Shown: in pieces, positions 1-64,000 of the stretch
Layout: every line of letters begins with the position of its first letter
Position numbering within the stretch: position 1 is the stretch's first letter
NCBI RefSeq assembly: GCF_013408685.1
Contig: NZ_JACBZY010000001.1
Location: forward strand, 1,798,001 to 1,862,000
Origin: Schumannella luteola
Lineage (GTDB): Bacteria > Actinomycetota > Actinomycetes > Actinomycetales > Microbacteriaceae
Direction: 5' to 3'
Length of the DNA: 64,000 bases
Notes under the pieces: generated by a model
Database searches by the model: none
Told to the model about the DNA's origin: nothing
The model's input: only the letters and a program-made list of their open reading frames with translations
Made by a program: the position numbers and the translations under genes

Positions 1-1
1 G

Positions 2-436
2 GATGCGGCAAGCGAGGTGGCGATGCTGCGCACCCGCGAGACCGAGAACCCGCTCGAGCGGCTTCAGCCGGTCGTCGACCTGGCCGGACTGCTCGCGATG
101 ATCCGCACCGTGCGCCACGTCTTCGTCAGCCCCGCGATCGAGCACTACGCCGTCGCGATCACCTCGGCGACCCGCAGCGACCGCGAGCTGCGCCTCGGCG
201 CGAGCCCGCGCGCGACCCTGCAGCTCGTGCGCGCAGCGAAGGCCCGCGCCGCGATCGCCGGTCGCGACTTCGTGCTGCCCGACGACATCGACGCCCTCGC
301 CGCCCCCGTGCTGGCGCACCGCCTCGTGCCGGCCCGCGCGGTCGGCGGCTCGGCTGCGCTCGGCTCCGAGGGGCTCGCCGAGGTCGTGACCCGCATCGTC
401 TCGATGATCCCGATCCCGCTCGGCGCGGCGCACTGA
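2..436 (+). CDS. MoxR-family AAA ATPase, C-terminal part (5' end outside window)
   Basis: Only the last 144 codons are present; the frame is open from base 2 and the true start lies upstream. The visible part matches the lid domain of MoxR ATPases: helical segments with SPRATLQLVRAAKARAAI, then DFVLPDDIDALAAPVLAHRL, which is the usual C-terminal signature. The Walker motifs would lie upstream. MoxR proteins act as chaperone-like ATPases, and their genes commonly precede DUF58 and transglutaminase genes, as here. The next gene starts 35 bases downstream on the same strand, so the three genes probably form one operon. The family call is firm; the substrate is unknown. Confidence 0.9.
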   Translation, partial: DAASEVAMLRTRETENPLERLQPVVDLAGLLAMIRTVRHVFVSPAIEHYAVAITSATRSDRELRLGASPRATLQLVRAAKARAAIAGRDFVLPDDIDALAAPVLAHRLVPARAVGGSAALGSEGLAEVVTRIVSMIPIPLGAAH

Positions 437-471
437 GCCCCGCCGCTGCCTGACCGCCTCCCGCATCCGCC

Positions 472-1779
472 ATGGCCCGCCGTCCCGACCGCACCCGCTC
501 GGTGTGGACGACCGTGCGCGGCACCGTCACGCTCGCGCTCGGCGCGCTCATCCTCGTGTTCGCCTACTTCGGCGCCTGGGGCGAGGCGCTGGTCGCCGGC
601 GTCGCCGGGCTGCTGCTGCCGATCATCGGGCTGCTCGCCGTGCGGCTCACCCGGCCGAAGCTGCGGGTCACGCGCGAGTTCAGCCCGCCGATCGTCTCGG
701 CCGGGACCCCGGCGCGGGTCGTGCTCGGACTGAGCAACGCCGGTGCGCGCACCACCCCGCCGGGCGTCTGGAACGACTCCCTGCCCTGGCACGAGACGCA
801 GAGCCCGCAGCTGCTGCCCGCCCTCGGCAGCGCCGCCGAGCAGGCCGTCACCGGAAACGAGCGCCGTCCGCGCAGCGTCGCCTTCGAGTACGAGCTGCAC
901 CCGGAGCAGCGCGGCGTCTACCCGATCGGCCCGGTCGCGATCGAGCACCGCGACCCGTTCGGCATGGCCCGCTCCGTCACGGCGCAGGGCGGCCGCGACG
1001 ATCTCGTGGTCGTGCCGGAGGTCGTCACCCTCCCGCCAGGGGCGCTCTCGACCGCCGAGGCCGAGGGGAACGCCCTGCTCGTGCAGCGGCGCGTGACCGG
1101 CAACGACGACGACCTCACGACCCGCGAGTACCGGCCCGGGGATGCGCTGCGTCGCGTGCACTGGCGCGCCTCCGCCCGCCATGGGGAGCTCATGGTGCGG
1201 CAGGAGGAGCAGCGCAGCTACCCGAAGGTGCGGCTGCTGCTCGACACCCGCCGCGACGGCTACGGCGACGCGGCGCCCGACGGTCTCGCCGACAGCCCCG
1301 CCGACGAGAGCGAGAGCTTCGAGTGGACGGTGCGCTTCTTCGCCTCGCTCGGCCTGCACCTCTTCGACCGCGGCTTCGACGTCGAGGTGCTCGAGACGGC
1401 CGAGCCGCAGGTGGCCTCCTTCGGCGACCGCTGGGAGGGGATGCAGCGCGACCAGCGCTTCCTGCGCAGCCTCGCCGAGATCCGCCTCGTCACGACGACC
1501 TCGCGCGACGCCCCCGAGGCGCCGCACTCCTCCGACGCCCCGGGCCCGGTGTTCGCGCTCTTCGCGACCCCGGCCACGGTCACGCTCGACTGGGCGCGCC
1601 GCCAGCGCAAGCCCGGGGAGGCCGCGGTGGCGTGGCTGGTCGGAGGCCGCAACGAGGACGCGATCGCCGTGCTGCGCCAGTCGGGCTGGACGGTCGCGAA
1701 CCCCGACCTGTGGGACGACCCGGTGGAGGCCTGGCTGCAGGCCCACGAGCAGTACGGGGTGAGCCGTGGTTCTCGCTGA
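472..1779 (+). CDS. DUF58 domain-containing protein
   Basis: This 435-residue protein has two N-terminal hydrophobic segments (about residues 15-55), which probably anchor it in the membrane. The DUF58 signature follows at about residue 215: DLTTREYRPGDALRRVHWRASAR. The C-terminal part resembles a von Willebrand A-like fold, as in the family. DUF58 proteins are usually encoded beside MoxR ATPases and membrane transglutaminases and are thought to work with them at the cell envelope. The start is the ATG after a short gap from the MoxR gene. The gene overlaps the next one by 14 bases, which suggests translational coupling. Exact function is unknown. Confidence 0.88.
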   Translation: MARRPDRTRSVWTTVRGTVTLALGALILVFAYFGAWGEALVAGVAGLLLPIIGLLAVRLTRPKLRVTREFSPPIVSAGTPARVVLGLSNAGARTTPPGVWNDSLPWHETQSPQLLPALGSAAEQAVTGNERRPRSVAFEYELHPEQRGVYPIGPVAIEHRDPFGMARSVTAQGGRDDLVVVPEVVTLPPGALSTAEAEGNALLVQRRVTGNDDDLTTREYRPGDALRRVHWRASARHGELMVRQEEQRSYPKVRLLLDTRRDGYGDAAPDGLADSPADESESFEWTVRFFASLGLHLFDRGFDVEVLETAEPQVASFGDRWEGMQRDQRFLRSLAEIRLVTTTSRDAPEAPHSSDAPGPVFALFATPATVTLDWARRQRKPGEAAVAWLVGGRNEDAIAVLRQSGWTVANPDLWDDPVEAWLQAHEQYGVSRGSR

Positions 1780-4072
1780 CGAGCGGCGCGGGAGCGGGAT
1801 GCGCCCCGGCCTTCCGGGGTCCGACCCGAGCATCACGTCGGGCCGCGGCCCCGGCGGCCGGCCGGCCGGGCGCGGCCGCGAGCCCATGCCCGGCACCCGC
1901 ACCTGGCCCGACTCGCTGCTGGCCCTGCTGGCCCTCGCCGTCGCGCTCGCCGCGCTGAACCCGCTGCTCTCGGGCGTCGGCTGGTGGTTCGCGGGCGCCT
2001 TCTTCGCGGCGGTCGTCATCGGCGCCGCCGGCCTGGCCCGGTTCCTGATGCGCAGCACCGTGCTGCCTCCGCTCATCGGACTCGCGGCCGGTCTCGTCGC
2101 GGTCGAGCTGGTGTTCCTGCGCGGGCAGGCGATCGCCGGGGTGGTGCCGACGCCGGCGGTGTTCCGCAAGGCCGGCGAGCTGGCCGAGCAGGGCACGCAG
2201 TCGATCGCCCAGCAGGCGGTTCCCGCCGAGCCGGTGCCCGGCATCCTCTTCCTCATCGTGCTCGGCGTCGTCGGTCTCGCCTTCGCCGCCGACCTGCTCG
2301 TCGTCGCGACCCAGGTGCGCGCGCTCGCCGCCCTGCCGATGCTCGCGCTGCTGATGATCCCGATGCTCGTGCTGAGCGGACGCTCCGACGCGCTCGTCTG
2401 GATCGCCGCCTGCGTCGTCTACCTCATCCTGCTGCGGCGCGGAGCGCGCCCGACGTCGCGCCTGGCGACCTGGGCGGTCGCCGCGCTCGTCGTGGCGGGC
2501 TCGCTCGTCATCCCGAGCTTCCTGCCGCCGGTCGGGCAGACCTCGGCGACGCAGGGCGGGCTCGAGACCCGCGTCAACCCGCTCGTCTCCCTCGGGGAGG
2601 ACCTGCGCCGCGGCACCGCCGTGACCGCCCTGCGCTACAGCACGAAGAGCACCGAGCCGCTGTACCTGCGACTCGCGACCTACGAGAGCTTCTCGGGCGA
2701 GACGTGGGCGCCGACGGTGCCCGACAAGCAGTCGCTGCGCCGGCTCGACAGCCTCCCCTCCGCGGTCGGGCGATCGGATGACGTGCCCACCGGCTCGGGC
2801 GCCGTCGACGTGCGCGTCGACCGCGTCGGCGGACGCTGGGCTCCCGTGCCCTACGCCGCGACCCGCATCCGCGGCCTCGACGGTGACTGGCGCGCCGACG
2901 CCGACAGCCTCACGGTGCGCTCGGGCGACGGCGAGATCAACGGCCGGCAGTACACGGTCGACTTCGATTACCCGACCGTCACCCCCGAGCAGCTCGACGA
3001 GGGCTCGGGCACGGGACGCTACGACTTCGACGTGCGTCCGTATCTGGAGACCCCGTCGACGCTCGACCCGGTGATCGCCGACACAGCCGCGCAGGTCACC
3101 GCCGGCAAGACCACCGCGTGGGAGCAGGCCGTCGCGCTGCAGGACTGGTTCCGCGACGACTTCAGCTACTCCGAGGAGGCGCCGGTCGACGACGACTACG
3201 ACGGCTCCGGCGTCGGCGTCATGCCGAAGTTCCTCGAGGCGAAGGCCGGCTACTGCGTGCACTTCGCCTCGACCATGACCGTCATGGCGCGCACCCTCGG
3301 CATCCCGGCGCGCATGGTCGTCGGCTTCCTGCCCGGCGACCTCACCTCGACCGACGACGACGACACCGCGAACTTCCGCGTCGACACGCACAAGCTGCAC
3401 GCCTGGCCCGAGCTCTACTTCGAGGGCTACGGCTGGCTGCGCTTCGAGCCGACCCCGAGTCGTGGATCGGTTCCCGCCTACGCGATCGTTCCCGGGGCCT
3501 CGGGCGACGACACCGAGCCCAGCGCGGCGCCGAGCGACACCCCGAGCGACGCCGCGTCCGACCCGGCCAACCGTCCCGACCGCACCGACACCCCCGCCCA
3601 GTCGGCGGCCCAGGATGCGGCGCGCAGCGCCCAGAGCGTCGCGCAGGTCGGCGGCATCGTGCTCGGCGTGGTGCTCGTGCTGCTGATCCCGCTGCTCGTG
3701 CGCCGGGCCGTGCGCCTGCGGCGCTTCAGCCGCATCCGCCGCGGACGCGACCCCGCGCAGGCGGCCTGGACCGAGCTGCGCGACACGGCCCGCGACCACG
3801 GCTGGAACGCCCTCGAGAGCGAGAGCGTCGAGACGCTGACGAGCCGACTCGTCGACGGGATGCCCGACGGCGAGGCCGAGAAGCTGCGCCGACTCGCCCG
3901 CTCCGTCGAGCGCACCGCCTACGCCCCGCCGAACCGACCGCCGGTCACGACCGACGACCTCAGCGCGGCGATCCGGGCGATCGAGCGCGACACCCCGCCG
4001 GTGCTGCGGGTGCGCGGGGCGCTGCTGCCGGGCTCGCTGTTCCGGCGGGTGCTGGCTGCGGCCGACGCCTGA
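1766..4072 (+). CDS. Membrane transglutaminase-like protein (TgpA/DUF3488 type)
   Basis: This 768-residue protein has an N-terminal block of hydrophobic helices (about residues 45-250), an extracytoplasmic transglutaminase core, one more membrane helix near residue 630, and a cytoplasmic tail. The core shows Cys497 in AGYCVHFASTMTVMAR and His545 in HKLHAWPELYF. At the usual place of the third catalytic residue the sequence reads GWLRFEPT, with Glu in place of the more common Asp. The region around residues 570-620 is rich in Ser, Asp, Pro and Ala and looks disordered. The GTG start overlaps the DUF58 gene; an ATG at 1799 is an alternative. Its role is probably in envelope protein processing or crosslinking; the substrate is unknown. 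Confidence 0.88.
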   Translation: MVLADERRGSGMRPGLPGSDPSITSGRGPGGRPAGRGREPMPGTRTWPDSLLALLALAVALAALNPLLSGVGWWFAGAFFAAVVIGAAGLARFLMRSTVLPPLIGLAAGLVAVELVFLRGQAIAGVVPTPAVFRKAGELAEQGTQSIAQQAVPAEPVPGILFLIVLGVVGLAFAADLLVVATQVRALAALPMLALLMIPMLVLSGRSDALVWIAACVVYLILLRRGARPTSRLATWAVAALVVAGSLVIPSFLPPVGQTSATQGGLETRVNPLVSLGEDLRRGTAVTALRYSTKSTEPLYLRLATYESFSGETWAPTVPDKQSLRRLDSLPSAVGRSDDVPTGSGAVDVRVDRVGGRWAPVPYAATRIRGLDGDWRADADSLTVRSGDGEINGRQYTVDFDYPTVTPEQLDEGSGTGRYDFDVRPYLETPSTLDPVIADTAAQVTAGKTTAWEQAVALQDWFRDDFSYSEEAPVDDDYDGSGVGVMPKFLEAKAGYCVHFASTMTVMARTLGIPARMVVGFLPGDLTSTDDDDTANFRVDTHKLHAWPELYFEGYGWLRFEPTPSRGSVPAYAIVPGASGDDTEPSAAPSDTPSDAASDPANRPDRTDTPAQSAAQDAARSAQSVAQVGGIVLGVVLVLLIPLLVRRAVRLRRFSRIRRGRDPAQAAWTELRDTARDHGWNALESESVETLTSRLVDGMPDGEAEKLRRLARSVERTAYAPPNRPPVTTDDLSAAIRAIERDTPPVLRVRGALLPGSLFRRVLAAADA

Positions 4073-4102
4073 GCTGTGCGCTCTCGAGACGACCTCTGAA
4101 CG

Positions 4103-4915
4103 TCAGCCGAGCGGGCTCGCGGCGAGCACGGGACGCCCGGTCACCGGATCGCTGAGCCAGGTCGCCCGCACCCGGTAGACCTCGGCGAGCAGCTCGGGCG
4201 TCAGCGTCGCGAGCGGGGCGCCCTCGGCGACGACGCGACCCGCGTGCAGCACGACGACGTGGTCGGCCCACGCGGCCGCGAGCCCGAGATCGTGCAGCGC
4301 GGCCAGCACGGTCACGCCGTCGCCGGTCAGCCGGCGCAGCAGCGTCAGGGCGGCGAGCTGCGCCGCGATGTCGAGGTGGTTCGTCGGCTCGTCGAGCAGC
4401 AGCAGACGCGGATGCTGCGCGAGCGCCCGGGCGAGCAGCACGCGCTGGCGCTCGCCGCCCGACAGCCGCGTGATCTCGCGCCCGCGGAGGTGCTCGATGC
4501 CGGCGGAGGCGATGGCCGCATCCACCGCGTCCGCCGACTCGCGGTCGGGTCCGCCCAGCAGCGCGCCGTAGGGGGTGCGGCCGAGGCCCACGACGGACTC
4601 GACGCTCAGCGGCAGCTCGGTGCCCGCATCCTGCTCGACGAAGGCGACGCGGCGGGCTCGCTCCCGGCGTCCGAGTGCGCCGAGGTCGGCGCCGTCGAGG
4701 CGCACCGCGCCGGCGACCGGGCGATCGGCTCCGGCGACGGCGCGCAGCAGGCTCGACTTGCCGGCTCCGTTCGGGCCGACGAGCGCCGTCAGCGCGCCCG
4801 GGGGAGCGGAGAACGCGGCCGCGTCGACGACGGCGCGATCGCCGATGCGCACGGTGAGGTCGGCGACGCGGAGGCCGGGGTCCGTGCTCGGCGCACCCGT
4901 CGCATCCGCGCTCAC
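4103..4915 (-). CDS. ABC transporter ATP-binding protein, proposed F420-0 importer type
   Basis: This 270-residue ATPase carries Walker A (GPNGAGKSSLL), the ABC signature (LSGGERQRVLLARALA) and Walker B (LLLLDEPTNHLD), with a switch histidine in LHDLGLA. It resembles the ATPases of iron-siderophore and cobalamin importers. Its start overlaps the stop of the permease gene by four bases, so the two are translationally coupled. The cassette of binding protein, permease and ATPase lies beside cofC and cofD, the setting for which an F420-0 importer family was proposed in actinobacteria. The ABC importer call is certain; the substrate is an inference from context and overall family resemblance. Confidence 0.82.
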   Translation of the reverse strand: MSADATGAPSTDPGLRVADLTVRIGDRAVVDAAAFSAPPGALTALVGPNGAGKSSLLRAVAGADRPVAGAVRLDGADLGALGRRERARRVAFVEQDAGTELPLSVESVVGLGRTPYGALLGGPDRESADAVDAAIASAGIEHLRGREITRLSGGERQRVLLARALAQHPRLLLLDEPTNHLDIAAQLAALTLLRRLTGDGVTVLAALHDLGLAAAWADHVVVLHAGRVVAEGAPLATLTPELLAEVYRVRATWLSDPVTGRPVLAASPLG

Positions 4916-5988
4916 GCCTCGCTCCGCCGGCGCGCGAGCAGCAGCGCGAACACCGGGGCTCCGATGAGCGCGGTCACGATGCCGACCGGCAACTCACGCG
5001 GGGCGAAGACGCTGCGGGCGAGGGTGTCGGCCCAGATCAGGAATGTCGCGCCGACGAGAGCCGAGAGCGGCAGCAGCGTGCGGTGTCCCGGTCCGACCAC
5101 GAGGCGCACGGCGTGGGGCAGCACGAGCCCGACGAAGCCGATCGACCCGCTGACCGCGACGAGGGCTCCGGTCAGCAGCGCCGTCGCGCCGAGCAGCAGC
5201 CACCGGGTGCGCTGCACGCCGATGCCGAGGCTCGCCGCCGTGGTGTCGCCGAAGCTGAAGGCGTCGAGGATGCGCCCGCTCAACAGCAGCGGGATGCCGA
5301 TCACGAGCACCGCGACCCCGGCGATCCCGACCGCCGACCAGCGCGCGCCGGCGAGCGAGCCGAGCAGCCAGCCGAGGATCTCGCGGTAGGAGTCCTGCTC
5401 CGAGCTCCAGAAGATCGCGAAGCTCGTCGCGGCGCCGGCCAGGCTCGACACGGCGACGCCGGCCAGCACGGTGCGCGTCGGCGTGATCGCGCCGAGCGCC
5501 CCGGCGAGGCCGAGCGTCGCGGCGAGCGCGAGCAGCGCCCCGCCGAACGCGGCGGCCGGCAGCGCGACGGCGACCCCGAGCAGGATGACCGTCACCGCTC
5601 CGAGCGACGCCCCCGAGGAGAGCCCGAGCAGGTACGGATCGGCGAGCTGATTGCGGGTCAGCGCCTGCATGACGGCGCCCGCGATCGCGAGCCCCGCGCC
5701 GACAGCGGCGGCCGTCAGCACGCGGGGAACCCGAAGCCCCCAGACGATGCCGTCGCGCAGCGGGTCGAGCGGGTTCGCGCCGAGGCCGAGGTGCGAGAGG
5801 ATGCCGCGCAGCACGTCGCCGACGGCGAGGTCGGCCGAGCCGATCGTCGTCGCGACCACGATCGACGCGGCGAGGGCGAGCACGAGCACCGGCGCCAGGA
5901 CGGCCGTGCGGCGACGAGCGCGCCGGCGCGCATCCACGCCGACGCCCGCGACGGCGCTGCCGCGCCCGCTGCTCGCGATGCTCACCAT
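4912..5988 (-). CDS. FecCD-family ABC permease, proposed F420-0 importer type
   Basis: This roughly 358-residue protein consists almost entirely of hydrophobic helices and has the FecCD hallmarks: RVPRVLTAAAVGAGLAIAGA, then QALTRNQLADPYLLGLSSGA, and a C-terminal LPHAVRLVVGPGHRTLLPLS. I chose the ATG at 5988, which gives a short basic N-terminus before the first helix. The open frame continues upstream only as antisense to the binding-protein gene. It would form the membrane channel for the substrate delivered by the lipoprotein encoded upstream. The gene lies 38 bases after that gene and overlaps the ATPase gene by four bases. Confidence 0.82.
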   Translation of the reverse strand: MVSIASSGRGSAVAGVGVDARRRARRRTAVLAPVLVLALAASIVVATTIGSADLAVGDVLRGILSHLGLGANPLDPLRDGIVWGLRVPRVLTAAAVGAGLAIAGAVMQALTRNQLADPYLLGLSSGASLGAVTVILLGVAVALPAAAFGGALLALAATLGLAGALGAITPTRTVLAGVAVSSLAGAATSFAIFWSSEQDSYREILGWLLGSLAGARWSAVGIAGVAVLVIGIPLLLSGRILDAFSFGDTTAASLGIGVQRTRWLLLGATALLTGALVAVSGSIGFVGLVLPHAVRLVVGPGHRTLLPLSALVGATFLIWADTLARSVFAPRELPVGIVTALIGAPVFALLLARRRSEA

Positions 5989-6026
5989 CCGATCCGGCTC
6001 CGCTCTCTCCTCAGCCCGGTGTCTCG

Positions 6027-7070
6027 TCAGCCCAGCTTCAGCTTCGCCAGCTGCGTCGCGACCGAGTCGGCCGCCTCGACCGAGCGCACGCCCGCCTCGC
6101 TCGCGGCGAAGGGCAGGGTGATGTAGCGCTTCTGCTTCACGGCGGCGAGGTTCGCGGTCGCCGGGTTCGCCTCGAGCTGCGCGATCTTGCTCTTCGCGCT
6201 GTTCCAGTCGGCGTCGATCAGCACGATCACGTCGGGGTCGGCGTCGACGATCGACTCCCAGCCGAGCGTGGCCCAGGTCTGCTTCACATCGGCGGCGACG
6301 TTCGTCAGCCCGGCGGCCTCGAGCACCATCTCGGGCGCTCCCGTGCCGGCGCCGACGTAGGGCGTGTCGGTGCCCGACGAGTACCAGAGCGCCTTCAGCC
6401 CGCGGTCGTCGCGGTGGATGCCGGCGAGCTGCGTCTTCTGCGCCGCGACCAGCTTCGTCGCGGTCGATTCGACGCCGAAGATGCGTCCCGCCTCGTCGAT
6501 CTCGCCGAAGACGTCGTCGAAGCTCAGCTTCGCCGGGGCGCCCTGGCTGCGGCAGGCGGCCGGCTGCACATAGCTCGCGATACCCAGCTTCTGCAGCTCG
6601 GCTCGCGTGCCCGCCGCATCCGCGCTGAACGCCGACTCCCAGCCGGAGTAGACCAGGTCGGGCTCGAGTTCCAGCACCGACTCGGGGCTCGGCATCTGAT
6701 CGCTGACGTCGTTGCGCTTCGGCGCCTCCTTCGTCCACTTCGCCGGAACGGCGCCGTCCTGGAAGGCGGTCCCGACGATGCGGTCGCCGACGCCGAGCGC
6801 GAGCATCATCTCGGTCGACGTCGACTTGACCGTGATGACGCGCTTCGGCGGCGTCGCGATCGTCTCGTCGAAGCCGCAGTTGTCGAGCTTCACGGCCTTC
6901 GCCGAGGTCGAGCCGGATGCGCCGGTGCTCGCGCCGTCAGCGGGCGCGGCGGATGCCGAGCATCCGGCCAGCAGCGCGATGACGGCGAGCGCGGCGGTCG
7001 GGGCCAGGGCGGCGGCGGACAGGATGCGGCGGCGCGGCGCGCGCGGGGAAAGTCGGGTGCGGGTTCGCAC
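6027..7070 (-). CDS. ABC transporter substrate-binding lipoprotein, proposed F420-0 importer type
   Basis: The product is about 347 residues from the GTG at 7070. That start places a basic run, a hydrophobic segment and the lipobox LLAGC in the order expected of a lipoprotein signal; an earlier start at 7139 would add a proline-rich stretch with no signal character. The mature part is a TroA/BtuF-like binding protein, with TIATPPKRVITVKSTSTEM near its start and VLELEPDLVYSGW later. It is first in an operon with the permease and ATPase genes and diverges from cofC. The likely cargo is a deazaflavin (F420-0 or its precursor Fo), but a siderophore or cobamide cannot be excluded from sequence alone. 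Confidence 0.8.
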   Translation of the reverse strand: MRTRTRLSPRAPRRRILSAAALAPTAALAVIALLAGCSASAAPADGASTGASGSTSAKAVKLDNCGFDETIATPPKRVITVKSTSTEMMLALGVGDRIVGTAFQDGAVPAKWTKEAPKRNDVSDQMPSPESVLELEPDLVYSGWESAFSADAAGTRAELQKLGIASYVQPAACRSQGAPAKLSFDDVFGEIDEAGRIFGVESTATKLVAAQKTQLAGIHRDDRGLKALWYSSGTDTPYVGAGTGAPEMVLEAAGLTNVAADVKQTWATLGWESIVDADPDVIVLIDADWNSAKSKIAQLEANPATANLAAVKQKRYITLPFAASEAGVRSVEAADSVATQLAKLKLG

Positions 7071-7322
7071 GGGAGCCTCTCGGTGGCGCCCGACCGGCGG
7101 TGGATCACCGTGCGGCGGGCAGGGGCGGACGGCGGGCACGAAACGGCTCGCGGATCACATGCCGCCCGAGAGTCGGCCGGCGCACCGGACGTCAGAGTGG
7201 CGACCGGGGTGCGCCCAGATTAGCGGCGCGGCGGGGGCCTGCGCCGGTCTCGTGAGCCGCGATCTCGCTCCGCCAGGCGCGGCACGTCGGCGTCCGTCCG
7301 ACTGACACGGGAGAATGGGTCA

Positions 7323-7934
7323 ATGCGCTGGCAGGTCATCGTCCCCGTGAAGCCCGCGGTCCAGGCGAAGACCCGGCTCGAAGCCGATCCCCGCCTCGCC
7401 CGCGCGATCGCCCTCGACACGATCTCGGCGGCCCTCGAGACGCTCGAGGTCGACCGCGTCATCGTCGTCACGGGGGATGTGCGCCTCGCCACCGAGCTGA
7501 CCGACACGGTCGCCGAGCGGGTCACGATCATCGCCGAGCCGGAGCCGACCGGCATCGCCGCCGCGATCGCGCTGGCGCTCGACCAGATCGCCGAGTCGGC
7601 TCCGCGGGCGGTGCTGCTCGGCGACCTCCCCGCGCTCACGCCCGACGACCTCGGCGTCGCGCTGCGTGCTGCCGAGCGCGTCGCCCGCGGCTTCGTGCCC
7701 GACCGCGACACCGGCGGAACGACTCTCGTCACCGCCGCCCCCGACACCGAGCTGCTCAGCCGCTTCGGCGACGGCAGCGCCGCCCGGCACGCCGCGCTGG
7801 GACTCGTGCGCCTGCACATCCCGCGCGACTCGACCCTGCGCCGCGACGTCGACACCCGCGAGCAGCTCGACGCCGCCGCGGCCCTCGGCCTGGGCGTGCG
7901 CACCCGTCAGGCCCTGCAGAACCCCGACGACTGA
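7323..7934 (+). CDS. cofC: 2-phospho-L-lactate / phosphoenolpyruvate guanylyltransferase (CofC/FbiD)
   Basis: This 203-residue nucleotidyltransferase begins MRWQVIVPVKP and has the family features: an early Lys and Arg in AKTRLEAD, a VLLGDLPALTPDDL segment that binds the metal and nucleotide, and DTGGTTLV near the end. The enzyme couples GTP to 2-phospholactate or phosphoenolpyruvate, making the activated compound that CofD uses to build F420-0 (or its dehydro form). The gene faces cofD, which lies on the other strand 100 bases downstream, and diverges from the importer genes. A GAGAAT hexamer six bases before the ATG suggests a leaderless transcript. Confidence 0.9.
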   Translation: MRWQVIVPVKPAVQAKTRLEADPRLARAIALDTISAALETLEVDRVIVVTGDVRLATELTDTVAERVTIIAEPEPTGIAAAIALALDQIAESAPRAVLLGDLPALTPDDLGVALRAAERVARGFVPDRDTGGTTLVTAAPDTELLSRFGDGSAARHAALGLVRLHIPRDSTLRRDVDTREQLDAAAALGLGVRTRQALQNPDD

Positions 7935-8034
7935 CCCGCGCCTCGCGGCAGGTCTCCGAGAGTACGCACTTTGCCGTGCGACACGCCGTGCCGTCGGCGC
8001 AGAGCACGTGCTTTCGCGGAGAAGGCAGGTGGGG

Positions 8035-9087
8035 TCAGGAGGTCGCGAGCGCCAGGGCGTCGCTGACCAGCTGCACGCCCGTGGGCTCGTCGCGCAGCCA
8101 GAGCGGCACGGCGGCCGAGCGGATGCCCTCCGCCTCGAGTCCGGCGACCGCATCCGCGTCGACCTCGTCGACCAGCCAGGCGTCGAGCACACCCTGCGCC
8201 CCGGCTTCGCGGGCGGGATGCGCGGTGCCGGCCACGGCATCCACCGCTCCACCCCGCGCGCCCAGCAGTCGGGCGACCGCCGCCGCGCTCGTCGGCACGC
8301 CGATGACCTCGAGGCAGGCGTCGGCCATGCCGCGCACGACTGCGCCGCCGATGATCGGCGAGACGCCGACGACGGGTGCGGGCGTCGCCTGCAGCGCCGC
8401 GTGGATGCCGGGGATGTCGAGGATCGTGCCGATCGACACGACTGGGTTCGAGGGTGCCAGCAGCACCACGTCGGCGTTCTCGATCGCGTCGAGCACGCCG
8501 GCCGCGGGGGACGACCCGGCGAGACCGCGGCGCTCGAAGCCGTGCGTCACGACCTTCGCGCGGTAGCGCGTCCACCACTCCTGGAAGTGCACGGTGCGCT
8601 CGACCGGCTCGCCGGCGGCGGACGCCTCGGGGTCGTCGATGCGCACCCAGGTCGCGACCTCGTCGTCGGTCGCGGGCAGCAGCTCGACGCCGAGATCCCA
8701 GCGCGCGGTGAGGCGCGGCACGATCGAGCTCAGCGGAACGCCCTCGCGCAGCCACGCCGACCGCGCGATGTGCGCGCCCAGATCGAGGTCGCCGAGCGTG
8801 AACCACGGCCATCCCGCGCCCCATTCGCGCAGCTCGGCCGACACGCGCTCGCTCTCGCCGACGCGGCCCCAGCCGCGCTCGGTGTCGTTGACGCCCGCGA
8901 GCGCGTACATGATCGAGTCGAGGTCGGGCGTGATGCGCAGGCCCACGTGCCACATGTCGTCACCGGTGTTGACGATCGCCGTGATGCGCGTCGACGGCGA
9001 GTGGATGCGCGCCCAGGCGCGCACGGCGGAGAGGAAGCGGGCGCCGCCGACGCCGCCGGCGAGCACGGTGATGCGAGAGGGGAGCAC
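8035..9087 (-). CDS. cofD: 2-phospho-L-lactate transferase (CofD/FbiA)
   Basis: The product of about 350 residues starts with a glycine-rich strand (ITVLAGGVGGARFL) and carries NTGDDMWHVGL and LLAPSNPVVSIGTIL, typical of CofD. The enzyme transfers the phospholactyl or phosphoenolpyruvyl group from the CofC product to Fo, giving F420-0. I chose the GTG at 9087 because a TAGGGT hexamer lies seven bases before it. A GTG at 9096 is also in frame, but it overlaps that hexamer. Gamma-glutamyl ligase and Fo synthase genes are not in the window. Together with the LLM oxidoreductase at 37236 this indicates an F420-using organism. Confidence 0.92.
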   Translation of the reverse strand: MLPSRITVLAGGVGGARFLSAVRAWARIHSPSTRITAIVNTGDDMWHVGLRITPDLDSIMYALAGVNDTERGWGRVGESERVSAELREWGAGWPWFTLGDLDLGAHIARSAWLREGVPLSSIVPRLTARWDLGVELLPATDDEVATWVRIDDPEASAAGEPVERTVHFQEWWTRYRAKVVTHGFERRGLAGSSPAAGVLDAIENADVVLLAPSNPVVSIGTILDIPGIHAALQATPAPVVGVSPIIGGAVVRGMADACLEVIGVPTSAAAVARLLGARGGAVDAVAGTAHPAREAGAQGVLDAWLVDEVDADAVAGLEAEGIRSAAVPLWLRDEPTGVQLVSDALALATS

Positions 9088-9094
9088 GGCGCTC

Positions 9095-9100
9095 ACCCTA
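9095..9100 (-). promoter_or_regulatory. Candidate -10 box of cofD
   Basis: TAGGGT on the minus strand ends seven bases before the GTG at 9087, which would make a leaderless or nearly leaderless mRNA. It decides the start chosen for cofD. Confidence 0.5.
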
Positions 9101-9199
9101 GGGCTCCGGTGGGACCGGTCGCCGATCACCGACCGATCACCGAGGGCGCGGCCACCGTTCGTCGGCGGAACCCCGCCGAGGCGCGTAAGATCGCACGCC

Positions 9200-9763
9200 G
9201 TGCCTGCCTTCCGAACCACCCCCTACACCGTGCCGGTTCACGACGTCATGCACCGTCCCGGCGAGATGCGCGAGCGCGAGCTGGTGATCACCCTGGCCGA
9301 GCGTCTCGGCGAGGGCGCGGCGACCGTTCCGCAGGGCTCCGAGCTCACGATCGACCTGCGTCTCGAGGGCCTGCACGACGGCATCCTCGTGACCGGCGAG
9401 GTGGATGCGACGGCCGTCGGAGAGTGCGGTCGCTGCCTCGACCCGGTGAGCATTCCTGTCGAACTCGAATTCCAGGAGCTTTTCGCGTATTCTCTCGACG
9501 AAGCTTTCGACTACTCGGTTCGCGATGATCACGTGGATCTCGAACCGGTGGTGCGGGATGCGGTGGTGCTGTCACTGCCGTTCCAGCCGGTCTGTCGGCC
9601 GGACTGCCCAGGCCTCGACCCCGCCACGGGGGAGAAGCTGGAGGTTGCTCCGGAACAGGATCAGCGTGTGGTCACGGACCCGCGCTGGGCGGCTCTGCAG
9701 GGCTTCCAGGCAGCACACGATGACGTTTCCGATGCCGCTGGCGTCGAGAGAGAAGAGAGATAA
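9200..9763 (+). CDS. DUF177 (YceD) family protein
   Basis: This 187-residue protein has the DUF177 core: GECGRCLDPVSIPVELEFQELF followed by an acidic stretch and CRPDCPGL, giving a Cys-x2-Cys pair and a later Cys pair. YceD proteins are encoded just before rpmF in most bacteria and are linked to 23S rRNA maturation or its control. I chose the GTG at 9200, eight bases after a TAAGAT hexamer and agreeing with the usual N-terminus. The gene ends four bases before rpmF, so the two are surely co-transcribed. Confidence 0.9.
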   Translation: MPAFRTTPYTVPVHDVMHRPGEMRERELVITLAERLGEGAATVPQGSELTIDLRLEGLHDGILVTGEVDATAVGECGRCLDPVSIPVELEFQELFAYSLDEAFDYSVRDDHVDLEPVVRDAVVLSLPFQPVCRPDCPGLDPATGEKLEVAPEQDQRVVTDPRWAALQGFQAAHDDVSDAAGVEREER

Positions 9764-9766
9764 ACC

Positions 9767-9970
9767 ATGGCTGTTCCCAAGCGCCGCCAGTCGCGAGCCA
9801 ACACCCACGCCCGTCGTTCGCAGTGGAAGGCCACCGCGCCGACCCTGGTGAAGACCGTCGAGAACGGCCGCGTCACCTACAGCCTCCCGCACCGCGCCAA
9901 GGTGGTCGAGGACTCGGCGGGCACCCCGCTGTTCCTCGAGTACAAGGGCCGCAAGGTCGCCGACGTCTGA
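9767..9970 (+). CDS. rpmF: 50S ribosomal protein L32
   Basis: This 67-residue basic protein begins [20 protein letters not shown], the signature of bacterial L32. The zinc-binding cysteines of some L32 proteins are absent, so this is a zinc-independent form. It follows DUF177 by three bases and precedes rnc by 55 bases, the standard arrangement for this part of the chromosome. Confidence 0.97.
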
Positions 9971-10025
9971 GTCGCCCGAGTCGGGAACTCTGACGTCTGC
10001 GTCATCGGATCGGACCGCTGAGAGC

Positions 10026-10805
10026 GTGAGCGCTCTCGGCGGTCTTTCGGTGTCTCCGGAAGGCGATGCGACCGGCTCGACCGCCGCATCCGCCGGTGCG
10101 CCCTTCGTGCCGCCGACTCTCGACTCCGACCGCAGCGAGCTGACCGCCGCGCTGGGTCTCGTCATCGACGCCGACCTGCTGCGCATGGCGCTGACGCACC
10201 GCTCGTACTCGTACGAGAACGGCGGGGTGCCGCACAACGAGCGCCTCGAGTTCCTCGGCGACTCGATCCTCGGCCAGGCCGTGACGGTCAAGCTGTTCCG
10301 CGAGAACCCCGACCTCGACGAGGGCGAGCTCGCGAAGCGGCGCGCCAGCCTGGTGTCGACGGTCGCGCTCGCCGAGATCGCGCGGGGGATCGCCCTGGGC
10401 CGCTTCCTGCTGCTCGGCCGCGGCGAGGAGCTGACGCGCGGCCGCGACAAGAACTCGATCCTCGCCGACACGGTCGAGGCGATCATCGGCGCGGCCTACC
10501 TCTCGGCCGGTCCGGATGCGGCAACCGCCCTGGTGTTGCACCTCGAGACCCCGCTGTTCGCCGACCCGGAGCGCTTCGGCGCCGCGATGGACCCGAAGAC
10601 GAGCCTGCAGGAGCTGGCCGCGCGCCGCGGCCGCGGCCTGCCGCAGTACTCGGTCACCGACAGCGGCCCCGACCACGACAAGCGCTTCACCGCGGTCGTG
10701 CGCCTCGGCGACGAGGACCTCGCCGAGGGCTCCGGCACGAGCAAGAAGCAGGCCGAGATGGCCGCCGCGCTCGAGGCCTGGACGCGCCTGCAGACGCACC
10801 GCTGA
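10026..10805 (+). CDS. rnc: Ribonuclease III
   Basis: This 259-residue double-strand RNA endonuclease has its catalytic signature NERLEFLGD at residues 71-79 and a second acidic site around DTVEAIIGA. The C-terminal double-stranded RNA-binding domain spans about residues 185-257 and includes GSGTSKKQAEMAAALEA. The first 35 residues are a Gly, Ser and Pro-rich extension not needed for the core. The GTG at 10026 is the first start after the rpmF stop, and a shorter form starting further in is possible. RNase III processes rRNA precursors and structured mRNAs. The gene is in the order rpmF-rnc-mutM. Confidence 0.95.
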   Translation: MSALGGLSVSPEGDATGSTAASAGAPFVPPTLDSDRSELTAALGLVIDADLLRMALTHRSYSYENGGVPHNERLEFLGDSILGQAVTVKLFRENPDLDEGELAKRRASLVSTVALAEIARGIALGRFLLLGRGEELTRGRDKNSILADTVEAIIGAAYLSAGPDAATALVLHLETPLFADPERFGAAMDPKTSLQELAARRGRGLPQYSVTDSGPDHDKRFTAVVRLGDEDLAEGSGTSKKQAEMAAALEAWTRLQTHR

Positions 10806-10867
10806 GCTGACCGGCGATCCTGCGCACCCATGCCTGAGCTGCACACCTGTGTCTGAGCCGCGAACTC

Positions 10868-11785
10868 ATGCCTGAGCTGCCTGAGGTCGAGGTCGTGCGC
10901 GCGGGTCTCGCGCCCGCCGTCTCGGGCGCCGTGATCGAGCGCGTCGAGGTGCTCGACGCCCGCTCGCTGAAGCGTCACGACGGCCCGAGCGAGGACTTCG
11001 TCGATCGGCTGACCGGGGCGACGCTCGCCCCGCCCTCGCGGCGCGGCAAGTTCCTCTGGATCCCGATCGCCGACGACGGCGGCACGCGGGGGAGGGGCGA
11101 CGACGCCGAGGCTCTCGTCGTGCACCTCGGCATGAGCGGACAGGTGCTGCTGCGCACCCCCGACGCCCCGCGCGACCGGCTCACCCGCATCGTGTTCGAC
11201 GTGCGGCATCCCGTGCACGGAGAGCTGCGCGTCGACTTCGTCGACCAGCGCATCTTCGGCTCGATGGCGGTGGATGCGCTCATCCCGACGCCGGATGCCG
11301 CGGGCGAGCGCGTGCCGAGCCAGGTCGCGCACATCGCCCGCGATCCGATGGACCCGCGCTTCGACGACCGCCGCTTCCTCGCCGCGCTCGCCCGCAAGGA
11401 CACCGGCATCAAGCGCGCCCTGCTCGACCAGACGCTCGTGAGCGGTATCGGCAACATCTACGCCGACGAGGCGCTGTGGGCGTCGCGCATCCACTACGAC
11501 CAGCCGACGCGCGCGCTCAGCCGCGCGAAGGCGACGACGCTTCTCGCCGAGGTGCGGCTCGTGCTCGGCAAGGCGCTCGCCGAGGGCGGCACGAGCTTCG
11601 ACGCGCAGTACGTCAACGTCAACGGCGCCTCGGGCTACTTCTCGCACTCGCTCAACGCCTACGGCCAGCAGGGCGAACCCTGCCCGCGCTGCGGTCGTGC
11701 GATCGTGCGCGAGACCTTCATGAACCGCGGCTCGCACTTCTGCCCGTTCTGCCAGCGCATCCGCCAGGCCCGCCCCGCCCGCTGA
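10868..11785 (+). CDS. mutM: Formamidopyrimidine-DNA glycosylase
   Basis: This 305-residue DNA repair enzyme removes oxidised purines such as 8-oxoguanine and nicks the DNA. The N-terminus MPELPEVEVVRAGL supplies the catalytic Pro2 and Glu3. The helix-two-turn-helix with SGIGNIYADEALW follows, and a C-terminal zinc finger has cysteines in CPRCGRAI and CPFCQ. A roughly 15-residue insert around residues 70-85 makes it slightly longer than usual. It follows rnc by 62 bases on the same strand. Confidence 0.96.
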   Translation: MPELPEVEVVRAGLAPAVSGAVIERVEVLDARSLKRHDGPSEDFVDRLTGATLAPPSRRGKFLWIPIADDGGTRGRGDDAEALVVHLGMSGQVLLRTPDAPRDRLTRIVFDVRHPVHGELRVDFVDQRIFGSMAVDALIPTPDAAGERVPSQVAHIARDPMDPRFDDRRFLAALARKDTGIKRALLDQTLVSGIGNIYADEALWASRIHYDQPTRALSRAKATTLLAEVRLVLGKALAEGGTSFDAQYVNVNGASGYFSHSLNAYGQQGEPCPRCGRAIVRETFMNRGSHFCPFCQRIRQARPAR

Positions 11786-11843
11786 CGCAGCGACCTTCCC
11801 GCCGACGTGGCGTCCGTCCCGCCGACGCAGCGCCCGTCCCGGT
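11784..11843. repeat. Three imperfect 20-bp tandem repeats
   Basis: Three copies of a 20-base unit of the form GACGCAGCGNCCNTCCCGCC start at 11784, 11804 and 11824, directly after the mutM stop codon. Function is unknown; it may be a variable-number repeat. Confidence 0.7.
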
Positions 11844-11865
11844 CGGGCCGGCCCGTCGATCTCTC

Positions 11866-11871
11866 TAGGCT
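11866..11871 (+). promoter_or_regulatory. Candidate -10 box of the ABM monooxygenase gene
   Basis: TAGGCT lies six bases before the ATG at 11878, consistent with leaderless transcription. Confidence 0.5.
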
Positions 11872-11877
11872 GTGGGC

Positions 11878-12177
11878 ATGAGCGCCATCGGAGTCGTCGT
11901 GTCCATCCTCTGCAAGCCGGGTCGCGGCGCCGAGCAGATCGAGGCCTTCGAGGAGGTCGCGCCGCTCGTGCGCGCCGAGGACGGCTGCCTGCACTACGAG
12001 CTGCACGAGGTCATCGGCGATCCCGACCGCTTCGTGATCCTCGAGTGGTGGGCGTCGGCCGAGGCGCTCGAGGTGCACGGCAGCGCCCCGCACATCGTCG
12101 AGCTGGGGAAGCGCACGCCGCTGTTCCGTGCCGAGCCGGCGACGCTGACCCGCATCGAGCCGGCGCACCGCCCCTGA
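11878..12177 (+). CDS. Antibiotic biosynthesis monooxygenase (ABM) domain protein
   Basis: This small protein of about 99 residues is a single ABM domain. It has a first strand IGVVVSILCKPG, a central EDGCLHYELHEVIGDPDRFV and FVILEWWASAEALEVHGSA, the arrangement seen in YgiN-type putative quinol monooxygenases. Such proteins form dimers with a ferredoxin-like fold and need no cofactor. I chose the ATG at 11878, six bases after a TAGGCT box; a GTG at 11872 is in frame but would overlap the expected transcript start. The gene stands alone between mutM and a strong hairpin. The natural substrate is unknown. Confidence 0.85.
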   Translation: MSAIGVVVSILCKPGRGAEQIEAFEEVAPLVRAEDGCLHYELHEVIGDPDRFVILEWWASAEALEVHGSAPHIVELGKRTPLFRAEPATLTRIEPAHRP

Positions 12178-12190
12178 TTCCGACAGACGA

Positions 12191-12223
12191 GAGGGCCCCG
12201 ATGCACGCAGCATCGGGGCCCTC
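12191..12223. terminator. Strong bidirectional hairpin terminator
   Basis: A perfect 14-bp stem (GAGGGCCCCGATGC and its complement) encloses a five-base loop ACGCA. No T-run follows on either side, as is common in very GC-rich actinobacteria. It sits between the monooxygenase gene and the original end of the oligopeptide-binding gene and can serve both strands. Confidence 0.85.
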
Positions 12224-12258
12224 GTCGTCCGGCGGATCACCGGCGCGCGGTGCGTCTC

Positions 12259-12403
12259 CTACTTCTTCGCGAGCGCCGCGAAGCGGAACTTGTAGGTCGC
12301 GTCGAGCGTGTCCTTCAGGCCGGTGACGCCCTTGACGGCGACGACGGTCTCCTGACCCTGCAGCAGCGGGATGATGCCGGCCGACTTCGCGACGAGCTCC
12401 TGC
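12259..12403 (-). pseudogene. Severed 3' end of the oligopeptide-binding protein gene
   Basis: On the minus strand this stretch encodes the last 47 or so residues of the oligopeptide-binding protein, starting QELVAKSAG and ending FAALAKK with a stop at 12259. It has no start of its own. It is a copy of the 3' end of the gene at 13329-14900: 135 bases are identical. The last two codons differ (Lys-Lys here, Arg-Gly in the complete gene). Because it lies directly before the strong terminator, this is most likely the original end of the gene, cut off by the insertion at 12404-13338. Confidence 0.85.
12269..12403. repeat. 135-bp perfect direct repeat, left copy
   Basis: These 135 bases are identical to 13339-13473. 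They come from the 3' end of the oligopeptide-binding protein gene and flank the inserted nuclease gene. I compared the two copies base by base; identity stops sharply at both ends. Confidence 0.95.
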
Positions 12404-12453
12404 GATGTCGTCGGTTCTTGATAGCTTCTCGCAAACAGTAGCGAGGAGTGATC

Positions 12454-13248
12454 ATGGTTACCGTCACCCAACGAGTTCGGCAGGTCAAGCAGCCGCGAGG
12501 TGGATACGTCAGCCCTCGTAGCTTGTCAGTTCGTCAATATGGAGGTCAGCACGGTTCGATGCTCGATCTAAGCGCCGAGAACGTCAGCCCGGCGCTCATA
12601 GGCACTGCGGTCGATTACCTCGTACGTCTAGCGGAGGGCGTCGACCCTACTCAGGCATTCAAAGTCTCGTTGCGGGGCGCGCAAGCGCTGGGGCCCCGCA
12701 TTCTCGATCGCGCACAAAAAGACATTGCCGCGCTGGCCCCCGGCCGGATCGACGAGGCGGCGGTAGTAGCCGCGTGCCGGCTGGCGAGCTTCGATGTCGG
12801 GTACCGCGCTGGTGCCGCCTTCTACAACCCGAAGACTAACGTGGACCCCGATGAACGCACTTCTCGACGCATTCTTGCCATGGTCGAGCGATCTCGAGCC
12901 TTCTTCCAATCGGTCGGGCCGGTCACCAAAGACGGCTTCACATTTCCTGGGGGCTACACGGACGTCATCACCAACGGCGACGGCGACTTCCTCACCGCCG
13001 ACACCGTTTGGGACTTCAAGGTCTCGGTCAAAGACCCGACGATTGAACACACGCTTCAACTACTGATCTACTTCTTGATGGGAAAACAGTCGCGTCAGAG
13101 CGAATTCGCGAGCGTGTCGCATCTCGGCGTCTTCAATCCTCGATTGAACCGCGAGTATCGCGCGGCCGTCGCGGATATCGATGCCAGCTTGCTTCTCGAG
13201 GTTTCTCGCGACGTGATCGGCTACCCGGCCGTCCCTGCTCTGACGTGA
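12454..13248 (+). CDS. Putative PD-(D/E)XK (RecB/Cas4-like) nuclease, single-gene cargo
   Basis: The 264-residue product has no assigned function. Residues 167-206 fit the core of RecB-like nucleases: GGYTD (Asp170), a turn with GDGDFL, then VWDFKV giving Asp187-x-Lys189, and finally LQLLIYFLMG, the Gln-x-x-x-Tyr motif. The N-terminal half is helical, with a conserved-looking QPRGGYVSPRSL. No helicase, methylase or other partner is encoded with it. The start at 12454 has a GAGGAG ribosome site five bases upstream; a GTG at 12448 overlaps that site. GC is clearly below the chromosome average, indicating transfer. The nuclease call is motif-based inference; a role in defence or in its own spread is possible. 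Confidence 0.65.
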   Translation: MVTVTQRVRQVKQPRGGYVSPRSLSVRQYGGQHGSMLDLSAENVSPALIGTAVDYLVRLAEGVDPTQAFKVSLRGAQALGPRILDRAQKDIAALAPGRIDEAAVVAACRLASFDVGYRAGAAFYNPKTNVDPDERTSRRILAMVERSRAFFQSVGPVTKDGFTFPGGYTDVITNGDGDFLTADTVWDFKVSVKDPTIEHTLQLLIYFLMGKQSRQSEFASVSHLGVFNPRLNREYRAAVADIDASLLLEVSRDVIGYPAVPALT

Positions 13249-13270
13249 TGCAAGTGAGCCGAATGACGAG

Positions 13271-13303
13271 CGAGGAGCCCGACGCTCTGCGTCGGACCCC
13301 TCG
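13271..13303. terminator. Hairpin after the inserted nuclease gene
   Basis: CGAGGAGCCCGACGC and its near complement (13 of 15 positions pair) enclose a TCT loop, 23 bases after the stop codon. It is a likely terminator brought in with the insertion. Confidence 0.65.
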
Positions 13304-13328
13304 AAGTCGAAGTCCGGAGTGCGCGTGA

Positions 13329-14900
13329 TCAGCCGCGGGCGAGCGCCGCGAAGCGGAACTTGTAGGTCGCGTCGAGCGTGTCCTTCAGGCCGGTGACGCC
13401 CTTGACGGCGACGACGGTCTCCTGACCCTGCAGCAGCGGGATGATGCCGGCCGACTTCGCGACGAGCTCCTGCACCGCCTCGATGTCCTTCGTGCGCTCG
13501 GCCGGGTCGGCGGCGGTGGCCTCCTTCTCGATCGCGGCGTCGATCTCGGGGCTGGTGAGTCCGTTGACGACCGAGCCGCCGGTCGACGAGTAGCCCGAGC
13601 GCAGGAAGTTGTCCGGGTCCGGGTAGTCGGGGAAGAAGCCGAGCTGGTAGGCCGGGTAGTCCTCGCGCTGCTTGACGTAACTGGTCCACTCGGTCGACTG
13701 CAGGTCGACGGTGAACAGGCCCGACTCCTCCAGCTGCGACTTGATCGTGGCGTACTCGCTCGACGAGTCGGGGCCGTAGTGGTCGCTCGTGTACTGGATG
13801 GGCAGGGTCACCGGGGTGCTGACCCCGGCATCCGCGAGGATCTGCTTCGCCGTCGAGACCGAGGGCTTCGCGCCGTAGAGGTCGGCGAAGGTCTTCGTGG
13901 CGCCGTTCTGGCCGTCGAGCACGAGGCTGTATGCGGGAGCGTAGGTGCCCTTGAAGACGTTCTCCGCGATGTCGTCGCGGTCGATCAGCGTCGCGACGGC
14001 CTGGCGGATGGCGAGCTTCTGCGCGTCGTCGGCGCCGGGCTGCGCATCCTTGTTGAAGACGAGGAAGCGCACCGAGCCGCCGGGTCCGGAGACGACCTGC
14101 AGTTTCGAATCCTTCTCCAGGTCGGCGACATCGGTGGAGGTCAGCGAGCGGTACGCGATGTCGATGCCCTCCTTCTGGATGTCGAGCTTGAGGTTCGACG
14201 AGTCGGCGTAGGCCTTGAGCACGACGTTCTTCGTCTTCGGGGCGGTGCCGTCGTAGTGCGTGTTGGCGGTCAGCGACAGCAGCCCCTTCTTGGAGTAGTC
14301 GCTGATCGCGTAGGGACCCGAGCCGATGGCCTTCGCGTCGGCGAGGAGCTTGTCGGCGGGGAAGACCTGCTCGTCGACGATCGGACCGCCCATGCTCGAC
14401 AGCACGTAGGGGAAGGTCTGGTCGTTCGCGGTCTTCAGGTGGAAGACGACGCCGAGCTCGCCCTTCTTCTCGATGCTGTCGATGCCCGAGAGCAGCGGGG
14501 CGGGGCCACTGGCGTCGTTGATCTTCAGGATGCGCTCGAACGAGAACACGACATCCGACGCGGTCAGGTCGTGCCCGTTGCTGAACTTCAGGCCCTTCTT
14601 GACCGTGCAGCTGTAGGTGGTGGCGTCGTCGAAGTCGCAGCTCTCGGCGGCCTCCGGAACCGGGGTGGTGTTGCCGGGCTCGTAGCTCAGCAGGTGCTGG
14701 TAGATCTGGTTCTGCGGCGTGAAGCTGCCGCGGTCCCAGGCGCCGGCGGGGTCGAGCGAGACGATCGCGTCGGTCGTGCCGATGACGAGCGGCTCGGAGC
14801 TGTCGGCGGAGGAGCCGCCGGTCGCGCAGCCGGTCAGCGCGAGCGCGGTCGCGCCCACGGCGAGGGCCGCGGTCGCGACGCGGATCAGGGGTCGGGTCAT
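13329..14900 (-). CDS. ABC transporter oligopeptide-binding lipoprotein (SBP family 5)
   Basis: This 523-residue lipoprotein starts with the ATG at 14900, giving a signal with lipobox LALTGC (Cys about residue 24). The mature part has the family-5 pattern: PLVIGTTDAIVSLDPAGAWD, KKGLKFSNGHDLTASDVVFS and YPAYQLGFFPDYPDPDNFLR. It would bind peptides or similar solutes outside the membrane for an ABC importer. No permease or ATPase genes lie nearby, so the rest of the transporter is encoded elsewhere. The last 45 codons are duplicated at 12269-12403, and the two terminal codons were changed by the insertion downstream. The protein otherwise looks intact. Confidence 0.9.
   Translation of the reverse strand: MTRPLIRVATAALAVGATALALTGCATGGSSADSSEPLVIGTTDAIVSLDPAGAWDRGSFTPQNQIYQHLLSYEPGNTTPVPEAAESCDFDDATTYSCTVKKGLKFSNGHDLTASDVVFSFERILKINDASGPAPLLSGIDSIEKKGELGVVFHLKTANDQTFPYVLSSMGGPIVDEQVFPADKLLADAKAIGSGPYAISDYSKKGLLSLTANTHYDGTAPKTKNVVLKAYADSSNLKLDIQKEGIDIAYRSLTSTDVADLEKDSKLQVVSGPGGSVRFLVFNKDAQPGADDAQKLAIRQAVATLIDRDDIAENVFKGTYAPAYSLVLDGQNGATKTFADLYGAKPSVSTAKQILADAGVSTPVTLPIQYTSDHYGPDSSSEYATIKSQLEESGLFTVDLQSTEWTSYVKQREDYPAYQLGFFPDYPDPDNFLRSGYSSTGGSVVNGLTSPEIDAAIEKEATAADPAERTKDIEAVQELVAKSAGIIPLLQGQETVVAVKGVTGLKDTLDATYKFRFAALARG
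13339..13473. repeat. 135-bp perfect direct repeat, right copy
   Basis: These bases are identical to 12269-12403. This copy is the present 3' end of the intact oligopeptide-binding protein gene and bounds the inserted nuclease gene on the right. Confidence 0.95.
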
Positions 14901-14976
14901 GGTGGGTGCCTTCGTGCTGTGAGTTCTGGGTACTGGGTGCTGTGGTGGTTCTGGGGGAGGGGATCCGGATGCGCGC

Positions 14977-16257
14977 TCAGCGCACCGCATCCACCTCGCG
15001 TCGGGCGGGCATCGCCGCTCGGACGGCGGCCTCGTCGGCGGTGTCGTAGTCGACGCCGTCGAAGCGGTCGGGACGGTAGAGCGCGGGATCGCCCGCGACG
15101 GGCTGTGCGCCGGTGACGAGGTCGGCGACGAGTCGACCGAGGCCGGGGCCGTGCGTGACCCCGGATTCGTTGTCGCCGGCGACGACCCAGAGGCCGGCGG
15201 CCTCCGGAACGGGGCCGGCGATGAAGCGGCGGTCGGCGGTCATCGACACGATGCCCTGCGTCCACTCGGCGGTGTCGGCGTAGTCGCCGCCCGAGGGGAT
15301 GAGCGCGGCGAGCACCGGCGCGAGCTGCGCGCGCATGGCGTCGACGAGGTCGGTGCGCTGCGGGCGGCGGTCGGCGCGCGTCTCGGCGGAGCCGAGCGCC
15401 TCGTAGCCGCCACCGTGGCCGTAGGTGAGTCCGCCGCGGTGCTCGCGCACCCACAGGCCGTCGAGCTCGGGGAGCATGAGCGTCGGGATCTGCCCGAGGC
15501 CGAAGGGCTCGGTCGTGAGCCGGGAGGCGAGCACCCGCGCGAACGGCAGGGTGCGGCCGAGCGGGGCGAGCAGCGCGTTCGTCCACGAGCCGGAGGCGAG
15601 CACGACCTGACCGGCGCGCAGCTCGGCGCCGGCCGATGTGCGCACTCCGACGGCCGCCCCGTCCTCGACGAGGACGCTCGCCACGGGCGTGCAGTTCTCG
15701 AAGCGCACTCCCGCGCGCGCGACCTCGGCGGCGAGCGCGAGCGCGGCATCCGGAGCGCTGATCTGGATGCCGCCGGGGTGCAGGAATCCGCCGGTCACCG
15801 CCGCGGCGCTGACGCCGGGCACCACCTCGGCGACCTCCTCGGGCGTCAGCAGGCGCGCCCCCGCGGGCTTCAGCGGGTGCCGATCGAAGGGCAGGATGTG
15901 GTCGCGGTACCCCTCGTCGCTCACGCTGAGCCAGACGTTGCCGCGGTCGCGGAATCCGATGTCGGCGGTGTCGGCGAGCTCGCGGTAGAAGTCGATGCCG
16001 TACTGCTCGAGGTCGCGCTCCGACTCGTTCCAGTACCAGGCGTAGCCGGCAGCCCACAGCCCGACGAAGCCGGCGCCGGCGGCGGTCGTGCCCGAGGCCG
16101 GCGTGCCCTCGTCGACGACCGTGACGCGGCGTCCCGCACGGGCGAGATGCAGGGCGGTCGAGAGGCCGAAGAGTCCCGAGCCGACGACGAGCACCTCGGG
16201 CAGCTCGATGGACGACCGGTCGCCGTGCGTCAGATCGGCGGCGGGGTGAGCGGGCAC
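14977..16257 (-). CDS. FAD-dependent oxidoreductase (DAO family)
   Basis: This 426-residue flavoprotein has the N-terminal dinucleotide-binding motif VLVVGSGLFGLSTALHLARAG, an acidic end of the second strand (VVDEG), and a C-terminal GDNESGVTHGPGLGRLVADL typical of the D-amino acid/glycine/sarcosine oxidase family. It would oxidise a secondary or primary amine, with electrons going to FAD. The GTG start at 16257 leaves an 18-residue leader before the Rossmann fold. The gene lies 76 bases upstream of the oligopeptide-binding gene on the same strand, which may reflect use of an imported amino compound. Substrate unknown. Confidence 0.87.
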   Translation of the reverse strand: MPAHPAADLTHGDRSSIELPEVLVVGSGLFGLSTALHLARAGRRVTVVDEGTPASGTTAAGAGFVGLWAAGYAWYWNESERDLEQYGIDFYRELADTADIGFRDRGNVWLSVSDEGYRDHILPFDRHPLKPAGARLLTPEEVAEVVPGVSAAAVTGGFLHPGGIQISAPDAALALAAEVARAGVRFENCTPVASVLVEDGAAVGVRTSAGAELRAGQVVLASGSWTNALLAPLGRTLPFARVLASRLTTEPFGLGQIPTLMLPELDGLWVREHRGGLTYGHGGGYEALGSAETRADRRPQRTDLVDAMRAQLAPVLAALIPSGGDYADTAEWTQGIVSMTADRRFIAGPVPEAAGLWVVAGDNESGVTHGPGLGRLVADLVTGAQPVAGDPALYRPDRFDGVDYDTADEAAVRAAMPARREVDAVR

Positions 16258-16404
16258 GGGCGACCTCGGATCATTCGGGTGGATGCCGCCGCCGGGCGTG
16301 CGCGGTCCGGGAACGACAGGTGTGGTGTACCGCTCACGCTACTGATCGGCTGACGCCCTGTTCGTTTCCGTGACGCCGCATGACGCCACGCCCCCGCGCC
16401 GGGC

Positions 16405-17514
16405 TCAGAGATCCAGCCGCCAGGCGCCCTCCGCCGCGATCGGCACGAAGCCGACCGCCTCGTTGACGTCGAGCATGAAGCGGTTCTCCTCGGCGTTGAA
16501 GGTGATCACCGCTGGGTGGCCCGGCCGGTCGCGCTGCAGCTGCTCGAGGTTGGCGAGCTTGACGAGCATGCCGAGGCGGTGGCCGCGGTGCTCGCGCAGC
16601 ACGATCGTGTCCTCCTGCGAGACGACACGGCTCGCGTCGGGCGAGGTGTCGAAGTAGGTGTAGCCGGCGAGCTCGCCGCTCGGCCGGTGCACGGCGGCGG
16701 CCACGATCGTCTCGATGCCCGACTGGGCCTGGTCGCGCTCCTCGTCGACGACGCGCTCGGCCGTGTACGGATCCTCGGGCTCCTCCATGCCCGCGCTCGG
16801 GGCGTCGGTCGACATCCGCGTCTTGAGCCGCGCGATCTCGTCGAGCCACTGGGTCGGCGTCGTGCCGATCCAGGTCACGGTGTCGTAGTCGGGGCCGGAT
16901 GCGGCGCGCGCCGCCGCCAGCCGGCTCGCCAGCTCGTCGTCGGGCATCGGCAGCTCGACCGAGCTGACCCGCTCGACCTGCTCGAGCCGAGCTCCGCGGC
17001 CGAGCGCGAACCGCACGCTCGCGTGGTCGGCGGGCAGACGGCCGACGCCGGTCGGCGGCACCAGCGCCTCCGTGCCCGCCGCGACCTCGTCGTCGGTCAC
17101 GACCGGCGCGGCGGCCCAGGCGAGCAGCTTGGTCACGCCCGACTCGCGGGCGAGCGCCTCGAGACCGTCGGCGAGCGCGGTGCCGATGCCGCGGCGGCGC
17201 ATATCCGCCGCGACCATGACATTGCAGAAGCCGGTGTCGGGCGACGACGCGGGCACGTGGATCGCGGCGCGCCCGACGACGCGCCCATCGAGCTTGGCCA
17301 GCAGCATCCGTCGGCGCTCCCAGCGCTGATTCGTCCAGGCGGGGAGCACCTCACCGGGCTGCGAGGGATCGGCGGCCCGCCCGAAGGCCTCGCGCTCGAT
17401 CGCGTTCCACAGCTCGACGGCGGCGCGGAAATCGTCGACGTCGGCGGTCGCGGTGTCGAGCGAGGCAGGGATGCGCAGTTCGACGATCTCGAGTTCGGCG
17501 GGTGCGGGGGTCAT
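16405..17514 (-). CDS. GNAT-family N-acetyltransferase with two GNAT domains
   Basis: The product is 369 residues from the ATG at 17514. The first half shows a GNAT acetyl-CoA site, FCNVMVAADMRRRGIGTALAD (about residues 98-118). The second half shows a related one, VLREHRGHRLGMLVKLANLE, followed by NAEENRFMLDVNEAVGF. Two tandem GNAT folds are common in actinobacteria (mycothiol synthase is one such protein), but this one does not let me name the substrate. An upstream GTG-rich repeat (17556-17615) lies in its 5' region. It is read away from smc. Confidence 0.85.
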   Translation of the reverse strand: MTPAPAELEIVELRIPASLDTATADVDDFRAAVELWNAIEREAFGRAADPSQPGEVLPAWTNQRWERRRMLLAKLDGRVVGRAAIHVPASSPDTGFCNVMVAADMRRRGIGTALADGLEALARESGVTKLLAWAAAPVVTDDEVAAGTEALVPPTGVGRLPADHASVRFALGRGARLEQVERVSSVELPMPDDELASRLAAARAASGPDYDTVTWIGTTPTQWLDEIARLKTRMSTDAPSAGMEEPEDPYTAERVVDEERDQAQSGIETIVAAAVHRPSGELAGYTYFDTSPDASRVVSQEDTIVLREHRGHRLGMLVKLANLEQLQRDRPGHPAVITFNAEENRFMLDVNEAVGFVPIAAEGAWRLDL

Positions 17515-17555
17515 GGTGGTCCTCCGCTGCCCGGAGGTCGTGGTGGTGCGCGGCG

Positions 17556-17615
17556 GTGGTGACAGGAGCCGTGGTGACACGGGCGGTGGTGACACGGGCG
17601 GTGGTGATAACGCCC
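17556..17615. repeat. Four 15-bp tandem repeats upstream of the GNAT gene
   Basis: Copies of GTGGTGACACGGGCG start at 17556, 17571, 17586 and 17601. The middle two are identical; the outer two are degenerate. They lie in the 246-bp gap between the divergent GNAT and smc genes and could alter spacing of the GNAT promoter. The rest of the gap shows only a TAGCGT hexamer at 17694 that may be the smc -10 box. Confidence 0.75.
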
Positions 17616-17760
17616 CTGCGCGGCGGCCGGACAGCCGACCAGGATGCCCGACAGCGCCCCGGTGAGGCAACCCGTCACGGCGAGCCGGCAGGGTAGCGTT
17701 GACCGATCATCGACCGCGGTCGGCCGGAGGCCGCGGCGTGCTTCGCGAAACGGGAGCCGC

Positions 17761-20700
17761 GTGTATCTGAAGAGCCTGACCCTCAAGGGGTTCAAGTCCT
17801 TCGCGCAGCCGACCGTGTTCGCCTTCGAGCCGGGCGTGACCTGCGTGGTCGGGCCGAACGGATCCGGCAAGTCGAACGTCGTCGACGCCCTCGCCTGGGT
17901 CATGGGCGAGCAGGGCGCGAAGACCCTGCGCGGCGGCAAGATGGAGGACGTCATCTTCGCCGGCACCTCGTCACGGGGGCCGCTCGGCCGCGCCGAGGTG
18001 ACGCTGACGATCGACAACAGCGACGGCGCGCTGCCGATCGAGTACAGCGAGGTCACGATCTCGCGCACCCTGTTCCGCAACGGCGGCAGCGAATACGCGA
18101 TCAACGGCCAGGGCTGCCGCCTGCTCGACGTGCAGGAGCTGCTGAGCGACTCCGGCCTCGGCCGCGAGATGCACGTCATCGTCGGTCAGGGGCAGTTGGA
18201 TGCGGTGCTGCGCGCCACCCCCGAAGACCGTCGCGGCTACATCGAGGAGGCCGCCGGCATCCTCAAGCACCGTCGCCGCAAGGAGAAGACGGTGCGCAAG
18301 CTCGAGGCGATGCAGACGAACCTGACGCGTCTGAGCGACCTCGCGGGCGAGATCCGCCGCCAGCTGAAGCCCCTGGGGCGTCAGGCCGAGGTCGCCCGCG
18401 AGGCGCAGACGATCGCCGCGGTCGTGCGTGATGCCCGCGCCCGCCTGCTCGCCGACGAGGTCGTGACCCTGCGTGCGCAGCTGAGCGAGATGTCGAAGAG
18501 CGAGAGCGAGCGCAAGACCGAGCGCCTGGTGCTGCAGGAGCAGCTCGACCAGGCGAAGCTGCGGCAGGGCCGTCTCGAGCAGTCGATGAGCGGCGACGAG
18601 GTGGATGCGCACCGCCGTCTCGCCTTCGGGCTCGAGCAGGCGCAGGACCGCCTGCGCTCGCTCTCGTCGATGGCGACCCAGCGCCTCACGCTGCTGAGCC
18701 AGCAGTCGGAGCTGCCGGGCATGTCGGCGACCGTGAGCACCTCGATGATCGAGGATGCGCGCGAGGAGGCTGTGCGACTGCAGGGCGAGGTGACGGTCGC
18801 CGAGGCGGCCCTGGGCAAGTCCGGCGCCGTGACCGCGACGGCGCGCGCGAACCTCGACGCCCTCGATGAGGAGATCAGCGCGCAGAGCGCCCTCGTCTCG
18901 CAGCACGACCTCGAGCAGGCCCGCCTCGGCAGCCAGGTCGAGCTCGCCTCCTCGCGGCTCGCGGCCGCCCAGCAGCAGGTCGAGCGGCAGCGCACAGCGG
19001 CCACGCAGGCCGAGGAGCGCCGAGAGCAGGCTCGCGCCGAGTTCCTCGCGGTCGACGGCGATGAGGCCGCGCCCGAGGGCGACGCGCAGATCCTCGCCGA
19101 GCAGGTGACCGAGGCCGAGGCCGAGGCGCAGCGCCTCGAGGGCGAGGTCGACGAGCTGCGGGATGCGCTGCACACGGCCGAGCGCGAGCGCGACGCCCTC
19201 GCCGCTCGCGTGAGCGCGCTGACGATGGCCGCCGACCAGCGCAGCGGATCGGGCGCGATCGCCGAGGTCGACGGCATCCGCGGGCCGGTGTCGGACGCGA
19301 TCACGGTCGAGCAGGGCTGGGAGGCGTCGATCGCAGCTGCGCTCGGCAGCCTCGCCGAGGCCGTGCTCGCCGACAGCCGTGAGGCGGCGCTCGCCGCGCT
19401 CGAGCACGTGCACCGCACCGATGCCGGCCAGGTCGAGATCGTCGTGGCGGATGCGCGCGCGGACGCGGGACCGACGGACCTGCCGCAGGGCGCGCGCTCG
19501 GCGATCGATCTCGTCGAGGCACCCGACGGGATCCGCGGACTGCTCGCCCGGGTCGTGATCGTCGACGACCTCGATGCCGCCCGCGCCGCCTGGCCCGTGC
19601 TGCGCGAGCTCGACGGCGTGACCGTCATCACCCACGATGGCGACGTGCTCGGCGAGCACGTGCTGCGCGGCGGCACCGGGGGAGCGCGCAGCCGACTCGA
19701 GCTGCTGGCCGAGCGCGACGACGCGCAGGAGCGTCTCGTCGCCGTCTCGACCGAGATCGAGCGCAGCGGCTTCGAGCTCGGTCAGCGCCGCGAGGCCCTG
19801 GCGACCGCCCGCACCGCCGCCCGCGAGGCCGCCGCCCGGCAGAAGGAGTTCGACGCCGAGCTCGCCGCGCGCAGCCAGGCGCTCGGCCGCTCGCGTGTGC
19901 AGCTCGAGGCCGCCGAGGCCGAGGCCGAACGCCTCGGCGACGGCATCGCGGCGCTCGCCGAGGCCGTGCGCGAGGCGACGACCGCCGCCGAGCGCGCCCA
20001 GGCCGAGCACGACGAGCACGCCGCGACGCCGCGCCCCATCCTCGACGTCTCCGCCCGCGACTCGCTGCTGCTCGAGCTCGAGTCGGCTCGCCAGAACGAG
20101 GTCGAGCTGCGCGTGCAGCTCGAGACCGCCCGCGAGCGCGTGCGCGCGCAGAAGGCGACCGCCGAGCAGCTGCAGAAGCAGCTCGAGGCCGAGCGCGCCG
20201 CCGCCGAGGAGGCCGCCCGCGTCGCCGTGCTGCGCCGCCACCAGATCGAGACCGCTTCTGCCGTGCTCGAGGCGCTGCCGCCGGCGATCGCCGTCGCCGA
20301 CCGCTCGGTCGCGCAGGCGCGCGAGCGTCTCGCCGTGGCCGAGCGCGAGCGCGCCGAGCAGAACGAGGAACTCAGCGGGCTGCGCGCCGCCGAGTCGGGC
20401 CTGCGCGAGAAGCTCGCCGGACTCAACGAGAACGTGCACAGCCTCGAGATGCAGGCCTACGAGAAGAAGCTGCACCTCTCGCAGCTGCTCGAGCGCGCCG
20501 CCGGCGAGCTCGGCCTCGACGAGGACGTGCTCGTGGTCGAGTACGGGCCGGATGTGCCCGTTCCGGTCGACGTGCTGGATGCGGTGGGCGTGCGCGATGC
20601 GCGGGCCGAGTCGGGCGATGACGCCGGTGACGAGGATCTCGATGGGGACGACGACCTCGCGCGCGGTGGCGCCGACGGGGTCCCCGCGGACAGCGACACC

Positions 20701-21495
20701 GCCGACGAGGACGGCGCCGACGTCGTGCCGGCCGCCGAATCCGAGGCCGCCGAGGACCCCGCCGACAGCACTGCCGACATCCGCACCGTGCCCTTCGTGC
20801 GCCGCGAGCAGCAGACCCGCCTCGCCGCCGCCGAGCGCAAGCTCGGCCTGCTCGGCCGGGTCAACCCGCTCGCGCTCGAGGAGTTCGCCGCGCTCGAGCA
20901 GCGCCACAAGTTCCTCGTCGACCAGCTCGCCGACCTCACGAAGACCCGCAAGGACCTGACGACGATCATCGAGGAGATCGACGAGAAGATGCAGGACATC
21001 TTCGCGTCGGCCTTCGAGGACACGAAGGCGGCGTTCAACCGCGTCTTCCCGATCCTGTTCCCGGGCGGAACCGGCAGCATCCTGCTCACGAACCCCGACG
21101 ACATGCTCACGACGGGCATCGAGGTCGCGGTCAAGCCGGCCGGAAAGAAGATCGAGCGGCTGTCGCTGCTCTCCGGCGGCGAGCGCTCGCTGGCCGCGGT
21201 CGCGCTGCTGATCGCGATCTTCAAGGCCCGGCCGAGCCCGTTCTACATCATGGACGAGGTCGAGGCCGCCCTCGACGACGCCAACCTCGGCCGCCTGCTG
21301 ACGATCTTCGACGACCTGCGGCAGAGCTCGCAGCTCATCGTCATCACGCACCAGAAGCGCACCATGGAGATCGCGGATGCGCTCTACGGCGTGAGCATGC
21401 GGCAGGACGGCGTCAGCGCCGTCGTCGGCCAGCGCGTGCAGACCGAGGCGGACCGCGAGAAGGCGCGCGCCGAGCTCGGCCGCGACCTCGACTGA
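17761..21495 (+). CDS. smc: Chromosome segregation ATPase SMC
   Basis: This 1244-residue protein has the full SMC layout: Walker A GPNGSGKSN at residues 31-39, two long coiled coils, a hinge at about residues 500-640, the ABC signature LSGGERSLAAVAL near 1137, and Walker B YIMDEVEAALDD at about 1162. It condenses and organises the chromosome with the ScpA/ScpB partners. The GTG at 17761 begins VYLKSLTLKGFKSF, the standard N-terminus, with GGGAG four bases before it. An unusual feature is a roughly 70-residue highly acidic insert (about residues 940-1010, rich in Asp, Glu and Ala) in the second coiled coil close to the head. Confidence 0.97.
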   Translation: MYLKSLTLKGFKSFAQPTVFAFEPGVTCVVGPNGSGKSNVVDALAWVMGEQGAKTLRGGKMEDVIFAGTSSRGPLGRAEVTLTIDNSDGALPIEYSEVTISRTLFRNGGSEYAINGQGCRLLDVQELLSDSGLGREMHVIVGQGQLDAVLRATPEDRRGYIEEAAGILKHRRRKEKTVRKLEAMQTNLTRLSDLAGEIRRQLKPLGRQAEVAREAQTIAAVVRDARARLLADEVVTLRAQLSEMSKSESERKTERLVLQEQLDQAKLRQGRLEQSMSGDEVDAHRRLAFGLEQAQDRLRSLSSMATQRLTLLSQQSELPGMSATVSTSMIEDAREEAVRLQGEVTVAEAALGKSGAVTATARANLDALDEEISAQSALVSQHDLEQARLGSQVELASSRLAAAQQQVERQRTAATQAEERREQARAEFLAVDGDEAAPEGDAQILAEQVTEAEAEAQRLEGEVDELRDALHTAERERDALAARVSALTMAADQRSGSGAIAEVDGIRGPVSDAITVEQGWEASIAAALGSLAEAVLADSREAALAALEHVHRTDAGQVEIVVADARADAGPTDLPQGARSAIDLVEAPDGIRGLLARVVIVDDLDAARAAWPVLRELDGVTVITHDGDVLGEHVLRGGTGGARSRLELLAERDDAQERLVAVSTEIERSGFELGQRREALATARTAAREAAARQKEFDAELAARSQALGRSRVQLEAAEAEAERLGDGIAALAEAVREATTAAERAQAEHDEHAATPRPILDVSARDSLLLELESARQNEVELRVQLETARERVRAQKATAEQLQKQLEAERAAAEEAARVAVLRRHQIETASAVLEALPPAIAVADRSVAQARERLAVAERERAEQNEELSGLRAAESGLREKLAGLNENVHSLEMQAYEKKLHLSQLLERAAGELGLDEDVLVVEYGPDVPVPVDVLDAVGVRDARAESGDDAGDEDLDGDDDLARGGADGVPADSDTADEDGADVVPAAESEAAEDPADSTADIRTVPFVRREQQTRLAAAERKLGLLGRVNPLALEEFAALEQRHKFLVDQLADLTKTRKDLTTIIEEIDEKMQDIFASAFEDTKAAFNRVFPILFPGGTGSILLTNPDDMLTTGIEVAVKPAGKKIERLSLLSGGERSLAAVALLIAIFKARPSPFYIMDEVEAALDDANLGRLLTIFDDLRQSSQLIVITHQKRTMEIADALYGVSMRQDGVSAVVGQRVQTEADREKARAELGRDLD

Positions 21496-21568
21496 CGGAT
21501 CTCGACTCACCGACCTCGACGACGCGGCCCGGTTTCGGCGGCCGACGCCGACCCGGCATCATGGCCCC

Positions 21569-22828
21569 ATGAGCGCCGCGCCCGACACCCGACCGTTCCC
21601 CGGCGTCGCCGGCCGCGTGCGCCGCATGATCGGGCGCGACCCGCACGAGTCCGAGCGCGCCTCCACCCCGCTCGAGCTGCTCTTCGACCTGGCCTTCGTC
21701 GTCGCCTTCGGCATCGCGGGCGAGCAGATGGCGCACGCGCTCGCCGAGGGGCACCTGTCGACGGCGCTGGGCGGCTTCGCCTTCGGGATGTTCTCGATCG
21801 TCTGGGCGTGGATCAACTTCAGCTGGTTCGCGTCGGCCTTCGACACCGACGACTGGGTCTACCGGGTCACGACCATGGTGCAGATGGTCGGCGTCGTCAT
21901 CCTCGCGCTCGGGCTCTCCGACATCTTCCACTCGCTGGAGAAGGGCCACGGCGTCGACAACACGGTCGTGGTCGCCGGCTACGTGGTGATGCGCGTCGCC
22001 ATGCTCGCGCAGTGGCTGCGCCTCGCCGCGCAGTCGCCCGAGCACCGCAAGACCGCGCTGACCTACGCCCTCGCGATCGCGATCGCCCAGGTGGGATGGG
22101 TCGTGGTCGCCGCCGTGCACCTCGCGCTGGTGCCCACGATCATCGGCTCGATGGTGCTGTTCCTCATCGAGCTCGCCGGGCCGGCGCTGAGCGAGCGGCA
22201 TCGGGCCACTCCGTGGCATCCGCACCACATCGCCGAGCGCTACGGGCTGCTCGCGCTCATCGCCCTCGGCGAGGGCGTGCTCGGCACTGTCGCCGCCGTG
22301 CAGCCGATCATCGAAGAGCACGGCTGGTCGGGCGACGCGATCGTGCTCGTCGTCGCCGGGGTCGTGCTGACCTTCGGCCTGTGGTGGGCGTACTTCGCGG
22401 TGCCGTTCGGGCACCTGCTGCATCGCAACCGCGGCGGCGCGTTCCCCTTCGGCTATCTGCACATCCTCGTGTTCGCGTCGATCGCCGCGGTCGGCGCCGG
22501 GCTGCACGTGGGCGCCTACGTGATCGAGGGCGAGGCGCACGTCGGCTACGGCGCCGCGGTGCGCGCCGTCGCGATCCCCGTCGCGGTCTTCCTGATCGTC
22601 TACCTCGGCATCGCCGACATCCTCGTGCGCCGCGTCGCCGCCGCCCAGGTCGGGGCGCTCGTGCTCGCTCTCGCGGTGCTCGCCCTCGCGGTCGTGCTGT
22701 CAGAGAGCGGCACGCCGTTCGCGCTCGACATCCTGCTCGTCGCCGCGGCGCCGTGGATCGTCGTGATCAGCACCGAGACCGTCGGCCGACGGCACTTCGC
22801 GGCCCACCTGGCGGGCGCGCAGGCCTGA
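21569..22828 (+). CDS. Low temperature requirement protein A (LtrA) family membrane protein
   Basis: This 419-residue protein has about ten or more hydrophobic helices. It has the LtrA signature near its N-terminus, ERASTPLELLFDLAFVVAFG, and another in the middle, HIAERYGLLALIALGEGVLG. LtrA was named for Listeria growth at low temperature, but the molecular function of the family is not established. The ATG at 21569 lies six bases after a CATCAT hexamer. The gene stands alone between smc and a convergent gene. Confidence 0.88.
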   Translation: MSAAPDTRPFPGVAGRVRRMIGRDPHESERASTPLELLFDLAFVVAFGIAGEQMAHALAEGHLSTALGGFAFGMFSIVWAWINFSWFASAFDTDDWVYRVTTMVQMVGVVILALGLSDIFHSLEKGHGVDNTVVVAGYVVMRVAMLAQWLRLAAQSPEHRKTALTYALAIAIAQVGWVVVAAVHLALVPTIIGSMVLFLIELAGPALSERHRATPWHPHHIAERYGLLALIALGEGVLGTVAAVQPIIEEHGWSGDAIVLVVAGVVLTFGLWWAYFAVPFGHLLHRNRGGAFPFGYLHILVFASIAAVGAGLHVGAYVIEGEAHVGYGAAVRAVAIPVAVFLIVYLGIADILVRRVAAAQVGALVLALAVLALAVVLSESGTPFALDILLVAAAPWIVVISTETVGRRHFAAHLAGAQA

Positions 22829-22860
22829 GCCGCGCAGTCGGCGGGGCGATCAGCGATCGA

Positions 22861-23748
22861 TCAGCCGATCGAGCTGAACGACACCGCCGCCACGACCACG
22901 ATGATCACGATCGCCAGCACGATCGCGGCGAACCCCGCGAGCACGGCGACGAGGATGCGGTTCACCTCGAACCAGGTCTGCGTGCGCGCATCCCAGCGCC
23001 GCATCTCGGCCGGCCTCGTCGGGCCCGGCACCGGCACCAGCTCCGCGCCGCGAGCCTGCAGGTCGAGGGCGAGCGCGGTCAGCTGCTCGCGGCTCCACAG
23101 CAGGCTCGTGAGCCAGGCGAAGCGGCGCCCCGCGCCGAGGATCATCTGGTGCGACAGCGATCCGACCGCGCCGACGCTCATCTGCCCGACGGTCACGACG
23201 CGCTGCACCTCGGCGATCGTGAAGGCCTTCGTCGGCAGCAGGCCCTGCACGATCGTGTACGCGCCGTCGCGGAACTCGATCCGACTGCGGTTAACCGCGA
23301 GCGCCGTCAGCGCGACGGTCAGCCCGGCGAGCACGACCATGGCGGCGAGGTAGAACATCCACAGTCCGCTGCGCCACTGCAGCATCGCGAGCACGCCGAA
23401 CAGCACGACGTAGAGCGCGCCGAAGGTGATGTTGATGCGCCAGTAGCGCGCCGCGACCTCGCGACTGGGGCGGAAGACGGTGCCGCCCGGCACGAAGGGC
23501 GAGGCGGATGCGGCCGGGCCCGGCAGGGGAGCGGGGCCGGGGGTCGGGGAGCTGGGCCGGCCGTACTGGGGCAGCTGAGGCTGGGGCGTGTACTGCGGGG
23601 GCGTGTACTGCGGCGGCTGCCGGCCGTCGTGCGGGTTCGGGTGCTGCCCGCCCGGATACTGCGGCGGCGGCGCGGTCGGATCGTGCTGCGCCGCCGGCGG
23701 CATCCAGCCCTGCTGGTCGGGTCGCGGATGCTGCGGGGCGTCGGTCAT
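22861..23748 (-). CDS. Proline-rich membrane protein of unknown function
   Basis: I do not recognise this 295-residue protein. Residues 1-85 are rich in Pro, Gln and Gly (with repeats such as PPQYTPPQYTPQP) and look disordered. Two hydrophobic helices follow at about 105-155. The middle part is polar, with EFRDGAYTIVQGLLPTKAFT, which could be a small PH-like (bPH2) fold. A last helix at about 265-290 anchors the C-terminus. A CAGACT hexamer lies six bases before the ATG. It follows the serine hydrolase gene by 79 bases on the same strand but may have its own promoter. Confidence 0.7.
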   Translation of the reverse strand: MTDAPQHPRPDQQGWMPPAAQHDPTAPPPQYPGGQHPNPHDGRQPPQYTPPQYTPQPQLPQYGRPSSPTPGPAPLPGPAASASPFVPGGTVFRPSREVAARYWRINITFGALYVVLFGVLAMLQWRSGLWMFYLAAMVVLAGLTVALTALAVNRSRIEFRDGAYTIVQGLLPTKAFTIAEVQRVVTVGQMSVGAVGSLSHQMILGAGRRFAWLTSLLWSREQLTALALDLQARGAELVPVPGPTRPAEMRRWDARTQTWFEVNRILVAVLAGFAAIVLAIVIIVVVAAVSFSSIG

Positions 23749-23827
23749 CGCCCCAGTCTGACGCAGAGCCGGGTCGTCGCTGAGCGGCCGCGTCGCGCTG
23801 CGCGCCGAGCCGTCGCGCCGCGGGCCG

Positions 23828-25417
23828 TCAGCGCGGGCTCACGTGCCCCGTGATCGGGCCCAGCTCGGCCGGCGCGAACCAGCCGTGCATCCGGCCCTCG
23901 ATCCGCACCGAGTCGCCGTCGACGGTCACGGCGACCGTCAGCGTCTGCGCGGTCTCGATCAACTGGATGCGCAGCCGCCACTCGTCCTCGGCCCACCCGG
24001 CGCTGACGCCGACCGGCGTCGCGGCGCCGGTGATCGCCGAGGTCGCGCCCTCGACCCAGCGGCCGTGGCCGGCGCCGAGGCGTTCGGTGCCGCTCGGAGT
24101 CTCGAGCTCGAGCGTCCAGGTCGCGCCGCCGGCGCCGTCGACCTTCGCGACAGCATCGACGCGCAGGCCGCGCAGGGGCGCGTCGCCGGCGATCACGAAG
24201 TGTCGTGCGAGCAGTGCGTCCTCCGACGGGGATGCGGCGTCACCCGGCTGCGGAGCGAGCTGCAGGCCGGTCAGCTGCGCGGGCGCCGCGGAGCCGGCAT
24301 CCCCGACTGCTCCTGCTGCTGTCGCCGACGTCGCCGCATCCGGCACGTTCCCGATGCCGGGCAGCAGCTCGGTCCAGAGCGCGTCGAGCACCGCATCCAT
24401 CGGGTCGAGCCCCGCGGTCGTGACGACGACGGTCTCGAGCTCGGGCATCACGACGATGAACTGCCCGAAGGCGCCGTCGGCGCGGTAGGCGCCGTGCCGC
24501 GATCGCCAGAACTGGAAGCCGTAGCCGAGCTCCCAGTCGCCGGGCTCGCGCTCCACGGACGCGGAACCGTCCGCATCCGCGTCGAACGGCACCAGCGCGG
24601 TCACGATCTGCGGTGACGTCGCCAGGTCGATCCACTCCGCCGGCACGAGCTGCCGTCCGTCCCACTCACCGCGCTGAAACAGCAGCTGGCCGAGCAGCGC
24701 GAGCTCCTCGGTGCGCAGGTGCAGGCCGCTGCCGCCGAGGTCGACGCCGTCGGCACTCGAGTCCCACTCGCGCGTCGTGATGCCGAGCGGGGCGAACAGG
24801 CGGTCGGCGACGAAGTCGAGCAGGCGGCCGCCCGTCAGCCGCTGCAGGACCGCGGCGACCAGGAAGGTCGTGCCGGTCGAGTAGACGAAGCGCTCGCCGG
24901 GCTTGTGATCGAGCGGCTCGTTCAGCACGAAGCGCACGGCCTCGGCCGTCGCGCGCGAGCGCACCCCGTCGAAGTCGGGTTCGGAGCAGCCGCGGCTCAT
25001 CGTCAGCAGGTGCCGCACCGTGAGCCGCTGCAGCCGCTCGCTCGGCTGGGCGGGCGCGTGCTCGGGCAGCAGGTCGATCACCCGGTCGTCGAGGCCGAGC
25101 AGTCCCTCGTCGATCGCGATGCCGACGGCGAGCGAGGTGACGCTCTTGCTGACCGAGTTGAGGGTGTGCGGCAGCTCGGCGCGGTACGGCGCCCACCAGC
25201 CCTCGCCCACGACCTGCCCGCGGCGCACGACCATGAGGCTGTGCACGCCGCCGATGCGGGTGAGGGATGCGGCGAGCCGCTCGATCGCGGCCGGGTCGAC
25301 GCCCAGCGCGGCCGGGTGCGACCGCGGCAGTCGACCCGCCGTCAAGCTGCCGACGGCACCGACACCGGCATCGGTGACGCCGCTCTCCGCGGAACGGTCG
25401 GCCGCCGCGCCGCTCAT
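23828..25417 (-). CDS. Serine hydrolase, beta-lactamase/penicillin-binding type (class C-like)
   Basis: This 529-residue protein has the active-site motif SVSK at residues 88-91 (LNSVSKSVTSLAVG), a later Tyr motif in RFVYSTGTTFLVA, and GAFGQFIVVMPELETVVVT near residue 300. No signal peptide is visible, so it is probably cytoplasmic and an esterase or amidase rather than a true beta-lactamase. The C-terminal 170 residues form an extra beta-rich domain. Its start overlaps the preceding phosphatase gene by four bases, so translation is coupled. Substrate unknown. Confidence 0.85.
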   Translation of the reverse strand: MSGAAADRSAESGVTDAGVGAVGSLTAGRLPRSHPAALGVDPAAIERLAASLTRIGGVHSLMVVRRGQVVGEGWWAPYRAELPHTLNSVSKSVTSLAVGIAIDEGLLGLDDRVIDLLPEHAPAQPSERLQRLTVRHLLTMSRGCSEPDFDGVRSRATAEAVRFVLNEPLDHKPGERFVYSTGTTFLVAAVLQRLTGGRLLDFVADRLFAPLGITTREWDSSADGVDLGGSGLHLRTEELALLGQLLFQRGEWDGRQLVPAEWIDLATSPQIVTALVPFDADADGSASVEREPGDWELGYGFQFWRSRHGAYRADGAFGQFIVVMPELETVVVTTAGLDPMDAVLDALWTELLPGIGNVPDAATSATAAGAVGDAGSAAPAQLTGLQLAPQPGDAASPSEDALLARHFVIAGDAPLRGLRVDAVAKVDGAGGATWTLELETPSGTERLGAGHGRWVEGATSAITGAATPVGVSAGWAEDEWRLRIQLIETAQTLTVAVTVDGDSVRIEGRMHGWFAPAELGPITGHVSPR

Positions 25418-26052
25418 GCCGCCGCGCCGCCCTCCGGGTCGGCCGCGGCGGAGCTCGGCGCGAGCTCGATGCCGTTGACCGTGCGCACCCGCCAGGCGAC
25501 GGAAGCGGAGCCGATCACGTCGTCAGCCGCCGCCTCCGCGCTCTCGAGCAGCGACACCGTCGCGTTCTCGATCGTGTCGACCTTGAAGCCGACCAGGTCG
25601 CTCAGCGTGTAGCGGATGATCGTGCCGTGGCAGACGACCACCACATCCTCACCCGGGTGATCGGCGGCGATCTGCGCGAGGGCGCGGTGACCGCGCACCA
25701 CGACCGAGTCGAGGGTCTCGACGCTCGGCTCGCTCTTGCCCGGCCAGAGCCGCTCGACCTCGGCCTCGCTGCGGCCCTCGAGCACGCTGTAGTCGCGCTC
25801 GATCAGGTCGTCGTAGGCGCCGGCGAACGGGATGCCGAGCCCCTCGGCCACGATCTCGGCGGTCACGCGGGCGCGGGCGAGCGGCGAGCTCACCACGACG
25901 GTCCACGGGATGCCGGCCTCGCGCAGCACGGGGATCGCGTCGTGCGCCTGCTGACGTCCGGTCGCGTTGAGCGGGGTGTCGCTCGAACCCTGCAGCAGAC
26001 CCTGCAGGTTCCAGTCGGTCTGGCCGTGGCGGATGAGCGCGAGCGTGGTCAC
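25414..26052 (-). CDS. Histidine phosphatase family protein (second of a tandem pair)
   Basis: The 212-residue product starts at the GTG at 26052 and opens with the catalytic motif LIRHGQTDWN. The second histidine lies in VVVCHGTIIRY. The family includes cofactor-dependent phosphoglycerate mutases and broad-specificity phosphatases of the PhoE/GpmB type; length and motifs fit the latter. It is closely similar to the next gene upstream (LIRHGQTDWN against LVRHGETDWN, both followed by LLQGSS or LMQGSS), so the pair arose by duplication. Four-base overlaps join it to both neighbours. Confidence 0.88.
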   Translation of the reverse strand: MTTLALIRHGQTDWNLQGLLQGSSDTPLNATGRQQAHDAIPVLREAGIPWTVVVSSPLARARVTAEIVAEGLGIPFAGAYDDLIERDYSVLEGRSEAEVERLWPGKSEPSVETLDSVVVRGHRALAQIAADHPGEDVVVVCHGTIIRYTLSDLVGFKVDTIENATVSLLESAEAAADDVIGSASVAWRVRTVNGIELAPSSAAADPEGGAAA

Positions 26053-26669
26053 GCCGGCTCGACCTCCGCGACGATCTCGGCGGCGGGCTCGCCGAGCTCG
26101 TCCTCGAGCGTCTCGCCGCCGAAGGTGTGCACCGTCCAGCCCTCGGCGCCCTGGCTGAGACGCGACGCGGTCGCGTTGCCGAGGAAGCCGAGCTCGCGGC
26201 CGGTGAGGCTCATGAGCGCCGAGCGGATGATCGTGCCGTGCGCGACGACGATCACGTCGCGGCCGTCGAAGTCCTTCGCGACCTGCTCGAGGGCGCCCAG
26301 CGCGCGCAGACGGGCCTGCTCGTCGTTCTCGAAGCCCTCGGGGTCGCGGTTCGGCCAGCGGCGCATGGCCTCCTCGACCGGAACGCCCTCGGCGTCGCCG
26401 AAGTGCTGCTCGAACCACTGCGGGTAGACGCGGATGAACGGCACCCCGAGCTTCTCGGCGATGAGCTCACCCGTCTCGCGGGCGCGGATCGCGCTCGAGC
26501 TGACGACGGCCGACCAGGCGTGCTCGCCGGCGTCGCGCTCGGCGGCCAGCTTGTCGCCGGCGTCGCGGGCCTGCTGCCGCCCGGTGTCGTTGAGGGGGAT
26601 GTCGCTCGAGCCCTGCATCAGGTGGGCGGCGTTCCAGTCGGTCTCTCCGTGGCGGACGAGTGCGATCAC
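26049..26669 (-). CDS. Histidine phosphatase family protein (first of a tandem pair)
   Basis: The 206-residue product from the GTG at 26669 opens LVRHGETDWNAAHLMQGSSD. It carries the second catalytic histidine in VIVVAHGTIIRSA. An AAGGAG ribosome site lies nine bases before the start. It is the first gene of a three-gene run ending with the serine hydrolase, each joined by a four-base overlap. The substrate may be a sugar phosphate or phosphoglycerate; the sequence does not decide. Confidence 0.88.
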   Translation of the reverse strand: MIALVRHGETDWNAAHLMQGSSDIPLNDTGRQQARDAGDKLAAERDAGEHAWSAVVSSSAIRARETGELIAEKLGVPFIRVYPQWFEQHFGDAEGVPVEEAMRRWPNRDPEGFENDEQARLRALGALEQVAKDFDGRDVIVVAHGTIIRSALMSLTGRELGFLGNATASRLSQGAEGWTVHTFGGETLEDELGEPAAEIVAEVEPA

Positions 26670-26755
26670 GCGGGGTTGCTCCTTAGGTCGACCCCATTCT
26701 CCCGGATGCGCGGTGAACAGCGCCCGGGAGCGTCGCACCTCGCTCTTCGCGAGCC

Positions 26756-27382
26756 TCAGCCGCGACGGCCGAGCGCGAGGCGCGCGGCGACGATCCGGCT
26801 CAGCGCCCGGAACTGCAGCACCCCCGCCACGAGCAGCGTGACGCCGAAGATCGCGAACGCGAGCCCGGAGTGCAGGTCGCGCACGATGACGGCGGCGCTC
26901 GCCGCACCGGTCAGCCCGAGCACGAGGCAGAGCGCGGCGCCGACGCCGCGCCAGAACACGAAGGGCTCGAAGGCGAAGAGCCGCGCGGCGTCGGGGTCGT
27001 CGGCGCCGAGCCCGCGCAGCGAGCCGTGCAGCCGCATCCACCATCCGAGGGCGCGGATCATGCGCGCGTTCGACCAGCCGACGAGCACCATGAGCAGGGC
27101 GCCGACGAGCTGGGCGATGATCCCGCCGGTCAGCGCCCCCGAGTCGCCTCCGTCGACGACGCCCTCGAGCCCGACCAGCAGCCCGAGGACGGCGGTCGCG
27201 AGCGCGAGAGCGCCGAGCAGCACACGGCGTAGACCGAGCCCGCGATGCAGCGTACGGATCGCGGCGAGCGCGTCCTCCGACTGCCCCGACTGCCGCTCGG
27301 CCGCATCCACGACCTGCGTGACGCGGCGCGGCAGCGGCGCCGTGCCGACCCGTCGCGCGGCACGGGCCTCGTCGGATGTCAT
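26756..27382 (-). CDS. Membrane protein of unknown function
   Basis: I do not recognise this 208-residue protein. It has a polar N-terminus with a short basic helix, then four likely membrane helices at about residues 50-75, 85-105, 140-165 and 170-190, and a short basic tail. A TAGCGT hexamer six bases before the ATG suggests leaderless transcription. It diverges from ftsY (73-bp gap) and lies 86 bases before the phosphatase operon. Confidence 0.7.
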   Translation of the reverse strand: MTSDEARAARRVGTAPLPRRVTQVVDAAERQSGQSEDALAAIRTLHRGLGLRRVLLGALALATAVLGLLVGLEGVVDGGDSGALTGGIIAQLVGALLMVLVGWSNARMIRALGWWMRLHGSLRGLGADDPDAARLFAFEPFVFWRGVGAALCLVLGLTGAASAAVIVRDLHSGLAFAIFGVTLLVAGVLQFRALSRIVAARLALGRRG

Positions 27383-27388
27383 GCGCCC

Positions 27389-27394
27389 ACGCTA
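27389..27394 (-). promoter_or_regulatory. Candidate -10 box of the membrane protein gene
   Basis: TAGCGT on the minus strand, six bases before the ATG at 27382. Confidence 0.5.
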
Positions 27395-27443
27395 CGCGGC
27401 ACGTCAGTCCCCAGCCACGGCGGGCCCGCCCGGCCCCGCGGCC

Positions 27444-27449
27444 TAGGCT
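27444..27449 (+). promoter_or_regulatory. Candidate -10 box of ftsY
   Basis: TAGGCT lies six bases before the ftsY ATG, consistent with a leaderless mRNA. Confidence 0.5.
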
Positions 27450-27455
27450 GGGCGC

Positions 27456-28322
27456 ATGGCTTCCTGGTCCCTCGGCGGCGCACTGCGCGGCATGTTCGCC
27501 AAGCGCACGATCGACGACTCCACGTGGGAGGACCTCGAGGACGCCCTGATCGGCGCCGACTTCGGCCCCGACCTGACCGAGCAGATCGTCGACGAGCTGC
27601 GCGCGAAGGTCGACCGCTACCGCACGACCGATCCGAAGGACCTGCAGCGGATGCTGTGCGAGACCATCGAAGAGCGTCTCGCCCGCCTCGACCCGACCCT
27701 CAAGCTCAGCGAGCGCCCCGCGGTGGTGCTCGTGGTCGGTGTCAACGGCGTCGGCAAGACGACCACGATCGGCAAGTTCGCCCGCTTCCTCGTCAACAAC
27801 GGCCGCACCGTCGTCGTCGGCGCGGCCGACACCTTCCGCGCCGCCGCCGTCGAGCAGCTCGCCACCTGGGCCGAGCGCGCCGGGGCGACCGTCGTGCGTC
27901 CGCAGCAGGCGGGGCAGGACCCGGCATCCGTCGCCTTCCAGACCATCGAGCTCGCGAAGAACCAGGGCATCGAGATGGTGCTCGTCGACACCGCCGGCCG
28001 CCTGCAGACCAAGAGCGGCCTCATGGACGAGCTGTCGAAGGTGCGCCGCGTGATCGAGAAGCAGGCGCCGATCAGCGAGGTGCTGCTCGTGCTGGATGCG
28101 ACCACCGGTCAGAACGGACTCGCCCAGGCGGAGGCGTTCATCGAGCACGCCGGGGTCACCGGGCTCGTGCTCACCAAGCTCGACGGCTCGGCGAAGGGCG
28201 GCTTCGTGCTCGCCGTGCAGGAGAAGACGGGCATCCCGATCAAGCTCATCGGCCAGGGCGAGGGCATCGGCGACCTGACCGGATTCACGCCGCACGTGTT
28301 CGCTCAGCAGCTCGTCGGCTGA
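27456..28322 (+). CDS. ftsY: Signal recognition particle receptor FtsY
   Basis: This 288-residue GTPase is the membrane receptor for the signal recognition particle. It has G1 GVNGVGKTTTIGKFA (near residue 95), the insertion-box region with DTFRAAAVEQL, G3 DTAGRLQ and G4 TKLDGSAKGG. It consists of the N and G domains only, without the long acidic A domain of the E. coli protein, and begins directly with ALRGMFAKRTID. The partner Ffh is encoded at 34852. The short form is normal in many Gram-positive bacteria. Confidence 0.96.
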   Translation: MASWSLGGALRGMFAKRTIDDSTWEDLEDALIGADFGPDLTEQIVDELRAKVDRYRTTDPKDLQRMLCETIEERLARLDPTLKLSERPAVVLVVGVNGVGKTTTIGKFARFLVNNGRTVVVGAADTFRAAAVEQLATWAERAGATVVRPQQAGQDPASVAFQTIELAKNQGIEMVLVDTAGRLQTKSGLMDELSKVRRVIEKQAPISEVLLVLDATTGQNGLAQAEAFIEHAGVTGLVLTKLDGSAKGGFVLAVQEKTGIPIKLIGQGEGIGDLTGFTPHVFAQQLVG

Positions 28323-28362
28323 CATCCGGCTCCGAGCCTGCGCCCGTGTCGGCGGCCCGGCC

Positions 28363-28368
28363 TAGCCT
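28363..28368 (+). promoter_or_regulatory. Candidate -10 box of the VOC protein gene
   Basis: TAGCCT lies six bases before the ATG at 28375. Confidence 0.5.
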
Positions 28369-28374
28369 GCGGGC

Positions 28375-29235
28375 ATGGCCGAGGGAACCGCGACGAACCC
28401 GCACACCTATCCGCAGGGCGTGCCCTGCTGGATCGACACCGCCCAGCCGGATCCGCCGGCGGCGAGCCGCTTCTACGGCGAGCTGCTCGGCTGGAGCTTC
28501 CACGAGGCGATGCCGCCGGGCGCGCCCGGCAGCTACCTGATCGCGCAGCGGAACGGCAAGGATGCGGCCGCGATCGCGCCGCTGGCCGATGCCGCGACCG
28601 GCGGCGCCTCCGCCGAGTGGGTGACCTACATCGCGGTCGACGACGTCGACGCGATGGCCGCCCGCGCCGAGGAGCTCGGCGGAGCCCTGCTCGAGCCGCC
28701 GCAGGATGCCGGACCGGGCGGGCGCTACGCGACCGTGCGCGACCCCTCGGGCGCCGTGTTCCGGCTCTGGCAGGCGCGCCGGCGGATCGGCTCGCAGATC
28801 AACAACACCCCCGGCAGCTGGAACTTCAGCGACCTCCACGTCCCCGACGTCGCTGCCGCTCTCGGCTTCTATCGCGACCTCTTCGGCTGGACCGTCACTG
28901 ACATGGGCCCGGATGCCGGCGCGATGATCGGCGTTCCGGGCTACGGCGACCACCTCGAGTCGACGGTCGATCCCGACATCCGCGTGCGGCAGGCAGACGC
29001 CCCTCCGGGCTTCGCCGACGTCATCGGCGGGGCAGTGGAGGCGGCCGACGGCGAGAGCCCGAACTGGCACGTGACCTTCTCGGTCGCCGATCGTGACGCG
29101 AGCGCGGCCGAGGCCGAACGGCTCGGCGGCCTCGTGCTCGCCCGGGCCGAGGGCGTCTGGGCGGCGACCGCGCGCATCCGCGACCCCTGGGGCGCCGAGT
29201 TCACGCTGAGTCAGTTCACCGGGCCGGCGGACTGA
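28375..29235 (+). CDS. VOC family protein with two glyoxalase-like domains
   Basis: The 286-residue protein has two vicinal oxygen chelate domains in tandem. The first starts GVPCWIDTAQPDPPAASRFY and ends DPSGAVFRLWQ. The second starts NNTPGSWNFSDLHVPDVAAA and ends DPWGAEFTLSQF. This two-domain form is frequent in actinobacteria; members bind small ligands or act as resistance or isomerase enzymes, so I cannot name the reaction. Its last 20 bases overlap the end of the convergent regulator gene. The latter and the aldo/keto reductase nearby hint at detoxification. Confidence 0.87.
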   Translation: MAEGTATNPHTYPQGVPCWIDTAQPDPPAASRFYGELLGWSFHEAMPPGAPGSYLIAQRNGKDAAAIAPLADAATGGASAEWVTYIAVDDVDAMAARAEELGGALLEPPQDAGPGGRYATVRDPSGAVFRLWQARRRIGSQINNTPGSWNFSDLHVPDVAAALGFYRDLFGWTVTDMGPDAGAMIGVPGYGDHLESTVDPDIRVRQADAPPGFADVIGGAVEAADGESPNWHVTFSVADRDASAAEAERLGGLVLARAEGVWAATARIRDPWGAEFTLSQFTGPAD

Positions 29236-30148
29236 CCTCGGCACCGTCGGCGTCCCCGGCACGCTCCGAGTCTTCGGCGCGCTCGTCTCCTTCGGCGCGC
29301 TCGGTCGCGTCCCAGCTGGCCAGCAGCTGCAGCGCCTCGCGGCTCGACGCGTCGAGCGGGTGGTACACGAAGACATGCAACGACGCATCCGCGGGCACGG
29401 TCAGCGCCTCGAAGCCGAGTTCGAGGTCGCCGACGATCGGGTGATGCAGGAGCTTGCGCCCCGTGCGGTGGTGCTTCACGTCGTGCGCGGCCCAGCGGTG
29501 CGAGAACTCCGGGCTCTGCGTCGCGAGCTGGCCGATCAACGTCGACAGCTCGCGGTCGTCCGGATGCGCGCCGGCATACCCGCGCAGCACCGCCACGATG
29601 TCGTCGGCGTTGCGCTCCCAGTCGACGAAGAACTCGCGCGCGAGCGGATCGAGGAACGTGAAGAGCGCATTGTTGCCCTGCGCGATCTCGCTGCCGAACA
29701 GCGGGCTGTAGAGCGCACGGGCGAGGGGATTCGCGGCGAGCACCTCGAAGCGGTGGTTGCGCACCCAGGCCGGCATCCCGGTCATCGACTCGAGCATCGC
29801 GATCAGGCCGGCGCTCACGGTCGTCGTCGTCGCGAACCGACTACCTGCGGCGCCGCGTCGACCCGGTCCGGCGGAGGCGCGCGCGAGATCGAACAGGTGC
29901 TGCCGCTCGGCGTCGTCGAGCTGCAGGGCGTCGGCGAGGGCGTGCAGCACCTCGTCGGAGACGCCGGAGAGATTGCCGCGCTCGATGCGCACGTACCAGT
30001 CGACCGAGATCGCCGCGAGCACCGCGACCTCCTCGCGCCGCAGTCCGGGAACCCGCCGGTTGCCGCCGGCGCTGAGTCCCGCGCTCTCGGGCGTGATCCG
30101 TGAGCGCCGCGACCGCAGGAACTCGGAGATCTCGCCGCGCAGGTCCAT
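29216..30148 (-). CDS. XRE-type transcriptional regulator with MmyB-like ligand domain
   Basis: This 310-residue regulator begins with a helix-turn-helix: GLRREEVAVLAAISVDWYVRIERG (about residues 35-58). A larger C-terminal domain follows, with the family pattern VRNHRFEVLAANPLARALYS and later HPIVGDLELGFEAL, as in MmyB-like proteins. It is divergent from the aldo/keto reductase gene with 126 bases between them, so it probably controls that gene and perhaps itself. A TAGCGT box lies six bases before its ATG. The last 20 residues are acidic and vary in such proteins. Confidence 0.9.
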   Translation of the reverse strand: MDLRGEISEFLRSRRSRITPESAGLSAGGNRRVPGLRREEVAVLAAISVDWYVRIERGNLSGVSDEVLHALADALQLDDAERQHLFDLARASAGPGRRGAAGSRFATTTTVSAGLIAMLESMTGMPAWVRNHRFEVLAANPLARALYSPLFGSEIAQGNNALFTFLDPLAREFFVDWERNADDIVAVLRGYAGAHPDDRELSTLIGQLATQSPEFSHRWAAHDVKHHRTGRKLLHHPIVGDLELGFEALTVPADASLHVFVYHPLDASSREALQLLASWDATERAEGDERAEDSERAGDADGAEVSPPAR

Positions 30149-30154
30149 GCCGTC

Positions 30155-30160
30155 ACGCTA
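30155..30160 (-). promoter_or_regulatory. Candidate -10 box of the MmyB-like regulator gene
   Basis: TAGCGT on the minus strand, six bases before the ATG at 30148. Nearby, GGGGT (30182-30186) and ACCCC (30196-30200) form a small inverted repeat that could be an operator for the divergent pair; this is only suggestive. Confidence 0.45.
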
Positions 30161-30274
30161 GTCCGCGCCGCGGCGCCGAAGGGGGTGCTGGCGATACCCC
30201 GAACGACCGGCCCTCCCGCCGTGCGCTGCGAGAGAGTGCACTGGATGCCGAAGACCACACGACAGGAGTCCCCG

Positions 30275-31177
30275 ATGCCGACCACGACGATCGACGACCT
30301 CATCCTCAACAACGGCGTCACGCTGCCCCCGATCGGGCTCGGCGTGTTCCAGAGCCCGCCCGCCGAGACCAGTGCCGCGGTCGCCACCGCGCTCGAGCTC
30401 GGCTACCGCCACGTCGACACGGCTGCGGCGTACGCGAACGAGCGTGAGGTGGGCGAGGGCATCCGCGCCTCGGGCGTCGCGCGCGACGACATCATCATCG
30501 AGACGAAGGTCTGGCCGAGCGACTACGGGCGCGACGAGACCCGGCACGCCTTCGACAAGGCGGCGGCGAAGCTCGGCGTCGACCGCATCGACGTGCTGAT
30601 CCTGCACCAGCCCGCGCCCGCCGGCTTCGACCGCACGGTCGCCGCGTACCTGGTCCTGCAGCAGCTGCTCGCCGACGGCGCCGTGCGCGCGATCGGGGTG
30701 AGCAACTTCATGCCGCAGCACCTCGACCGGCTGCTCGCCGAGGTGGATGTCGTCCCGCAGCTCAACCAGGTCGAGCTGCACCCCTACTTCGCCCAGCCGG
30801 AGGTGCAGGCGGCGGATGCGCGCCACGGCATCCTCACCCAGGCCTGGTCGCCGATCGGCGGCATCACGTTCTACCCGGGCCCCTGGGGCGACGACCGGCG
30901 CAGCGTTCTCGCCGACCCGACGATCGCCGAGATCGCGGCGGCGCACGGCAAGAGCCCGGCTCAGGTCATGCTGCGCTGGGGGATGCAACAGGGACGCTCG
31001 GTGATCCCGAAGTCGACCAACCCGGCGCGCATCGCCGAGAACCTCGCGGTGTTCGACTTCGCGCTCTCGGCCGACGAGCTGGCCACGATCGACGCGCTCG
31101 ACACCGGCCGTCGCAGCGGCCCCGATCCCGACAGCGCCCGCACCGACCTGTTCGACCGGGTCATCCCCGAGGCCTGA
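30275..31177 (+). CDS. Aldo/keto reductase
   Basis: This 300-residue NADPH-dependent oxidoreductase has the catalytic tetrad in place: Asp and Tyr in HVDTAAAYANE, Lys in ETKVW and His in LILHQP. The C-terminal cofactor site reads VIPKSTNPARIAENL. It resembles the 2,5-diketo-D-gluconate reductase-like group. The ATG at 30275 has an AGGAG ribosome site six bases upstream; earlier starts lack one. It is divergent from an MmyB-like regulator, which probably controls it. The natural substrate is an aldehyde or ketone, unknown in detail. Confidence 0.93.
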   Translation: MPTTTIDDLILNNGVTLPPIGLGVFQSPPAETSAAVATALELGYRHVDTAAAYANEREVGEGIRASGVARDDIIIETKVWPSDYGRDETRHAFDKAAAKLGVDRIDVLILHQPAPAGFDRTVAAYLVLQQLLADGAVRAIGVSNFMPQHLDRLLAEVDVVPQLNQVELHPYFAQPEVQAADARHGILTQAWSPIGGITFYPGPWGDDRRSVLADPTIAEIAAAHGKSPAQVMLRWGMQQGRSVIPKSTNPARIAENLAVFDFALSADELATIDALDTGRRSGPDPDSARTDLFDRVIPEA

Positions 31178-31212
31178 GCCGGCATCAGCGCGGGCTCAGC
31201 GCGGGAGCGGGC

Positions 31213-31995
31213 TCAGGCGCGCTCCCGCACCCGCGTCAGCACCTCGAGGATGACCTCGAGCACCTCGCTCGAATGCGTCAGGTGCACCATGTGCTCGGCC
31301 CCCGGCCAGCTGATGAGCGGCGCGTCGAGCGCGGTCGCCACCCGGGCGTGCGCGCGGTGGATCGGGTGGTCGGGCCGGCGATCGGCTGTCACCACGGCGG
31401 CCGGCACGCGCGGCAGCCGCGTCGGGTCGAAGCTCAGCGCCTCCTCGGCGAATCCGACGACCGCCCGACCGAGCTGGACGAAGTCGGCGTCGGTCATCTT
31501 CAGCGCGGCCGCCCGCTCGGGTGCGGCCATCCCGTGGCGCCGCGCCGAGCGCGCGGTCGTCGAACGCAGCAGTGCGCGCAGCAGGCTTCCGAGCACGGGG
31601 ACGCGCTGCAGCCGCACCCCGGCGGCGGCGGTCTTCTCGAGCTGCAGGGCGAGCGGCGGGTCGGTGATCGGCGAGGCGTCGAGCAGCACGAGCCCTGCCA
31701 CGTCGGCGGGATGGTCGCGGGCGAGCAGCAGCGCCGCGGCGGCCCCGAGACTCTGCCCGATCGCGACGACGGGGCCGACGCCGAGGCCGGCGATCGTCGC
31801 GTGCAGGGCGTCGCTCAGCCCGGCGAGCGATGCCGGCTCGGTCGACGAACCGGAACCGGGCCGGTCGTGCAGGATCACCCGGAACCCGTGGGTGGCGAGC
31901 GCCTCGGGCAGTCCCGGGAAGAAGCCCTCGACGGCTTCGGCGCCGCCGGGGAGCAGCAGGATGGCGGGTCCGGTGTCGCCGAGGATGCGCGTCAT
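31213..31995 (-). CDS. Alpha/beta hydrolase
   Basis: This 260-residue hydrolase has the nucleophile elbow GQSLG (Ser82), an early oxyanion region LLLPGGAEAV, and a C-terminal His in PGAEHMVHLTHS. A cap segment lies between about residues 125 and 190. No signal peptide is seen. It lies downstream of the D-alanyl-D-alanine carboxypeptidase gene on the same strand, with 76 bases between, but has its own TAGGGT box seven bases before the ATG. Substrate unknown. Confidence 0.87.
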   Translation of the reverse strand: MTRILGDTGPAILLLPGGAEAVEGFFPGLPEALATHGFRVILHDRPGSGSSTEPASLAGLSDALHATIAGLGVGPVVAIGQSLGAAAALLLARDHPADVAGLVLLDASPITDPPLALQLEKTAAAGVRLQRVPVLGSLLRALLRSTTARSARRHGMAAPERAAALKMTDADFVQLGRAVVGFAEEALSFDPTRLPRVPAAVVTADRRPDHPIHRAHARVATALDAPLISWPGAEHMVHLTHSSEVLEVILEVLTRVRERA

Positions 31996-32002
31996 GCCAG
32001 CG

Positions 32003-32008
32003 ACCCTA
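32003..32008 (-). promoter_or_regulatory. Candidate -10 box of the alpha/beta hydrolase gene
   Basis: TAGGGT on the minus strand, seven bases before the ATG at 31995. Confidence 0.45.
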
Positions 32009-32071
32009 GGAGCCGAGCCGCAATGCCAGCCGTGCGCCGTCAGCCGTGCGCCGAGGCCGACTGCCGCCGGC

Positions 32072-33427
32072 CTACCAGCGCAGCACCTCGGCCGGATGTG
32101 TCAGCCGCCACTCGGTCGTCGGCTTCGTGATCGTCCCCTTGAGCACGACCGGCACGCTCGCCGACCGCGAACCCGCCGTGTAGACGACGGTGCCGATCCG
32201 CTCGCCGTCGCGGCCTGTCTTCAGTGCGGTCGTCGTCATCTTCGCGGTGACCTTCGCGTCCGACCAGGTCACCAGTCGCGCGGTGTCGCCGAGAGTCATC
32301 GTCGCCGTCGAACCCCACGCGGTGCGGTAGGTGCCGACCTCCGTGCCGACCTCGCCGACGATCGTGTCGCTGAACCCGGCCCGCAGGGCGTCGAGCCAGG
32401 CGCGCACATCCGTGACGATCTGTTCGCGGCCGCTGCCGAGGATCACGCCGACGACCTGCAGCGGGGCGTCGATGCCCGCGACCTTCACGTTCGCGGAGAA
32501 CAGCAGATTCACTCCGACGTCGTCGAGCGTGCCGGTCTTGATGCCGTTCACCCCGTCGATGCCGAGCGCCGGATTCGTCGTCGAGAGCGTCGGAAGCCCG
32601 GCGACCTCGAGGCTGTGCAGCCCGACGATCTGCGCGAGCGCGGGATCGGCCATCACGAGCTTGCCGAGTGCGAGCAGATCGGCGGGGGTGCTCGTGTTGC
32701 GCGAGTCGAGTCCGGTCGGCTCGGCGAAGGTCGTGCTGGTGAGGCCGTGCTTCTTCAGCCAGCTGCGCGCCGCCGACACGAACGCCGGCTGCGAGCCGAA
32801 GGCCCAGGTCGACACCGCCTCGGCGTAGTTCGAAGCGGAGGCGACGAGCATCGTCGCGATCGCGTCGCGCTCGCTCATCCGCGTGCCCTCGGGCATCGCC
32901 GCGATCGTCGCGTTCAGCACGTAGTACTTGTCGTAGAGGTCGTGAGCGGCCTTGTCGAAGGTGATCGTGGGCCCGGTGCCGCCGTCGCCGAGCGGCTTGC
33001 GGTCGAGCACGACGAGCGCGGTCACGAGCTTGCTGATGCTGGCCATCGGCTTGGCCGCGTCGCCGCCCGACGCCGTCAGGATGCCCGAGGCGCCGGCGCC
33101 GAGGAACTCGTCAGCGCCCGCGACGCTCACCGCGAACTCGCCCGCCGGAGTCGGGAACGCGACGGCGGGGGAGGAGTCGACGACCGGCGCCTTCGCGGTG
33201 CCCGACGGCATCCCGACGGGCGCGGTGAGCGTCGCGAAGACGTAGCCGCCCGCCAGCGCCGCGATCACCACGACCGTCACGATCGCAGCGATCGTGCTGC
33301 GCCGCCGGCGGCGCCGGTCGCGGGCGCGCTCCGCCGCCTCAGCGGCCGGATCAGCTCGGCGTCGCGACTCGGCCGCATCGCTCGTGCGCATGATCCAGGC
33401 GAGGCGATCGAGGTCGTCGTGGGGCAC
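32072..33427 (-). CDS. D-alanyl-D-alanine carboxypeptidase (peptidase S11)
   Basis: The product is about 451 residues from the GTG at 33427. A basic cytoplasmic segment and one membrane helix (about residues 44-66) anchor it. The outer domain carries the three penicillin-binding motifs: SISK at residues 130-133, SASN in MLVASASNYAEA, and KTG in NGIKTGTLDD. It would trim the fifth D-alanine from peptidoglycan side chains. The start is uncertain; an ATG at 33391 and longer forms are in frame. The 305-bp gap upstream is described under the doxX leader. Confidence 0.88.
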   Translation of the reverse strand: MPHDDLDRLAWIMRTSDAAESRRRADPAAEAAERARDRRRRRRSTIAAIVTVVVIAALAGGYVFATLTAPVGMPSGTAKAPVVDSSPAVAFPTPAGEFAVSVAGADEFLGAGASGILTASGGDAAKPMASISKLVTALVVLDRKPLGDGGTGPTITFDKAAHDLYDKYYVLNATIAAMPEGTRMSERDAIATMLVASASNYAEAVSTWAFGSQPAFVSAARSWLKKHGLTSTTFAEPTGLDSRNTSTPADLLALGKLVMADPALAQIVGLHSLEVAGLPTLSTTNPALGIDGVNGIKTGTLDDVGVNLLFSANVKVAGIDAPLQVVGVILGSGREQIVTDVRAWLDALRAGFSDTIVGEVGTEVGTYRTAWGSTATMTLGDTARLVTWSDAKVTAKMTTTALKTGRDGERIGTVVYTAGSRSASVPVVLKGTITKPTTEWRLTHPAEVLRW

Positions 33428-33604
33428 TGCGGTGGTCCGTTCGCGTGATCGAACCGGCTCGAGAACCCGCAGCCGGCATCGGATCATAGGCACCGCACAC
33501 CGCACGCGACCTCGGTGTCAGCCCTCGTGTCGCGCATCCTGCCGACCGATCTGTCCACCCCGGGCCCTGTCACGCGGCGTGATCCGCCTGCGAGGCAGAC
33601 TCGG

Positions 33605-33713
33605 CCCACCCCCGAACGGGGTACAGTGGGTGGGGCGAAACGCCCACCCGGGGCTGGCAAGGGCCCGGGAGGGAGCGGCGAAGCCTCCCGCGGCGGGTCC
33701 ATGCGCGCGCATG
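33605..33713 (+). promoter_or_regulatory. Structured 5' leader of doxX with three inverted repeats
   Basis: After a possible -10 box TACAGT (33622-33627) there are three dyads. Hairpin A spans 33628-33649 (GGGTGGGGCG, loop AAA, CGCCCACCC). Hairpin B spans about 33671-33689, with stem GGC and GCC around a GAA loop and an outer GGGA/TCCC stem. A perfect 16-base palindrome, TCCATGCGCGCATGGA, lies at 33698-33713. The left arm of hairpin A can also pair with CCCACCC at 33605-33611, so two folds compete. The rest of the 33428-33732 gap shows nothing else that I recognise. Confidence 0.5.
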
Positions 33714-33732
33714 GAGTGTCAGCGTCGAGGGC

Positions 33733-34179
33733 ATGAGAGCACCCACCTCGATCGCCCTGCTGCTGCTCCGCGTCGTCCTCGGCGTGGTCTTCATCGCCCA
33801 CGGTCTGCAGAAGCTGGCCCAGGGCGGAATCGCCGGAACCGCCCAGGGCTTCGGCCAGATGGGCGTGCCGCTTCCCGAGATCGCCGCGCCCGCGATCATC
33901 GCCCTCGAGATCGGCGGGGGAGCCCTGCTGATCCTCGGTCTCGCCAGTCGCATCCTCGGCGCCCTGCTCGCCGTCGACATGATCGTCGCCTGGGGCCTCG
34001 TGCACGCCGGCTCGGGTTTCTTCGCGCAGGACGGCGGCTTCGAGTACGTGCTCGTGCTGGCCGTCGTCGGCGCCGCGATCGCGGTCGCCGGACCCGGACG
34101 CTTCGCGGTGGATGCCGCCCTCGGCGGCGTCGTGCGGTCGCGTCGTCAGCGCCGCACCCTCACCCCGGCCCGCGCCTGA
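33733..34179 (+). CDS. DoxX family membrane protein
   Basis: This 148-residue protein has four membrane helices and the DoxX opening ALLLLRVVLGVVFIAHGLQK. The next helix includes IIALEIGGGALLILGLASRI. DoxX proteins are small membrane subunits linked to oxidoreductases and redox stress; mycobacterial relatives form a complex with superoxide dismutase. No such partner is adjacent here. GAGG lies just before the ATG. The gene follows a long structured leader and ends in a hairpin shared with the convergent gene. Confidence 0.9.
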   Translation: MRAPTSIALLLLRVVLGVVFIAHGLQKLAQGGIAGTAQGFGQMGVPLPEIAAPAIIALEIGGGALLILGLASRILGALLAVDMIVAWGLVHAGSGFFAQDGGFEYVLVLAVVGAAIAVAGPGRFAVDAALGGVVRSRRQRRTLTPARA

Positions 34180-34197
34180 CGCGGATCCCGACCCAGC

Positions 34198-34244
34198 ACA
34201 CGGACGCCCCGTCCCGCTCACGCGGGGCGGGGCATCCGCCGTGT
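34198..34244. terminator. Bidirectional hairpin between doxX and the gamma-carbonic anhydrase-like gene
   Basis: A long GC-rich stem pairs ACACGG...ACGCCCCGTCCCGC with GCGGGGCGGGGCAT...CCGTGT, with a three-base bulge and one mismatch. It lies between two convergent genes and can end both transcripts. Confidence 0.75.
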
Positions 34245-34774
34245 CAGGCCTCGCGCGGCTCGAGCCCGCGGTGCGCGCGCGCGAGCTCCCGGTACTGCAC
34301 CGCATTGCGGGCGATGCGGTCGCGCATCCCTTCGTCGGTGATCTCGCCGCGCACCTTCGCCGGAACGCCCGCCGCGATGTGACCGTCGGGCACCTCGTGC
34401 CCCTCGAGCAGCACCGCGCCGGCGGCCAGCAGGGCGCGCGCGCCGAGCTTCGAACCGCTCAGCAGCCGCGAGCCCATGCCGACCAGGGCGCCGTCGCCGA
34501 TCGTCGTGCCGTGGATGATCGCCGCGTGGCCGATGCCGACGCCCGCGCCGATCACGGTCGGGTTGCCGAGGTCGGTGTGCACGACCGAGTTGTCCTGGAT
34601 GTTGCTGCCCTCGCCGAGGTCGATCCATTCGAGGTCGCCGCGCAGCACTGTGCCATACCAGACGCTCGCCTCCGCGGCGATGCGCACGCGGCCGATGATC
34701 GTGGCGTTCGGGGCGATGAACGCGGTCGGGTGGATCTCGGGGAAGTCGCCGTCGAACGGCAGGATGAGCGCCAT
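34244..34774 (-). CDS. Gamma-carbonic anhydrase family protein (left-handed beta helix)
   Basis: This 176-residue protein is built of hexapeptide repeats, for example NATIIGRVRIAAEASVWYGT and VIGAGVGIGHAAIIHG. Metal ligands are expected at the histidines in VVHTDLG, GIGHAA and IIHGTTIG, and all three are present. Many relatives (YrdA, PaaY) have weak or no carbonic anhydrase activity, so the reaction is uncertain. A TAGGCT box sits six bases before the ATG. Confidence 0.9.
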   Translation of the reverse strand: MALILPFDGDFPEIHPTAFIAPNATIIGRVRIAAEASVWYGTVLRGDLEWIDLGEGSNIQDNSVVHTDLGNPTVIGAGVGIGHAAIIHGTTIGDGALVGMGSRLLSGSKLGARALLAAGAVLLEGHEVPDGHIAAGVPAKVRGEITDEGMRDRIARNAVQYRELARAHRGLEPREA

Positions 34775-34780
34775 GTCGTC

Positions 34781-34786
34781 AGCCTA
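34781..34786 (-). promoter_or_regulatory. Candidate -10 box of the gamma-carbonic anhydrase-like gene
   Basis: TAGGCT on the minus strand, six bases before the ATG at 34774. Confidence 0.5.
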
Positions 34787-34851
34787 GGGCGGCTCCGGTC
34801 GGCGTCCTCTGGCGAGCCCGTCTGATCACTCCCGCGTAGAATCGCCGGACC

Positions 34852-36441
34852 ATGGCCGCTTTCGCCTCACTCTCCGATCGCCTCACCGCGACCTTCCGCA
34901 ACCTCCGCACCAAGGGCAAGCTCACGCCCGCCGACGTCGACGGCACCGTGCGCGAGATCCGCCGGGCGCTGCTCGACGCCGACGTCGCCCTCGAGGTCGT
35001 GAAGCAGTTCACCAGCACCGTGCGCGAGCGCGCCCTCAGCGACGAGGTCAACAAGGCGCTCAACCCGGCCCAGCAGGTCGTCCAGATCGTCAACGAAGAG
35101 CTCATCGCGGTGCTCGGCGGGCAGCAGCGCCGCCTCGAGTTCGCGAAGCAGCCGCCGACCGTCATCATGCTCGCCGGCCTCCAGGGCGCCGGAAAGACGA
35201 CCCTCGCCGGCAAGCTCGCGAAGCACCTCAAGAAGGAGGGGCACACGCCGCTGCTCGTGGCGAGCGACCTCCAGCGCCCCAACGCGGTCACCCAGCTGCA
35301 GGTCGTCGGCGAGCAGGCCGGCGTCCCGGTCTGGGCGCCCGAACCGGGCAACGGCGTCGGCGACCCGGTGCGCGTCGCCCGCGACGGCGTCGCCGAGGCG
35401 AAGCGCAAGCAGTTCGACACCGTCATCGTCGACACCGCCGGCCGCCTCGGCATCGACGCCGAGCTGATGAAGCAGGCCTCCGACATCCGCAAGGCCGTCG
35501 ACCCCGACGAGGTGCTCTTCGTCATCGACGCGATGATCGGCCAGGACGCGGTCACGACCGCCCGCGCCTTCCAGGAAGGCGTCGACTTCACCGGCGTCGT
35601 GCTCTCGAAGCTCGATGGCGACGCCCGCGGTGGTGCCGCTCTCTCGGTCGCCAGCGTGACCGGCCGCCCCATCATGTTCGCCTCCACGGGCGAGAACCTC
35701 GACGACTTCGAGCCGTTCTACCCCGACCGCATGGCGAGCCGCATCCTCGACCTCGGTGACATCCTCAGCCTCATCGAGCAGGCCCAGGAGGCTTTCGACG
35801 AGGAGGAGGCGCGCAAGGTCGCCGAGAAGTTCGCGACCGACAGCTTCACGCTCGACGACTTCCTCAAGCAGATGCAGCAGCTCAAGAACATGGGCTCCAT
35901 CAAGGGGATGCTGAGCATGCTGCCCGGCGCCCGCGGCATGCGCGAGCAGCTCGACAACTTCGACGAGAAGGAGATCACCCGCACCGAGGCGATCATCCAG
36001 TCGATGACGATGCAGGAGCGCAGCCAGCCGAAGCTGCTCAACGGCTCGCGCCGCCTGCGCATCGCGAAGGGATCGGGCACCACGGTGACCGAGGTCAACT
36101 CGCTGATGCAGCGCTTCGAGCAGGCGTCGAAGATGATGAAGACCGTCGCCAAGGGCGGGATGCCGCAGGTTCCGGGCATGGGACCGGTGCCCGGCATGGG
36201 CGGCGGCCGCGCCGCGGCGAAGAAGGCGGCAGCGCAGGCGAAGAAGAAGGGCGGCTCGAAGAGCGGCAACCCCGCCAAGCGCGCCGCCGAGAACCGCGCG
36301 ATCGCCGAGGGCAAGCCGGTCGGCGGCTCGAACGCCGGCGGCTCGGGCTTCGGCCTCGGCGGGGGCGCGGGTTCCGGAGCCGGCTCGGGCCAGCCGAGCG
36401 AGGAGGAGCTGGCGGCGCTGGGCAAGTTCCTGAACCGCTGA
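34852..36441 (+). CDS. ffh: Signal recognition particle protein Ffh
   Basis: This 529-residue GTPase targets membrane and secreted proteins with FtsY and the 4.5S RNA. It has the N domain, G1 GLQGAGKTTLAGKLA near residue 108, DTAGRLGID, and G4 SKLDGDARGG. The Met-rich M domain (about residues 330-430) includes MLSMLPGARGMREQL, which binds RNA and signal peptides. A C-terminal tail of 70 residues rich in Gly, Ala, Lys and Ser looks disordered. TAGAAT lies nine bases before the ATG. Confidence 0.97.
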   Translation: MAAFASLSDRLTATFRNLRTKGKLTPADVDGTVREIRRALLDADVALEVVKQFTSTVRERALSDEVNKALNPAQQVVQIVNEELIAVLGGQQRRLEFAKQPPTVIMLAGLQGAGKTTLAGKLAKHLKKEGHTPLLVASDLQRPNAVTQLQVVGEQAGVPVWAPEPGNGVGDPVRVARDGVAEAKRKQFDTVIVDTAGRLGIDAELMKQASDIRKAVDPDEVLFVIDAMIGQDAVTTARAFQEGVDFTGVVLSKLDGDARGGAALSVASVTGRPIMFASTGENLDDFEPFYPDRMASRILDLGDILSLIEQAQEAFDEEEARKVAEKFATDSFTLDDFLKQMQQLKNMGSIKGMLSMLPGARGMREQLDNFDEKEITRTEAIIQSMTMQERSQPKLLNGSRRLRIAKGSGTTVTEVNSLMQRFEQASKMMKTVAKGGMPQVPGMGPVPGMGGGRAAAKKAAAQAKKKGGSKSGNPAKRAAENRAIAEGKPVGGSNAGGSGFGLGGGAGSGAGSGQPSEEELAALGKFLNR

Positions 36442-36446
36442 CACCG

Positions 36447-36489
36447 CTCGTCCACCGCGCGCCGGTGCGCGACGGGCGCGATGGACGAG
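36447..36489. terminator. Hairpin after ffh
   Basis: CTCGTCCA at 36447-36454 and TGGACGAG at 36482-36489 form the outer stem, with further GC-rich pairing inside. It begins six bases after the ffh stop. Confidence 0.65.
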
Positions 36490-36606
36490 GAGCCGGAGAT
36501 CCGGGGTGACCTGGATCTGCGGGTGGTCGTGCTGAGTTAGTCTCACGGAGCCGGGTGCTCATCCGGCGACTCACCGCATCCCTCCGCCTCGAAAGCGAGC
36601 CCTTCC

Positions 36607-37155
36607 GTGCGCAGCTCCACGCGTCTCCTCCTCGTCCCCGTCCTCCTCGCCGCGGCCATCGGCCTCGCCGGATGCTCGCTCCCGGGAATCGGCGGCGACA
36701 GCTCGTCGAAGTCCGACTCGTCGTCGAAGGATGACGCCTCGCCCGCCGCGGACGACAGCGCGAAGGGCGGCTGCCCCGCCAGCATCACCGCCGCGCTCAA
36801 GCAGAACACCACCATGGACGCCTCGGAGGGCACCGTCGCCGACCTCGCGTTCCCGGGCGACGCGGCCCTGCTCGCCGACGCCTGCGTGCTCGTCGTCAAG
36901 GCCACGACCGCGGGCCAGGGCGACACCGTCATGGCCTTCGTGCCGGGCGACGCCGACAAGGCCGCGCAGATCACCGCCGCCGTCGAGGCCGCCGGGTTCA
37001 CCTCGCTCACCGCCGACGAGAAGGGCGGCTTCTACACGAAGGACAAGGAGAGCTGGATCATCGCCAAGGGCGACACCAGCAACCCGCTCGCCGCCGGCTT
37101 CGGCGACAAGTTCTCCGGCCCGATCGTGACGCTCATGCACATCGTCACCGCCTGA
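36607..37155 (+). CDS. Small lipoprotein of unknown function
   Basis: The 182-residue product has a clear lipoprotein signal with lipobox IGLAGC (Cys23), then a Ser, Asp and Lys-rich linker (residues 32-52). The folded part has two cysteines (in GGCPAS and DACVLV) that could form a disulfide. I do not recognise a family. The GTG at 36607 fits the signal peptide. A TTAGTCT stretch about 65 bases upstream may belong to its promoter. It is probably an envelope protein, perhaps a solute-binding or stress lipoprotein. Confidence 0.75.
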   Translation: MRSSTRLLLVPVLLAAAIGLAGCSLPGIGGDSSSKSDSSSKDDASPAADDSAKGGCPASITAALKQNTTMDASEGTVADLAFPGDAALLADACVLVVKATTAGQGDTVMAFVPGDADKAAQITAAVEAAGFTSLTADEKGGFYTKDKESWIIAKGDTSNPLAAGFGDKFSGPIVTLMHIVTA

Positions 37156-37180
37156 TCCGGGCCAGCGCGCCAGAGCATCC

Positions 37181-37221
37181 GAGGGGATGCGGCACCGCCC
37201 AGCGGCGTGCCGCATCCCCTC
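37181..37221. terminator. Strong hairpin between the lipoprotein and LLM genes
   Basis: A perfect 15-bp stem, GAGGGGATGCGGCAC and its complement, encloses an 11-base loop that can itself form a short GCC/GGC pairing. It lies 25 bases after the lipoprotein stop. Confidence 0.85.
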
Positions 37222-37223
37222 GC

Positions 37224-37229
37224 TAGCGT
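37224..37229 (+). promoter_or_regulatory. Candidate -10 box of the LLM oxidoreductase gene
   Basis: TAGCGT lies six bases before the ATG at 37236, immediately after the preceding terminator. Confidence 0.5.
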
Positions 37230-37235
37230 GAGCGC

Positions 37236-38030
37236 ATGACCACCAACCGCCCCGTCCGCATCGGCGTGCAGGTTCAGCCGCAGCACGCGCTCTACACCGA
37301 CATCCGCGACACCGTGCGCGCTCTCGAAGACCTCGGCGTCGACGTCGTCTTCAACTGGGACCACTTCTTCCCGCTCAGCGGCGAGCCCGAGGGGCTGCAC
37401 TACGAGTCGTGGACGATGCTCGCCGCCATCGCCGAGCAGACCGAGCGCGTCGAGCTCGGCGCCCTCGTCAACTGCAACTCGTATCGCAACGCCGACCTGC
37501 AGGCCGACATGGCCCGCACGATCGATCACATCAGTGCGAAGGGCGGCACCGGCCGCTTCATCTTCGGCACCGGCTCGGGGTGGTTCGAGAAGGACTACGA
37601 CGCCTACGGCTACGAGTTCGGCACGGTCGGCTCGCGCCTCGACGCGCTCGGCGAATCGCTGCCGCGCATCGAGGCCCGATGGGCGAAGCTCAATCCGGCC
37701 CCGACGCGCGAGATCCCGGTGCTGATCGGCGGCGGCGGGGAGCGCAAGACGCTGCGGCTCGTCGCCAAGCACGCCGACATCTGGCACAGCTTCGCCGACC
37801 CGGAGACGCTGAAGCACAAGATCTCGGTGCTCAAGGACTGGTGCGAGAAGGAGAACCGCGATTTCACTGAGATCGAGCTCTCGAACGAGCAGCGCCAGAA
37901 GGACCTCAAGCTCGCTGACGAGCTGCACGCGACCGGCGTCACGCTCTTCACGATCGGCCTCAGCGGCCCCGACTACCCGCTCGAGCAGGTGCGCGACTGG
38001 ATCCGCTGGCGCGACGAGATCAACGGCTGA
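37236..38030 (+). CDS. LLM-class F420-dependent oxidoreductase
   Basis: This 264-residue protein is a luciferase-like TIM barrel. It begins RIGVQVQPQHALYTDIRD, has a central RFIFGTGSGWFEKDYDAYGY segment and the IPVLIGGGGERKTLRLVAKH stretch typical of F420-dependent members. Such enzymes use reduced F420 or FMN for hydride transfer. The presence of cofC and cofD in the window supports F420. The substrate is unknown. It follows a strong terminator and has its own -10 box. Confidence 0.87.
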   Translation: MTTNRPVRIGVQVQPQHALYTDIRDTVRALEDLGVDVVFNWDHFFPLSGEPEGLHYESWTMLAAIAEQTERVELGALVNCNSYRNADLQADMARTIDHISAKGGTGRFIFGTGSGWFEKDYDAYGYEFGTVGSRLDALGESLPRIEARWAKLNPAPTREIPVLIGGGGERKTLRLVAKHADIWHSFADPETLKHKISVLKDWCEKENRDFTEIELSNEQRQKDLKLADELHATGVTLFTIGLSGPDYPLEQVRDWIRWRDEING

Positions 38031-38068
38031 CCCTCGCGGGTTCGCGACGGCGCGCGGCGCCGACCTCG

Positions 38069-39211
38069 TCAGATCGTCGAGGGCTCGCCGGTCGCGAACT
38101 CGGCGGCCAGTCCCGCGACGACCGCGCGGGTGTCGCCGCCGTGCGCCTCGGCGATGCGCCGCTGGCGCTGGTAGCTGGCACCGCGGTCGAGGATGAGCTG
38201 CACGTCCGCGAGCTCCCCGGCGCAGTCGAGCCGCTCGGCGATCGGCTTCAGCCGTTCGAGGGTCTCGGCGAGATGCTCGGTGACCAGACGCTCGTCGCCG
38301 GCGCGGTTGACGATCACGATCGCGTCCAGCCCGTAGCGGGCGCCGCGCCACTTGTTCTCGCGCACGAACCAGGGCTGCATGTTGTCGACCTCGCCGCCCG
38401 CATCGAGCGTCTGCTCGGCCTCCTCGATGAGGCACTGCGCCAACGCGGTCAGCGCGCCGACCTCGCGCAGCGTCGACAGTCCGTCGCAGAAGCGGATCTC
38501 GATCGTGCCCCACTTCGGCGAGGGACGCAGATCCCAGCGCAGCTCGGAGAAGTGGTCGATCACCCCGACGTGAAGCAGGTCGTCGACGATGCGCTCATAC
38601 TCCTCCCAGGCGCCGAGCTGCGGCGGCAGGCCGGCGGTCGGCAGCTGCTGGAACATGAGCGCGCGGTTCGAGGCGTAGCCGGTGTCGATGCCGGTCCAGA
38701 ACGGGCTGGACGCCGACAGCGCCTGGAAGTGCGGGTAGTAGGTCAGCAGCGAGTTGAGGATCGGCAGGACGCGCTCGCGCCGGTCGATGCCGACGTGCAT
38801 GTGCACGCCCCAGATCAGCAGCTGGCGTCCCCAGTACTGCGTGCGGTCGAGCAGCGTCTGGTAACGCTCCTTGTCGGGCGTGACCTCCTGGTGCTGCCAG
38901 AGGGCGAAGGGATGCGTGCCGGCGCACATGAGGTCGACGCCGTGGCCGCGGGCGGCGTCGGCGGCGGCGCGCGACTCGCGAGCGAGATCGGCCACGGCAT
39001 CCGCCACCCGGTCGTGGGGCGCGCTGACCAGCTCGACCGTGTTCGTCAGGAACTCGCCGGTCGCGTGCGGGAATGCGCTGTCGTCGCTCGCGAGGTCGGC
39101 GAGGATCTGCGGGGCGGCGGGGGAGAGGTCGCCCGTTGCGCTGTCGACGCACTGCAGCTCCCACTCGATGCCGACGCTCGAGCGCGGCGATCCGGCGAAG
39201 CTGAGGCCCAT
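38069..39211 (-). CDS. Carboxylate-amine ligase, YbdK/GCS2 family
   Basis: This 380-residue ATP-grasp-like ligase starts MGLSFAGSPRSSVGIEWELQ, the family's N-terminal glutamate-binding strand. It continues with GVHMHVGID and SSPFWTGIDTGYASNRAL, both typical of the glutamate-cysteine ligase 2 group. Weak glutamate-cysteine ligase activity is known for E. coli YbdK, but actinobacteria make mycothiol and this protein's true product is unclear. A CAGACT box lies seven bases before the ATG at 39211; open frame further upstream is not supported. Confidence 0.9.
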   Translation of the reverse strand: MGLSFAGSPRSSVGIEWELQCVDSATGDLSPAAPQILADLASDDSAFPHATGEFLTNTVELVSAPHDRVADAVADLARESRAAADAARGHGVDLMCAGTHPFALWQHQEVTPDKERYQTLLDRTQYWGRQLLIWGVHMHVGIDRRERVLPILNSLLTYYPHFQALSASSPFWTGIDTGYASNRALMFQQLPTAGLPPQLGAWEEYERIVDDLLHVGVIDHFSELRWDLRPSPKWGTIEIRFCDGLSTLREVGALTALAQCLIEEAEQTLDAGGEVDNMQPWFVRENKWRGARYGLDAIVIVNRAGDERLVTEHLAETLERLKPIAERLDCAGELADVQLILDRGASYQRQRRIAEAHGGDTRAVVAGLAAEFATGEPSTI

Positions 39212-39280
39212 GCGCCCGAGTCTGGCAGGCGCGCGCGGTGGCATGGCGGATTCGTGTCTTCGGATGTCGTCGGTTCGCCC

Positions 39281-39286
39281 TAGCGT
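39281..39286 (+). promoter_or_regulatory. Candidate -10 box of the EamA transporter gene
   Basis: TAGCGT lies six bases before the GTG at 39293. Confidence 0.5.
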
Positions 39287-39292
39287 TCTGCT

Positions 39293-40297
39293 GTGAGCAC
39301 GCAGAACGTCCCCGCACCGTCGGGTATCCCGTCGTCCTCCGCGACGCCGCCGTCGCGCCGAGAGACCCTGCTGCTCGCCGGGGCGATCGTGTTCACGGTG
39401 CTCGCCTGGGCGAGCGCCTTCCTGGTCATCCGCGGAGTCGCCCCGCACCTCGCGCCGGGCGGCCTCGCCTTCGGCCGGCTCATCGTCGGCGCGCTCGCGC
39501 TCATCGTGCTGTTCGCGATCTCCCGTCGCTGGGTGACGCCGACGGCGCGCGAGTGGATGCTGCTGCTCGGCTACGGCGTGCTCTGGTTCGGCCTCTACAA
39601 CGTCGCGCTCAACACCGCCGAGACCACGCTCGACGCCGGCACGACCGCGATGATCGTCAACGTCGGCCCCATCCTCATCGCGCTCGGCGGCGGGCTGATC
39701 TTCCACGAGGGCATCTCGCGCTGGCTCGCGATCGGCTTCGTGGTCGCCTTCGCCGGCATCGTGCTGATCGGTGTCGCGAGCGGCGCCCATTTCGGCGACC
39801 TCGGCGGGATGCTGTGGTGCCTGGTCGCGGCCGTCACCTACGCCGCCGGTGTGCTCACGCAGAAGCCGACACTGCGCCGGCTGCCCGGCATCCAGGTGAC
39901 CCTGTTCGGCGCGCTCATCGGCGCGGTGGTCACCACGCCCTTCGCACCGCAGCTGGTCGGCGATCTCGGCCGGGTGGCTCACGACACCCCGCACTCGCTG
40001 AGCCCCGTCGTGCTGGGCATCGTCTACCTCGGCGTCGTGCCGACGGCGCTCGCCTTCACGACCTGGGCGTATGCGCTCGGCCGCGTTCCGGCGAGCCGGC
40101 TCGGCATCAGCACCTATGTGGTTCCGCCGATCGCGGTGCTGCTCGGCTGGGCCGCGTTCGGCGAGGTGCCGGCTCCGCTCGCGCTCGTCGGCGGGGTCGT
40201 CTGCCTCGCCGGCGTGGCCCTCAGCCGTCGCCGCTCCCGACCCGCGGTCGTCGTGTCCGAGCAGGCGCCGGTCTCCGAGGCGTCGCCCGGGCGTTGA
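39293..40297 (+). CDS. EamA/DMT-family transporter
   Basis: This 334-residue membrane protein has ten hydrophobic helices in two five-helix EamA repeats. The first includes FTVLAWASAFLVIRGVAPHL and the second GIVYLGVVPTALAFTTWAYA. Members are drug/metabolite exporters, often of amino acids or purines; the cargo here is unknown. The GTG start sits six bases after TAGCGT. Both tails are polar and probably cytoplasmic. Confidence 0.88.
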   Translation: MSTQNVPAPSGIPSSSATPPSRRETLLLAGAIVFTVLAWASAFLVIRGVAPHLAPGGLAFGRLIVGALALIVLFAISRRWVTPTAREWMLLLGYGVLWFGLYNVALNTAETTLDAGTTAMIVNVGPILIALGGGLIFHEGISRWLAIGFVVAFAGIVLIGVASGAHFGDLGGMLWCLVAAVTYAAGVLTQKPTLRRLPGIQVTLFGALIGAVVTTPFAPQLVGDLGRVAHDTPHSLSPVVLGIVYLGVVPTALAFTTWAYALGRVPASRLGISTYVVPPIAVLLGWAAFGEVPAPLALVGGVVCLAGVALSRRRSRPAVVVSEQAPVSEASPGR

Positions 40298-40331
40298 TCC
40301 CGGGCTCGCGCGGCCATCTCCGCCGCGTCGC

Positions 40332-41027
40332 TCAGCGCAGCACGCGACGCCGGTGCCGCGCGGGCGAGTGCCCGTAGCGACGCCGGAACGCGTCGATGAA
40401 CGCGGTCGGCGCGGAGTAGCCGACGCGGGCGGCGACGCTCGTGACCGGCACCCCGCGCTCGAGCAGCGGCAGCGCCGCGCTCAGCCGCGCCGCACTGCGC
40501 CACTGCGGGAAGGTCATCCCGGTCTCGGCGCGGAAGCTGCGCTGCAGCGTCTTGGCGCTCGTGTGCACCAGTGCCGCCCACTCCTCGAGGCTGCGCGCGG
40601 AATGCGGCTCGGTCAGCAGCGCCTCGGCGACCTGACGGGCGCGGTCGTCGTGCGGCAGGCACAGCGCCGCCGCTGCCGTGATCAGGCTCGGAAGCAGCTC
40701 GCGCACCTGCTCCCGCACCGGCTCGGGGTCGCGGTGCTCGCTGAGGCCGGGCTGCAGCAGCTCGCGGCAGAGCCGGTCGAGCTCGGCCGTACGACGCACG
40801 GGGGCGGTGCGGCGCATCAGGTCGGGCGCCTCGACGATCCCGATCGGGATGGGGAACACGAGGCTGTCCTCGCGGGGGAGCACCTCGTGCTCGACCCCGG
40901 CCGGGATCCAGAGCGCGGTGTCGGTGTCGACGCTCCAGGTGACGCCGTCGATGCGGATCGCGCTGCTGCCGCTCGCGACCCAGGTCAGCTCGTCGCCGTC
41001 GTGCACCGTGAGCGTCGTCGCCAGCAT
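40332..41027 (-). CDS. AraC-family transcriptional regulator
   Basis: The 231-residue regulator has an N-terminal cupin-like sensor (about residues 1-90, with ALWIPAGVEHEVLP) and a C-terminal pair of helix-turn-helix motifs, ending VTSVAARVGYSAPTAFIDAFRRRYGHSP, the AraC signature. It is divergent from the siderophore-iron operon, with an iron box between them, so it likely responds to iron or a ferric-siderophore and controls uptake. AraC-type regulators in this position are common for siderophore genes. Confidence 0.9.
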   Translation of the reverse strand: MLATTLTVHDGDELTWVASGSSAIRIDGVTWSVDTDTALWIPAGVEHEVLPREDSLVFPIPIGIVEAPDLMRRTAPVRRTAELDRLCRELLQPGLSEHRDPEPVREQVRELLPSLITAAAALCLPHDDRARQVAEALLTEPHSARSLEEWAALVHTSAKTLQRSFRAETGMTFPQWRSAARLSAALPLLERGVPVTSVAARVGYSAPTAFIDAFRRRYGHSPARHRRRVLR

Positions 41028-41138
41028 CCTGCCTCCTCCGCCTCGTCGGCGCGGTTCGTCCGTCGGTCTCTGGGCGTCGTCGGCCGAGTTTCGTCCAGTC
41101 AGCGGAGGGTCGCGTCCAGACAGCCGAGCTCCGAGTTC

Positions 41139-41157
41139 TTAGGCGAGCCTAACCTGA
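41139..41157. promoter_or_regulatory. DtxR/IdeR-type iron box
   Basis: The 19 bases TTAGGCGAGCCTAACCTGA match the iron-box consensus of IdeR/DtxR (TTAGGTTAGSCTAACCTAA) at 16 of 19 positions. The box lies 22 bases before the start of the siderophore-interacting protein gene and between it and the AraC-type gene. An iron-loaded DtxR-family repressor should bind here and shut off the operon when iron is plentiful. Confidence 0.85.
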
Positions 41158-41179
41158 TCTCGACCCCGGGAGATGCTCT

Positions 41180-42037
41180 GTGACCCTGCCCTCGACCTCG
41201 CTGTCGGCCCTCGACCTCGCGCCGAGCCCCACCGGCATCCGCACCGTGACCCGGCCGCTGCGCCGCCGCGTGCTGACCGTCGTCGACGTCCGCGACATCA
41301 GCGCGAGCCTGGTGCGGGTCGTGCTGGCCGGCGAGACGGTGGATGAGACGACCCTCGCGCCGTTCGCGCCCGTCGACCACGTCAAGCTGTTCTTCCCGGA
41401 CGCGCAGGGCGAGCTGCACCTGCCCGAGGTCGTCGATGACCGACCGGCTCATCTCGACCGCACGCGCGCCATCTTCCGCGACTACACCGTTCGCGACGCC
41501 GATCCCGCCGCAGGGACGCTCACGATCGACTTCGTGCGGCACGACCACGGTCCGGCCGGGCGCTGGGCGATCGCTGCGCGACCCGGCGACGAGATCGGCG
41601 TGCTCGGGCCCCGCGGCTCGCACGTCTACCCCGACGGGCACGCCCGTTACGTCCTGATCGCGGACGAGACGGCGATCCCGGCGCTCGCCCGCTGGCTCGC
41701 CGCACCGCTCGCCGATGCCGAGGTGCACGCGGTCGTCGTCGTCGCGAGCGCCGACGACGTGCCCGAGCTGCCGTCCCCGCCGCTCGGTCAGCGTCGCCGG
41801 ATCCAGGTCGTCGGTGCGCCTCAGCACGAGCGAGCACACGCGCTCGCCGCCGCCGTGACGCAGCTCGATCCCGCGCATCCCGACACCTTCTGGTGGATCG
41901 CGGGCGAGGCCGGAACGATCGCCCCGCTGCGACGGACGCTGCGCGACGCCGGCGTCGACCGCGGCCGTCGCGACATCGACGGCTACTGGCGCGTCGGCGT
42001 CGCCAACCTCGACCACCACGTCGAGGACGACGACTGA
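41180..42037 (+). CDS. Siderophore-interacting protein (ferric-siderophore reductase)
   Basis: This 285-residue flavoprotein of the ViuB/SIP family has the FAD-binding segment FRDYTVRDAD followed by TLTIDFVRHDHGPAGRWA, and a C-terminal NAD(P)H-binding-like domain ending WRVGVANLDHH. It releases iron from imported ferric-siderophores by reduction in the cytoplasm. The GTG at 41180 has GGGAGA seven bases upstream. It is the first gene behind the iron box. The next gene starts 158 bases later. Confidence 0.92.
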   Translation: MTLPSTSLSALDLAPSPTGIRTVTRPLRRRVLTVVDVRDISASLVRVVLAGETVDETTLAPFAPVDHVKLFFPDAQGELHLPEVVDDRPAHLDRTRAIFRDYTVRDADPAAGTLTIDFVRHDHGPAGRWAIAARPGDEIGVLGPRGSHVYPDGHARYVLIADETAIPALARWLAAPLADAEVHAVVVVASADDVPELPSPPLGQRRRIQVVGAPQHERAHALAAAVTQLDPAHPDTFWWIAGEAGTIAPLRRTLRDAGVDRGRRDIDGYWRVGVANLDHHVEDDD

Positions 42038-42195
42038 GCGCGTCCTGACGTCGGGCCGGGCATCTCGCCGCCCGGCCCGTCAGCTGCCCGACCGGACACT
42101 TCCCGCCTCCGCGCCGACTCCGGCGGCCCCGGCTCCCCGCCGTGCCGCGATCGTGGGCGCCCGCATCCGCACCACCCCACAGAACCGAGGTACCC

Positions 42196-43188
42196 ATGAC
42201 CCACGCCCGACCCCGCCTGCGCACCGCGCTCGTCGCACTCGCCGCCGCCGCCGCGCTCGTGCTGACCGGCTGCGCAGCCGACAGCGCCGACGCCGGCGAC
42301 TCCGCCGACAGCGGCTCGTGGCCGCGCACGATCGAGCACGAGAACGGCAGCACCGAGATCCCGGCGAAGCCGCAGAACATCGTCTCGACATCGATCACCC
42401 TCACCGGCACGCTGCTCGCGATCGATGCGCCCGTCACCGCGACCGCGACCACCACGCCGAGCGAGATCACGGATGACGACGGCTACTTCGCGCAGTGGGC
42501 CGACGTCGCGAAGAAGCGCGACGTCGCCGAGCTCTACCCCGACCTGACCTTCGACGAGGAGGCCGTGATCGCCGCGGCCCCCGACCTGATCGTGGTGTCG
42601 GCGTCGGGCGCCGACTCGACCGCTGAGCAGTACGACCAGCTCAGCGCGATCGCGCCGACGATCGTGCTCGACTACGGATCGCACACCTGGCAGGAGCTCG
42701 CCGAGCAGCTCGGCGAGGCGACCGGCCACGAGGCCGAGGCGAAGAAGACGGTGGCCGACTTCGACGCGAAGGTCGCGAAGGTCGCCGCCGACATCACCGT
42801 GCCCGCCGGCACCGCCAACGCGATCGTCTGGAACGGCACCGAGAACGACACGGCGTTCGCCAAGCCCGAGGGCTCGCACGGCAAGCTGCTGACGGCGCTC
42901 GGCTTCGACATCCGCGGCGCCGACGACAGCCTCGACACCAGCACGCAGACCCGGAAGGACTTCGCCTTCGTGTCGATCGAGAACGCGGTCGGCGCACTCA
43001 CCGGCGAGACGGTGTTCCTGATCAGCGGCGGCGATGCCAAGGTCGACGACCTGAAGAGCGTCCCGGTGATGGCGAACGCCCCCGCCGTCGCGTCGGGATC
43101 GCTGCACCCGCTCGGCGACACCTCGTTCCGCATCGACTACTACAGCGGTCTGCAGATCGTCGACGCGGTCGAGAAGCAGTTCGGGTGA
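42196..43188 (+). CDS. Iron-siderophore ABC transporter substrate-binding lipoprotein
   Basis: This 330-residue protein starts at the ATG at 42196 (CGAGG five bases before) with a lipoprotein signal ending LVLTGC. The mature domain is of the FepB/FhuD class: EIPAKPQNIVSTSITLTGTL at the start and AAPDLIVVSASGADS later. It captures ferric-siderophore outside the membrane and passes it to the permeases. Its stop overlaps the next start by four bases (GTGA). Confidence 0.92.
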   Translation: MTHARPRLRTALVALAAAAALVLTGCAADSADAGDSADSGSWPRTIEHENGSTEIPAKPQNIVSTSITLTGTLLAIDAPVTATATTTPSEITDDDGYFAQWADVAKKRDVAELYPDLTFDEEAVIAAAPDLIVVSASGADSTAEQYDQLSAIAPTIVLDYGSHTWQELAEQLGEATGHEAEAKKTVADFDAKVAKVAADITVPAGTANAIVWNGTENDTAFAKPEGSHGKLLTALGFDIRGADDSLDTSTQTRKDFAFVSIENAVGALTGETVFLISGGDAKVDDLKSVPVMANAPAVASGSLHPLGDTSFRIDYYSGLQIVDAVEKQFG

Positions 43189-44177
43189 GACGAGGTCTCC
43201 TCCTCCTGATCGGGATGCCGGTGCTGGCCCTGCTGGGCTGCGCCGGCATCCTGATCGGCTCGCGCATCATCGACCCGGGCACAGCCTGGCAGGCGCTCAC
43301 CGCCTTCGATCCCGGCGACGACGCACAGCTGATCGTGCGCGAACTGCGCGTGCCCCGCACGTTGCTCGCGATGCTCGTGGGCGCCGCGCTCGGCGCCGCC
43401 GGGGCGATCATGCAGGCGCTGACCCGCAACCCGCTCGCCGAGCCCGGACTGCTGGGCATCAACGCGGGGGCCGGCGCGGCGGCGGCGACCGGCATCGGGC
43501 TGGGCTTCACGGTCGGGGCGTTCGGCCACGTGCTGTTCGCCTTCGCCGGCGCCGCGATCGCCGCAGTACTGGTCGCGGCGCTCGGCGGGGCCTTCGGCGG
43601 CGGAACGGACCCGGTGCGCCTCACGCTCTCGGGCGCTGCGCTGAGCGTCGTGCTCGGCGCCTACACGCAGGCTCTGCTCATCAACTACCCCACCGTGTTT
43701 GAGGACTTCCGCTTCTGGGTCGTCGGCTCGCTGCAGGGGCGCGACTGGGAGCTCGTCCCGGCCGCCGCGGCCGTCATCATCCCGGCGCTGCTCGTCGCGC
43801 TGCTGCTCACCCGCTCGCTCAACGCCGCGGCACTGGGCTCTGATCTGGGTCGCGCGCTCGGCGCCGACCTGCGTCGCACGTGGATCGTGTCGGCCGTGAT
43901 CGTCATCGTCCTCTGCGGCGCCGCGACCGCCGCAGCCGGTCCGATCGGATTCCTCGGCCTCGTCGCGCCACTCGCGGCCCGGCAGCTCGCCGGCCCCGAT
44001 TACCGCTGGATCGTGCCGCTGTCGATGATCGGCGCGGCGGCACTGCTCACCGCGGCCGACGTGGTGGCGCGCATCGTCACACCGCCCGCCGAGACCCGCA
44101 CCGCCATCCTCATGGCGCTCATCGGCGCGCCCGTGTTCATCGCGGTCGTGCGTCGTCGCCGGCTAGTGCGGCTGTGA
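43185..44177 (+). CDS. FecCD-family iron-siderophore ABC permease (first)
   Basis: This 330-residue permease has the FecCD pattern: ELRVPRTLLAMLVGAALGAA, then GAIMQALTRNPLAEPGLLGI and near the end GFLGLVAPLAARQLAGPDY. It forms the channel as a heterodimer with the product of the next gene. Both ends overlap neighbours by four bases, so the whole set is translationally coupled. Confidence 0.92.
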   Translation: MRRGLLLLIGMPVLALLGCAGILIGSRIIDPGTAWQALTAFDPGDDAQLIVRELRVPRTLLAMLVGAALGAAGAIMQALTRNPLAEPGLLGINAGAGAAAATGIGLGFTVGAFGHVLFAFAGAAIAAVLVAALGGAFGGGTDPVRLTLSGAALSVVLGAYTQALLINYPTVFEDFRFWVVGSLQGRDWELVPAAAAVIIPALLVALLLTRSLNAAALGSDLGRALGADLRRTWIVSAVIVIVLCGAATAAAGPIGFLGLVAPLAARQLAGPDYRWIVPLSMIGAAALLTAADVVARIVTPPAETRTAILMALIGAPVFIAVVRRRRLVRL

Positions 44178-45220
44178 GCGGCGCGACGTCGCGGTCCTGG
44201 CGCGCCTGGCGCTCGCCCGGCGACGCGCTGTCGTGGCGCTGGCGCCCGCGCGCCCTCGTGGTGGCGCTCGTGATCGCCGTGCTGCTCGTGCCGCTCGGTG
44301 CCGTCGTGCTGACGACCGGCACGCTGCGCATCGAGCTCGGCGACGTGCTGCCCGCACTCTTCGGGCACGGCGAGCGGGCGGATGTGCGGGTGCTGCAGCT
44401 GATCCGCGCGCCCCGTCTGGTGACCGGCATCGCGGTCGGAGCGGCTCTCGGCATCAGCGGCGCCCTGTTCCAGTCGCTGTCGCGCAACCCGCTCGGCTCG
44501 CCCGACATCGTCGGCTTCCTCACCGGCGCCGCGAGCGGCGCGATCGTGGCGATCCTCGTGCTGGGCGCCCCTCCGCTGGGCATCGCGGCGGCGGCCGTGA
44601 TCGGCGGGGTCGTCACCTCGGCGCTCGTCTACGTGCTGTCGTTCCGCCGCGGCGCGACGGGCGGATATCGGCTCGTGCTCGTCGGCATCGGAGCGGGAGC
44701 TCTGCTCGGCGCGCTCAACGACCTGCTCATGACCCGGTCCGCGGCCGAGAACGCGATCGTCGCACAGCTCTGGCTCACGGGGACGCTCAACGCCCGCACC
44801 TGGGTGCATGCGCTTCCCGTGCTGATCGCCGTGGTGGTTCTCGTCGTGCCCGCGGTGGCGCTCGCGCGCGGACTCTCGGCACTGGAGCTCGGCGACGACG
44901 TCGCCACCCAGTCGGGGATGCGCGTCGAGGCCGTGCGCATCGGCACCCTCGCCGTCGGCATCGGTCTGGCCGCCCTCGCGGTCGCCGCGTCGGGGCCGGT
45001 GTCGTTCGTCGCGCTCGCCGCCCCGCAGATCGTGAAGCGGCTGAACGGCAGCGGCGGCCCGTCGATCGTCGGCTCGGCGCTGCTCGGCTCGGCGCTGCTG
45101 GTCGGAGCCGACGTCCTCTCGACCACGCTGCCCCTGCCGGTCGCGGTGCCCGTCGGGCTCATGACCGGGCTGCTCGGCGGCGTCTACCTGATCTGGCTGC
45201 TCGGTCGGAGGCGCCGATGA
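44174..45220 (+). CDS. FecCD-family iron-siderophore ABC permease (second)
   Basis: This 348-residue permease pairs with the one before it. It has LIRAPRLVTGIAVGAALGIS, GALFQSLSRNPLGSPDIVGF and a C-terminal VSFVALAAPQIVKRLNGSGG. The basic N-terminus (about 30 residues) precedes the first helix. The GTG at 44174 overlaps the previous stop, and its own stop overlaps the ATPase start. Confidence 0.92.
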   Translation: MSGATSRSWRAWRSPGDALSWRWRPRALVVALVIAVLLVPLGAVVLTTGTLRIELGDVLPALFGHGERADVRVLQLIRAPRLVTGIAVGAALGISGALFQSLSRNPLGSPDIVGFLTGAASGAIVAILVLGAPPLGIAAAAVIGGVVTSALVYVLSFRRGATGGYRLVLVGIGAGALLGALNDLLMTRSAAENAIVAQLWLTGTLNARTWVHALPVLIAVVVLVVPAVALARGLSALELGDDVATQSGMRVEAVRIGTLAVGIGLAALAVAASGPVSFVALAAPQIVKRLNGSGGPSIVGSALLGSALLVGADVLSTTLPLPVAVPVGLMTGLLGGVYLIWLLGRRRR

Positions 45221-46134
45221 GCGCCCCCGCCGACGGCCCCCGAGGAGACCACATGACCACCGCATCCACTCGCCTCGAAGCCCGCGATGTGACGCTCGCC
45301 TACGACCAGCGTGTCGTCGCCGAGGGGCTCAGCGTCGCGATCCCCGACGGACGCGTGACCGTGATCGTCGGGCCGAACGCCTGCGGCAAGTCGACGCTGC
45401 TGCGCTCGCTCGCCCGCCTGCTCGCGCCGTCGGCGGGAACGGTGCTGCTCGACGGCGACGACGTGCGCTCCTACCGCACGAAGGAGGTCGCGCGCCGTCT
45501 CGCTCTGCTGCCCCAGTCGGTCGAGGTCCCCGACGGCATCTCGGTGCTCGACCTCGTCGCGCGCGGCCGTTTCGCGCACCAGCGTCTGCTGCGGCAGTGG
45601 TCCCGTGACGACGAGGTCGCCGTGCGCGCGGCGATGGCGGCGACCGGCGTCGACGAGCTCGCCGATCGCGGCGTCGGCGAGCTGTCGGGCGGGCAGCGGC
45701 AGCGCGTGCTGCTGGCGATGGTCCTGGCGCAGCAGAGCGGACTGCTGCTGCTCGACGAGCCCACCACCTTCCTCGACCTCGCCCACCAGTACGAGGTGCT
45801 CGAGCTGTGCCGACGACTCAACCGCGAGCGCGGCGACACGGTCGTGGCGGTGCTGCACGATCTCAACCAGGCGGCGCGCTACGCCGACCATCTCGTGGTC
45901 ATGGCGGCGGGCGAGATCGTCGCCGAAGGCCGCCCCGCCGACCTGCTCGACGCGGAGCTCGTCGAGCGCGTCTTCGGTCTGCCGGTGCGGGTGATCGCCG
46001 ACCCGGTCACCGGTGCGCCGCTCGTGATCCCGCTGCCGGGCGGCGGCGGCAGTGCCGCCAGCGGCGGCGGCAGCGGCGCGGAGGTGGTTGCCGGCTCAGG
46101 GCACCGTCCGGACGCTGACGCGAGGACGTCGTGA
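45217..46134 (+). CDS. Iron-siderophore ABC transporter ATP-binding protein
   Basis: The product is 305 residues. It has Walker A GPNACGKSTLL, with Cys in place of the more usual Gly or Ser, the Q-loop in LLPQSVEVPDG, the signature LSGGQRQRVLLAMVLAQQ and Walker B LLLLDEPTTFLD. It is of the FecE/FepC type and drives the two permeases. The C-terminal tail (about 45 residues) is Gly and Ser-rich. The ATG at 45217 overlaps the permease stop; an ATG at 45253, behind GAGGAGA, is an equally good start. Confidence 0.93.
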   Translation: MSAPADGPRGDHMTTASTRLEARDVTLAYDQRVVAEGLSVAIPDGRVTVIVGPNACGKSTLLRSLARLLAPSAGTVLLDGDDVRSYRTKEVARRLALLPQSVEVPDGISVLDLVARGRFAHQRLLRQWSRDDEVAVRAAMAATGVDELADRGVGELSGGQRQRVLLAMVLAQQSGLLLLDEPTTFLDLAHQYEVLELCRRLNRERGDTVVAVLHDLNQAARYADHLVVMAAGEIVAEGRPADLLDAELVERVFGLPVRVIADPVTGAPLVIPLPGGGGSAASGGGSGAEVVAGSGHRPDADARTS

Positions 46135-47417
46135 TCGGCACCGCGCTGCGCGCCGCCGCGACTCCACGCGCCGCCGACCGGGGCCCCCTGCGCATCGAGA
46201 GCGCAGCGCTCCGGGCTCTGCGGGCGGGCGTGCCGCTCGCCGAGATCGCCGCGGCGGGACATCATGCGGGGGAGTGGCCCGTCATCGGGCCGGCCGTCGA
46301 ACGCGAGGGCGTCCGCCTGCGCGAGGTGACCTTCGTGGCCGACGACACCGGCGACCCAGCGCTCGTGCACCTCAACGGCATCACCGACGCGCACCGCCGC
46401 GACGTGCGCCCCGCGCTGCTGCAGCCGATCCCCGGCCGTGAACTGCGTGCGCTCGCCTATCTCCTCCCCGAGGGACTGACCGCGTCGTATCGGCTCGCCA
46501 CTGTCCCGGATCTGCCGGGCGACGCCGGTTCCACCCGCGAAGGATGGATGCGGGTGCACCGTGCGGGTCGCCCCGATCCGCGCAACCCGCACGGCATCCG
46601 AACCCCGCTCGGCGGGGCGTCGTCGCTGCTGCGGATGCCGGGCTGGCGGGCGCACCCCGCTCGTGAACGGCTCGCCGCGGGCGCCGCGCCGGAGCACGAC
46701 CTGGCGACGCGCGAACTGCGCGTGCCCGGGGCGCGGGGTGAGCGCTCGGTGTGGGTCATCACCCCGGTCGCCGGGCCCGTGCCCGACACGCTCCTGGTGC
46801 TGTTCGACGGCGACACGTGGATGGACGCCGACGTTCCGGCGCTGCTCGCCGCCCGTCCCGGCCCGCCGGTCGCGGTCGCGGTCGTGTCGTCGATCTCGCT
46901 CGAGGCGCGGTCGGCCGAGCTGCCGCATCCCGACGTCATCGCCCGCGTGCTCGGCGACGAGGTGCTGCCCGCGATCGCGTTCGCGCTCGGGATGCGGCAC
47001 CGCCCCGATCAGATCGTCGTCGCCGGGCAGAGCTACGGCGGGCTGGCGGCCGCGGCTCTCGTCGCGCTGCATCCCCGCGTCGCGCGGACGGGGATCGTGC
47101 AGTCGGGCTCGTTCCACTTCCGTGCGGCGGCAGCCGACCATCCTCCGGCGGAGCGGCCAGGAGACCTGATCGAGCGGATGCGCGGCCGGTCGCTCGCCGG
47201 TCGGCTCGTCGTGCAGGTCGGAACCGAGGAACCCGACCTGCACCGCCTCGCCCGCGACTTCGTCGCCATCGCGCGCGACACTGGGATCGAGCTCAGCTCG
47301 CGCCTCGTCGCGGGCGGTCACGACTACGCGTGGTGGGTCGACGGCGTGCTGTTCGCCCTCGATGAGCTGCTCCTCCCGGTCGCGGTTGGAGCACGGCCGC
47401 AAGATCTGTCAGAATAG
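46131..47417 (+). CDS. Enterochelin esterase-like protein (ferric-siderophore esterase)
   Basis: This 428-residue protein has the Fes domain arrangement: an N-terminal beta-rich region with [20 protein letters not shown], and a C-terminal esterase D-type alpha/beta hydrolase with GQSYGG (Ser301) and GGHDYAWW (His397). It would hydrolyse the ester backbone of a ferric-siderophore in the cytoplasm to free iron, alongside the reductase at 41180. The GTG overlaps the ATPase stop. The last bases of the gene also hold a promoter for rpsP. Confidence 0.9.
47386..47415 (+). promoter_or_regulatory. Candidate promoter of the rpsP operon
   Basis: TTGGAG (47386-47391) and CAGAAT (47410-47415), 18 bases apart, lie at the end of the esterase gene. 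Transcription from here would give a leader of about 125 bases before rpsP. Confidence 0.5.
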
Positions 47418-47547
47418 GCAGTCGAGCCTGGGCCGTCCGACCCTCTATCCGACGCGCCCGAGGCATCCTTCAGAGCTTCGCGTCCGAGCGTGCACCCCAC
47501 GAGCACGGCCGCTGTTCGACTTTCAACACTCACCATTCAGGAGAAAC

Positions 47548-48003
47548 GTGGCTGTCAAGATCCGCCTCAAGCGGCTTGGAAAGAAGTTCGCGCCGTACTA
47601 CCGCATCGTCGTCGCCGACTCGCGCACCAAGCGCGACGGTCGTGTGATCGAGGAGATCGGCAAGTACCACCCGACGGAGAACCCGTCGTTCATCGAGGTC
47701 CAGAGCGACCGCGCGCAGTACTGGCTCAGCGTCGGCGCCCAGCCGACCGAGCAGGTTCTCGCGATCCTCAAGCTGACCGGCGATTGGGGCACCTTCAAGG
47801 GTGACAAGAACGCCGTCAGCACCGTCAAGGCCCCCGAGGGCAAGGTCGAGTTCACGGTCGACGAGAAGAAGAAGACCGTGCTGAAGCCCAAGGCCGAGAA
47901 GAAGGCCGAGGAGGCCCCCGCCGCTGCGGAGGCCCCGGCTGATGAGGCGCCGGCCGAGGAGGCCGCTGCCGACGAGACCGCGACCGACGGCGACCAGGCC
48001 TGA
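47548..48003 (+). CDS. rpsP: 30S ribosomal protein S16
   Basis: The 151-residue protein begins [20 protein letters not shown], the signature of S16, and the GTG at 47548 has AGGAGA just upstream. The usual S16 domain ends near residue 85. The rest is an Ala/Glu-rich acidic tail (with [18 protein letters not shown]), a feature seen in some actinobacteria. Five bases separate it from the KH gene. Confidence 0.97.
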
Positions 48004-48008
48004 TCGAC

Positions 48009-48248
48009 GTGCTCGCACCCGCGCTGGAACACCTCGTCAAGGGGATCGTCGATCACCCCGATGACGTCCGCGTGGCTTCGATCGACTCCTCGCGCGGCGA
48101 GGTCCTCGAGGTGCGCGTGCACCCCGAGGACCTCGGCCGCGTGATCGGCCGTTCGGGACGCACGGCCAAGGCCCTCCGCACCCTCGTCACGGCGCTCGCC
48201 GACGGCCGCCGCGTGCGCGTCGACGTGGTCGACACCGACGAGGCGTGA
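48009..48248 (+). CDS. KH domain RNA-binding protein (KhpA type)
   Basis: This 79-residue protein is a single KH domain with the RNA-binding loop GRVIGRSGRTAKALRTLV. KhpA-like proteins bind RNA and sit between rpsP and rimM in most Gram-positive bacteria, as here. The start is a GTG five bases after the rpsP stop, and its stop overlaps the rimM start by four bases. Confidence 0.93.
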   Translation: MLAPALEHLVKGIVDHPDDVRVASIDSSRGEVLEVRVHPEDLGRVIGRSGRTAKALRTLVTALADGRRVRVDVVDTDEA

Positions 48249-49003
48249 GTCCTCGCAAGCCGCCCCGCACGCCCCGCACTCAGCTGCGGGTCGCTCGCCT
48301 GGTGAAGGCCCACGGCCTCAAGGGCGCCCTCAAGCTCGAGCTGTACACCGACGATCCCGATCGTCGCTTCACGCCCGGCGCGACCTTCGCGCTGCAGGTG
48401 CCGACCTCGTCGTCGTGGCACGGCAAGTCGCTCGAGCTGGCTGAGCTGCGCTTCTACAACGGCAGCCCCGTCGCCTTCTTCGTCGGCGTCGACGACCGCA
48501 CCGCGGCCGAGACGCTCGTGAAGGCGGTGCTCTGGATCGATCAGGATCTCGACGAGGTCACCGACGAAGAGGATGCGTGGTTCGACCACCAGCTCGTCGG
48601 CCTCTCCGCGGTGCGCGACGGGCAGACCGTCGGCCAGATCGCCCGCGTCGAGCACCTGCCCGCGCAGGATCTGCTCGTCGTCGCGACCGACGCCGGCGAG
48701 GTGCTCGTGCCGTTCGTCAAGGCGATCGTGCCGAGCGTCGACGTCGAGGCCGGCATCGTCACGCTGACCCCGCCGGTCGGTCTCTTCGAGGACATCCCCG
48801 ACGCGGATGCCGCCGATGCCGCCGAGCGCGAGTCGGGATCCGGCGACGGCGGCAGCCGTCGCCCGCCGGTGCCGCGCCGCACCTCGCGTCGTCGCCCGGC
48901 CGCGGCCGGCGGCGCCGAGAAGCCGTCTGCTGACGACACGGCCGACGTCGCGGAGCCCGCCGGGTCCGACGACGCCGAGGCTTCGGAGACCGACGCCCAG
49001 TAG
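48245..49003 (+). CDS. rimM: Ribosome maturation factor RimM
   Basis: This 252-residue protein has the RimM N-terminal barrel (RVARLVKAHGLKGALKLELY) and the PRC-barrel with VPFVKAIVPSVDVEAGIVTL. It assists 30S assembly by binding S19. Beyond about residue 180 a 70-residue tail, first basic then acidic, extends it past the usual 170 or so residues. The GTG start overlaps the KH gene. TrmD, its usual direct neighbour, is displaced by an antisense gene. Confidence 0.95.
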   Translation: MSPRKPPRTPRTQLRVARLVKAHGLKGALKLELYTDDPDRRFTPGATFALQVPTSSSWHGKSLELAELRFYNGSPVAFFVGVDDRTAAETLVKAVLWIDQDLDEVTDEEDAWFDHQLVGLSAVRDGQTVGQIARVEHLPAQDLLVVATDAGEVLVPFVKAIVPSVDVEAGIVTLTPPVGLFEDIPDADAADAAERESGSGDGGSRRPPVPRRTSRRRPAAAGGAEKPSADDTADVAEPAGSDDAEASETDAQ

Positions 49004-49068
49004 GCAGCTCCGGGCACGACGTCGGCTCAGGGGGTACACGGCGACATCATGCGTTGTCATCGGGCATC

Positions 49069-49884
49069 TCAACCGACGCTGTGCTCTCGTCGCCGCCGAG
49101 CACCCCACTTGTGCTCGTGGCGGCGGACGACCGCGAGGATCTCGGCCAGCACCTGCGGCCACTCACTGACGACGCGGTGGTAGCCGGCGCGGATGCGCAG
49201 ATAGCCGAGCGCCGTGAGAGCAGAGTCCCGACGGCGATCGCGTTCTCGAGCTTCCGCGGTGGAATGCCATTCGTCGCCGTCAAGTTCGACGACGAGCCGA
49301 TCTCCGATCAGCAGATCCACTCGACCGACGCCGTGGATCGTGACCTGCAGTCGCGGGCGAATGCCGGCAGCGATCAGGCGGAGTCGCGCCAGGGTCTCGA
49401 TGCCTGACTCGCTGCGCGGGTCGTGCGCAGCGATCGCTCGGACGAGTCGACGGTCGGGCTGAGACGGTGGAAGTTCGCCGATGACACCGCGGTTCATCGC
49501 GGAGTCGATCGCGCATACGAGCTCTTCGTGGGTCAGGCAGGTCGCCGCGACGACGAGCGCGGTCATCGGGTCATCCACTCCGTCGCGCGCAGAACCGCTG
49601 AGACGGTGAACTCGCGTCCGGTGCGCACGGTGCTGGCGAGCGTGGCCGTCGATCCGCACGTGCTCCGATGCACGGAGCACCCAGATCCCGTGTCGGCGCA
49701 GAGCTCCCGAGCAGGTGACCGTCCCGCCGCAGGCAACCGCGTGCTCGACGAGAGGATCGACGATGCCCACCGCGTACCACCCTCGCCGAACACGACGCGC
49801 CTCGCCCGTCGCGAGCGCGCGCTCGATGTCGTGGCGCGTCGCGCCCTCGTCACGGAGCATCCTGTAGCTGAGTATCCGGGTCAC
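49069..49884 (-). CDS. AbiEi-like N-terminal domain plus DUF559 protein
   Basis: This 271-residue protein has two parts. Residues 1-80 resemble the winged-helix N-terminus of AbiEi-type antitoxins (ILSYRMLRDEGATRHDIERA, then RRVRRGWYAVG). Residues 180-262 fit DUF559, a fold related to very short patch repair endonucleases: GVGRVDLLIGDRLVVELDGD, with Asp and Glu of a PD-(D/E)XK-like site and WHSTAEARERDRRRD after it. Genes of this type are frequent in actinobacteria, and their function is not settled. No toxin partner is encoded next to it. It lies antisense between rimM and trmD, interrupting a conserved order. The GTG at 49884 is the likely start. Gaps on either side (65 and 250 bp) show only a small CGTCTC/GAGACG dyad. 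Confidence 0.75.
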   Translation of the reverse strand: MTRILSYRMLRDEGATRHDIERALATGEARRVRRGWYAVGIVDPLVEHAVACGGTVTCSGALRRHGIWVLRASEHVRIDGHARQHRAHRTRVHRLSGSARDGVDDPMTALVVAATCLTHEELVCAIDSAMNRGVIGELPPSQPDRRLVRAIAAHDPRSESGIETLARLRLIAAGIRPRLQVTIHGVGRVDLLIGDRLVVELDGDEWHSTAEARERDRRRDSALTALGYLRIRAGYHRVVSEWPQVLAEILAVVRRHEHKWGARRRREHSVG

Positions 49885-50122
49885 GCGCCCGAGGATGTCG
49901 TCTCATCGAGACGCGCTCGGAACGACAACCGTCATCGGTCGACAACTCGCGGATCAATCACCCTGTGGAGGAATCGGACCGCAGATCTCGGCCCATCGCG
50001 CGGTGCACGGTGTCGGGCGGGGCGCGAGGTGGTTTCGCATAGTCGAGCGACGGCTCGACTGAGCCGACACTGTGCAGGTGGCCGAAAGGCTCGACGGCGC
50101 CGGCCCGGCGTCGCGCCGCGGC

Positions 50123-50128
50123 TACGCT
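50123..50128 (+). promoter_or_regulatory. Candidate -10 box of trmD
   Basis: TACGCT lies six bases before the GTG at 50135. It would let trmD be transcribed on its own despite the inserted antisense gene. Confidence 0.5.
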
Positions 50129-50134
50129 GGGCCG

Positions 50135-50833
50135 GTGCGCGTCGACATCTTCACGATCTTCCCGGAGTTCTTCTCCGTGCTCGACGTCTCGCTGCTCGGC
50201 AAGGCCCGCACCAGCGGACTGCTCGACCTCGGCGTGCACGACCTGCGCGGCTTCGCGACCGACCGGCACCGCAGCGTCGACGACACGCCCTACGGCGGCG
50301 GCGCCGGCATGGTCATGAAGCCGGAGCCCTGGGGGCAGGCGCTCGACTCCGTTGTGACGCCCGCATCCACCGTGATCTTCCCGAGCCCGGCCGGCGAGGT
50401 CTTCACCCAGCGCCGCGCCCGCGACCTGAGCACGCGCGAGCACCTCGTCTTCGCCTGCGGGCGCTACGAGGGCATCGACCAGCGCGTGATCGACGACGCC
50501 GCGAGTCGCGCGGAGGTCATCGAGCTCAGCCTCGGCGACTACGTGCTCAACGGCGGCGAGGTCGCCACCATGGCCGTCGTCGAGGCGGTCGGGCGGCTGA
50601 TCCCCGGCGTCGTCGGCAACCCGGAGAGCCTCACCGAGGAGAGCCACGAGGATGGCCTGCTCGAGTATCCGAGCTACACGAAGCCCGCCGAGTGGCGCGG
50701 CCGCGAGGTGCCGCCGATCCTGCTCAGCGGACACCACGCGCAGATCGCCGCGTGGCGTCGCGAGCAGCAGATCGAGCGCACGCGGCGAGTTCGACCCGAG
50801 CTGCTGCCGGAGGAGCTGCGCGAGGTCGACTGA
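50135..50833 (+). CDS. trmD: tRNA (guanine-37-N1)-methyltransferase
   Basis: This 232-residue SPOUT enzyme methylates G37 of tRNAs to prevent frameshifting. It starts [15 protein letters not shown] and has the TrmD knot motifs [28 protein letters not shown] and [12 protein letters not shown]. The GTG at 50135 matches the family N-terminus; the longer open frame upstream is not conserved-looking. It is convergent with map. Confidence 0.96.
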
Positions 50834-50884
50834 GGCTGCGGCGACGCGGGTCCGGGCCGGAGTGCGTCCCAGCCGGTCAGACCG

Positions 50885-51655
50885 TCAGCTCGAGCGCGCG
50901 GTGAGGACGATCGGACCGTCTTCGGTGATCGCGACCGTGTGCTCCCAGTGGGCGCCGCGCGATCCGTCGGCGCTGCGCAGCGTCCAGCCGTCGGGGTCGG
51001 TGAAGATCTCGTCGGTCGTGTGCAGGAACCACGGCTCGATCGCGAACACGAGTCCCGGGCGCAGCGGCACACCGCGCTTGCGGCGACCGTCGTTCGGCAC
51101 GTGCGGGTCGCCGTGCATCACCCGGCCGACGCCGTGGCCGCCGAAGTCGAGGTTGACCTCGAGGCCCGCATCCGCGGCGACGTCGCCGATCGCGGCCGAG
51201 ATGTCGCCGATGCGCTTGCCGACGACCGCCTGGGCGACGCCCGCGTCCAGCGCCTCAGCGGTGACCTGGATGAGGCGCTCGTCCTCCTCGCGCGGGGTGC
51301 CGACGATGAGCGACACGGCGGAGTCGGAGACCCAGCCGTCGACGCTCGCCGCGAAGTCGAGGCTCAGCAGGTCGCCGTCGCGCAGCGTGTAGTCGTGGGG
51401 GAGTCCGTGCAGCACCGCGTCGTTGACCGAGGTGCAGATGACCTTGCCGAAGGGCGAGGCGCCGAACGACGGGTGGTAGTCGATGTAGCAGCTCTCGGCT
51501 CCGGCGGCGCGGATCATGTCGTGCGCGAGCGCATCCAGCTCCAGCAGGTTGACGCCGACCGCGGCGGCGTCGCGGGTGGCCTCGAGCACGCTGGCGACGA
51601 AGGCGCCGGCCGGGCGCATCTGCTCGATCTCGGCGGGGGTGCGCAGTTCGATCAC
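50885..51655 (-). CDS. map: Methionine aminopeptidase, type I
   Basis: This 256-residue metalloprotease removes the N-terminal methionine of new proteins. Metal ligands are in LSLDFAASVDGWVSD (Asp) and GHGVGRVMH (His), with two glutamates further on (in FAIEPW and HWEHTVA). The GTG at 51655 is six bases after TAGGCT, so the mRNA is probably leaderless. It is divergent from rplS. Confidence 0.95.
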   Translation of the reverse strand: MIELRTPAEIEQMRPAGAFVASVLEATRDAAAVGVNLLELDALAHDMIRAAGAESCYIDYHPSFGASPFGKVICTSVNDAVLHGLPHDYTLRDGDLLSLDFAASVDGWVSDSAVSLIVGTPREEDERLIQVTAEALDAGVAQAVVGKRIGDISAAIGDVAADAGLEVNLDFGGHGVGRVMHGDPHVPNDGRRKRGVPLRPGLVFAIEPWFLHTTDEIFTDPDGWTLRSADGSRGAHWEHTVAITEDGPIVLTARSS

Positions 51656-51661
51656 CCGTCG

Positions 51662-51667
51662 AGCCTA
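51662..51667 (-). promoter_or_regulatory. Candidate -10 box of map
   Basis: TAGGCT on the minus strand, six bases before the GTG at 51655. Confidence 0.5.
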
Positions 51668-51709
51668 GCCGTCGGCGGGTGTCGTGGCCGGTCCGCTGCA
51701 CTGCCTGCT

Positions 51710-51739
51710 TTGGTGAAATGCCCCGTCATCTGGCAAACT
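51710..51739 (+). promoter_or_regulatory. Candidate promoter of rplS
   Basis: TTGGTG (51710-51715) and CAAACT (51734-51739) are 18 bases apart. The resulting leader before rplS is about 110 bases, unlike the leaderless pattern of many neighbours. Confidence 0.5.
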
Positions 51740-51857
51740 GATCGCTTGTGCCCGGCGCGGCTCTGCCACAGGGGAGCCCGGATCACCGGAGCACGCACTC
51801 ACTTTCCTATTCTTCTACCGCGTGCGACCTGTCGGCGAGCGCAGAGAGCGAACGAAC

Positions 51858-52208
51858 ATGTCCCACATTCTCGACGTCGTCGATGCAGCATCGCTGCGCT
51901 CGGACATCCCCGACTTCCGCCCCGGTGACACCGTCAAGGTGCACGTGAACATCATCGAGGGCTCGCGCTCGCGTATCCAGGTCTTCCAGGGCGCCGTCAT
52001 CGGCCGCTCGGGCGAGGGCGTCCGCGAGACCTTCACGGTCCGCAAGGTCAGCTTCCAGGTGGGCGTCGAGCGCACCTTCCCGGTGCACTCGCCGGTCATC
52101 GATCACATCGAGATCGTGACCCGCGGTGACGTGCGTCGCGCGAAGCTCTATTACCTGCGTGAGCTGCGCGGCAAGAAGGCCAAGATCAAGGAGAAGCGCG
52201 ACGCGTAA
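51858..52208 (+). CDS. rplS: 50S ribosomal protein L19
   Basis: This 116-residue protein has the L19 pattern: [20 protein letters not shown], then [20 protein letters not shown] and the C-terminal [20 protein letters not shown]. It sits at the interface of the two ribosomal subunits. The ATG at 51858 is preceded by a long leader. A strong hairpin follows. Confidence 0.97.
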
Positions 52209-52227
52209 GTCGCAGCGCTGATCCGAT

Positions 52228-52260
52228 TCGCGCCCACACCCCCACCGGGTGTGGGCGCGA
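52228..52260 (+). terminator. Rho-independent terminator of rplS
   Basis: A perfect 14-bp stem (TCGCGCCCACACCC and its complement) encloses CCACC and is followed by TCGTTT. It begins 19 bases after the stop codon. Confidence 0.88.
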
Positions 52261-52315
52261 TCGTTTAACCGGATGCTCGGCCTATGCTTGCCCCGGGCCG
52301 CGAGGTCCGCGGGCC

Positions 52316-52355
52316 TCAGCGCCCACAGGGGCATCAGCGCCCACAGGGGCATCAG
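52316..52355. repeat. Two 18-bp tandem repeats in the lepB leader
   Basis: TCAGCGCCCACAGGGGCA is present twice, starting at 52316 and 52334, followed by a partial TCAG. It lies 21-60 bases before the lepB start. Copy number changes would alter the leader length. Confidence 0.75.
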
Positions 52356-52376
52356 GCCAGGAGACCAGGGGAGCGG

Positions 52377-53210
52377 ATGACCACGGCGGACGAGAACGCG
52401 CACGCACGCGACGAGGCCGACGACAGCGTCGAGGCGGATGCCGCCGAGCTGCCGCGCCGCCGTGGCACCGAGCGGCGCGCCGTCGTCGAGGCGCGCAAGC
52501 CGCGCGGCTGGAAGCTGTTCCTGCGCGACCTGGTGGTCATCATCGTCGCCGCGGTGATCATCTCCTTCCTCATCAAGACCTTCCTGATCCGGTCGTTCTA
52601 CATCCCCTCGGAGTCGATGGAGCAGACGCTCATCGTCAACGACCGGGTGATCGTCAACGAGCTGCAGCCGAAGGTGTTCGGCCTCGAGCGCGGCGACGTC
52701 GTCGTGTTCAAGGATCCGGGCGGCTGGCTCGACGGCACCGCCAAGACCGAGCAGCCGACCGGACTGGCCGGCTTCTTCAACGAGGCGCTCGGCGTGATCG
52801 GCCTCACCGCGCCCGACAGCGACGACCACCTCATCAAGCGCGTCATCGGGCTGCCGGGCGACACCGTCAAGTGCTGCAACAGCCTCGGCCAGATGACCGT
52901 CAACGACGTTCCGCTCGACGAGCCCTACGCGCAGCTGCCTGAGGGCACGAAGCGCGTCTCGGCCGACGACTTCGAGGTCACGGTTCCCCAGGACGCGATC
53001 TGGGTCATGGGCGACAACCGCTACAACTCCAAGGATTCGCGCTACAACCAGCAGAACCCGGGCAAGGGCTTCGTGCCCTACGACGACGTGGTCGGACGCG
53101 CGTTCGTGATCAGCTGGCCGACGAGCCGCTGGACCTGGCTCGACGACTACCCGCTCACCTTCGACGGCGTTCCCGACAGATCGGCGTCGGCGAAGCCGCT
53201 GGGCGGATGA
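52377..53210 (+). CDS. lepB: Signal peptidase I
   Basis: The 277-residue protease has a polar N-terminus of about 60 residues, one membrane helix (VVIIVAAVIISFLIKTFLI), and the catalytic Ser in YIPSESMEQTL with the catalytic Lys in DDHLIKRVIGLPGD. A later box, VMGDNRYNSKDSR, is also diagnostic. It removes signal peptides outside the membrane. The ATG at 52377 has GGGGAG just upstream. Its stop overlaps the rnhB start by four bases. Confidence 0.95.
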   Translation: MTTADENAHARDEADDSVEADAAELPRRRGTERRAVVEARKPRGWKLFLRDLVVIIVAAVIISFLIKTFLIRSFYIPSESMEQTLIVNDRVIVNELQPKVFGLERGDVVVFKDPGGWLDGTAKTEQPTGLAGFFNEALGVIGLTAPDSDDHLIKRVIGLPGDTVKCCNSLGQMTVNDVPLDEPYAQLPEGTKRVSADDFEVTVPQDAIWVMGDNRYNSKDSRYNQQNPGKGFVPYDDVVGRAFVISWPTSRWTWLDDYPLTFDGVPDRSASAKPLGG

Positions 53211-53932
53211 CCGTCGTCGATCCCGACCTCCGCTTCGAGAAGCGGCTGCTGCGCGAGGGCGCGGAGCTCGTGATCGGCGTGGACGAGGTCGGTCGCGGGG
53301 CCATCGCCGGTCCGGTGGCGGTCGGCGTGAGCGTCGTGGATGCGGCGGTCGCGCGCATCCCCGTCGGCCTGCGCGATTCGAAGCTGCTCAGCGAGAGGCG
53401 CCGCGAGGAGCTGCACCCGAAGGTGCAGCGCTGGGCGCGGCACCAGGCGGTCGGGGTGGCCTCGAACGAGGAGGTCGATCGGCTCGGCATCATCGCCGCG
53501 CTCGGACTCGCCGGCACGCGCGCTCTGACGGCCGTGCTCGCCGAGGGCGTCGCGCTCGGCGCGGCCCGGGTGATCCTCGACGGCTCGCACGACTGGCTGA
53601 CGCCGGCGCTGCGCTCGGCGGGTGCCGGTGCCGGCGTCGGCGCTGGCGCTGGCGCTGGCGTGGGTCAGGCTGCCGGCGGCTTCGCGGGGATGACCGTGAC
53701 GACCCGCGTGAAGGCCGATATGACGTGCGCGAGCGTGGCCGCGGCATCCGTGCTGGCGAAGGTGCAGCGCGACCGCTTCATGATCGCGTCGCATGAGCGG
53801 CTGCCCGAGTACAACTGGGTGTCGAACAAGGGCTACGCCTCGGCCGACCACTACGCCGCGATCGAGCGGATCGGCGCGAGCGACCTGCATCGCTGGTCGT
53901 GGCTGCGACAGCCGACGCTGCTCGATCTCTGA
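53207..53932 (+). CDS. rnhB: Ribonuclease HII with a Gly/Ala-repeat insert
   Basis: This 241-residue enzyme removes RNA from RNA-DNA hybrids. Catalytic residues are in VIGVDEVGRGAIAGPV (Asp, Glu), in VILDGSHDWL and in VKADMTCASVAAASVLAK. Between the last two (about residues 138-158) is an insert of Gly, Ala and Val that comes from a repeated GGCGCT-like hexamer (53630-53675) and is not part of the usual fold. It is probably a loop. The start overlaps lepB. Confidence 0.94.
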   Translation: MTVVDPDLRFEKRLLREGAELVIGVDEVGRGAIAGPVAVGVSVVDAAVARIPVGLRDSKLLSERRREELHPKVQRWARHQAVGVASNEEVDRLGIIAALGLAGTRALTAVLAEGVALGAARVILDGSHDWLTPALRSAGAGAGVGAGAGAGVGQAAGGFAGMTVTTRVKADMTCASVAAASVLAKVQRDRFMIASHERLPEYNWVSNKGYASADHYAAIERIGASDLHRWSWLRQPTLLDL

Positions 53933-53940
53933 GCGGGCTC

Positions 53941-54015
53941 TCCCTCCGCAGCGCGTCCCTCCGCGACGCGTCCCTCCGCGACGCGTCCCTCCACAGCGCG
54001 TCCCTCCACAGCGGC
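53941..54015. repeat. Five 15-bp tandem repeats after rnhB
   Basis: Five copies of TCCCTCCGCGACGCG, with small changes, start at 53941, 53956, 53971, 53986 and 54001. They fill most of the 156-bp gap to the DUF2469 gene. This looks like a variable-number repeat; it may also act as a transcription pause or end. Confidence 0.85.
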
Positions 54016-54075
54016 GATCTCGGCCGCTCATCCACCGATCGCGGTCGCGCGTCGGCGGCGACCCGCGCTCGGATC

Positions 54076-54081
54076 TAGACT
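54076..54081 (+). promoter_or_regulatory. Candidate -10 box of the DUF2469 gene
   Basis: TAGACT lies seven bases before the ATG at 54089. Confidence 0.5.
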
Positions 54082-54088
54082 GGCGCGG

Positions 54089-54412
54089 ATGGATGACGAG
54101 GATCTCGACGACTACGACCGTGAGGTCGAGCTCGCCCTGTACCGCGAGTACCGCGATGTGGTGGGCCAGTTCAAGTACGTGGTCGAGACGGAGCGGCGGT
54201 TCTACCTCGCCAACGAGGTCACGCTCGAGCGCAAGGACACCGAGCACGACTTCTACTTCGAGCTCGCGATGACCGACGTGTGGGTGTGGGATGTCTACCG
54301 CGCCGACCGCTTCGTGAAGAGCGTGCGCGTGCTCACCTTCAAAGACGTCAACGTCGAGATGCTCGGCGAGCGGGAGCTCGAGCTGCCCAAGGAGCTGGCG
54401 ATCGACGAGTAG
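54089..54412 (+). CDS. DUF2469 family protein
   Basis: This 107-residue acidic protein belongs to the actinobacterial DUF2469 family, with YDREVELALYREYRDVVGQF at the start and VWVWDVYRADRFVKSVRVLT in the middle. The gene is nearly always next to rnhB in actinobacteria. Its function is unknown. TAGACT lies seven bases before the ATG. Confidence 0.92.
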   Translation: MDDEDLDDYDREVELALYREYRDVVGQFKYVVETERRFYLANEVTLERKDTEHDFYFELAMTDVWVWDVYRADRFVKSVRVLTFKDVNVEMLGERELELPKELAIDE

Positions 54413-54483
54413 TCGATCTCCGGGTCGGGTGGCCTCGTCGCCGTCGCTCGTCGGCGGCGTTCCGGACGCTGTGCTGCTCCGCG

Positions 54484-55203
54484 TCAGCAGGCTCCCCACA
54501 GCCCGGCGTTCTCGGATCGAGCCGCCGACTGCGCATCCTGGAACTCCTGCCAGCGGGCGTGCCGATCGCGGTATGCCTCGGCGAAGCCCTCGCGCACGAG
54601 CGTGAGGTTGACGAGGGATCCGGTGCCGTCGTTCGTCGACGCGGGAACCCAGAGGTAGCGCAGCAGCCGCCCGTAGCGATCCGCGTCTCCCTGCGTCGGG
54701 TCGGGTTCGAGGCGCACGGCGGTGCCCGCCGGCAGCAGCTCCGTCGTGTGCGCGCTGGCCTCCGGGCCCCAGCACTCGACCGGCGAGTTCGGCTTGACCG
54801 TCTCCGGGGTGTCGATCCCGGCGAGGCGCACGGTCTCCTGGCCACCGCGGCCGTCGCGACGCACGACGACCGTGTCGCCGTCGACGACGCGCACGATCGT
54901 GGCGGCCGCGGCTGTCGCGGGGATGACGGCGGAGGCGCCGATGACGGGCCCCGCGGTCGAGGGCGCCGCGGTCGCCGGGACAGCCGAGGCCGGTGCGTCG
55001 ACGTCGCCGTGGTCGGGGATGCCGAACCGGCCGAGATCATCGAGCTTGATGACGCCGGTGAGCATGCCGATGACGACCACGGCGATCGCGACGCCCAGCA
55101 GCAGGGGCAGGCGTGAGCGGCGGCGTCGCATGGGGATCCTCGGTGCGGGTGGGCTGTCGGTGCGCCGACGGCGCCGGGGCCGTGCGGCCTCCGTCTCGAT
55201 CAT
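54484..55203 (-). CDS. Thermonuclease (SNase-like) family protein
   Basis: The product is about 239 residues. A basic N-terminus and one hydrophobic segment (LPLLLGVAIAVVVIGMLTGV, about residues 32-51) suggest an anchor or uncleaved signal. The outer domain has the SNase signature: VRVVDGDTVVVRR, VRLAGIDTPE, and DRYGRLLRYLW with the catalytic Arg. It is likely an extracellular or surface nuclease. The start is uncertain (55203 chosen; an ATG at 55131 is also possible). Confidence 0.85.
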   Translation of the reverse strand: MIETEAARPRRRRRTDSPPAPRIPMRRRRSRLPLLLGVAIAVVVIGMLTGVIKLDDLGRFGIPDHGDVDAPASAVPATAAPSTAGPVIGASAVIPATAAAATIVRVVDGDTVVVRRDGRGGQETVRLAGIDTPETVKPNSPVECWGPEASAHTTELLPAGTAVRLEPDPTQGDADRYGRLLRYLWVPASTNDGTGSLVNLTLVREGFAEAYRDRHARWQEFQDAQSAARSENAGLWGAC

Positions 55204-55359
55204 GGCGGATGCCGCCGACAGCGGCGAGTCGACGTGGGCTCGGCTCGGCTCGGTCGGGTGCGGCGTTCGCCATCCCTCCCCAGGCGCCGTTCTCGCGGAC
55301 TTCGCCGCATTCGCGACCACGTCGCCCCACGGCCCCGCCGCCCCCGTGAGCCTGGGCCC

Positions 55360-55719
55360 ATGGCAGCGAAAGACGAACTCGGCCGGCGCGGCGAGCGCAT
55401 CGCCGAAGAGCACCTGATCCGCAGCGGCATCCGCGTCGTCGACCGCAACTGGCGGTGCTCGATCGGCGAGATCGACCTGGTGGCCCGTGACGGCGACGAC
55501 GTCGTCTTCGTCGAGGTGAAGACGCGGCGCGGCATCGGCTACGGACATCCGCTCGAGGCGATCACGCCGGTCAAGCTCGCACGTCTGCGACGGCTGGCGG
55601 GCGCGTGGTGCGCCGCCCATCCCGAGGTGCGCGGCGCCGTGCGGATCGACGCGATCGGCATCGTCGCCGCCCGCGACACGGCTCCGGTCGTCGAGCACCT
55701 GCAGGGGGTCTACCGATGA
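55360..55719 (+). CDS. YraN/UPF0102 family putative endonuclease
   Basis: This 119-residue protein has the YraN motifs: GRRGERIAEEHLIRSG, then NWRCSIGEIDLVARDGDDVV and FVEVKTRRG. Asp and Glu-x-Lys form a PD-(D/E)XK-like site. The family is related to Holliday-junction resolvases, but the function is unknown. It is next to comM in most actinobacteria. The stop overlaps the comM start by four bases. Confidence 0.92.
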   Translation: MAAKDELGRRGERIAEEHLIRSGIRVVDRNWRCSIGEIDLVARDGDDVVFVEVKTRRGIGYGHPLEAITPVKLARLRRLAGAWCAAHPEVRGAVRIDAIGIVAARDTAPVVEHLQGVYR

Positions 55720-57203
55720 GCGTCGCGCGCACGCAGGCGATCGCCCTGCTCGGCATCGAGGGCGCCCTCGTCGAGGTCGAGGCCGACCTCCAGCAGGGTG
55801 CGCTGCCCGGCTTCTCGCTCATCGGACTGCCCGACACCTCGCTCGGCGAGGCGCGCGAGCGGGTGCGCGCCGCGGCGGCCAACTCGGGGCATCCGCTGTC
55901 GCCCCGCCGGATGACCATCAACCTCTCGCCCGCCTCGCTGCCGAAGCACGGCTCCGCTTTCGATCTCGCGATCGCGATGGCCGCGCTCGCCGCCGAAGGC
56001 GTCGTCTCGGCCGAGTCGGTCGAGCGGGTCGTGCACCTCGGCGAGCTCGGACTCGACGGGCGACTGCGTCCGGTGCCGGGGGTGCTGCCGGCGGTCCTCG
56101 CCGCGGCGCGGGCCGGGGTCGAGACGATCATCGTGCCGAGCGGCGACGAGTCCGAGGCCTCGCTCGTTCCGGGCATCCGCGTCATCGGGATGCCGAGCCT
56201 GCGCGAGGCACTGATCTTCCACGGGGCCGAGATCGAGAGCGAGCCGGTCGATCCGATCCTGCGCGCGGCACCGGGGTCGGCCGACGAGCCCGAGCGCGCC
56301 GTCGAGGCCCTCGACCTGCGCGACGTCGCGGGCAACGCCGAGGCGGTGGAGGCGCTGCGCATCGCGGCGGCGGGCGGACACCACCTGATGCTGCTCGGGC
56401 CTCCCGGCGCCGGCAAGACGATGCTCGTCTCACGACTCCCCGGACTGCTGCCCGATCTCAGCACCGAGCAGGCGCTCGAGGTCGGATCGCTCCGTTCGCT
56501 CTCGGGTCTCCCGCTCGGCGCTCAGCTGTCGCATCGGCCTCCGCTCGAGTCGCCGCACCACACGGCGACGACTGCCGCGATCGTCGGTGGAGGTTCGCGC
56601 ACGATCCGCCCCGGCGCCGCGGCGCGCGCCTCTCACGGCGTGCTGTTCCTCGACGAGGCGCCCGAGTTCTCACCGGCGACCCTGGATGCGCTGCGGCAGC
56701 CGCTCGAGTCCGGCCGGCTGACCGTGCATCGGGCCTCGGCGACCGCGCACTTCCCGGCCGCATTCCAGCTCGTGCTGGCCGCGAACCCGTGCCCCTGCGG
56801 GCAGGCCGGATCGCCGGACGCCGACTGCGTCTGCTCGCCGATGGCACGGCGGCGCTATCTGCAGCGACTCAGCGGCCCGCTGCTCGATCGTGTCGACATC
56901 CGCCTGCGCGTGCACCGGGTCACGGCCGCGCAGCTGCGCCTCGCCGTCGACGAGCCGACCGTCTCGACCGCTGTCGCGCGCGACGCGGTCCTCCAGGCGC
57001 GCGACCGCGCACATCACCGACTCGCGAGAACCCCGTGGCGTCGCAACGTCGAACTGCCGGGCACCTGGCTGCGTTCCGGCGACGGCGCTCCCGCCGCCGG
57101 CGCGACCGCGCCGCTCGACCGTGCGCTCGAGCGCGGCGTGCTGAGCATGCGCGGCTACGACCGCGTGCTGCGCCTCAAATGGATTGCATCAGGACATACT
57201 TAG
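55716..57203 (+). CDS. comM: Mg-chelatase-like ATPase ComM/YifB, 3' end replaced by an integrated element
   Basis: The frame encodes 495 residues. It has the N-terminal ChlI-like domain (SLIGLPDTSLGEARERVRAA), Walker A GPPGAGKTM near residue 230, Walker B LFLDEAPEF and the C-terminal domain up to MRGYDRVLRL. After that the sequence changes to KWIASGHT and stops. Intact relatives go on for roughly 20-25 more residues with a helical segment. The last few codons come from the integrated element starting at about 57175. ComM acts as a branch-migration helicase in natural transformation. Loss of its final helix may inactivate it; the element could restore the gene by excising. Confidence 0.88.
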   Translation: MSVARTQAIALLGIEGALVEVEADLQQGALPGFSLIGLPDTSLGEARERVRAAAANSGHPLSPRRMTINLSPASLPKHGSAFDLAIAMAALAAEGVVSAESVERVVHLGELGLDGRLRPVPGVLPAVLAAARAGVETIIVPSGDESEASLVPGIRVIGMPSLREALIFHGAEIESEPVDPILRAAPGSADEPERAVEALDLRDVAGNAEAVEALRIAAAGGHHLMLLGPPGAGKTMLVSRLPGLLPDLSTEQALEVGSLRSLSGLPLGAQLSHRPPLESPHHTATTAAIVGGGSRTIRPGAAARASHGVLFLDEAPEFSPATLDALRQPLESGRLTVHRASATAHFPAAFQLVLAANPCPCGQAGSPDADCVCSPMARRRYLQRLSGPLLDRVDIRLRVHRVTAAQLRLAVDEPTVSTAVARDAVLQARDRAHHRLARTPWRRNVELPGTWLRSGDGAPAAGATAPLDRALERGVLSMRGYDRVLRLKWIASGHT

Positions 57204-57205
57204 TT

Positions 57206-58666
57206 ATGCCCATCTTCGACATCTACGCGCGCCAGTCCCTCGACGTCAAAGAGGGCATCACTCGGCAGATCGAGCGATGCACCCAGCTCATCGAGGCCCG
57301 CGGCGGCACGGTCGGCGAGATCTACCGCGACAACGACACGAGCGCGAGCAAGGTGCGCGGCCCGAAGACCGCCTGGGGCCGGATGCTCGACGCGGAGCCG
57401 CGCCCGCTCGTCGCCGTCGACCTCGACCGACTGCTGCGCACCGTCGCCGACCTCACCACGATCATCGGCACCGGCCGCAAGGTGGTCACGGTCGACGGCG
57501 AGATCGACCTCACCACCGCGGACGGCGAGTTCAGGGCGACGATGCTGGCGGGTATCGCTCGATTCGAGGTGCGACGCAAGGCCGAGCGCCAGCGTCGCGC
57601 GAACGGCCACCGCCGCGGCCTCGGCATCCCCGCCGGCGGGCGGCGCGCGTTCGGGTACACCCGCCTCGAGAGCGGAGCGGCGACGGTCACGGCGACGCGA
57701 CAGGGCGCGGACGGGCGCGAGTTCCCCGCCTACGGTCACGAGCCGCTCGAGCCCGAGGCGAGCGCCGTGAGGCAGGGCTACGACCTCCTGCTCGCCGGGG
57801 CGACGCTGCGCTCGATCGCGCGGGCATGGAACGACGCTGGGCTGGCGACGACGGTCGGACACGCGTGGGAGCCCTACGCCGTGCGCGGGGTGCTGGCGAG
57901 CCCTCGCTACGCCGCGCTCGTCACCCCGCCCCGGGCCGCGACGGGCGGGCAGTCCGCCGCTCACAACCTCGGCCTCGCCGATCTGCCTGTCGGGTCGTGG
58001 GAACCGCTCGTGAGCCCCGAGACGTGGGCGGCGGCGCGCGACCTCCTGAGCGACCCAGGGCGACGCAGCAACCCAGGCGGGATGCCGAAGTCGCTTCTGT
58101 CCGGGATCGCCGTCTGTGGCGTCTGCGGCGCCCCGATGAAGGCGGGCATGGTGCGCAACATCCTCGTCTACCGGTGCGGCGCGTCGCCCCACCTCGCACG
58201 CAAGCGCGCCGACGCCGACCACTACGTCACCGAGGTCGTCATCGAGCGCCTGAGCCGCCCGGATGCCGCGGACCTGCTCACGAGCCGGGATGCGCCCGAC
58301 GTGGATGCGCTCCGGCGCGACCTCCGCGAGGCGCAGCAGGGCGAGGCGAACGTGCTCAGCATGGTCGCGCGCGGGCTGACGTCGATGCGCGCGGCCGAGG
58401 CGTCACTGCGCGACGTGCGCAAGCGGATCGGCGAGCTCGAGGCGGCGATGAGCGACGCGGGGAAGGTGGACGTGCTCGGGCCGCTCGTGTCGGCGGGCGA
58501 CGTGCGCACGGTCTGGCAGGCGCTCGACAGCGACCGTCAGCGCGCCGTCGTCAAGGCGCTCATGACGCTCGAGCTGCGCTCGCCGGGGAAGGGCTCACGC
58601 GCACCCCGCGACGGCGCCGCCCGCCTCGCGCACACGGCGGCGACGGTCGGGATCACCTGGCACTAG
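57206..58666 (+). CDS. Large serine integrase
   Basis: This 486-residue recombinase starts MPIFDIYARQS with the catalytic Ser11. The resolvase domain continues with LDRLLRTVADL and ends with a long helix (KAERQRRANGHRRG). The recombinase domain spans about residues 150-275. A zinc ribbon follows (CGVCGAPMKAG and a later Cys in VYRCGASPH) and then a coiled coil (about 365-425). It inserts and, with a partner, removes the element at comM. The ATG at 57206 lies just inside the element; a start at 57179 is in frame but within the comM-element junction. Confidence 0.94.
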   Translation: MPIFDIYARQSLDVKEGITRQIERCTQLIEARGGTVGEIYRDNDTSASKVRGPKTAWGRMLDAEPRPLVAVDLDRLLRTVADLTTIIGTGRKVVTVDGEIDLTTADGEFRATMLAGIARFEVRRKAERQRRANGHRRGLGIPAGGRRAFGYTRLESGAATVTATRQGADGREFPAYGHEPLEPEASAVRQGYDLLLAGATLRSIARAWNDAGLATTVGHAWEPYAVRGVLASPRYAALVTPPRAATGGQSAAHNLGLADLPVGSWEPLVSPETWAAARDLLSDPGRRSNPGGMPKSLLSGIAVCGVCGAPMKAGMVRNILVYRCGASPHLARKRADADHYVTEVVIERLSRPDAADLLTSRDAPDVDALRRDLREAQQGEANVLSMVARGLTSMRAAEASLRDVRKRIGELEAAMSDAGKVDVLGPLVSAGDVRTVWQALDSDRQRAVVKALMTLELRSPGKGSRAPRDGAARLAHTAATVGITWH

Positions 58667-59145
58667 GCGTCCGGCACCTCCGCGCCCAGCCGCGCGAAGT
58701 CGTTCTCGTTCATGTGTAGCTCGGCGCGCAGGTTGATCAGCTCGACCCGCAGCGCTCGGCGATCTGCCTCGGCGTCGAGGTGCTCACGAGGCGCGGTGCC
58801 GCTTGCCCGGAGTGTCATCGCGTGCAGAGAAGAGATCATCAGCGACGCGTCGGCCTTCCGGATCTCTTCCTGCACGCCGAGCATCTGAGCCTGGATGCGC
58901 TGCCGCTTGGCCGTCAGATCATCGACGTCCGCCCTGCGATTCCGCTCGACGGCGACGCGGGCGCGGCGCACGCCGGGGATCGCGGTGAGTCCGACCGCGA
59001 CGCCGCCGGCCGCGAGCGCGAGGCCGCAGATCACCACGACGTCGCCGACGCTGCGGTTGTCGACCAGGGCCGGGATGCCGGCGAGCGCGGCCACGGCGAG
59101 CCCGATCGTCAGCAGCGTGATTGCGACGGTCATGCGCGCGGTCAT
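58663..59145 (-). CDS. Small membrane protein with coiled coil, unknown function
   Basis: I do not recognise this 160-residue protein. Two membrane helices occupy about residues 5-28 and 35-57. A long helical region with coiled-coil character follows (ERNRRADVDDLTAKRQRIQA, then REHLDAEADRRALRVELINL). It is the only gene of the element on the minus strand, converges on the integrase with a four-base overlap, and is read away from the control region. A role in immunity or superinfection exclusion is conceivable but not shown. Confidence 0.65.
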   Translation of the reverse strand: MTARMTVAITLLTIGLAVAALAGIPALVDNRSVGDVVVICGLALAAGGVAVGLTAIPGVRRARVAVERNRRADVDDLTAKRQRIQAQMLGVQEEIRKADASLMISSLHAMTLRASGTAPREHLDAEADRRALRVELINLRAELHMNENDFARLGAEVPDA

Positions 59146-59708
59146 GGCCCGAACCTATCGGCCCGAGTTACGTAGCACGACGCATCGGGAACGCTGCATT
59201 CGGTGGGCGTAACTCGCTGCCCTCAGAGCGCGTTAGTGCGACGCATCGGGCGGCCTTAACGATTGTCCCGGACAGAGGACAGGTGTCCCGGGACAGCCGT
59301 GTCGTCTGTCCGTCCTGTCCTGGGGTCTATATCCCAGGACAGAGGACAGGCCGGCGGGGCCACGATCTGCGAGGGGAGCGATGCGCGCTCGCGGCGCCAC
59401 CGGTCAGGGTCACGGAACGGCGCGTATCAATCCGCGATCGGCGCACCGTCCTCCGCCTGCCCGAGATACCAGGGGAGGACCCTCTCAGACGTAGTTGCCA
59501 GCAACTAGGAAATGAGAAATATCCGGAAAGAGTGGCGCGACTTAACGACCCCGTGCTAAACCTGGTCTCGCCCTACCCGTGAGTCGTTGCGGATGGGCCG
59601 CGGGAAACCGCCGAATCTGCATCGAAGCAGAGAGCGCATCGAGGGCAACGGGTATCGGGCGCAGCCGACTGTGAACGTCGGGTTCCACCTCAATCGAGGG
59701 AACTCGTC
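59146..59708. promoter_or_regulatory. Repeat-rich control region of the integrated element
   Basis: This 563-bp gap holds no credible gene but many repeats. CGAGTTACG (59164-59172) is inverted at 59208-59216. CGACGCATCGGG occurs at 59178 and 59239. GGACAG-type hexamers recur: GGACAGAGGACAGG ends at 59283 and again at 59350. TGTCCCGGGACA (59284-59295) is a perfect palindrome. CTGTCCTGGG (59315-59324) pairs with CCCAGGACAG (59333-59342) around GTCTATAT. TAGTTGC-CA-GCAACTA lies at 59492-59507. These could be operators for a repressor, binding sites for excision, or iterons of an origin for the ATPase encoded downstream. Confidence 0.6.
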
Positions 59709-59888
59709 ATGTCCGTCGCCATCCCCGCCCCGACGCCGCTCACCGCCGACGAGCGCGCCGTCATCGCCCGTGTCGTCGACCAGGCGCCGCCGCTCACCGA
59801 ATCCACCCGCTCGCGCCTCAGCGCCCTCCTGCGCCAGCCTGACGGCTTCGCCGAGGCCGCCCGCGCCGCGTTCCGGGGTGAGCGCTGA
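59709..59888 (+). CDS. 59-residue protein of unknown function
   Basis: This short gene runs from the ATG at 59709 (GAGGGA eight bases upstream) to a stop that overlaps the next start by one base. The product is Ala and Pro-rich at first (MSVAIPAPTPLTADERAVIA), followed by a helical stretch with TRSRLSALLRQPDGFAEAAR. It is the first gene of the element's main operon. Size and position would suit an excisionase-type or regulatory protein, but no motif proves it. Confidence 0.65.
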   Translation: MSVAIPAPTPLTADERAVIARVVDQAPPLTESTRSRLSALLRQPDGFAEAARAAFRGER

Positions 59889-60253
59889 TGGCCGCCGAGA
59901 AGGACCTGCAGCGCTCCCTCGCCGGACTCTCGCGCTGGGCGACGAAGACCCCCGAGCAGCGCGCCGAGCACATGCAGATGATGCGCGACAAGAAGGCCGA
60001 GAAGGACGAGGCCAGGCGCAAGGAGCTCGAGGCTCGAGGCGAGGTCGTCAAGCCGCGCCGTCGCGACAGCCGCCGGGATCGGCCGATGGCGCCGCTCAGG
60101 GATCTCTTGCCGCTGATGGCCGAGATCCAGGTCGAGCGGGAGACGGCCGGCCTCCCCGCCCTCAGTCAGGAAGCGCTCATGCGCGACGCCTCGCTGCGCA
60201 TCCGTCGCGCGATCGCCGAGTCGACGCTCAAGGCGCTCAAGGACGACAAGTGA
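59888..60253 (+). CDS. 121-residue basic helical protein, unknown function
   Basis: The product is very rich in Lys, Arg, Glu and Ala. It has MMRDKKAEKDEARRKELEAR, a likely single long helix, then SRRDRPMAPLRDLLPLMAEI and a shorter C-terminal helix. It may bind DNA or act as an accessory to the ATPase encoded next. It overlaps both neighbours (one and four bases). Confidence 0.7.
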   Translation: MAAEKDLQRSLAGLSRWATKTPEQRAEHMQMMRDKKAEKDEARRKELEARGEVVKPRRRDSRRDRPMAPLRDLLPLMAEIQVERETAGLPALSQEALMRDASLRIRRAIAESTLKALKDDK

Positions 60254-61683
60254 CATCGGTCAGCGACGCGGCGATGGCGGCGACCTTCCATGACGACGCC
60301 CTCGTCATGCTGGCCGAGGCGCGGGACGCGAGCGACAAGAAGCGCCGCAAGGCCGCGACCGGCGCGGGCCGCCTCCTGGGCTACTCGGCTCAGGTGAGCC
60401 CTGTCGACGGCACCGCGGAGCGCACGCGTCGCCGATTTCGCATCGAGGCGCTCGCGGCGGCCGGTATCGACGAAGAGACGCCGAGCGCCCAGCGCGACGC
60501 GTTCCTGACCCGCTTCGACCGCAACGTGGCGAAGGGCGCGGGCATGGCGGCGGACTCGGACGAACCGCCCGAGCTCGCAGCCATCGACCACAGTCGGGTC
60601 GAGTACTACCGGCGCGACGCGATCGAGCGCAAGCTCGGGCAGAGGGCTGCCGAGCAGTCGCTGCTCGACGCCGAGCGTGGAGCGACGGATGCACCGACCT
60701 ACGTCGACGTCGCCGCGCTTCTCGACGCGGGCTTCCAGGCCATCGAGCCCGATGCCGGCGGGATCCGCTCAGACGGTGTGCGCCTGCTCTACTCAGGCAC
60801 CGTCAACGGTCTCGTCGGTGAGAGCGAGGTCGCGAAGAGCATCGCGGCGACGTGCATGGTCGCTGACGAGCTCAGCCGCGACGGCTCCGCAGGGTGGATC
60901 GACCTCGATCACAACGGCGCAGCGGCGACCGTCGCCCGGTTCGTCGCCGCCGGTGTCGCCCCGGGCGTGCTGCGCGACCCTTCTCGCTTCCGGCTGGTCG
61001 TGCCCGAGTCGCGCGCCGCCGTGCTCTCCGCGATCGAGGATGCAGCCGGCTGGTCGCCCACCATGGTCGTGATCGACAGCGTCGGCGAGATCGTCCCGAT
61101 GTTCGGCGGTGACTCGAACAGCGCAGACGACTACACCCGCGTGCACCGCGAGGTCTTCGCCCGCCTCGCCGCGACCGGCGCGGCCGTGCTCGTCATCGAC
61201 CATCTCGCGAAGACCGCCCTCTCGACCGGCTACGCCTCCGGAACCGGCGCGAAGAAGCGCGCGATGGATGGCGCCTACTACGGCGTCAAGCTCGTCGAGC
61301 CGTTCCGACCCGGCGAAGGCGGCGCATCGGCATTCACGATCCTCAAGGACCGTCACGGCGGCGTGCGAGCGAAGACGCCCGGCGAGACCGCCGCCGTGTT
61401 TCGCCTCGACAGCCGCAGCGATGCATGGACGTGGGAGTTCTATCCCGGTCGCTCTGCCGATGAGCGCAGCGCCGACCAGCTCTCCGCCGACGTCGCTTTC
61501 GTGCTCGCCCTCGATTCTTTCCCCGCCTCTCGAGCCGCGCTACAGGGCGCCGTGCGCGACGCCAGCTCGGACGGCAAGGCATGGAGCAATGAGCGCGCGA
61601 GCGCCGCTCTCAAGGCCGCCAAGGAGCGCCAGGGAGCCGGCCCGTACACCTTCCCCCTGTCGGGCACCGAGTCCGATGACTGA
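60250..61683 (+). CDS. RecA-like AAA ATPase, probable replication protein of the element
   Basis: The product is 477 residues from the GTG at 60250, which overlaps the previous stop (GTGA). Residues 1-150 are helical and charged. The ATPase core shows an unusual Walker A, GLVGESEVAKSI (about residue 190), where the usual glycine before the Lys is Ala. A Walker B-like strand (MVVIDSVGEIVPMFG) and a second strand, AVLVIDHLAK, follow. A C-terminal part with WTWEFYPG and an Ala-rich tail completes it. The order resembles RepA/AAA_25-type helicases of plasmids and phages. Sequence repeats upstream could be its binding sites. Confidence 0.75.
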   Translation: MTSVSDAAMAATFHDDALVMLAEARDASDKKRRKAATGAGRLLGYSAQVSPVDGTAERTRRRFRIEALAAAGIDEETPSAQRDAFLTRFDRNVAKGAGMAADSDEPPELAAIDHSRVEYYRRDAIERKLGQRAAEQSLLDAERGATDAPTYVDVAALLDAGFQAIEPDAGGIRSDGVRLLYSGTVNGLVGESEVAKSIAATCMVADELSRDGSAGWIDLDHNGAAATVARFVAAGVAPGVLRDPSRFRLVVPESRAAVLSAIEDAAGWSPTMVVIDSVGEIVPMFGGDSNSADDYTRVHREVFARLAATGAAVLVIDHLAKTALSTGYASGTGAKKRAMDGAYYGVKLVEPFRPGEGGASAFTILKDRHGGVRAKTPGETAAVFRLDSRSDAWTWEFYPGRSADERSADQLSADVAFVLALDSFPASRAALQGAVRDASSDGKAWSNERASAALKAAKERQGAGPYTFPLSGTESDD

Positions 61684-61705
61684 CCACCCACGAAAGGACC
61701 GCACC

Positions 61706-62389
61706 ATGACCCGCTTCCGCACTTCCAACCGATTCGAGGGCGACCGCTACTCGGTCGACTTCATCGACACCACCGGCATCGAGGCCGTCGACAAGGCCGC
61801 CACCGAGCACCGCGCGATCGACGCGCGATACAAGGAGGCGAAGCGCGCCCGCGACGCTGCGCTCAAGGACGTCGCCGGGGCCAAGGATCGCCTCGTCGCA
61901 CAGGCCGCCGAATACGGCCTCAAGAAGGGCGAGCTCCCGAAAGACATTCGCAAGGGTGTGAAGACCGCGAAGGAGGCCGCCGAGGAGGGGCAGCTGCGCG
62001 TCGACGCGCTCGCCGAGATGGTTCGCACGTCCTGGACTCGCCTGGTCGCGCACATCGAGGCCAACGAGGACGCGCTCGCCACGGCCGCGCGTGAGAAAGG
62101 CGAGCAGTCGCTGCAGCGCATGGCCGCGGCGCGCGAAGCGTTCTCTTCCGCCGCACGCGAGGCCGAACTCAGCTACGGCCTCCTCGGCATGTTCTACCGG
62201 GGCCGCATCGACGGACTGCAGCCGATCCTCGCCGAGCTGCCGAAGTCGCAGCGGAAGATCTCGACCGATGAAGCGCTGACGCAGATGGGCAAGGCGGTCG
62301 GCTTCGCCAACCTCGACCTCGAGGTCGCGCGACGCGGCACCGGACCCACCCGCGACGAGGTCGAGGAGATCAGCGATGGGGAAGCGTAA
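61706..62389 (+). CDS. 227-residue charged protein, unknown function
   Basis: The product starts MTRFRTSNRFEGDRYSVDFI and then forms long helices rich in Ala, Glu and Lys (for example ARYKEAKRARDAALKDVAGA and AANEEAL-like stretches). Coiled-coil structure is likely. GAAAGGA lies seven bases before the ATG. The last 14 bases overlap the next gene. A phage-type scaffold or nuclease inhibitor cannot be told apart from sequence. Confidence 0.7.
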   Translation: MTRFRTSNRFEGDRYSVDFIDTTGIEAVDKAATEHRAIDARYKEAKRARDAALKDVAGAKDRLVAQAAEYGLKKGELPKDIRKGVKTAKEAAEEGQLRVDALAEMVRTSWTRLVAHIEANEDALATAAREKGEQSLQRMAAAREAFSSAAREAELSYGLLGMFYRGRIDGLQPILAELPKSQRKISTDEALTQMGKAVGFANLDLEVARRGTGPTRDEVEEISDGEA

Positions 62390-62747
62390 GGGCGCCGAGG
62401 TCGTCGACCCGCGCATTCGGGTCGAGCAGGCCGTGCGCGCGGTCATGATGCGACGCGAGGGCGCCGACTACGCCGACATCGCGACGGAGCTGCGCATCAG
62501 CGAGGCCGAGGCCGCGGAGATCACCCGCGTCGGGTACGGCCGGCTCGCCGCGCAGACCGCCGACGAGCTGCGCATCGAGGTCGAGGACAGGCTCAACGGC
62601 CTGCTGCGCCGCGCGCACCTCGATCTCAGGTTCGCCGACTCCCAGAGCGCTCGAACGGCGCTCTACCGGACGATCCTCGCCATTGAGGGGCGACGAGCTC
62701 AGCTGCTCGGACTCGACCTGCCGAAGGCCGGCACCGGCGATGAGTGA
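62376..62747 (+). CDS. Small helix-turn-helix-like protein, possibly terminase small subunit-like
   Basis: The 123-residue product has a possible helix-turn-helix at about residues 25-55 (GADYADIATELRISEAEAAE) and ends IEGRRAQLLGLDLPKAG. The latter is reminiscent of terminase small subunit-like proteins of actinophages. That resemblance is weak and I rate it low. If true, the element would package DNA, but no large subunit follows. It overlaps its neighbours by 14 and 8 bases. Confidence 0.6.
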   Translation: MGKRKGAEVVDPRIRVEQAVRAVMMRREGADYADIATELRISEAEAAEITRVGYGRLAAQTADELRIEVEDRLNGLLRRAHLDLRFADSQSARTALYRTILAIEGRRAQLLGLDLPKAGTGDE

Positions 62748-63405
62748 GCGCCGGCCGCGCCGGTCCGACTTCGACCTGCTCGGGGACTACTACGCGGCGC
62801 TGCTCGGCTGGATCCAGCGCCGGCACCCCGACGACCAGATCGCCCGCATCCGCCGATTCGAGAAGGCCGAGAAGAAGGAGGCCGCCATGCCCGTAGAGCG
62901 CAAGGCCAAGGCCAAGCCCGTCACCCGCCACGACCGCGAGGTCGCCGAGGCGCTGACCCAGATGTTGGCGCTCGAGCACACCGCCGCCGGTGACCCGACC
63001 GAGGAGGCCGAGCTGCGGCGTCGGCACATCGCGAACCGGACCTCGAGACGCTATGCGAAGGCCACGGCGAAGTGGGCACGCCGGTCGAGTGAACCGGCAT
63101 GGCGCGCTCGCTGGCGCGACGAAGCCGAGTACGTCGTGTTCGTGGTCCGCGGCGGCAAGAAGGGTGAGGCGAAGCGCGAGCGCAAGGAAGAGCGGCAGCT
63201 CGCGAAGAAGCGGGCGGAAGACGAAGCGTATTGGGCGGCGCGCAGTCGCCCGGACGACGAGCCGGAGGCGCGATCGACCGCCGCGTCGCCGGGCCGTCTC
63301 GAGCGCGAGTTCGGCGACCTGGCTCCCGAGCCCGACCAGCCCCGCCGTCGCCGGCGGGCGGGGATCGTCGCCGTCTACAACCGCCACGGCGACCGGATCG
63401 GGTGA
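62740..63405 (+). CDS. 221-residue basic protein, unknown function
   Basis: The start at 62740 overlaps the previous gene. The N-terminus reads MSERRPRRSDFDLLGDYYAA, then LLGWIQRRHPDDQIARIRRF. The rest is Lys, Arg and Glu-rich helix (ERKAKAKPVTRHDREVAEAL; later RERKEERQLAKKRAEDEAYW), ending with a basic RRRRRAGIVAVYNRHGDRIG tail. It could bind nucleic acid. I recognise no family. Confidence 0.65.
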   Translation: MSERRPRRSDFDLLGDYYAALLGWIQRRHPDDQIARIRRFEKAEKKEAAMPVERKAKAKPVTRHDREVAEALTQMLALEHTAAGDPTEEAELRRRHIANRTSRRYAKATAKWARRSSEPAWRARWRDEAEYVVFVVRGGKKGEAKRERKEERQLAKKRAEDEAYWAARSRPDDEPEARSTAASPGRLEREFGDLAPEPDQPRRRRRAGIVAVYNRHGDRIG

Positions 63406-63575
63406 TGGACACCCCGACCGCGCCATGGCGCCTCACGACGTGCTGCGAGCCCGGATGCTCGGCGCCGGTCGACAAGCCTCGCAGTCGAGTTCGCTGCGCT
63501 GAGCACTACTCCCCGCCCGTCTACGGGCAACCCGAGAAGTTCACGACCCCCGCACCGAAGAAGGAGACACCATGA
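63405..63575 (+). CDS. 56-residue zinc-finger-like protein
   Basis: The ATG at 63405 overlaps the previous stop by one base. The product has CCEPGC, then a short gap and VRCAEHYSPP, giving four cysteines and a histidine that could hold one zinc ion. Small Cys-rich proteins of this kind are common in actinophage genomes and have no known role. Confidence 0.6.
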   Translation: MDTPTAPWRLTTCCEPGCSAPVDKPRSRVRCAEHYSPPVYGQPEKFTTPAPKKETP

Positions 63576-63796
63576 CGAAGAACCTCAAGGCCCGCGCCCG
63601 TCAGCTCGAGGCGGAGCTGCGCTCCCGTCGCGACGCTCGCTCCGACACTGAGCGCCAGATCGACGCCGCCCGCGGCATCAACGGGCGCCCGGCCGAACCG
63701 GAGTACAAGCCCGAGGCCGAGTGGACGACGACGGAGCGGCAGCTCCACGCACACCGCGGCATCCGCCCCGTGATCAATCCCGAGGGGGAAGCATGA
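63572..63796 (+). CDS. 74-residue charged protein, unknown function
   Basis: The product has a helical N-terminus (KARARQLEAELRSRRDARSD) and a short C-terminal part with RQLHAHRGIRPVINPEGEA. An internal repeat is visible: ERQIDAARGIN and ERQLHAHRGIR. It overlaps both neighbours by four bases. Confidence 0.6.
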   Translation: MTKNLKARARQLEAELRSRRDARSDTERQIDAARGINGRPAEPEYKPEAEWTTTERQLHAHRGIRPVINPEGEA

Positions 63797-64000
63797 GCCG
63801 CGTCGTAGACCCGCGCACGCCGGTCGACCCGACCAATCGCATGGCGACCGAGCTCGCGGCGATCAAGCGCCGGCTCGACCTGCTCGAGGCCCCGACCGGC
63901 ACGAGCGTCTATCAGACCGTCGCCAAGCTCACGCAACTCGTCTCGAACATCCAGGCGCAGCTGGACGCCTACAACGCCGCGCGCTACACCAACGCGCAGA
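63793..64000 (+). CDS. Phage tail-like protein, N-terminal part (runs off the window)
   Basis: Only 69 codons are seen. The product starts MSRVVDPRTPVDPTNRMATE, then has a coiled-coil segment (LAAIKRRLDLLEAP) and TSVYQTVAKLTQLVSNIQAQ, ending ARYTNAQ. Actinophage tail fibre and minor tail proteins often begin with such a short coiled coil and continue with YTxAQ-type segments, so I infer a tail-like protein. The full length is unknown. Confidence 0.55.
   Translation, partial: MSRVVDPRTPVDPTNRMATELAAIKRRLDLLEAPTGTSVYQTVAKLTQLVSNIQAQLDAYNAARYTNAQ

Follow-up and report, generated by a model that had tools for sequence, protein, structure and literature searches.

A lone PDC-S61 family gene between duplicated oppA ends in Schumannella luteola and its possible route of entry

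Layout and composition of the locus

The window, i.e. the whole 64-kb stretch of Schumannella luteola DNA analysed here, contains two direct repeats of 135 nucleotides that are 100% identical (Table 1). They constitute the sole direct-repeat family of at least 60 bp reported in the window with an 18-base seed, and a whole-genome search found the 135 bp at full identity in these two places only. The repeats correspond to the 3' end of an oppA-like oligopeptide-binding protein gene. Beyond them the stop ends differ, with Lys-Lys-stop for the left copy and Arg-Gly-stop for the right copy.

The 935-bp segment between the repeats has a GC content of 0.605 versus 0.721 for the window, and only one of the 1262 sliding 935-bp windows is as low, the one located on the insert. 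Likewise, the GC3 of the insert gene is 0.697 versus 0.943-0.967 in five native genes. The remaining ORFs of the insert overlap the nuclease-like gene in other frames. Pfam was searched with the 264-aa gene product and with four further ORFs that lie within the insert or overlap it; none of them gave a match, and no integrase or recombinase was found in the whole set. The initial annotation had described a low-GC, one-gene segment between perfect repeats of the 3' end of an oligopeptide-binding protein gene, with the host gene kept intact and no recombinase present, and the coordinates, composition and Pfam results agree with it on each of these points. These data support a one-gene insertion of foreign origin beside oppA.

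Table 1. Features of the insertion locus (positions in the window).
Feature	Position	Strand	Pfam match
ABM-domain monooxygenase-like gene, convergent left neighbour	11872..12177	+	
Left spacer, hairpin centred at about 12206	12172..12268		
oppA 3' end, left copy; orphan piece running to Lys-Lys-stop at 12259-12268	12269..12403	-	
Low-GC 935-bp segment, with the gene preceded by 50 bp and followed by 90 bp	12404..13338		
PDC-S61 family protein gene, 264 aa, PD-(D/E)XK-like (D176/D178, D187-x-K189, Q202, Y206)	12454..13248	+	
Right spacer, hairpin centred at about 13286	13249..13338		
oppA-like solute-binding protein gene, intact, host gene at the insertion	13329..14900	-	SBP_bac_5, E 6.6e-73
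Right repeat copy, within intact oppA, running to Arg-Gly-stop at 13329-13338	13339..13473	-	

The left and right spacers resemble each other with a similarity score of 45, against a mean of 24.2 and a maximum of 42 in 1000 dinucleotide shuffles. When the two spacers were each compared with 26 further hairpin stretches, in either orientation, their best scores were 41 and 39. However, 44 of the 325 control hairpin pairs, some of which may be orthologous stretches, also score 45 or more, and the similarity between the spacers was not counted as evidence.

A PD-(D/E)XK-like protein of the PDC-S61 family

Residues 1-258 of the gene product align with positions 1-251 of the 253 of the PDC-S61 profile (PDLC05052, PADLOC; 324 bits, E 1.3e-97). 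A partial match to RTasPDDEXK (PDLC03797), a reverse-transcriptase-associated PD-(D/E)XK profile, covers region 124-241 (E 6.6e-9). The 50 sequences of the alignment, which include the protein of the window, all match each of the two profiles. In this alignment D176, D178, D187, K189, Q202 and Y206 are present in 50/50 sequences, and the position of Asp170 is occupied by Asp in 19. Most of the 50 sequences were gathered with peptide patterns covering residues 183-190 and 224-232, so that the conservation of D187 and K189 is partly fixed by the selection; D176, D178, Q202 and Y206 lie outside these patterns. In the set A1, consisting of 12 sequences gathered without patterns, D176, D178 and K189 are found in 12/12, and one member, L002, lacks D187, Q202 and Y206. 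A D...(D/E)xK motif followed by QxxxY is the pattern of the PD-(D/E)XK nuclease superfamily, and it is present and conserved in the 50-sequence alignment. The core initially proposed thus keeps Asp187-x-Lys189, Gln202 and Tyr206, and Asp170 has to be replaced by Asp176/Asp178 as the conserved acids. The Pfam search gave no nuclease match for this protein, and a sequence search of the PDB gave nothing useful.

Profile matches support the PDC-S61 product as a candidate defence protein of PD-(D/E)XK-like type. The gene probably encodes a nuclease with a possible anti-phage role, its defence function being inferred. In the literature covered here, PDC-S61 is named in one paper, where a table lists it for a single S. 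thermophilus strain; the passages covered contain no functional test. A literature search for RTasPDDEXK found no paper. A viral scan with the single protein found no relative, and a scan with the alignment found 9 loci. Tests of this uncharacterised family can make use of the alignment and of the active-site residues as corrected here.

oppA ends and flanking repeats in relatives

Two relatives were compared at this locus, G118, which is the closest among the five genomes of the genus searched, and G173. Their oppA proteins are 97% and 86% identical, respectively, and each genome has a single oppA end. G118 has no nuclease gene, and its oppA ends in ALARG-stop as in the right copy; that of G173 ends in ALGRS-stop. 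Counted by eye, the first 8 bases beyond the repeat boundary match G118 at 7 positions for the right copy and at 2 for the left. The initial annotation had taken Arg-Gly-stop for a new end supplied by the insert. Since insert-free G118 ends its oppA in the same way, Arg-Gly-stop is an oppA allele and not an adaptation of an element. The left copy does run to Lys-Lys-stop as described; calling this the original stop goes further than the sequence can decide, and the relatives complicate the choice. The TAG stop is common to the left copy, G118 and G173, and the right copy differs. Other oppA relatives (L153, L154, L157, L162 and L163) end in ALAK-stop or ALGK-stop, which makes Lys-Lys-stop, too, plausible as a natural end.

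In G118, nothing lies in the gap between oppA and the gene that converges on it. In G173 this gap holds a Phd/YefM antitoxin gene beside the single oppA end, which indicates that this gap gains small genes without such a scar. The spacers of both relatives are unlike either side of the present insert, and the left spacer has no significant similarity to them. Examination of relatives that lack the segment, proposed as a check by the initial annotation, returned single oppA ends and differing spacers. The oppA gene resembles that of G118 to a similar degree throughout, with 96.0-97.7% identity across five 300-bp windows, and an import of oppA from a G118-like donor was rejected since these values reveal no mosaic. 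For 13 further oppA relatives with about 75% DNA identity (L152-L164), the ABM neighbour is absent within the fetched flanks, and none of their genomes was matched in the genome search with the nuclease gene. Neither a donor nor another strain of the same species was found, and the event itself was not seen.

The table of loci carrying PDC-S61 relatives comprises 99 entries (80 genome, 9 viral and 10 others), L018 being omitted as the same record as L101, and flanking repeats were listed for every entry. Removal of L101 and of loci with short flanks left 84 for the strict count with 1.5-kb flanks; for the 2.5-kb counts, L101, L095 and loci with short flanks were dropped, leaving 85. Control ORFs were drawn from the same loci, are not independent, and vary in number between counts. 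At E<1e-5 with 1.5-kb flanks, repeats surround 3/84 PDC-S61 loci versus 12/312 control ORFs (p 1.0). With 2.5-kb flanks the figures are 8/85 versus 17/364 at E<1e-5 (p 0.11, or 0.04 after removal of four control ORFs whose shared repeat pair also encloses PDC-S61) and 16/85 versus 34/426 at E<0.01 (p 0.004). Flanking repeats are no commoner than in controls at the strict setting and show a mild excess with wider flanks; they were rejected as a trait of the PDC-S61 family.

The eight loci with repeats at E<1e-5 and 2.5 kb are diverse. Three lie between duplicated terminator-like hairpins (L039, L047, L108), of which L047 has perfect copies found exactly nowhere else in that genome. L068 has an imperfect hairpin, L078 lies between duplicated tRNA-Leu ends, and the repeat of L049 is a paralogous stretch. 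Inspected by eye, L055 (125 bp, 89%) and L066 (49 bp, 80%) carry diverged coding-end-like repeats on both sides, which could be displaced gene ends. The search for a duplicated 3' end of an intact neighbour gene, another check proposed at the outset, gave no clear case in the 84-85 relatives whose flanks were long enough, with two doubtful loci, L055 and L066. Type I methylase genes adjoin some relatives (9 of the 104 neighbours scanned), and L020 and L103 are located in tRNA arrays.

Proposed route of entry and comparison with known systems

The layout, the foreign composition, the protein family and the natural Arg-Gly end in an insert-free relative are shown by the data. The best reading of the layout is a scar left by ordinary recombination, and not a new self-moving element. 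We consider it reasonably probable that the gene entered by ordinary recombination, either single-crossover or one-sided, rather than by an element of its own. The order of events, and with it the choice of the original end, would be as follows. The PDC-S61 gene would have been acquired horizontally into the gap that separates oppA from the convergent ABM gene. On the incoming fragment, the nuclease gene would have been adjacent to a 135-bp piece of an oppA 3' end that continued into Arg-Gly-stop and a terminator, and the fragment would have recombined with the 3' end of the recipient's oppA. It may have done so as a small re-circularised molecule through one crossover, or as a linear fragment joined by homology at one end and illegitimately at the other. 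The orphan copy would then be the final 135 bp of the recipient's original gene, left in place together with Lys-Lys-stop and its terminator, and oppA would be intact because the homologous join lay inside the gene. The repeats should permit RecA-dependent loss of a 1070-bp circle, giving back an oppA with the Lys-Lys-stop end. A Competence-family protein (PF03772) is encoded in the genome, as in 10 of 14 control genomes; it allows DNA uptake but does not show it. Several points count against entry by recombination, namely that neither a donor nor another strain was found, the TAG stop that the left copy shares with the relatives, the excess of repeats at lax settings, the repeats of L055 and L066, and the lack of a mosaic. 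In addition, a long hairpin common to the gaps of G118 and G173 is on neither side of the present insert, which requires one or more additional changes, and the identity of the 135 bp in spite of strongly different spacers needs a recent origin within one species, or conversion.

Other explanations were weighed against this one. The 935-bp segment could have gone in at a break offset by 135 bp, the target being copied and Arg-Gly-stop being the first sequence of the insert. Such a long target duplication would account for the perfect copies and their layout, and the passages cited of PMC3031569 and PMC4978471 provide a precedent for restriction genes. However, the insert end matches the last two oppA codons of G118 at 7 of 8 bases by eye, which makes a random insert end unlikely, and we regard this explanation as unlikely too. 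Islands that duplicate the 3' end of their target gene are well known, and the segment could derive, as a remnant or a satellite, from an integrative element that has lost its integrase or relies on one acting in trans, with the oppA 3' end as attachment site and the repeats as attL/attR. The tRNA-Leu ends around L078 and the terminator-like hairpins around L039, L047 and L108 are in line with this. No recombinase was found in the insert, though, and attachment cores tend to be shorter than 135 bp, so that such an origin appears quite improbable. A collapsed or mis-joined repeat in the assembly is barely credible: perfect repeats are a usual site of misassembly, but here the copies differ in ends and flanks, the insert is of foreign composition, and the genome is one contig with an estimated completeness of 100%.

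The initial annotation had favoured a minimal mobile or homing-like module, in which the nuclease would cut the oppA 3' end and a homology arm of its own would restore the gene. A lone nuclease-like gene, direct repeats and an intact host gene would suit it, as would the mild repeat excess at lax settings and the perfect hairpin copies of L047. The relatives do not bear this out. They are rarely repeat-flanked, no clear duplicated end of an intact gene was seen among 85 of them, L055 and L066 being doubtful, and some are placed beside type I methylase genes or in tRNA arrays. The results for L152-L164 also speak against it, and the supposedly rebuilt end is a natural allele. We thus hold homing to be very unlikely. 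Equally improbable to us is a recombinase-free, one-gene defence cassette moving in and out as a 1070-bp circle by RecA through its captured 135-bp oppA end, possibly with stimulation by the nuclease. The host gene would then be preserved both ways, with Arg-Gly-stop when the cassette is present and Lys-Lys-stop when it is lost.

Read as a scar of ordinary recombination, the locus offers one clean case of a lone defence gene gained without a mobility gene and with its neighbour unbroken. The same repeats could let the gene be lost again, which bears on the turnover of solitary defence genes. Importance would be greater if PDC-S61 promoted its own capture; nothing in the present data shows such promotion.

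Among known systems, PDC-S61 (PDLC05052) is matched over its full length and is itself only a candidate single-gene phage defence family. RTasPDDEXK is matched in region 124-241 only, and the present insert has no reverse transcriptase. Insertion of restriction-modification genes with long target duplication, proposed by Kobayashi and co-workers, was reportedly described by Nobusato et al. in 2000. It shares with our locus a defence-type gene, long direct repeats of host sequence and no transposase; unlike it, our locus has no methylase, and one insert end resembles an allele of the host gene. In E. coli, the passages cited of PMC3240628 report duplications of the lacZ end of 109-950 bp around integrated DNA in 14 sequenced cases, from which the authors infer a single crossing-over with a circle short of part of its homology; a way of producing such a scar has thus been published. 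The duplicated gene end is alike, but that DNA was a laboratory plasmid and selection was for Lac-negative clones; at our locus oppA is intact. Finally, at T6SS effector/Rhs loci, as presented in the passages cited of PMC5361080, a module arrives with a homologous anchor and the old 3' part is left downstream, as proposed for our locus; there, however, an effector-immunity module is the cargo, and the mechanism, too, has the status of a proposal.

The insert and the ends of oppA

The initial annotation had described a low-GC segment with a single gene between perfect 135-bp repeats of the 3′ end of oppA, and a repeat search and sliding GC windows confirmed this as correct and more than chance. 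A search of the genome (3.75 Mb, one contig) found the repeat at full identity in two places only, and no further direct repeats of at least 60 bp were reported within the 64-kb window with an 18-base seed. The 935 bp between the copies have a GC content of 0.605 versus 0.721 for the window, the lowest value among 1262 sliding windows. The gene in this insert belongs to PDC-S61, a PADLOC candidate phage defence family, and its GC3 is 0.697 versus 0.943–0.967 in five native genes. The remaining ORFs of the insert are other frames overlapping this gene, and the four overlapping ORFs scanned gave no Pfam match.

Features of the window and of loci collected from relatives (L-numbers)
Feature	Position	Length	Remark
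Direct repeat, left copy	12269-12403	135 bp	Identical to right copy; orphan of oppA end
PDC-S61 gene	12454-13248 (+)		Single gene of insert 12404-13338
Direct repeat, right copy	13339-13473	135 bp	End of intact SBP_bac_5 gene (oppA)
Other segments of window	31233-32070, 40234-47383, 48980-50112		Lacks a counterpart at the syntenic position of G118; not flanked by long repeats
ABM-oppA gap of G173	L148:1794-2368		Phd/YefM antitoxin, then 90-aa ORF, RelE-type toxin-like by eye
Terminator-like hairpin, two perfect copies	L047:5477-5513, 6763-6800	27 bp	Enclose PDC-S61 and small ORFs
tRNA-Leu 3′ end and terminator-like sequence	L078:5548-5642, 8355-8404, 10476-10570		Repeated around PDC-S61 and an Abi-type-like ORF (by eye)
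Direct repeats, strong hairpin (Bifidobacterium)	L094:1219-1320, 2595-2696	102 bp	98%; around 222-residue frame
Coding-end-like repeats	L066:5773-5821, 7171-7219		80%; on both sides of PDC-S61
Coding-end-like repeats	L055:642-766, 5708-5832		89%; on both sides of PDC-S61
tRNA array on plasmid	L020:3814-4836		18 tRNA genes; holds PDC-S61
tRNA array on viral contig	L103:4414-12822		34 tRNA genes; holds PDC-S61
PDC-S61 relative	L002:1489-2382		Near full length, same family

Read along oppA, the right copy continues into Arg-Gly-stop and the left copy into Lys-Lys-stop. The former had been taken for a new end given to the gene by the insert. In two related genomes without PDC-S61, G118 and G173 (oppA proteins 97% and 86% identical), oppA and the convergent gene ABM are arranged in the same way, and oppA ends in ALARG-stop and ALGRS-stop, respectively. 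The Arg-Gly end is thus a natural end of oppA and was not made by the insert. Of the first 8 bases beyond the repeat boundary, counted by eye, 7 match G118 after the right copy and 2 after the left, and the TAG stop of the left copy is, also by eye, common to G118 and G173. Because more distant oppA genes terminate in K, TK, RS and others, Lys-Lys-stop is plausible as a natural allele as well. In both relatives (L147 and L148), oppA is followed, in the gap towards ABM, by a long conserved hairpin (GAGTTGCCCA...TGGGCAACTC) that neither side of the insert in the window has. We conclude that the insertion site brings together two alleles of an oppA end, either of which may be the native one. In G173 the ABM-oppA gap is occupied by a gene for a Phd/YefM antitoxin, and in G118 it is empty; the gap thus acquires small genes with no scar of this kind.

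The PDC-S61 protein

The 264-aa product gave no match in a Pfam search. Its whole length is covered by the match to PADLOC PDC-S61 (E 1.3e-97), and residues 124-241 match the RTasPDDEXK profile (E 6.6e-9). In an alignment of 50 hand-picked stop-free stretches (A2, the window's own sequence among them), D176, D178, W186, D187, K189, Q202 and Y206 are invariant (50/50), the conservation of W186, D187 and K189 being partly fixed by selection, since most sequences were gathered by patterns covering residues 183-190 and 224-232. In the 12 sequences collected without patterns (A1), D176, D178, W186 and K189 are present in 12/12; one of them, L002, is missing D187, Q202 and Y206, and may be inactive as a nuclease. 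Of the residues previously proposed for a RecB/Cas4-like PD-(D/E)XK core, D187, K189, Q202 and Y206 are among the conserved ones, and Asp170, present in only 19/50 sequences of A2, is not. The conserved pattern is one that we take to resemble RecB/Cas4-type PD-(D/E)XK nucleases.

Loci of PDC-S61 relatives

Relatives of the protein were found in 31 plasmid records (10 of which were taken for loci), 1 phage record, 9 viral contigs and 177 genome loci; the analysis used the best 80 of the latter. PDC-S61 is rare in the family of the host, with any match in 5/398 genomes, the window's own counted, and a near full-length one in 2. At L008-L011 (G487) the match is split over several frames interrupted by stops and looks like a decayed copy. 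There are 182 ORFs neighbouring the relatives. A scan of 104 of these, mostly longer ones, identified 9 subunits of type I methylases, two ORFs matching Abi_2 and two matching a type I specificity domain. PADLOC assigned 9 type I methylases and 4 members of PDC-S34 (first 25 of 212 families listed). These counts are not independent, because several come from related streptococci. Such neighbourhoods fit a defence gene that would be carried in varied places. PDC-S61 is listed for one S. thermophilus strain in a published paper.

If PDC-S61 rebuilt its target genes, as had been suggested, relatives would be expected between duplicated gene ends. With 1.5-kb flanks, direct repeats with E below 1e-5 were found at 3/84 PDC-S61 loci versus 12/312 control ORFs, and with 2.5-kb flanks at 8/85 versus 17/364. 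At E below 0.01 and 2.5 kb, the excess (16/85 loci versus 34/426 controls, p 0.004) is real on paper, though its controls lack independence. At the eight loci of the stricter threshold, the repeats are terminator-like (L039, L047, L108), an imperfect hairpin (L068), a paralogous stretch (L049), a tRNA-Leu end (L078) or, by eye, diverged ends of coding sequences (L055, L066). None of the 85 loci clearly repeats the arrangement of the window, in which an intact adjoining gene has its end duplicated. The reading of the insert as a self-mobile or homing-like element is not supported and appears unlikely.

Some of these loci have features of their own. The L047 hairpin is located at the 3′ end of a gene in convergent orientation, which by eye is an asparaginase; one Asparaginase match in the neighbour scan points the same way. 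In that genome it has exact copies at these two places only, plus one with a mismatch elsewhere. The repeated tRNA-Leu ends of L078 suggest successive tRNA-targeted islands. Both L066 repeats run into a stop after a similar GKKYK-x-CC tail, and those of L066 and L055 are perhaps displaced gene ends. The 222-residue frame of L094 has no Pfam match, and L095 shows the same repeat layout. Among the loci with weaker repeats, L020 and L103 have PDC-S61 inside tRNA arrays.

Proposed origin of the locus

Most likely, an acquired candidate defence gene lies here within a scar left by recombination. In this account, a small circle or fragment carrying the 135 bp of an oppA end, Arg-Gly-stop, a terminator and PDC-S61 would have entered the cell, and its recombination with the host would have fallen within the 135 bp. 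A Competence-family protein is encoded in the host genome, which shows only that DNA uptake is conceivable. The model for this route is an experiment in E. coli (PMC3240628), in which the end of lacZ was duplicated over 109–950 bp in the 14 cases sequenced; its authors infer single crossing-over with circles that had lost part of their homology, and four cases appeared to be truly one-sided. A related one-sided mechanism, leaving the old parts downstream, has been proposed for Vibrio T6SS loci (PMC5361080), and insertion with long target duplication has been proposed by Kobayashi and co-workers for restriction genes, according to later papers (PMC3031569, PMC4978471).
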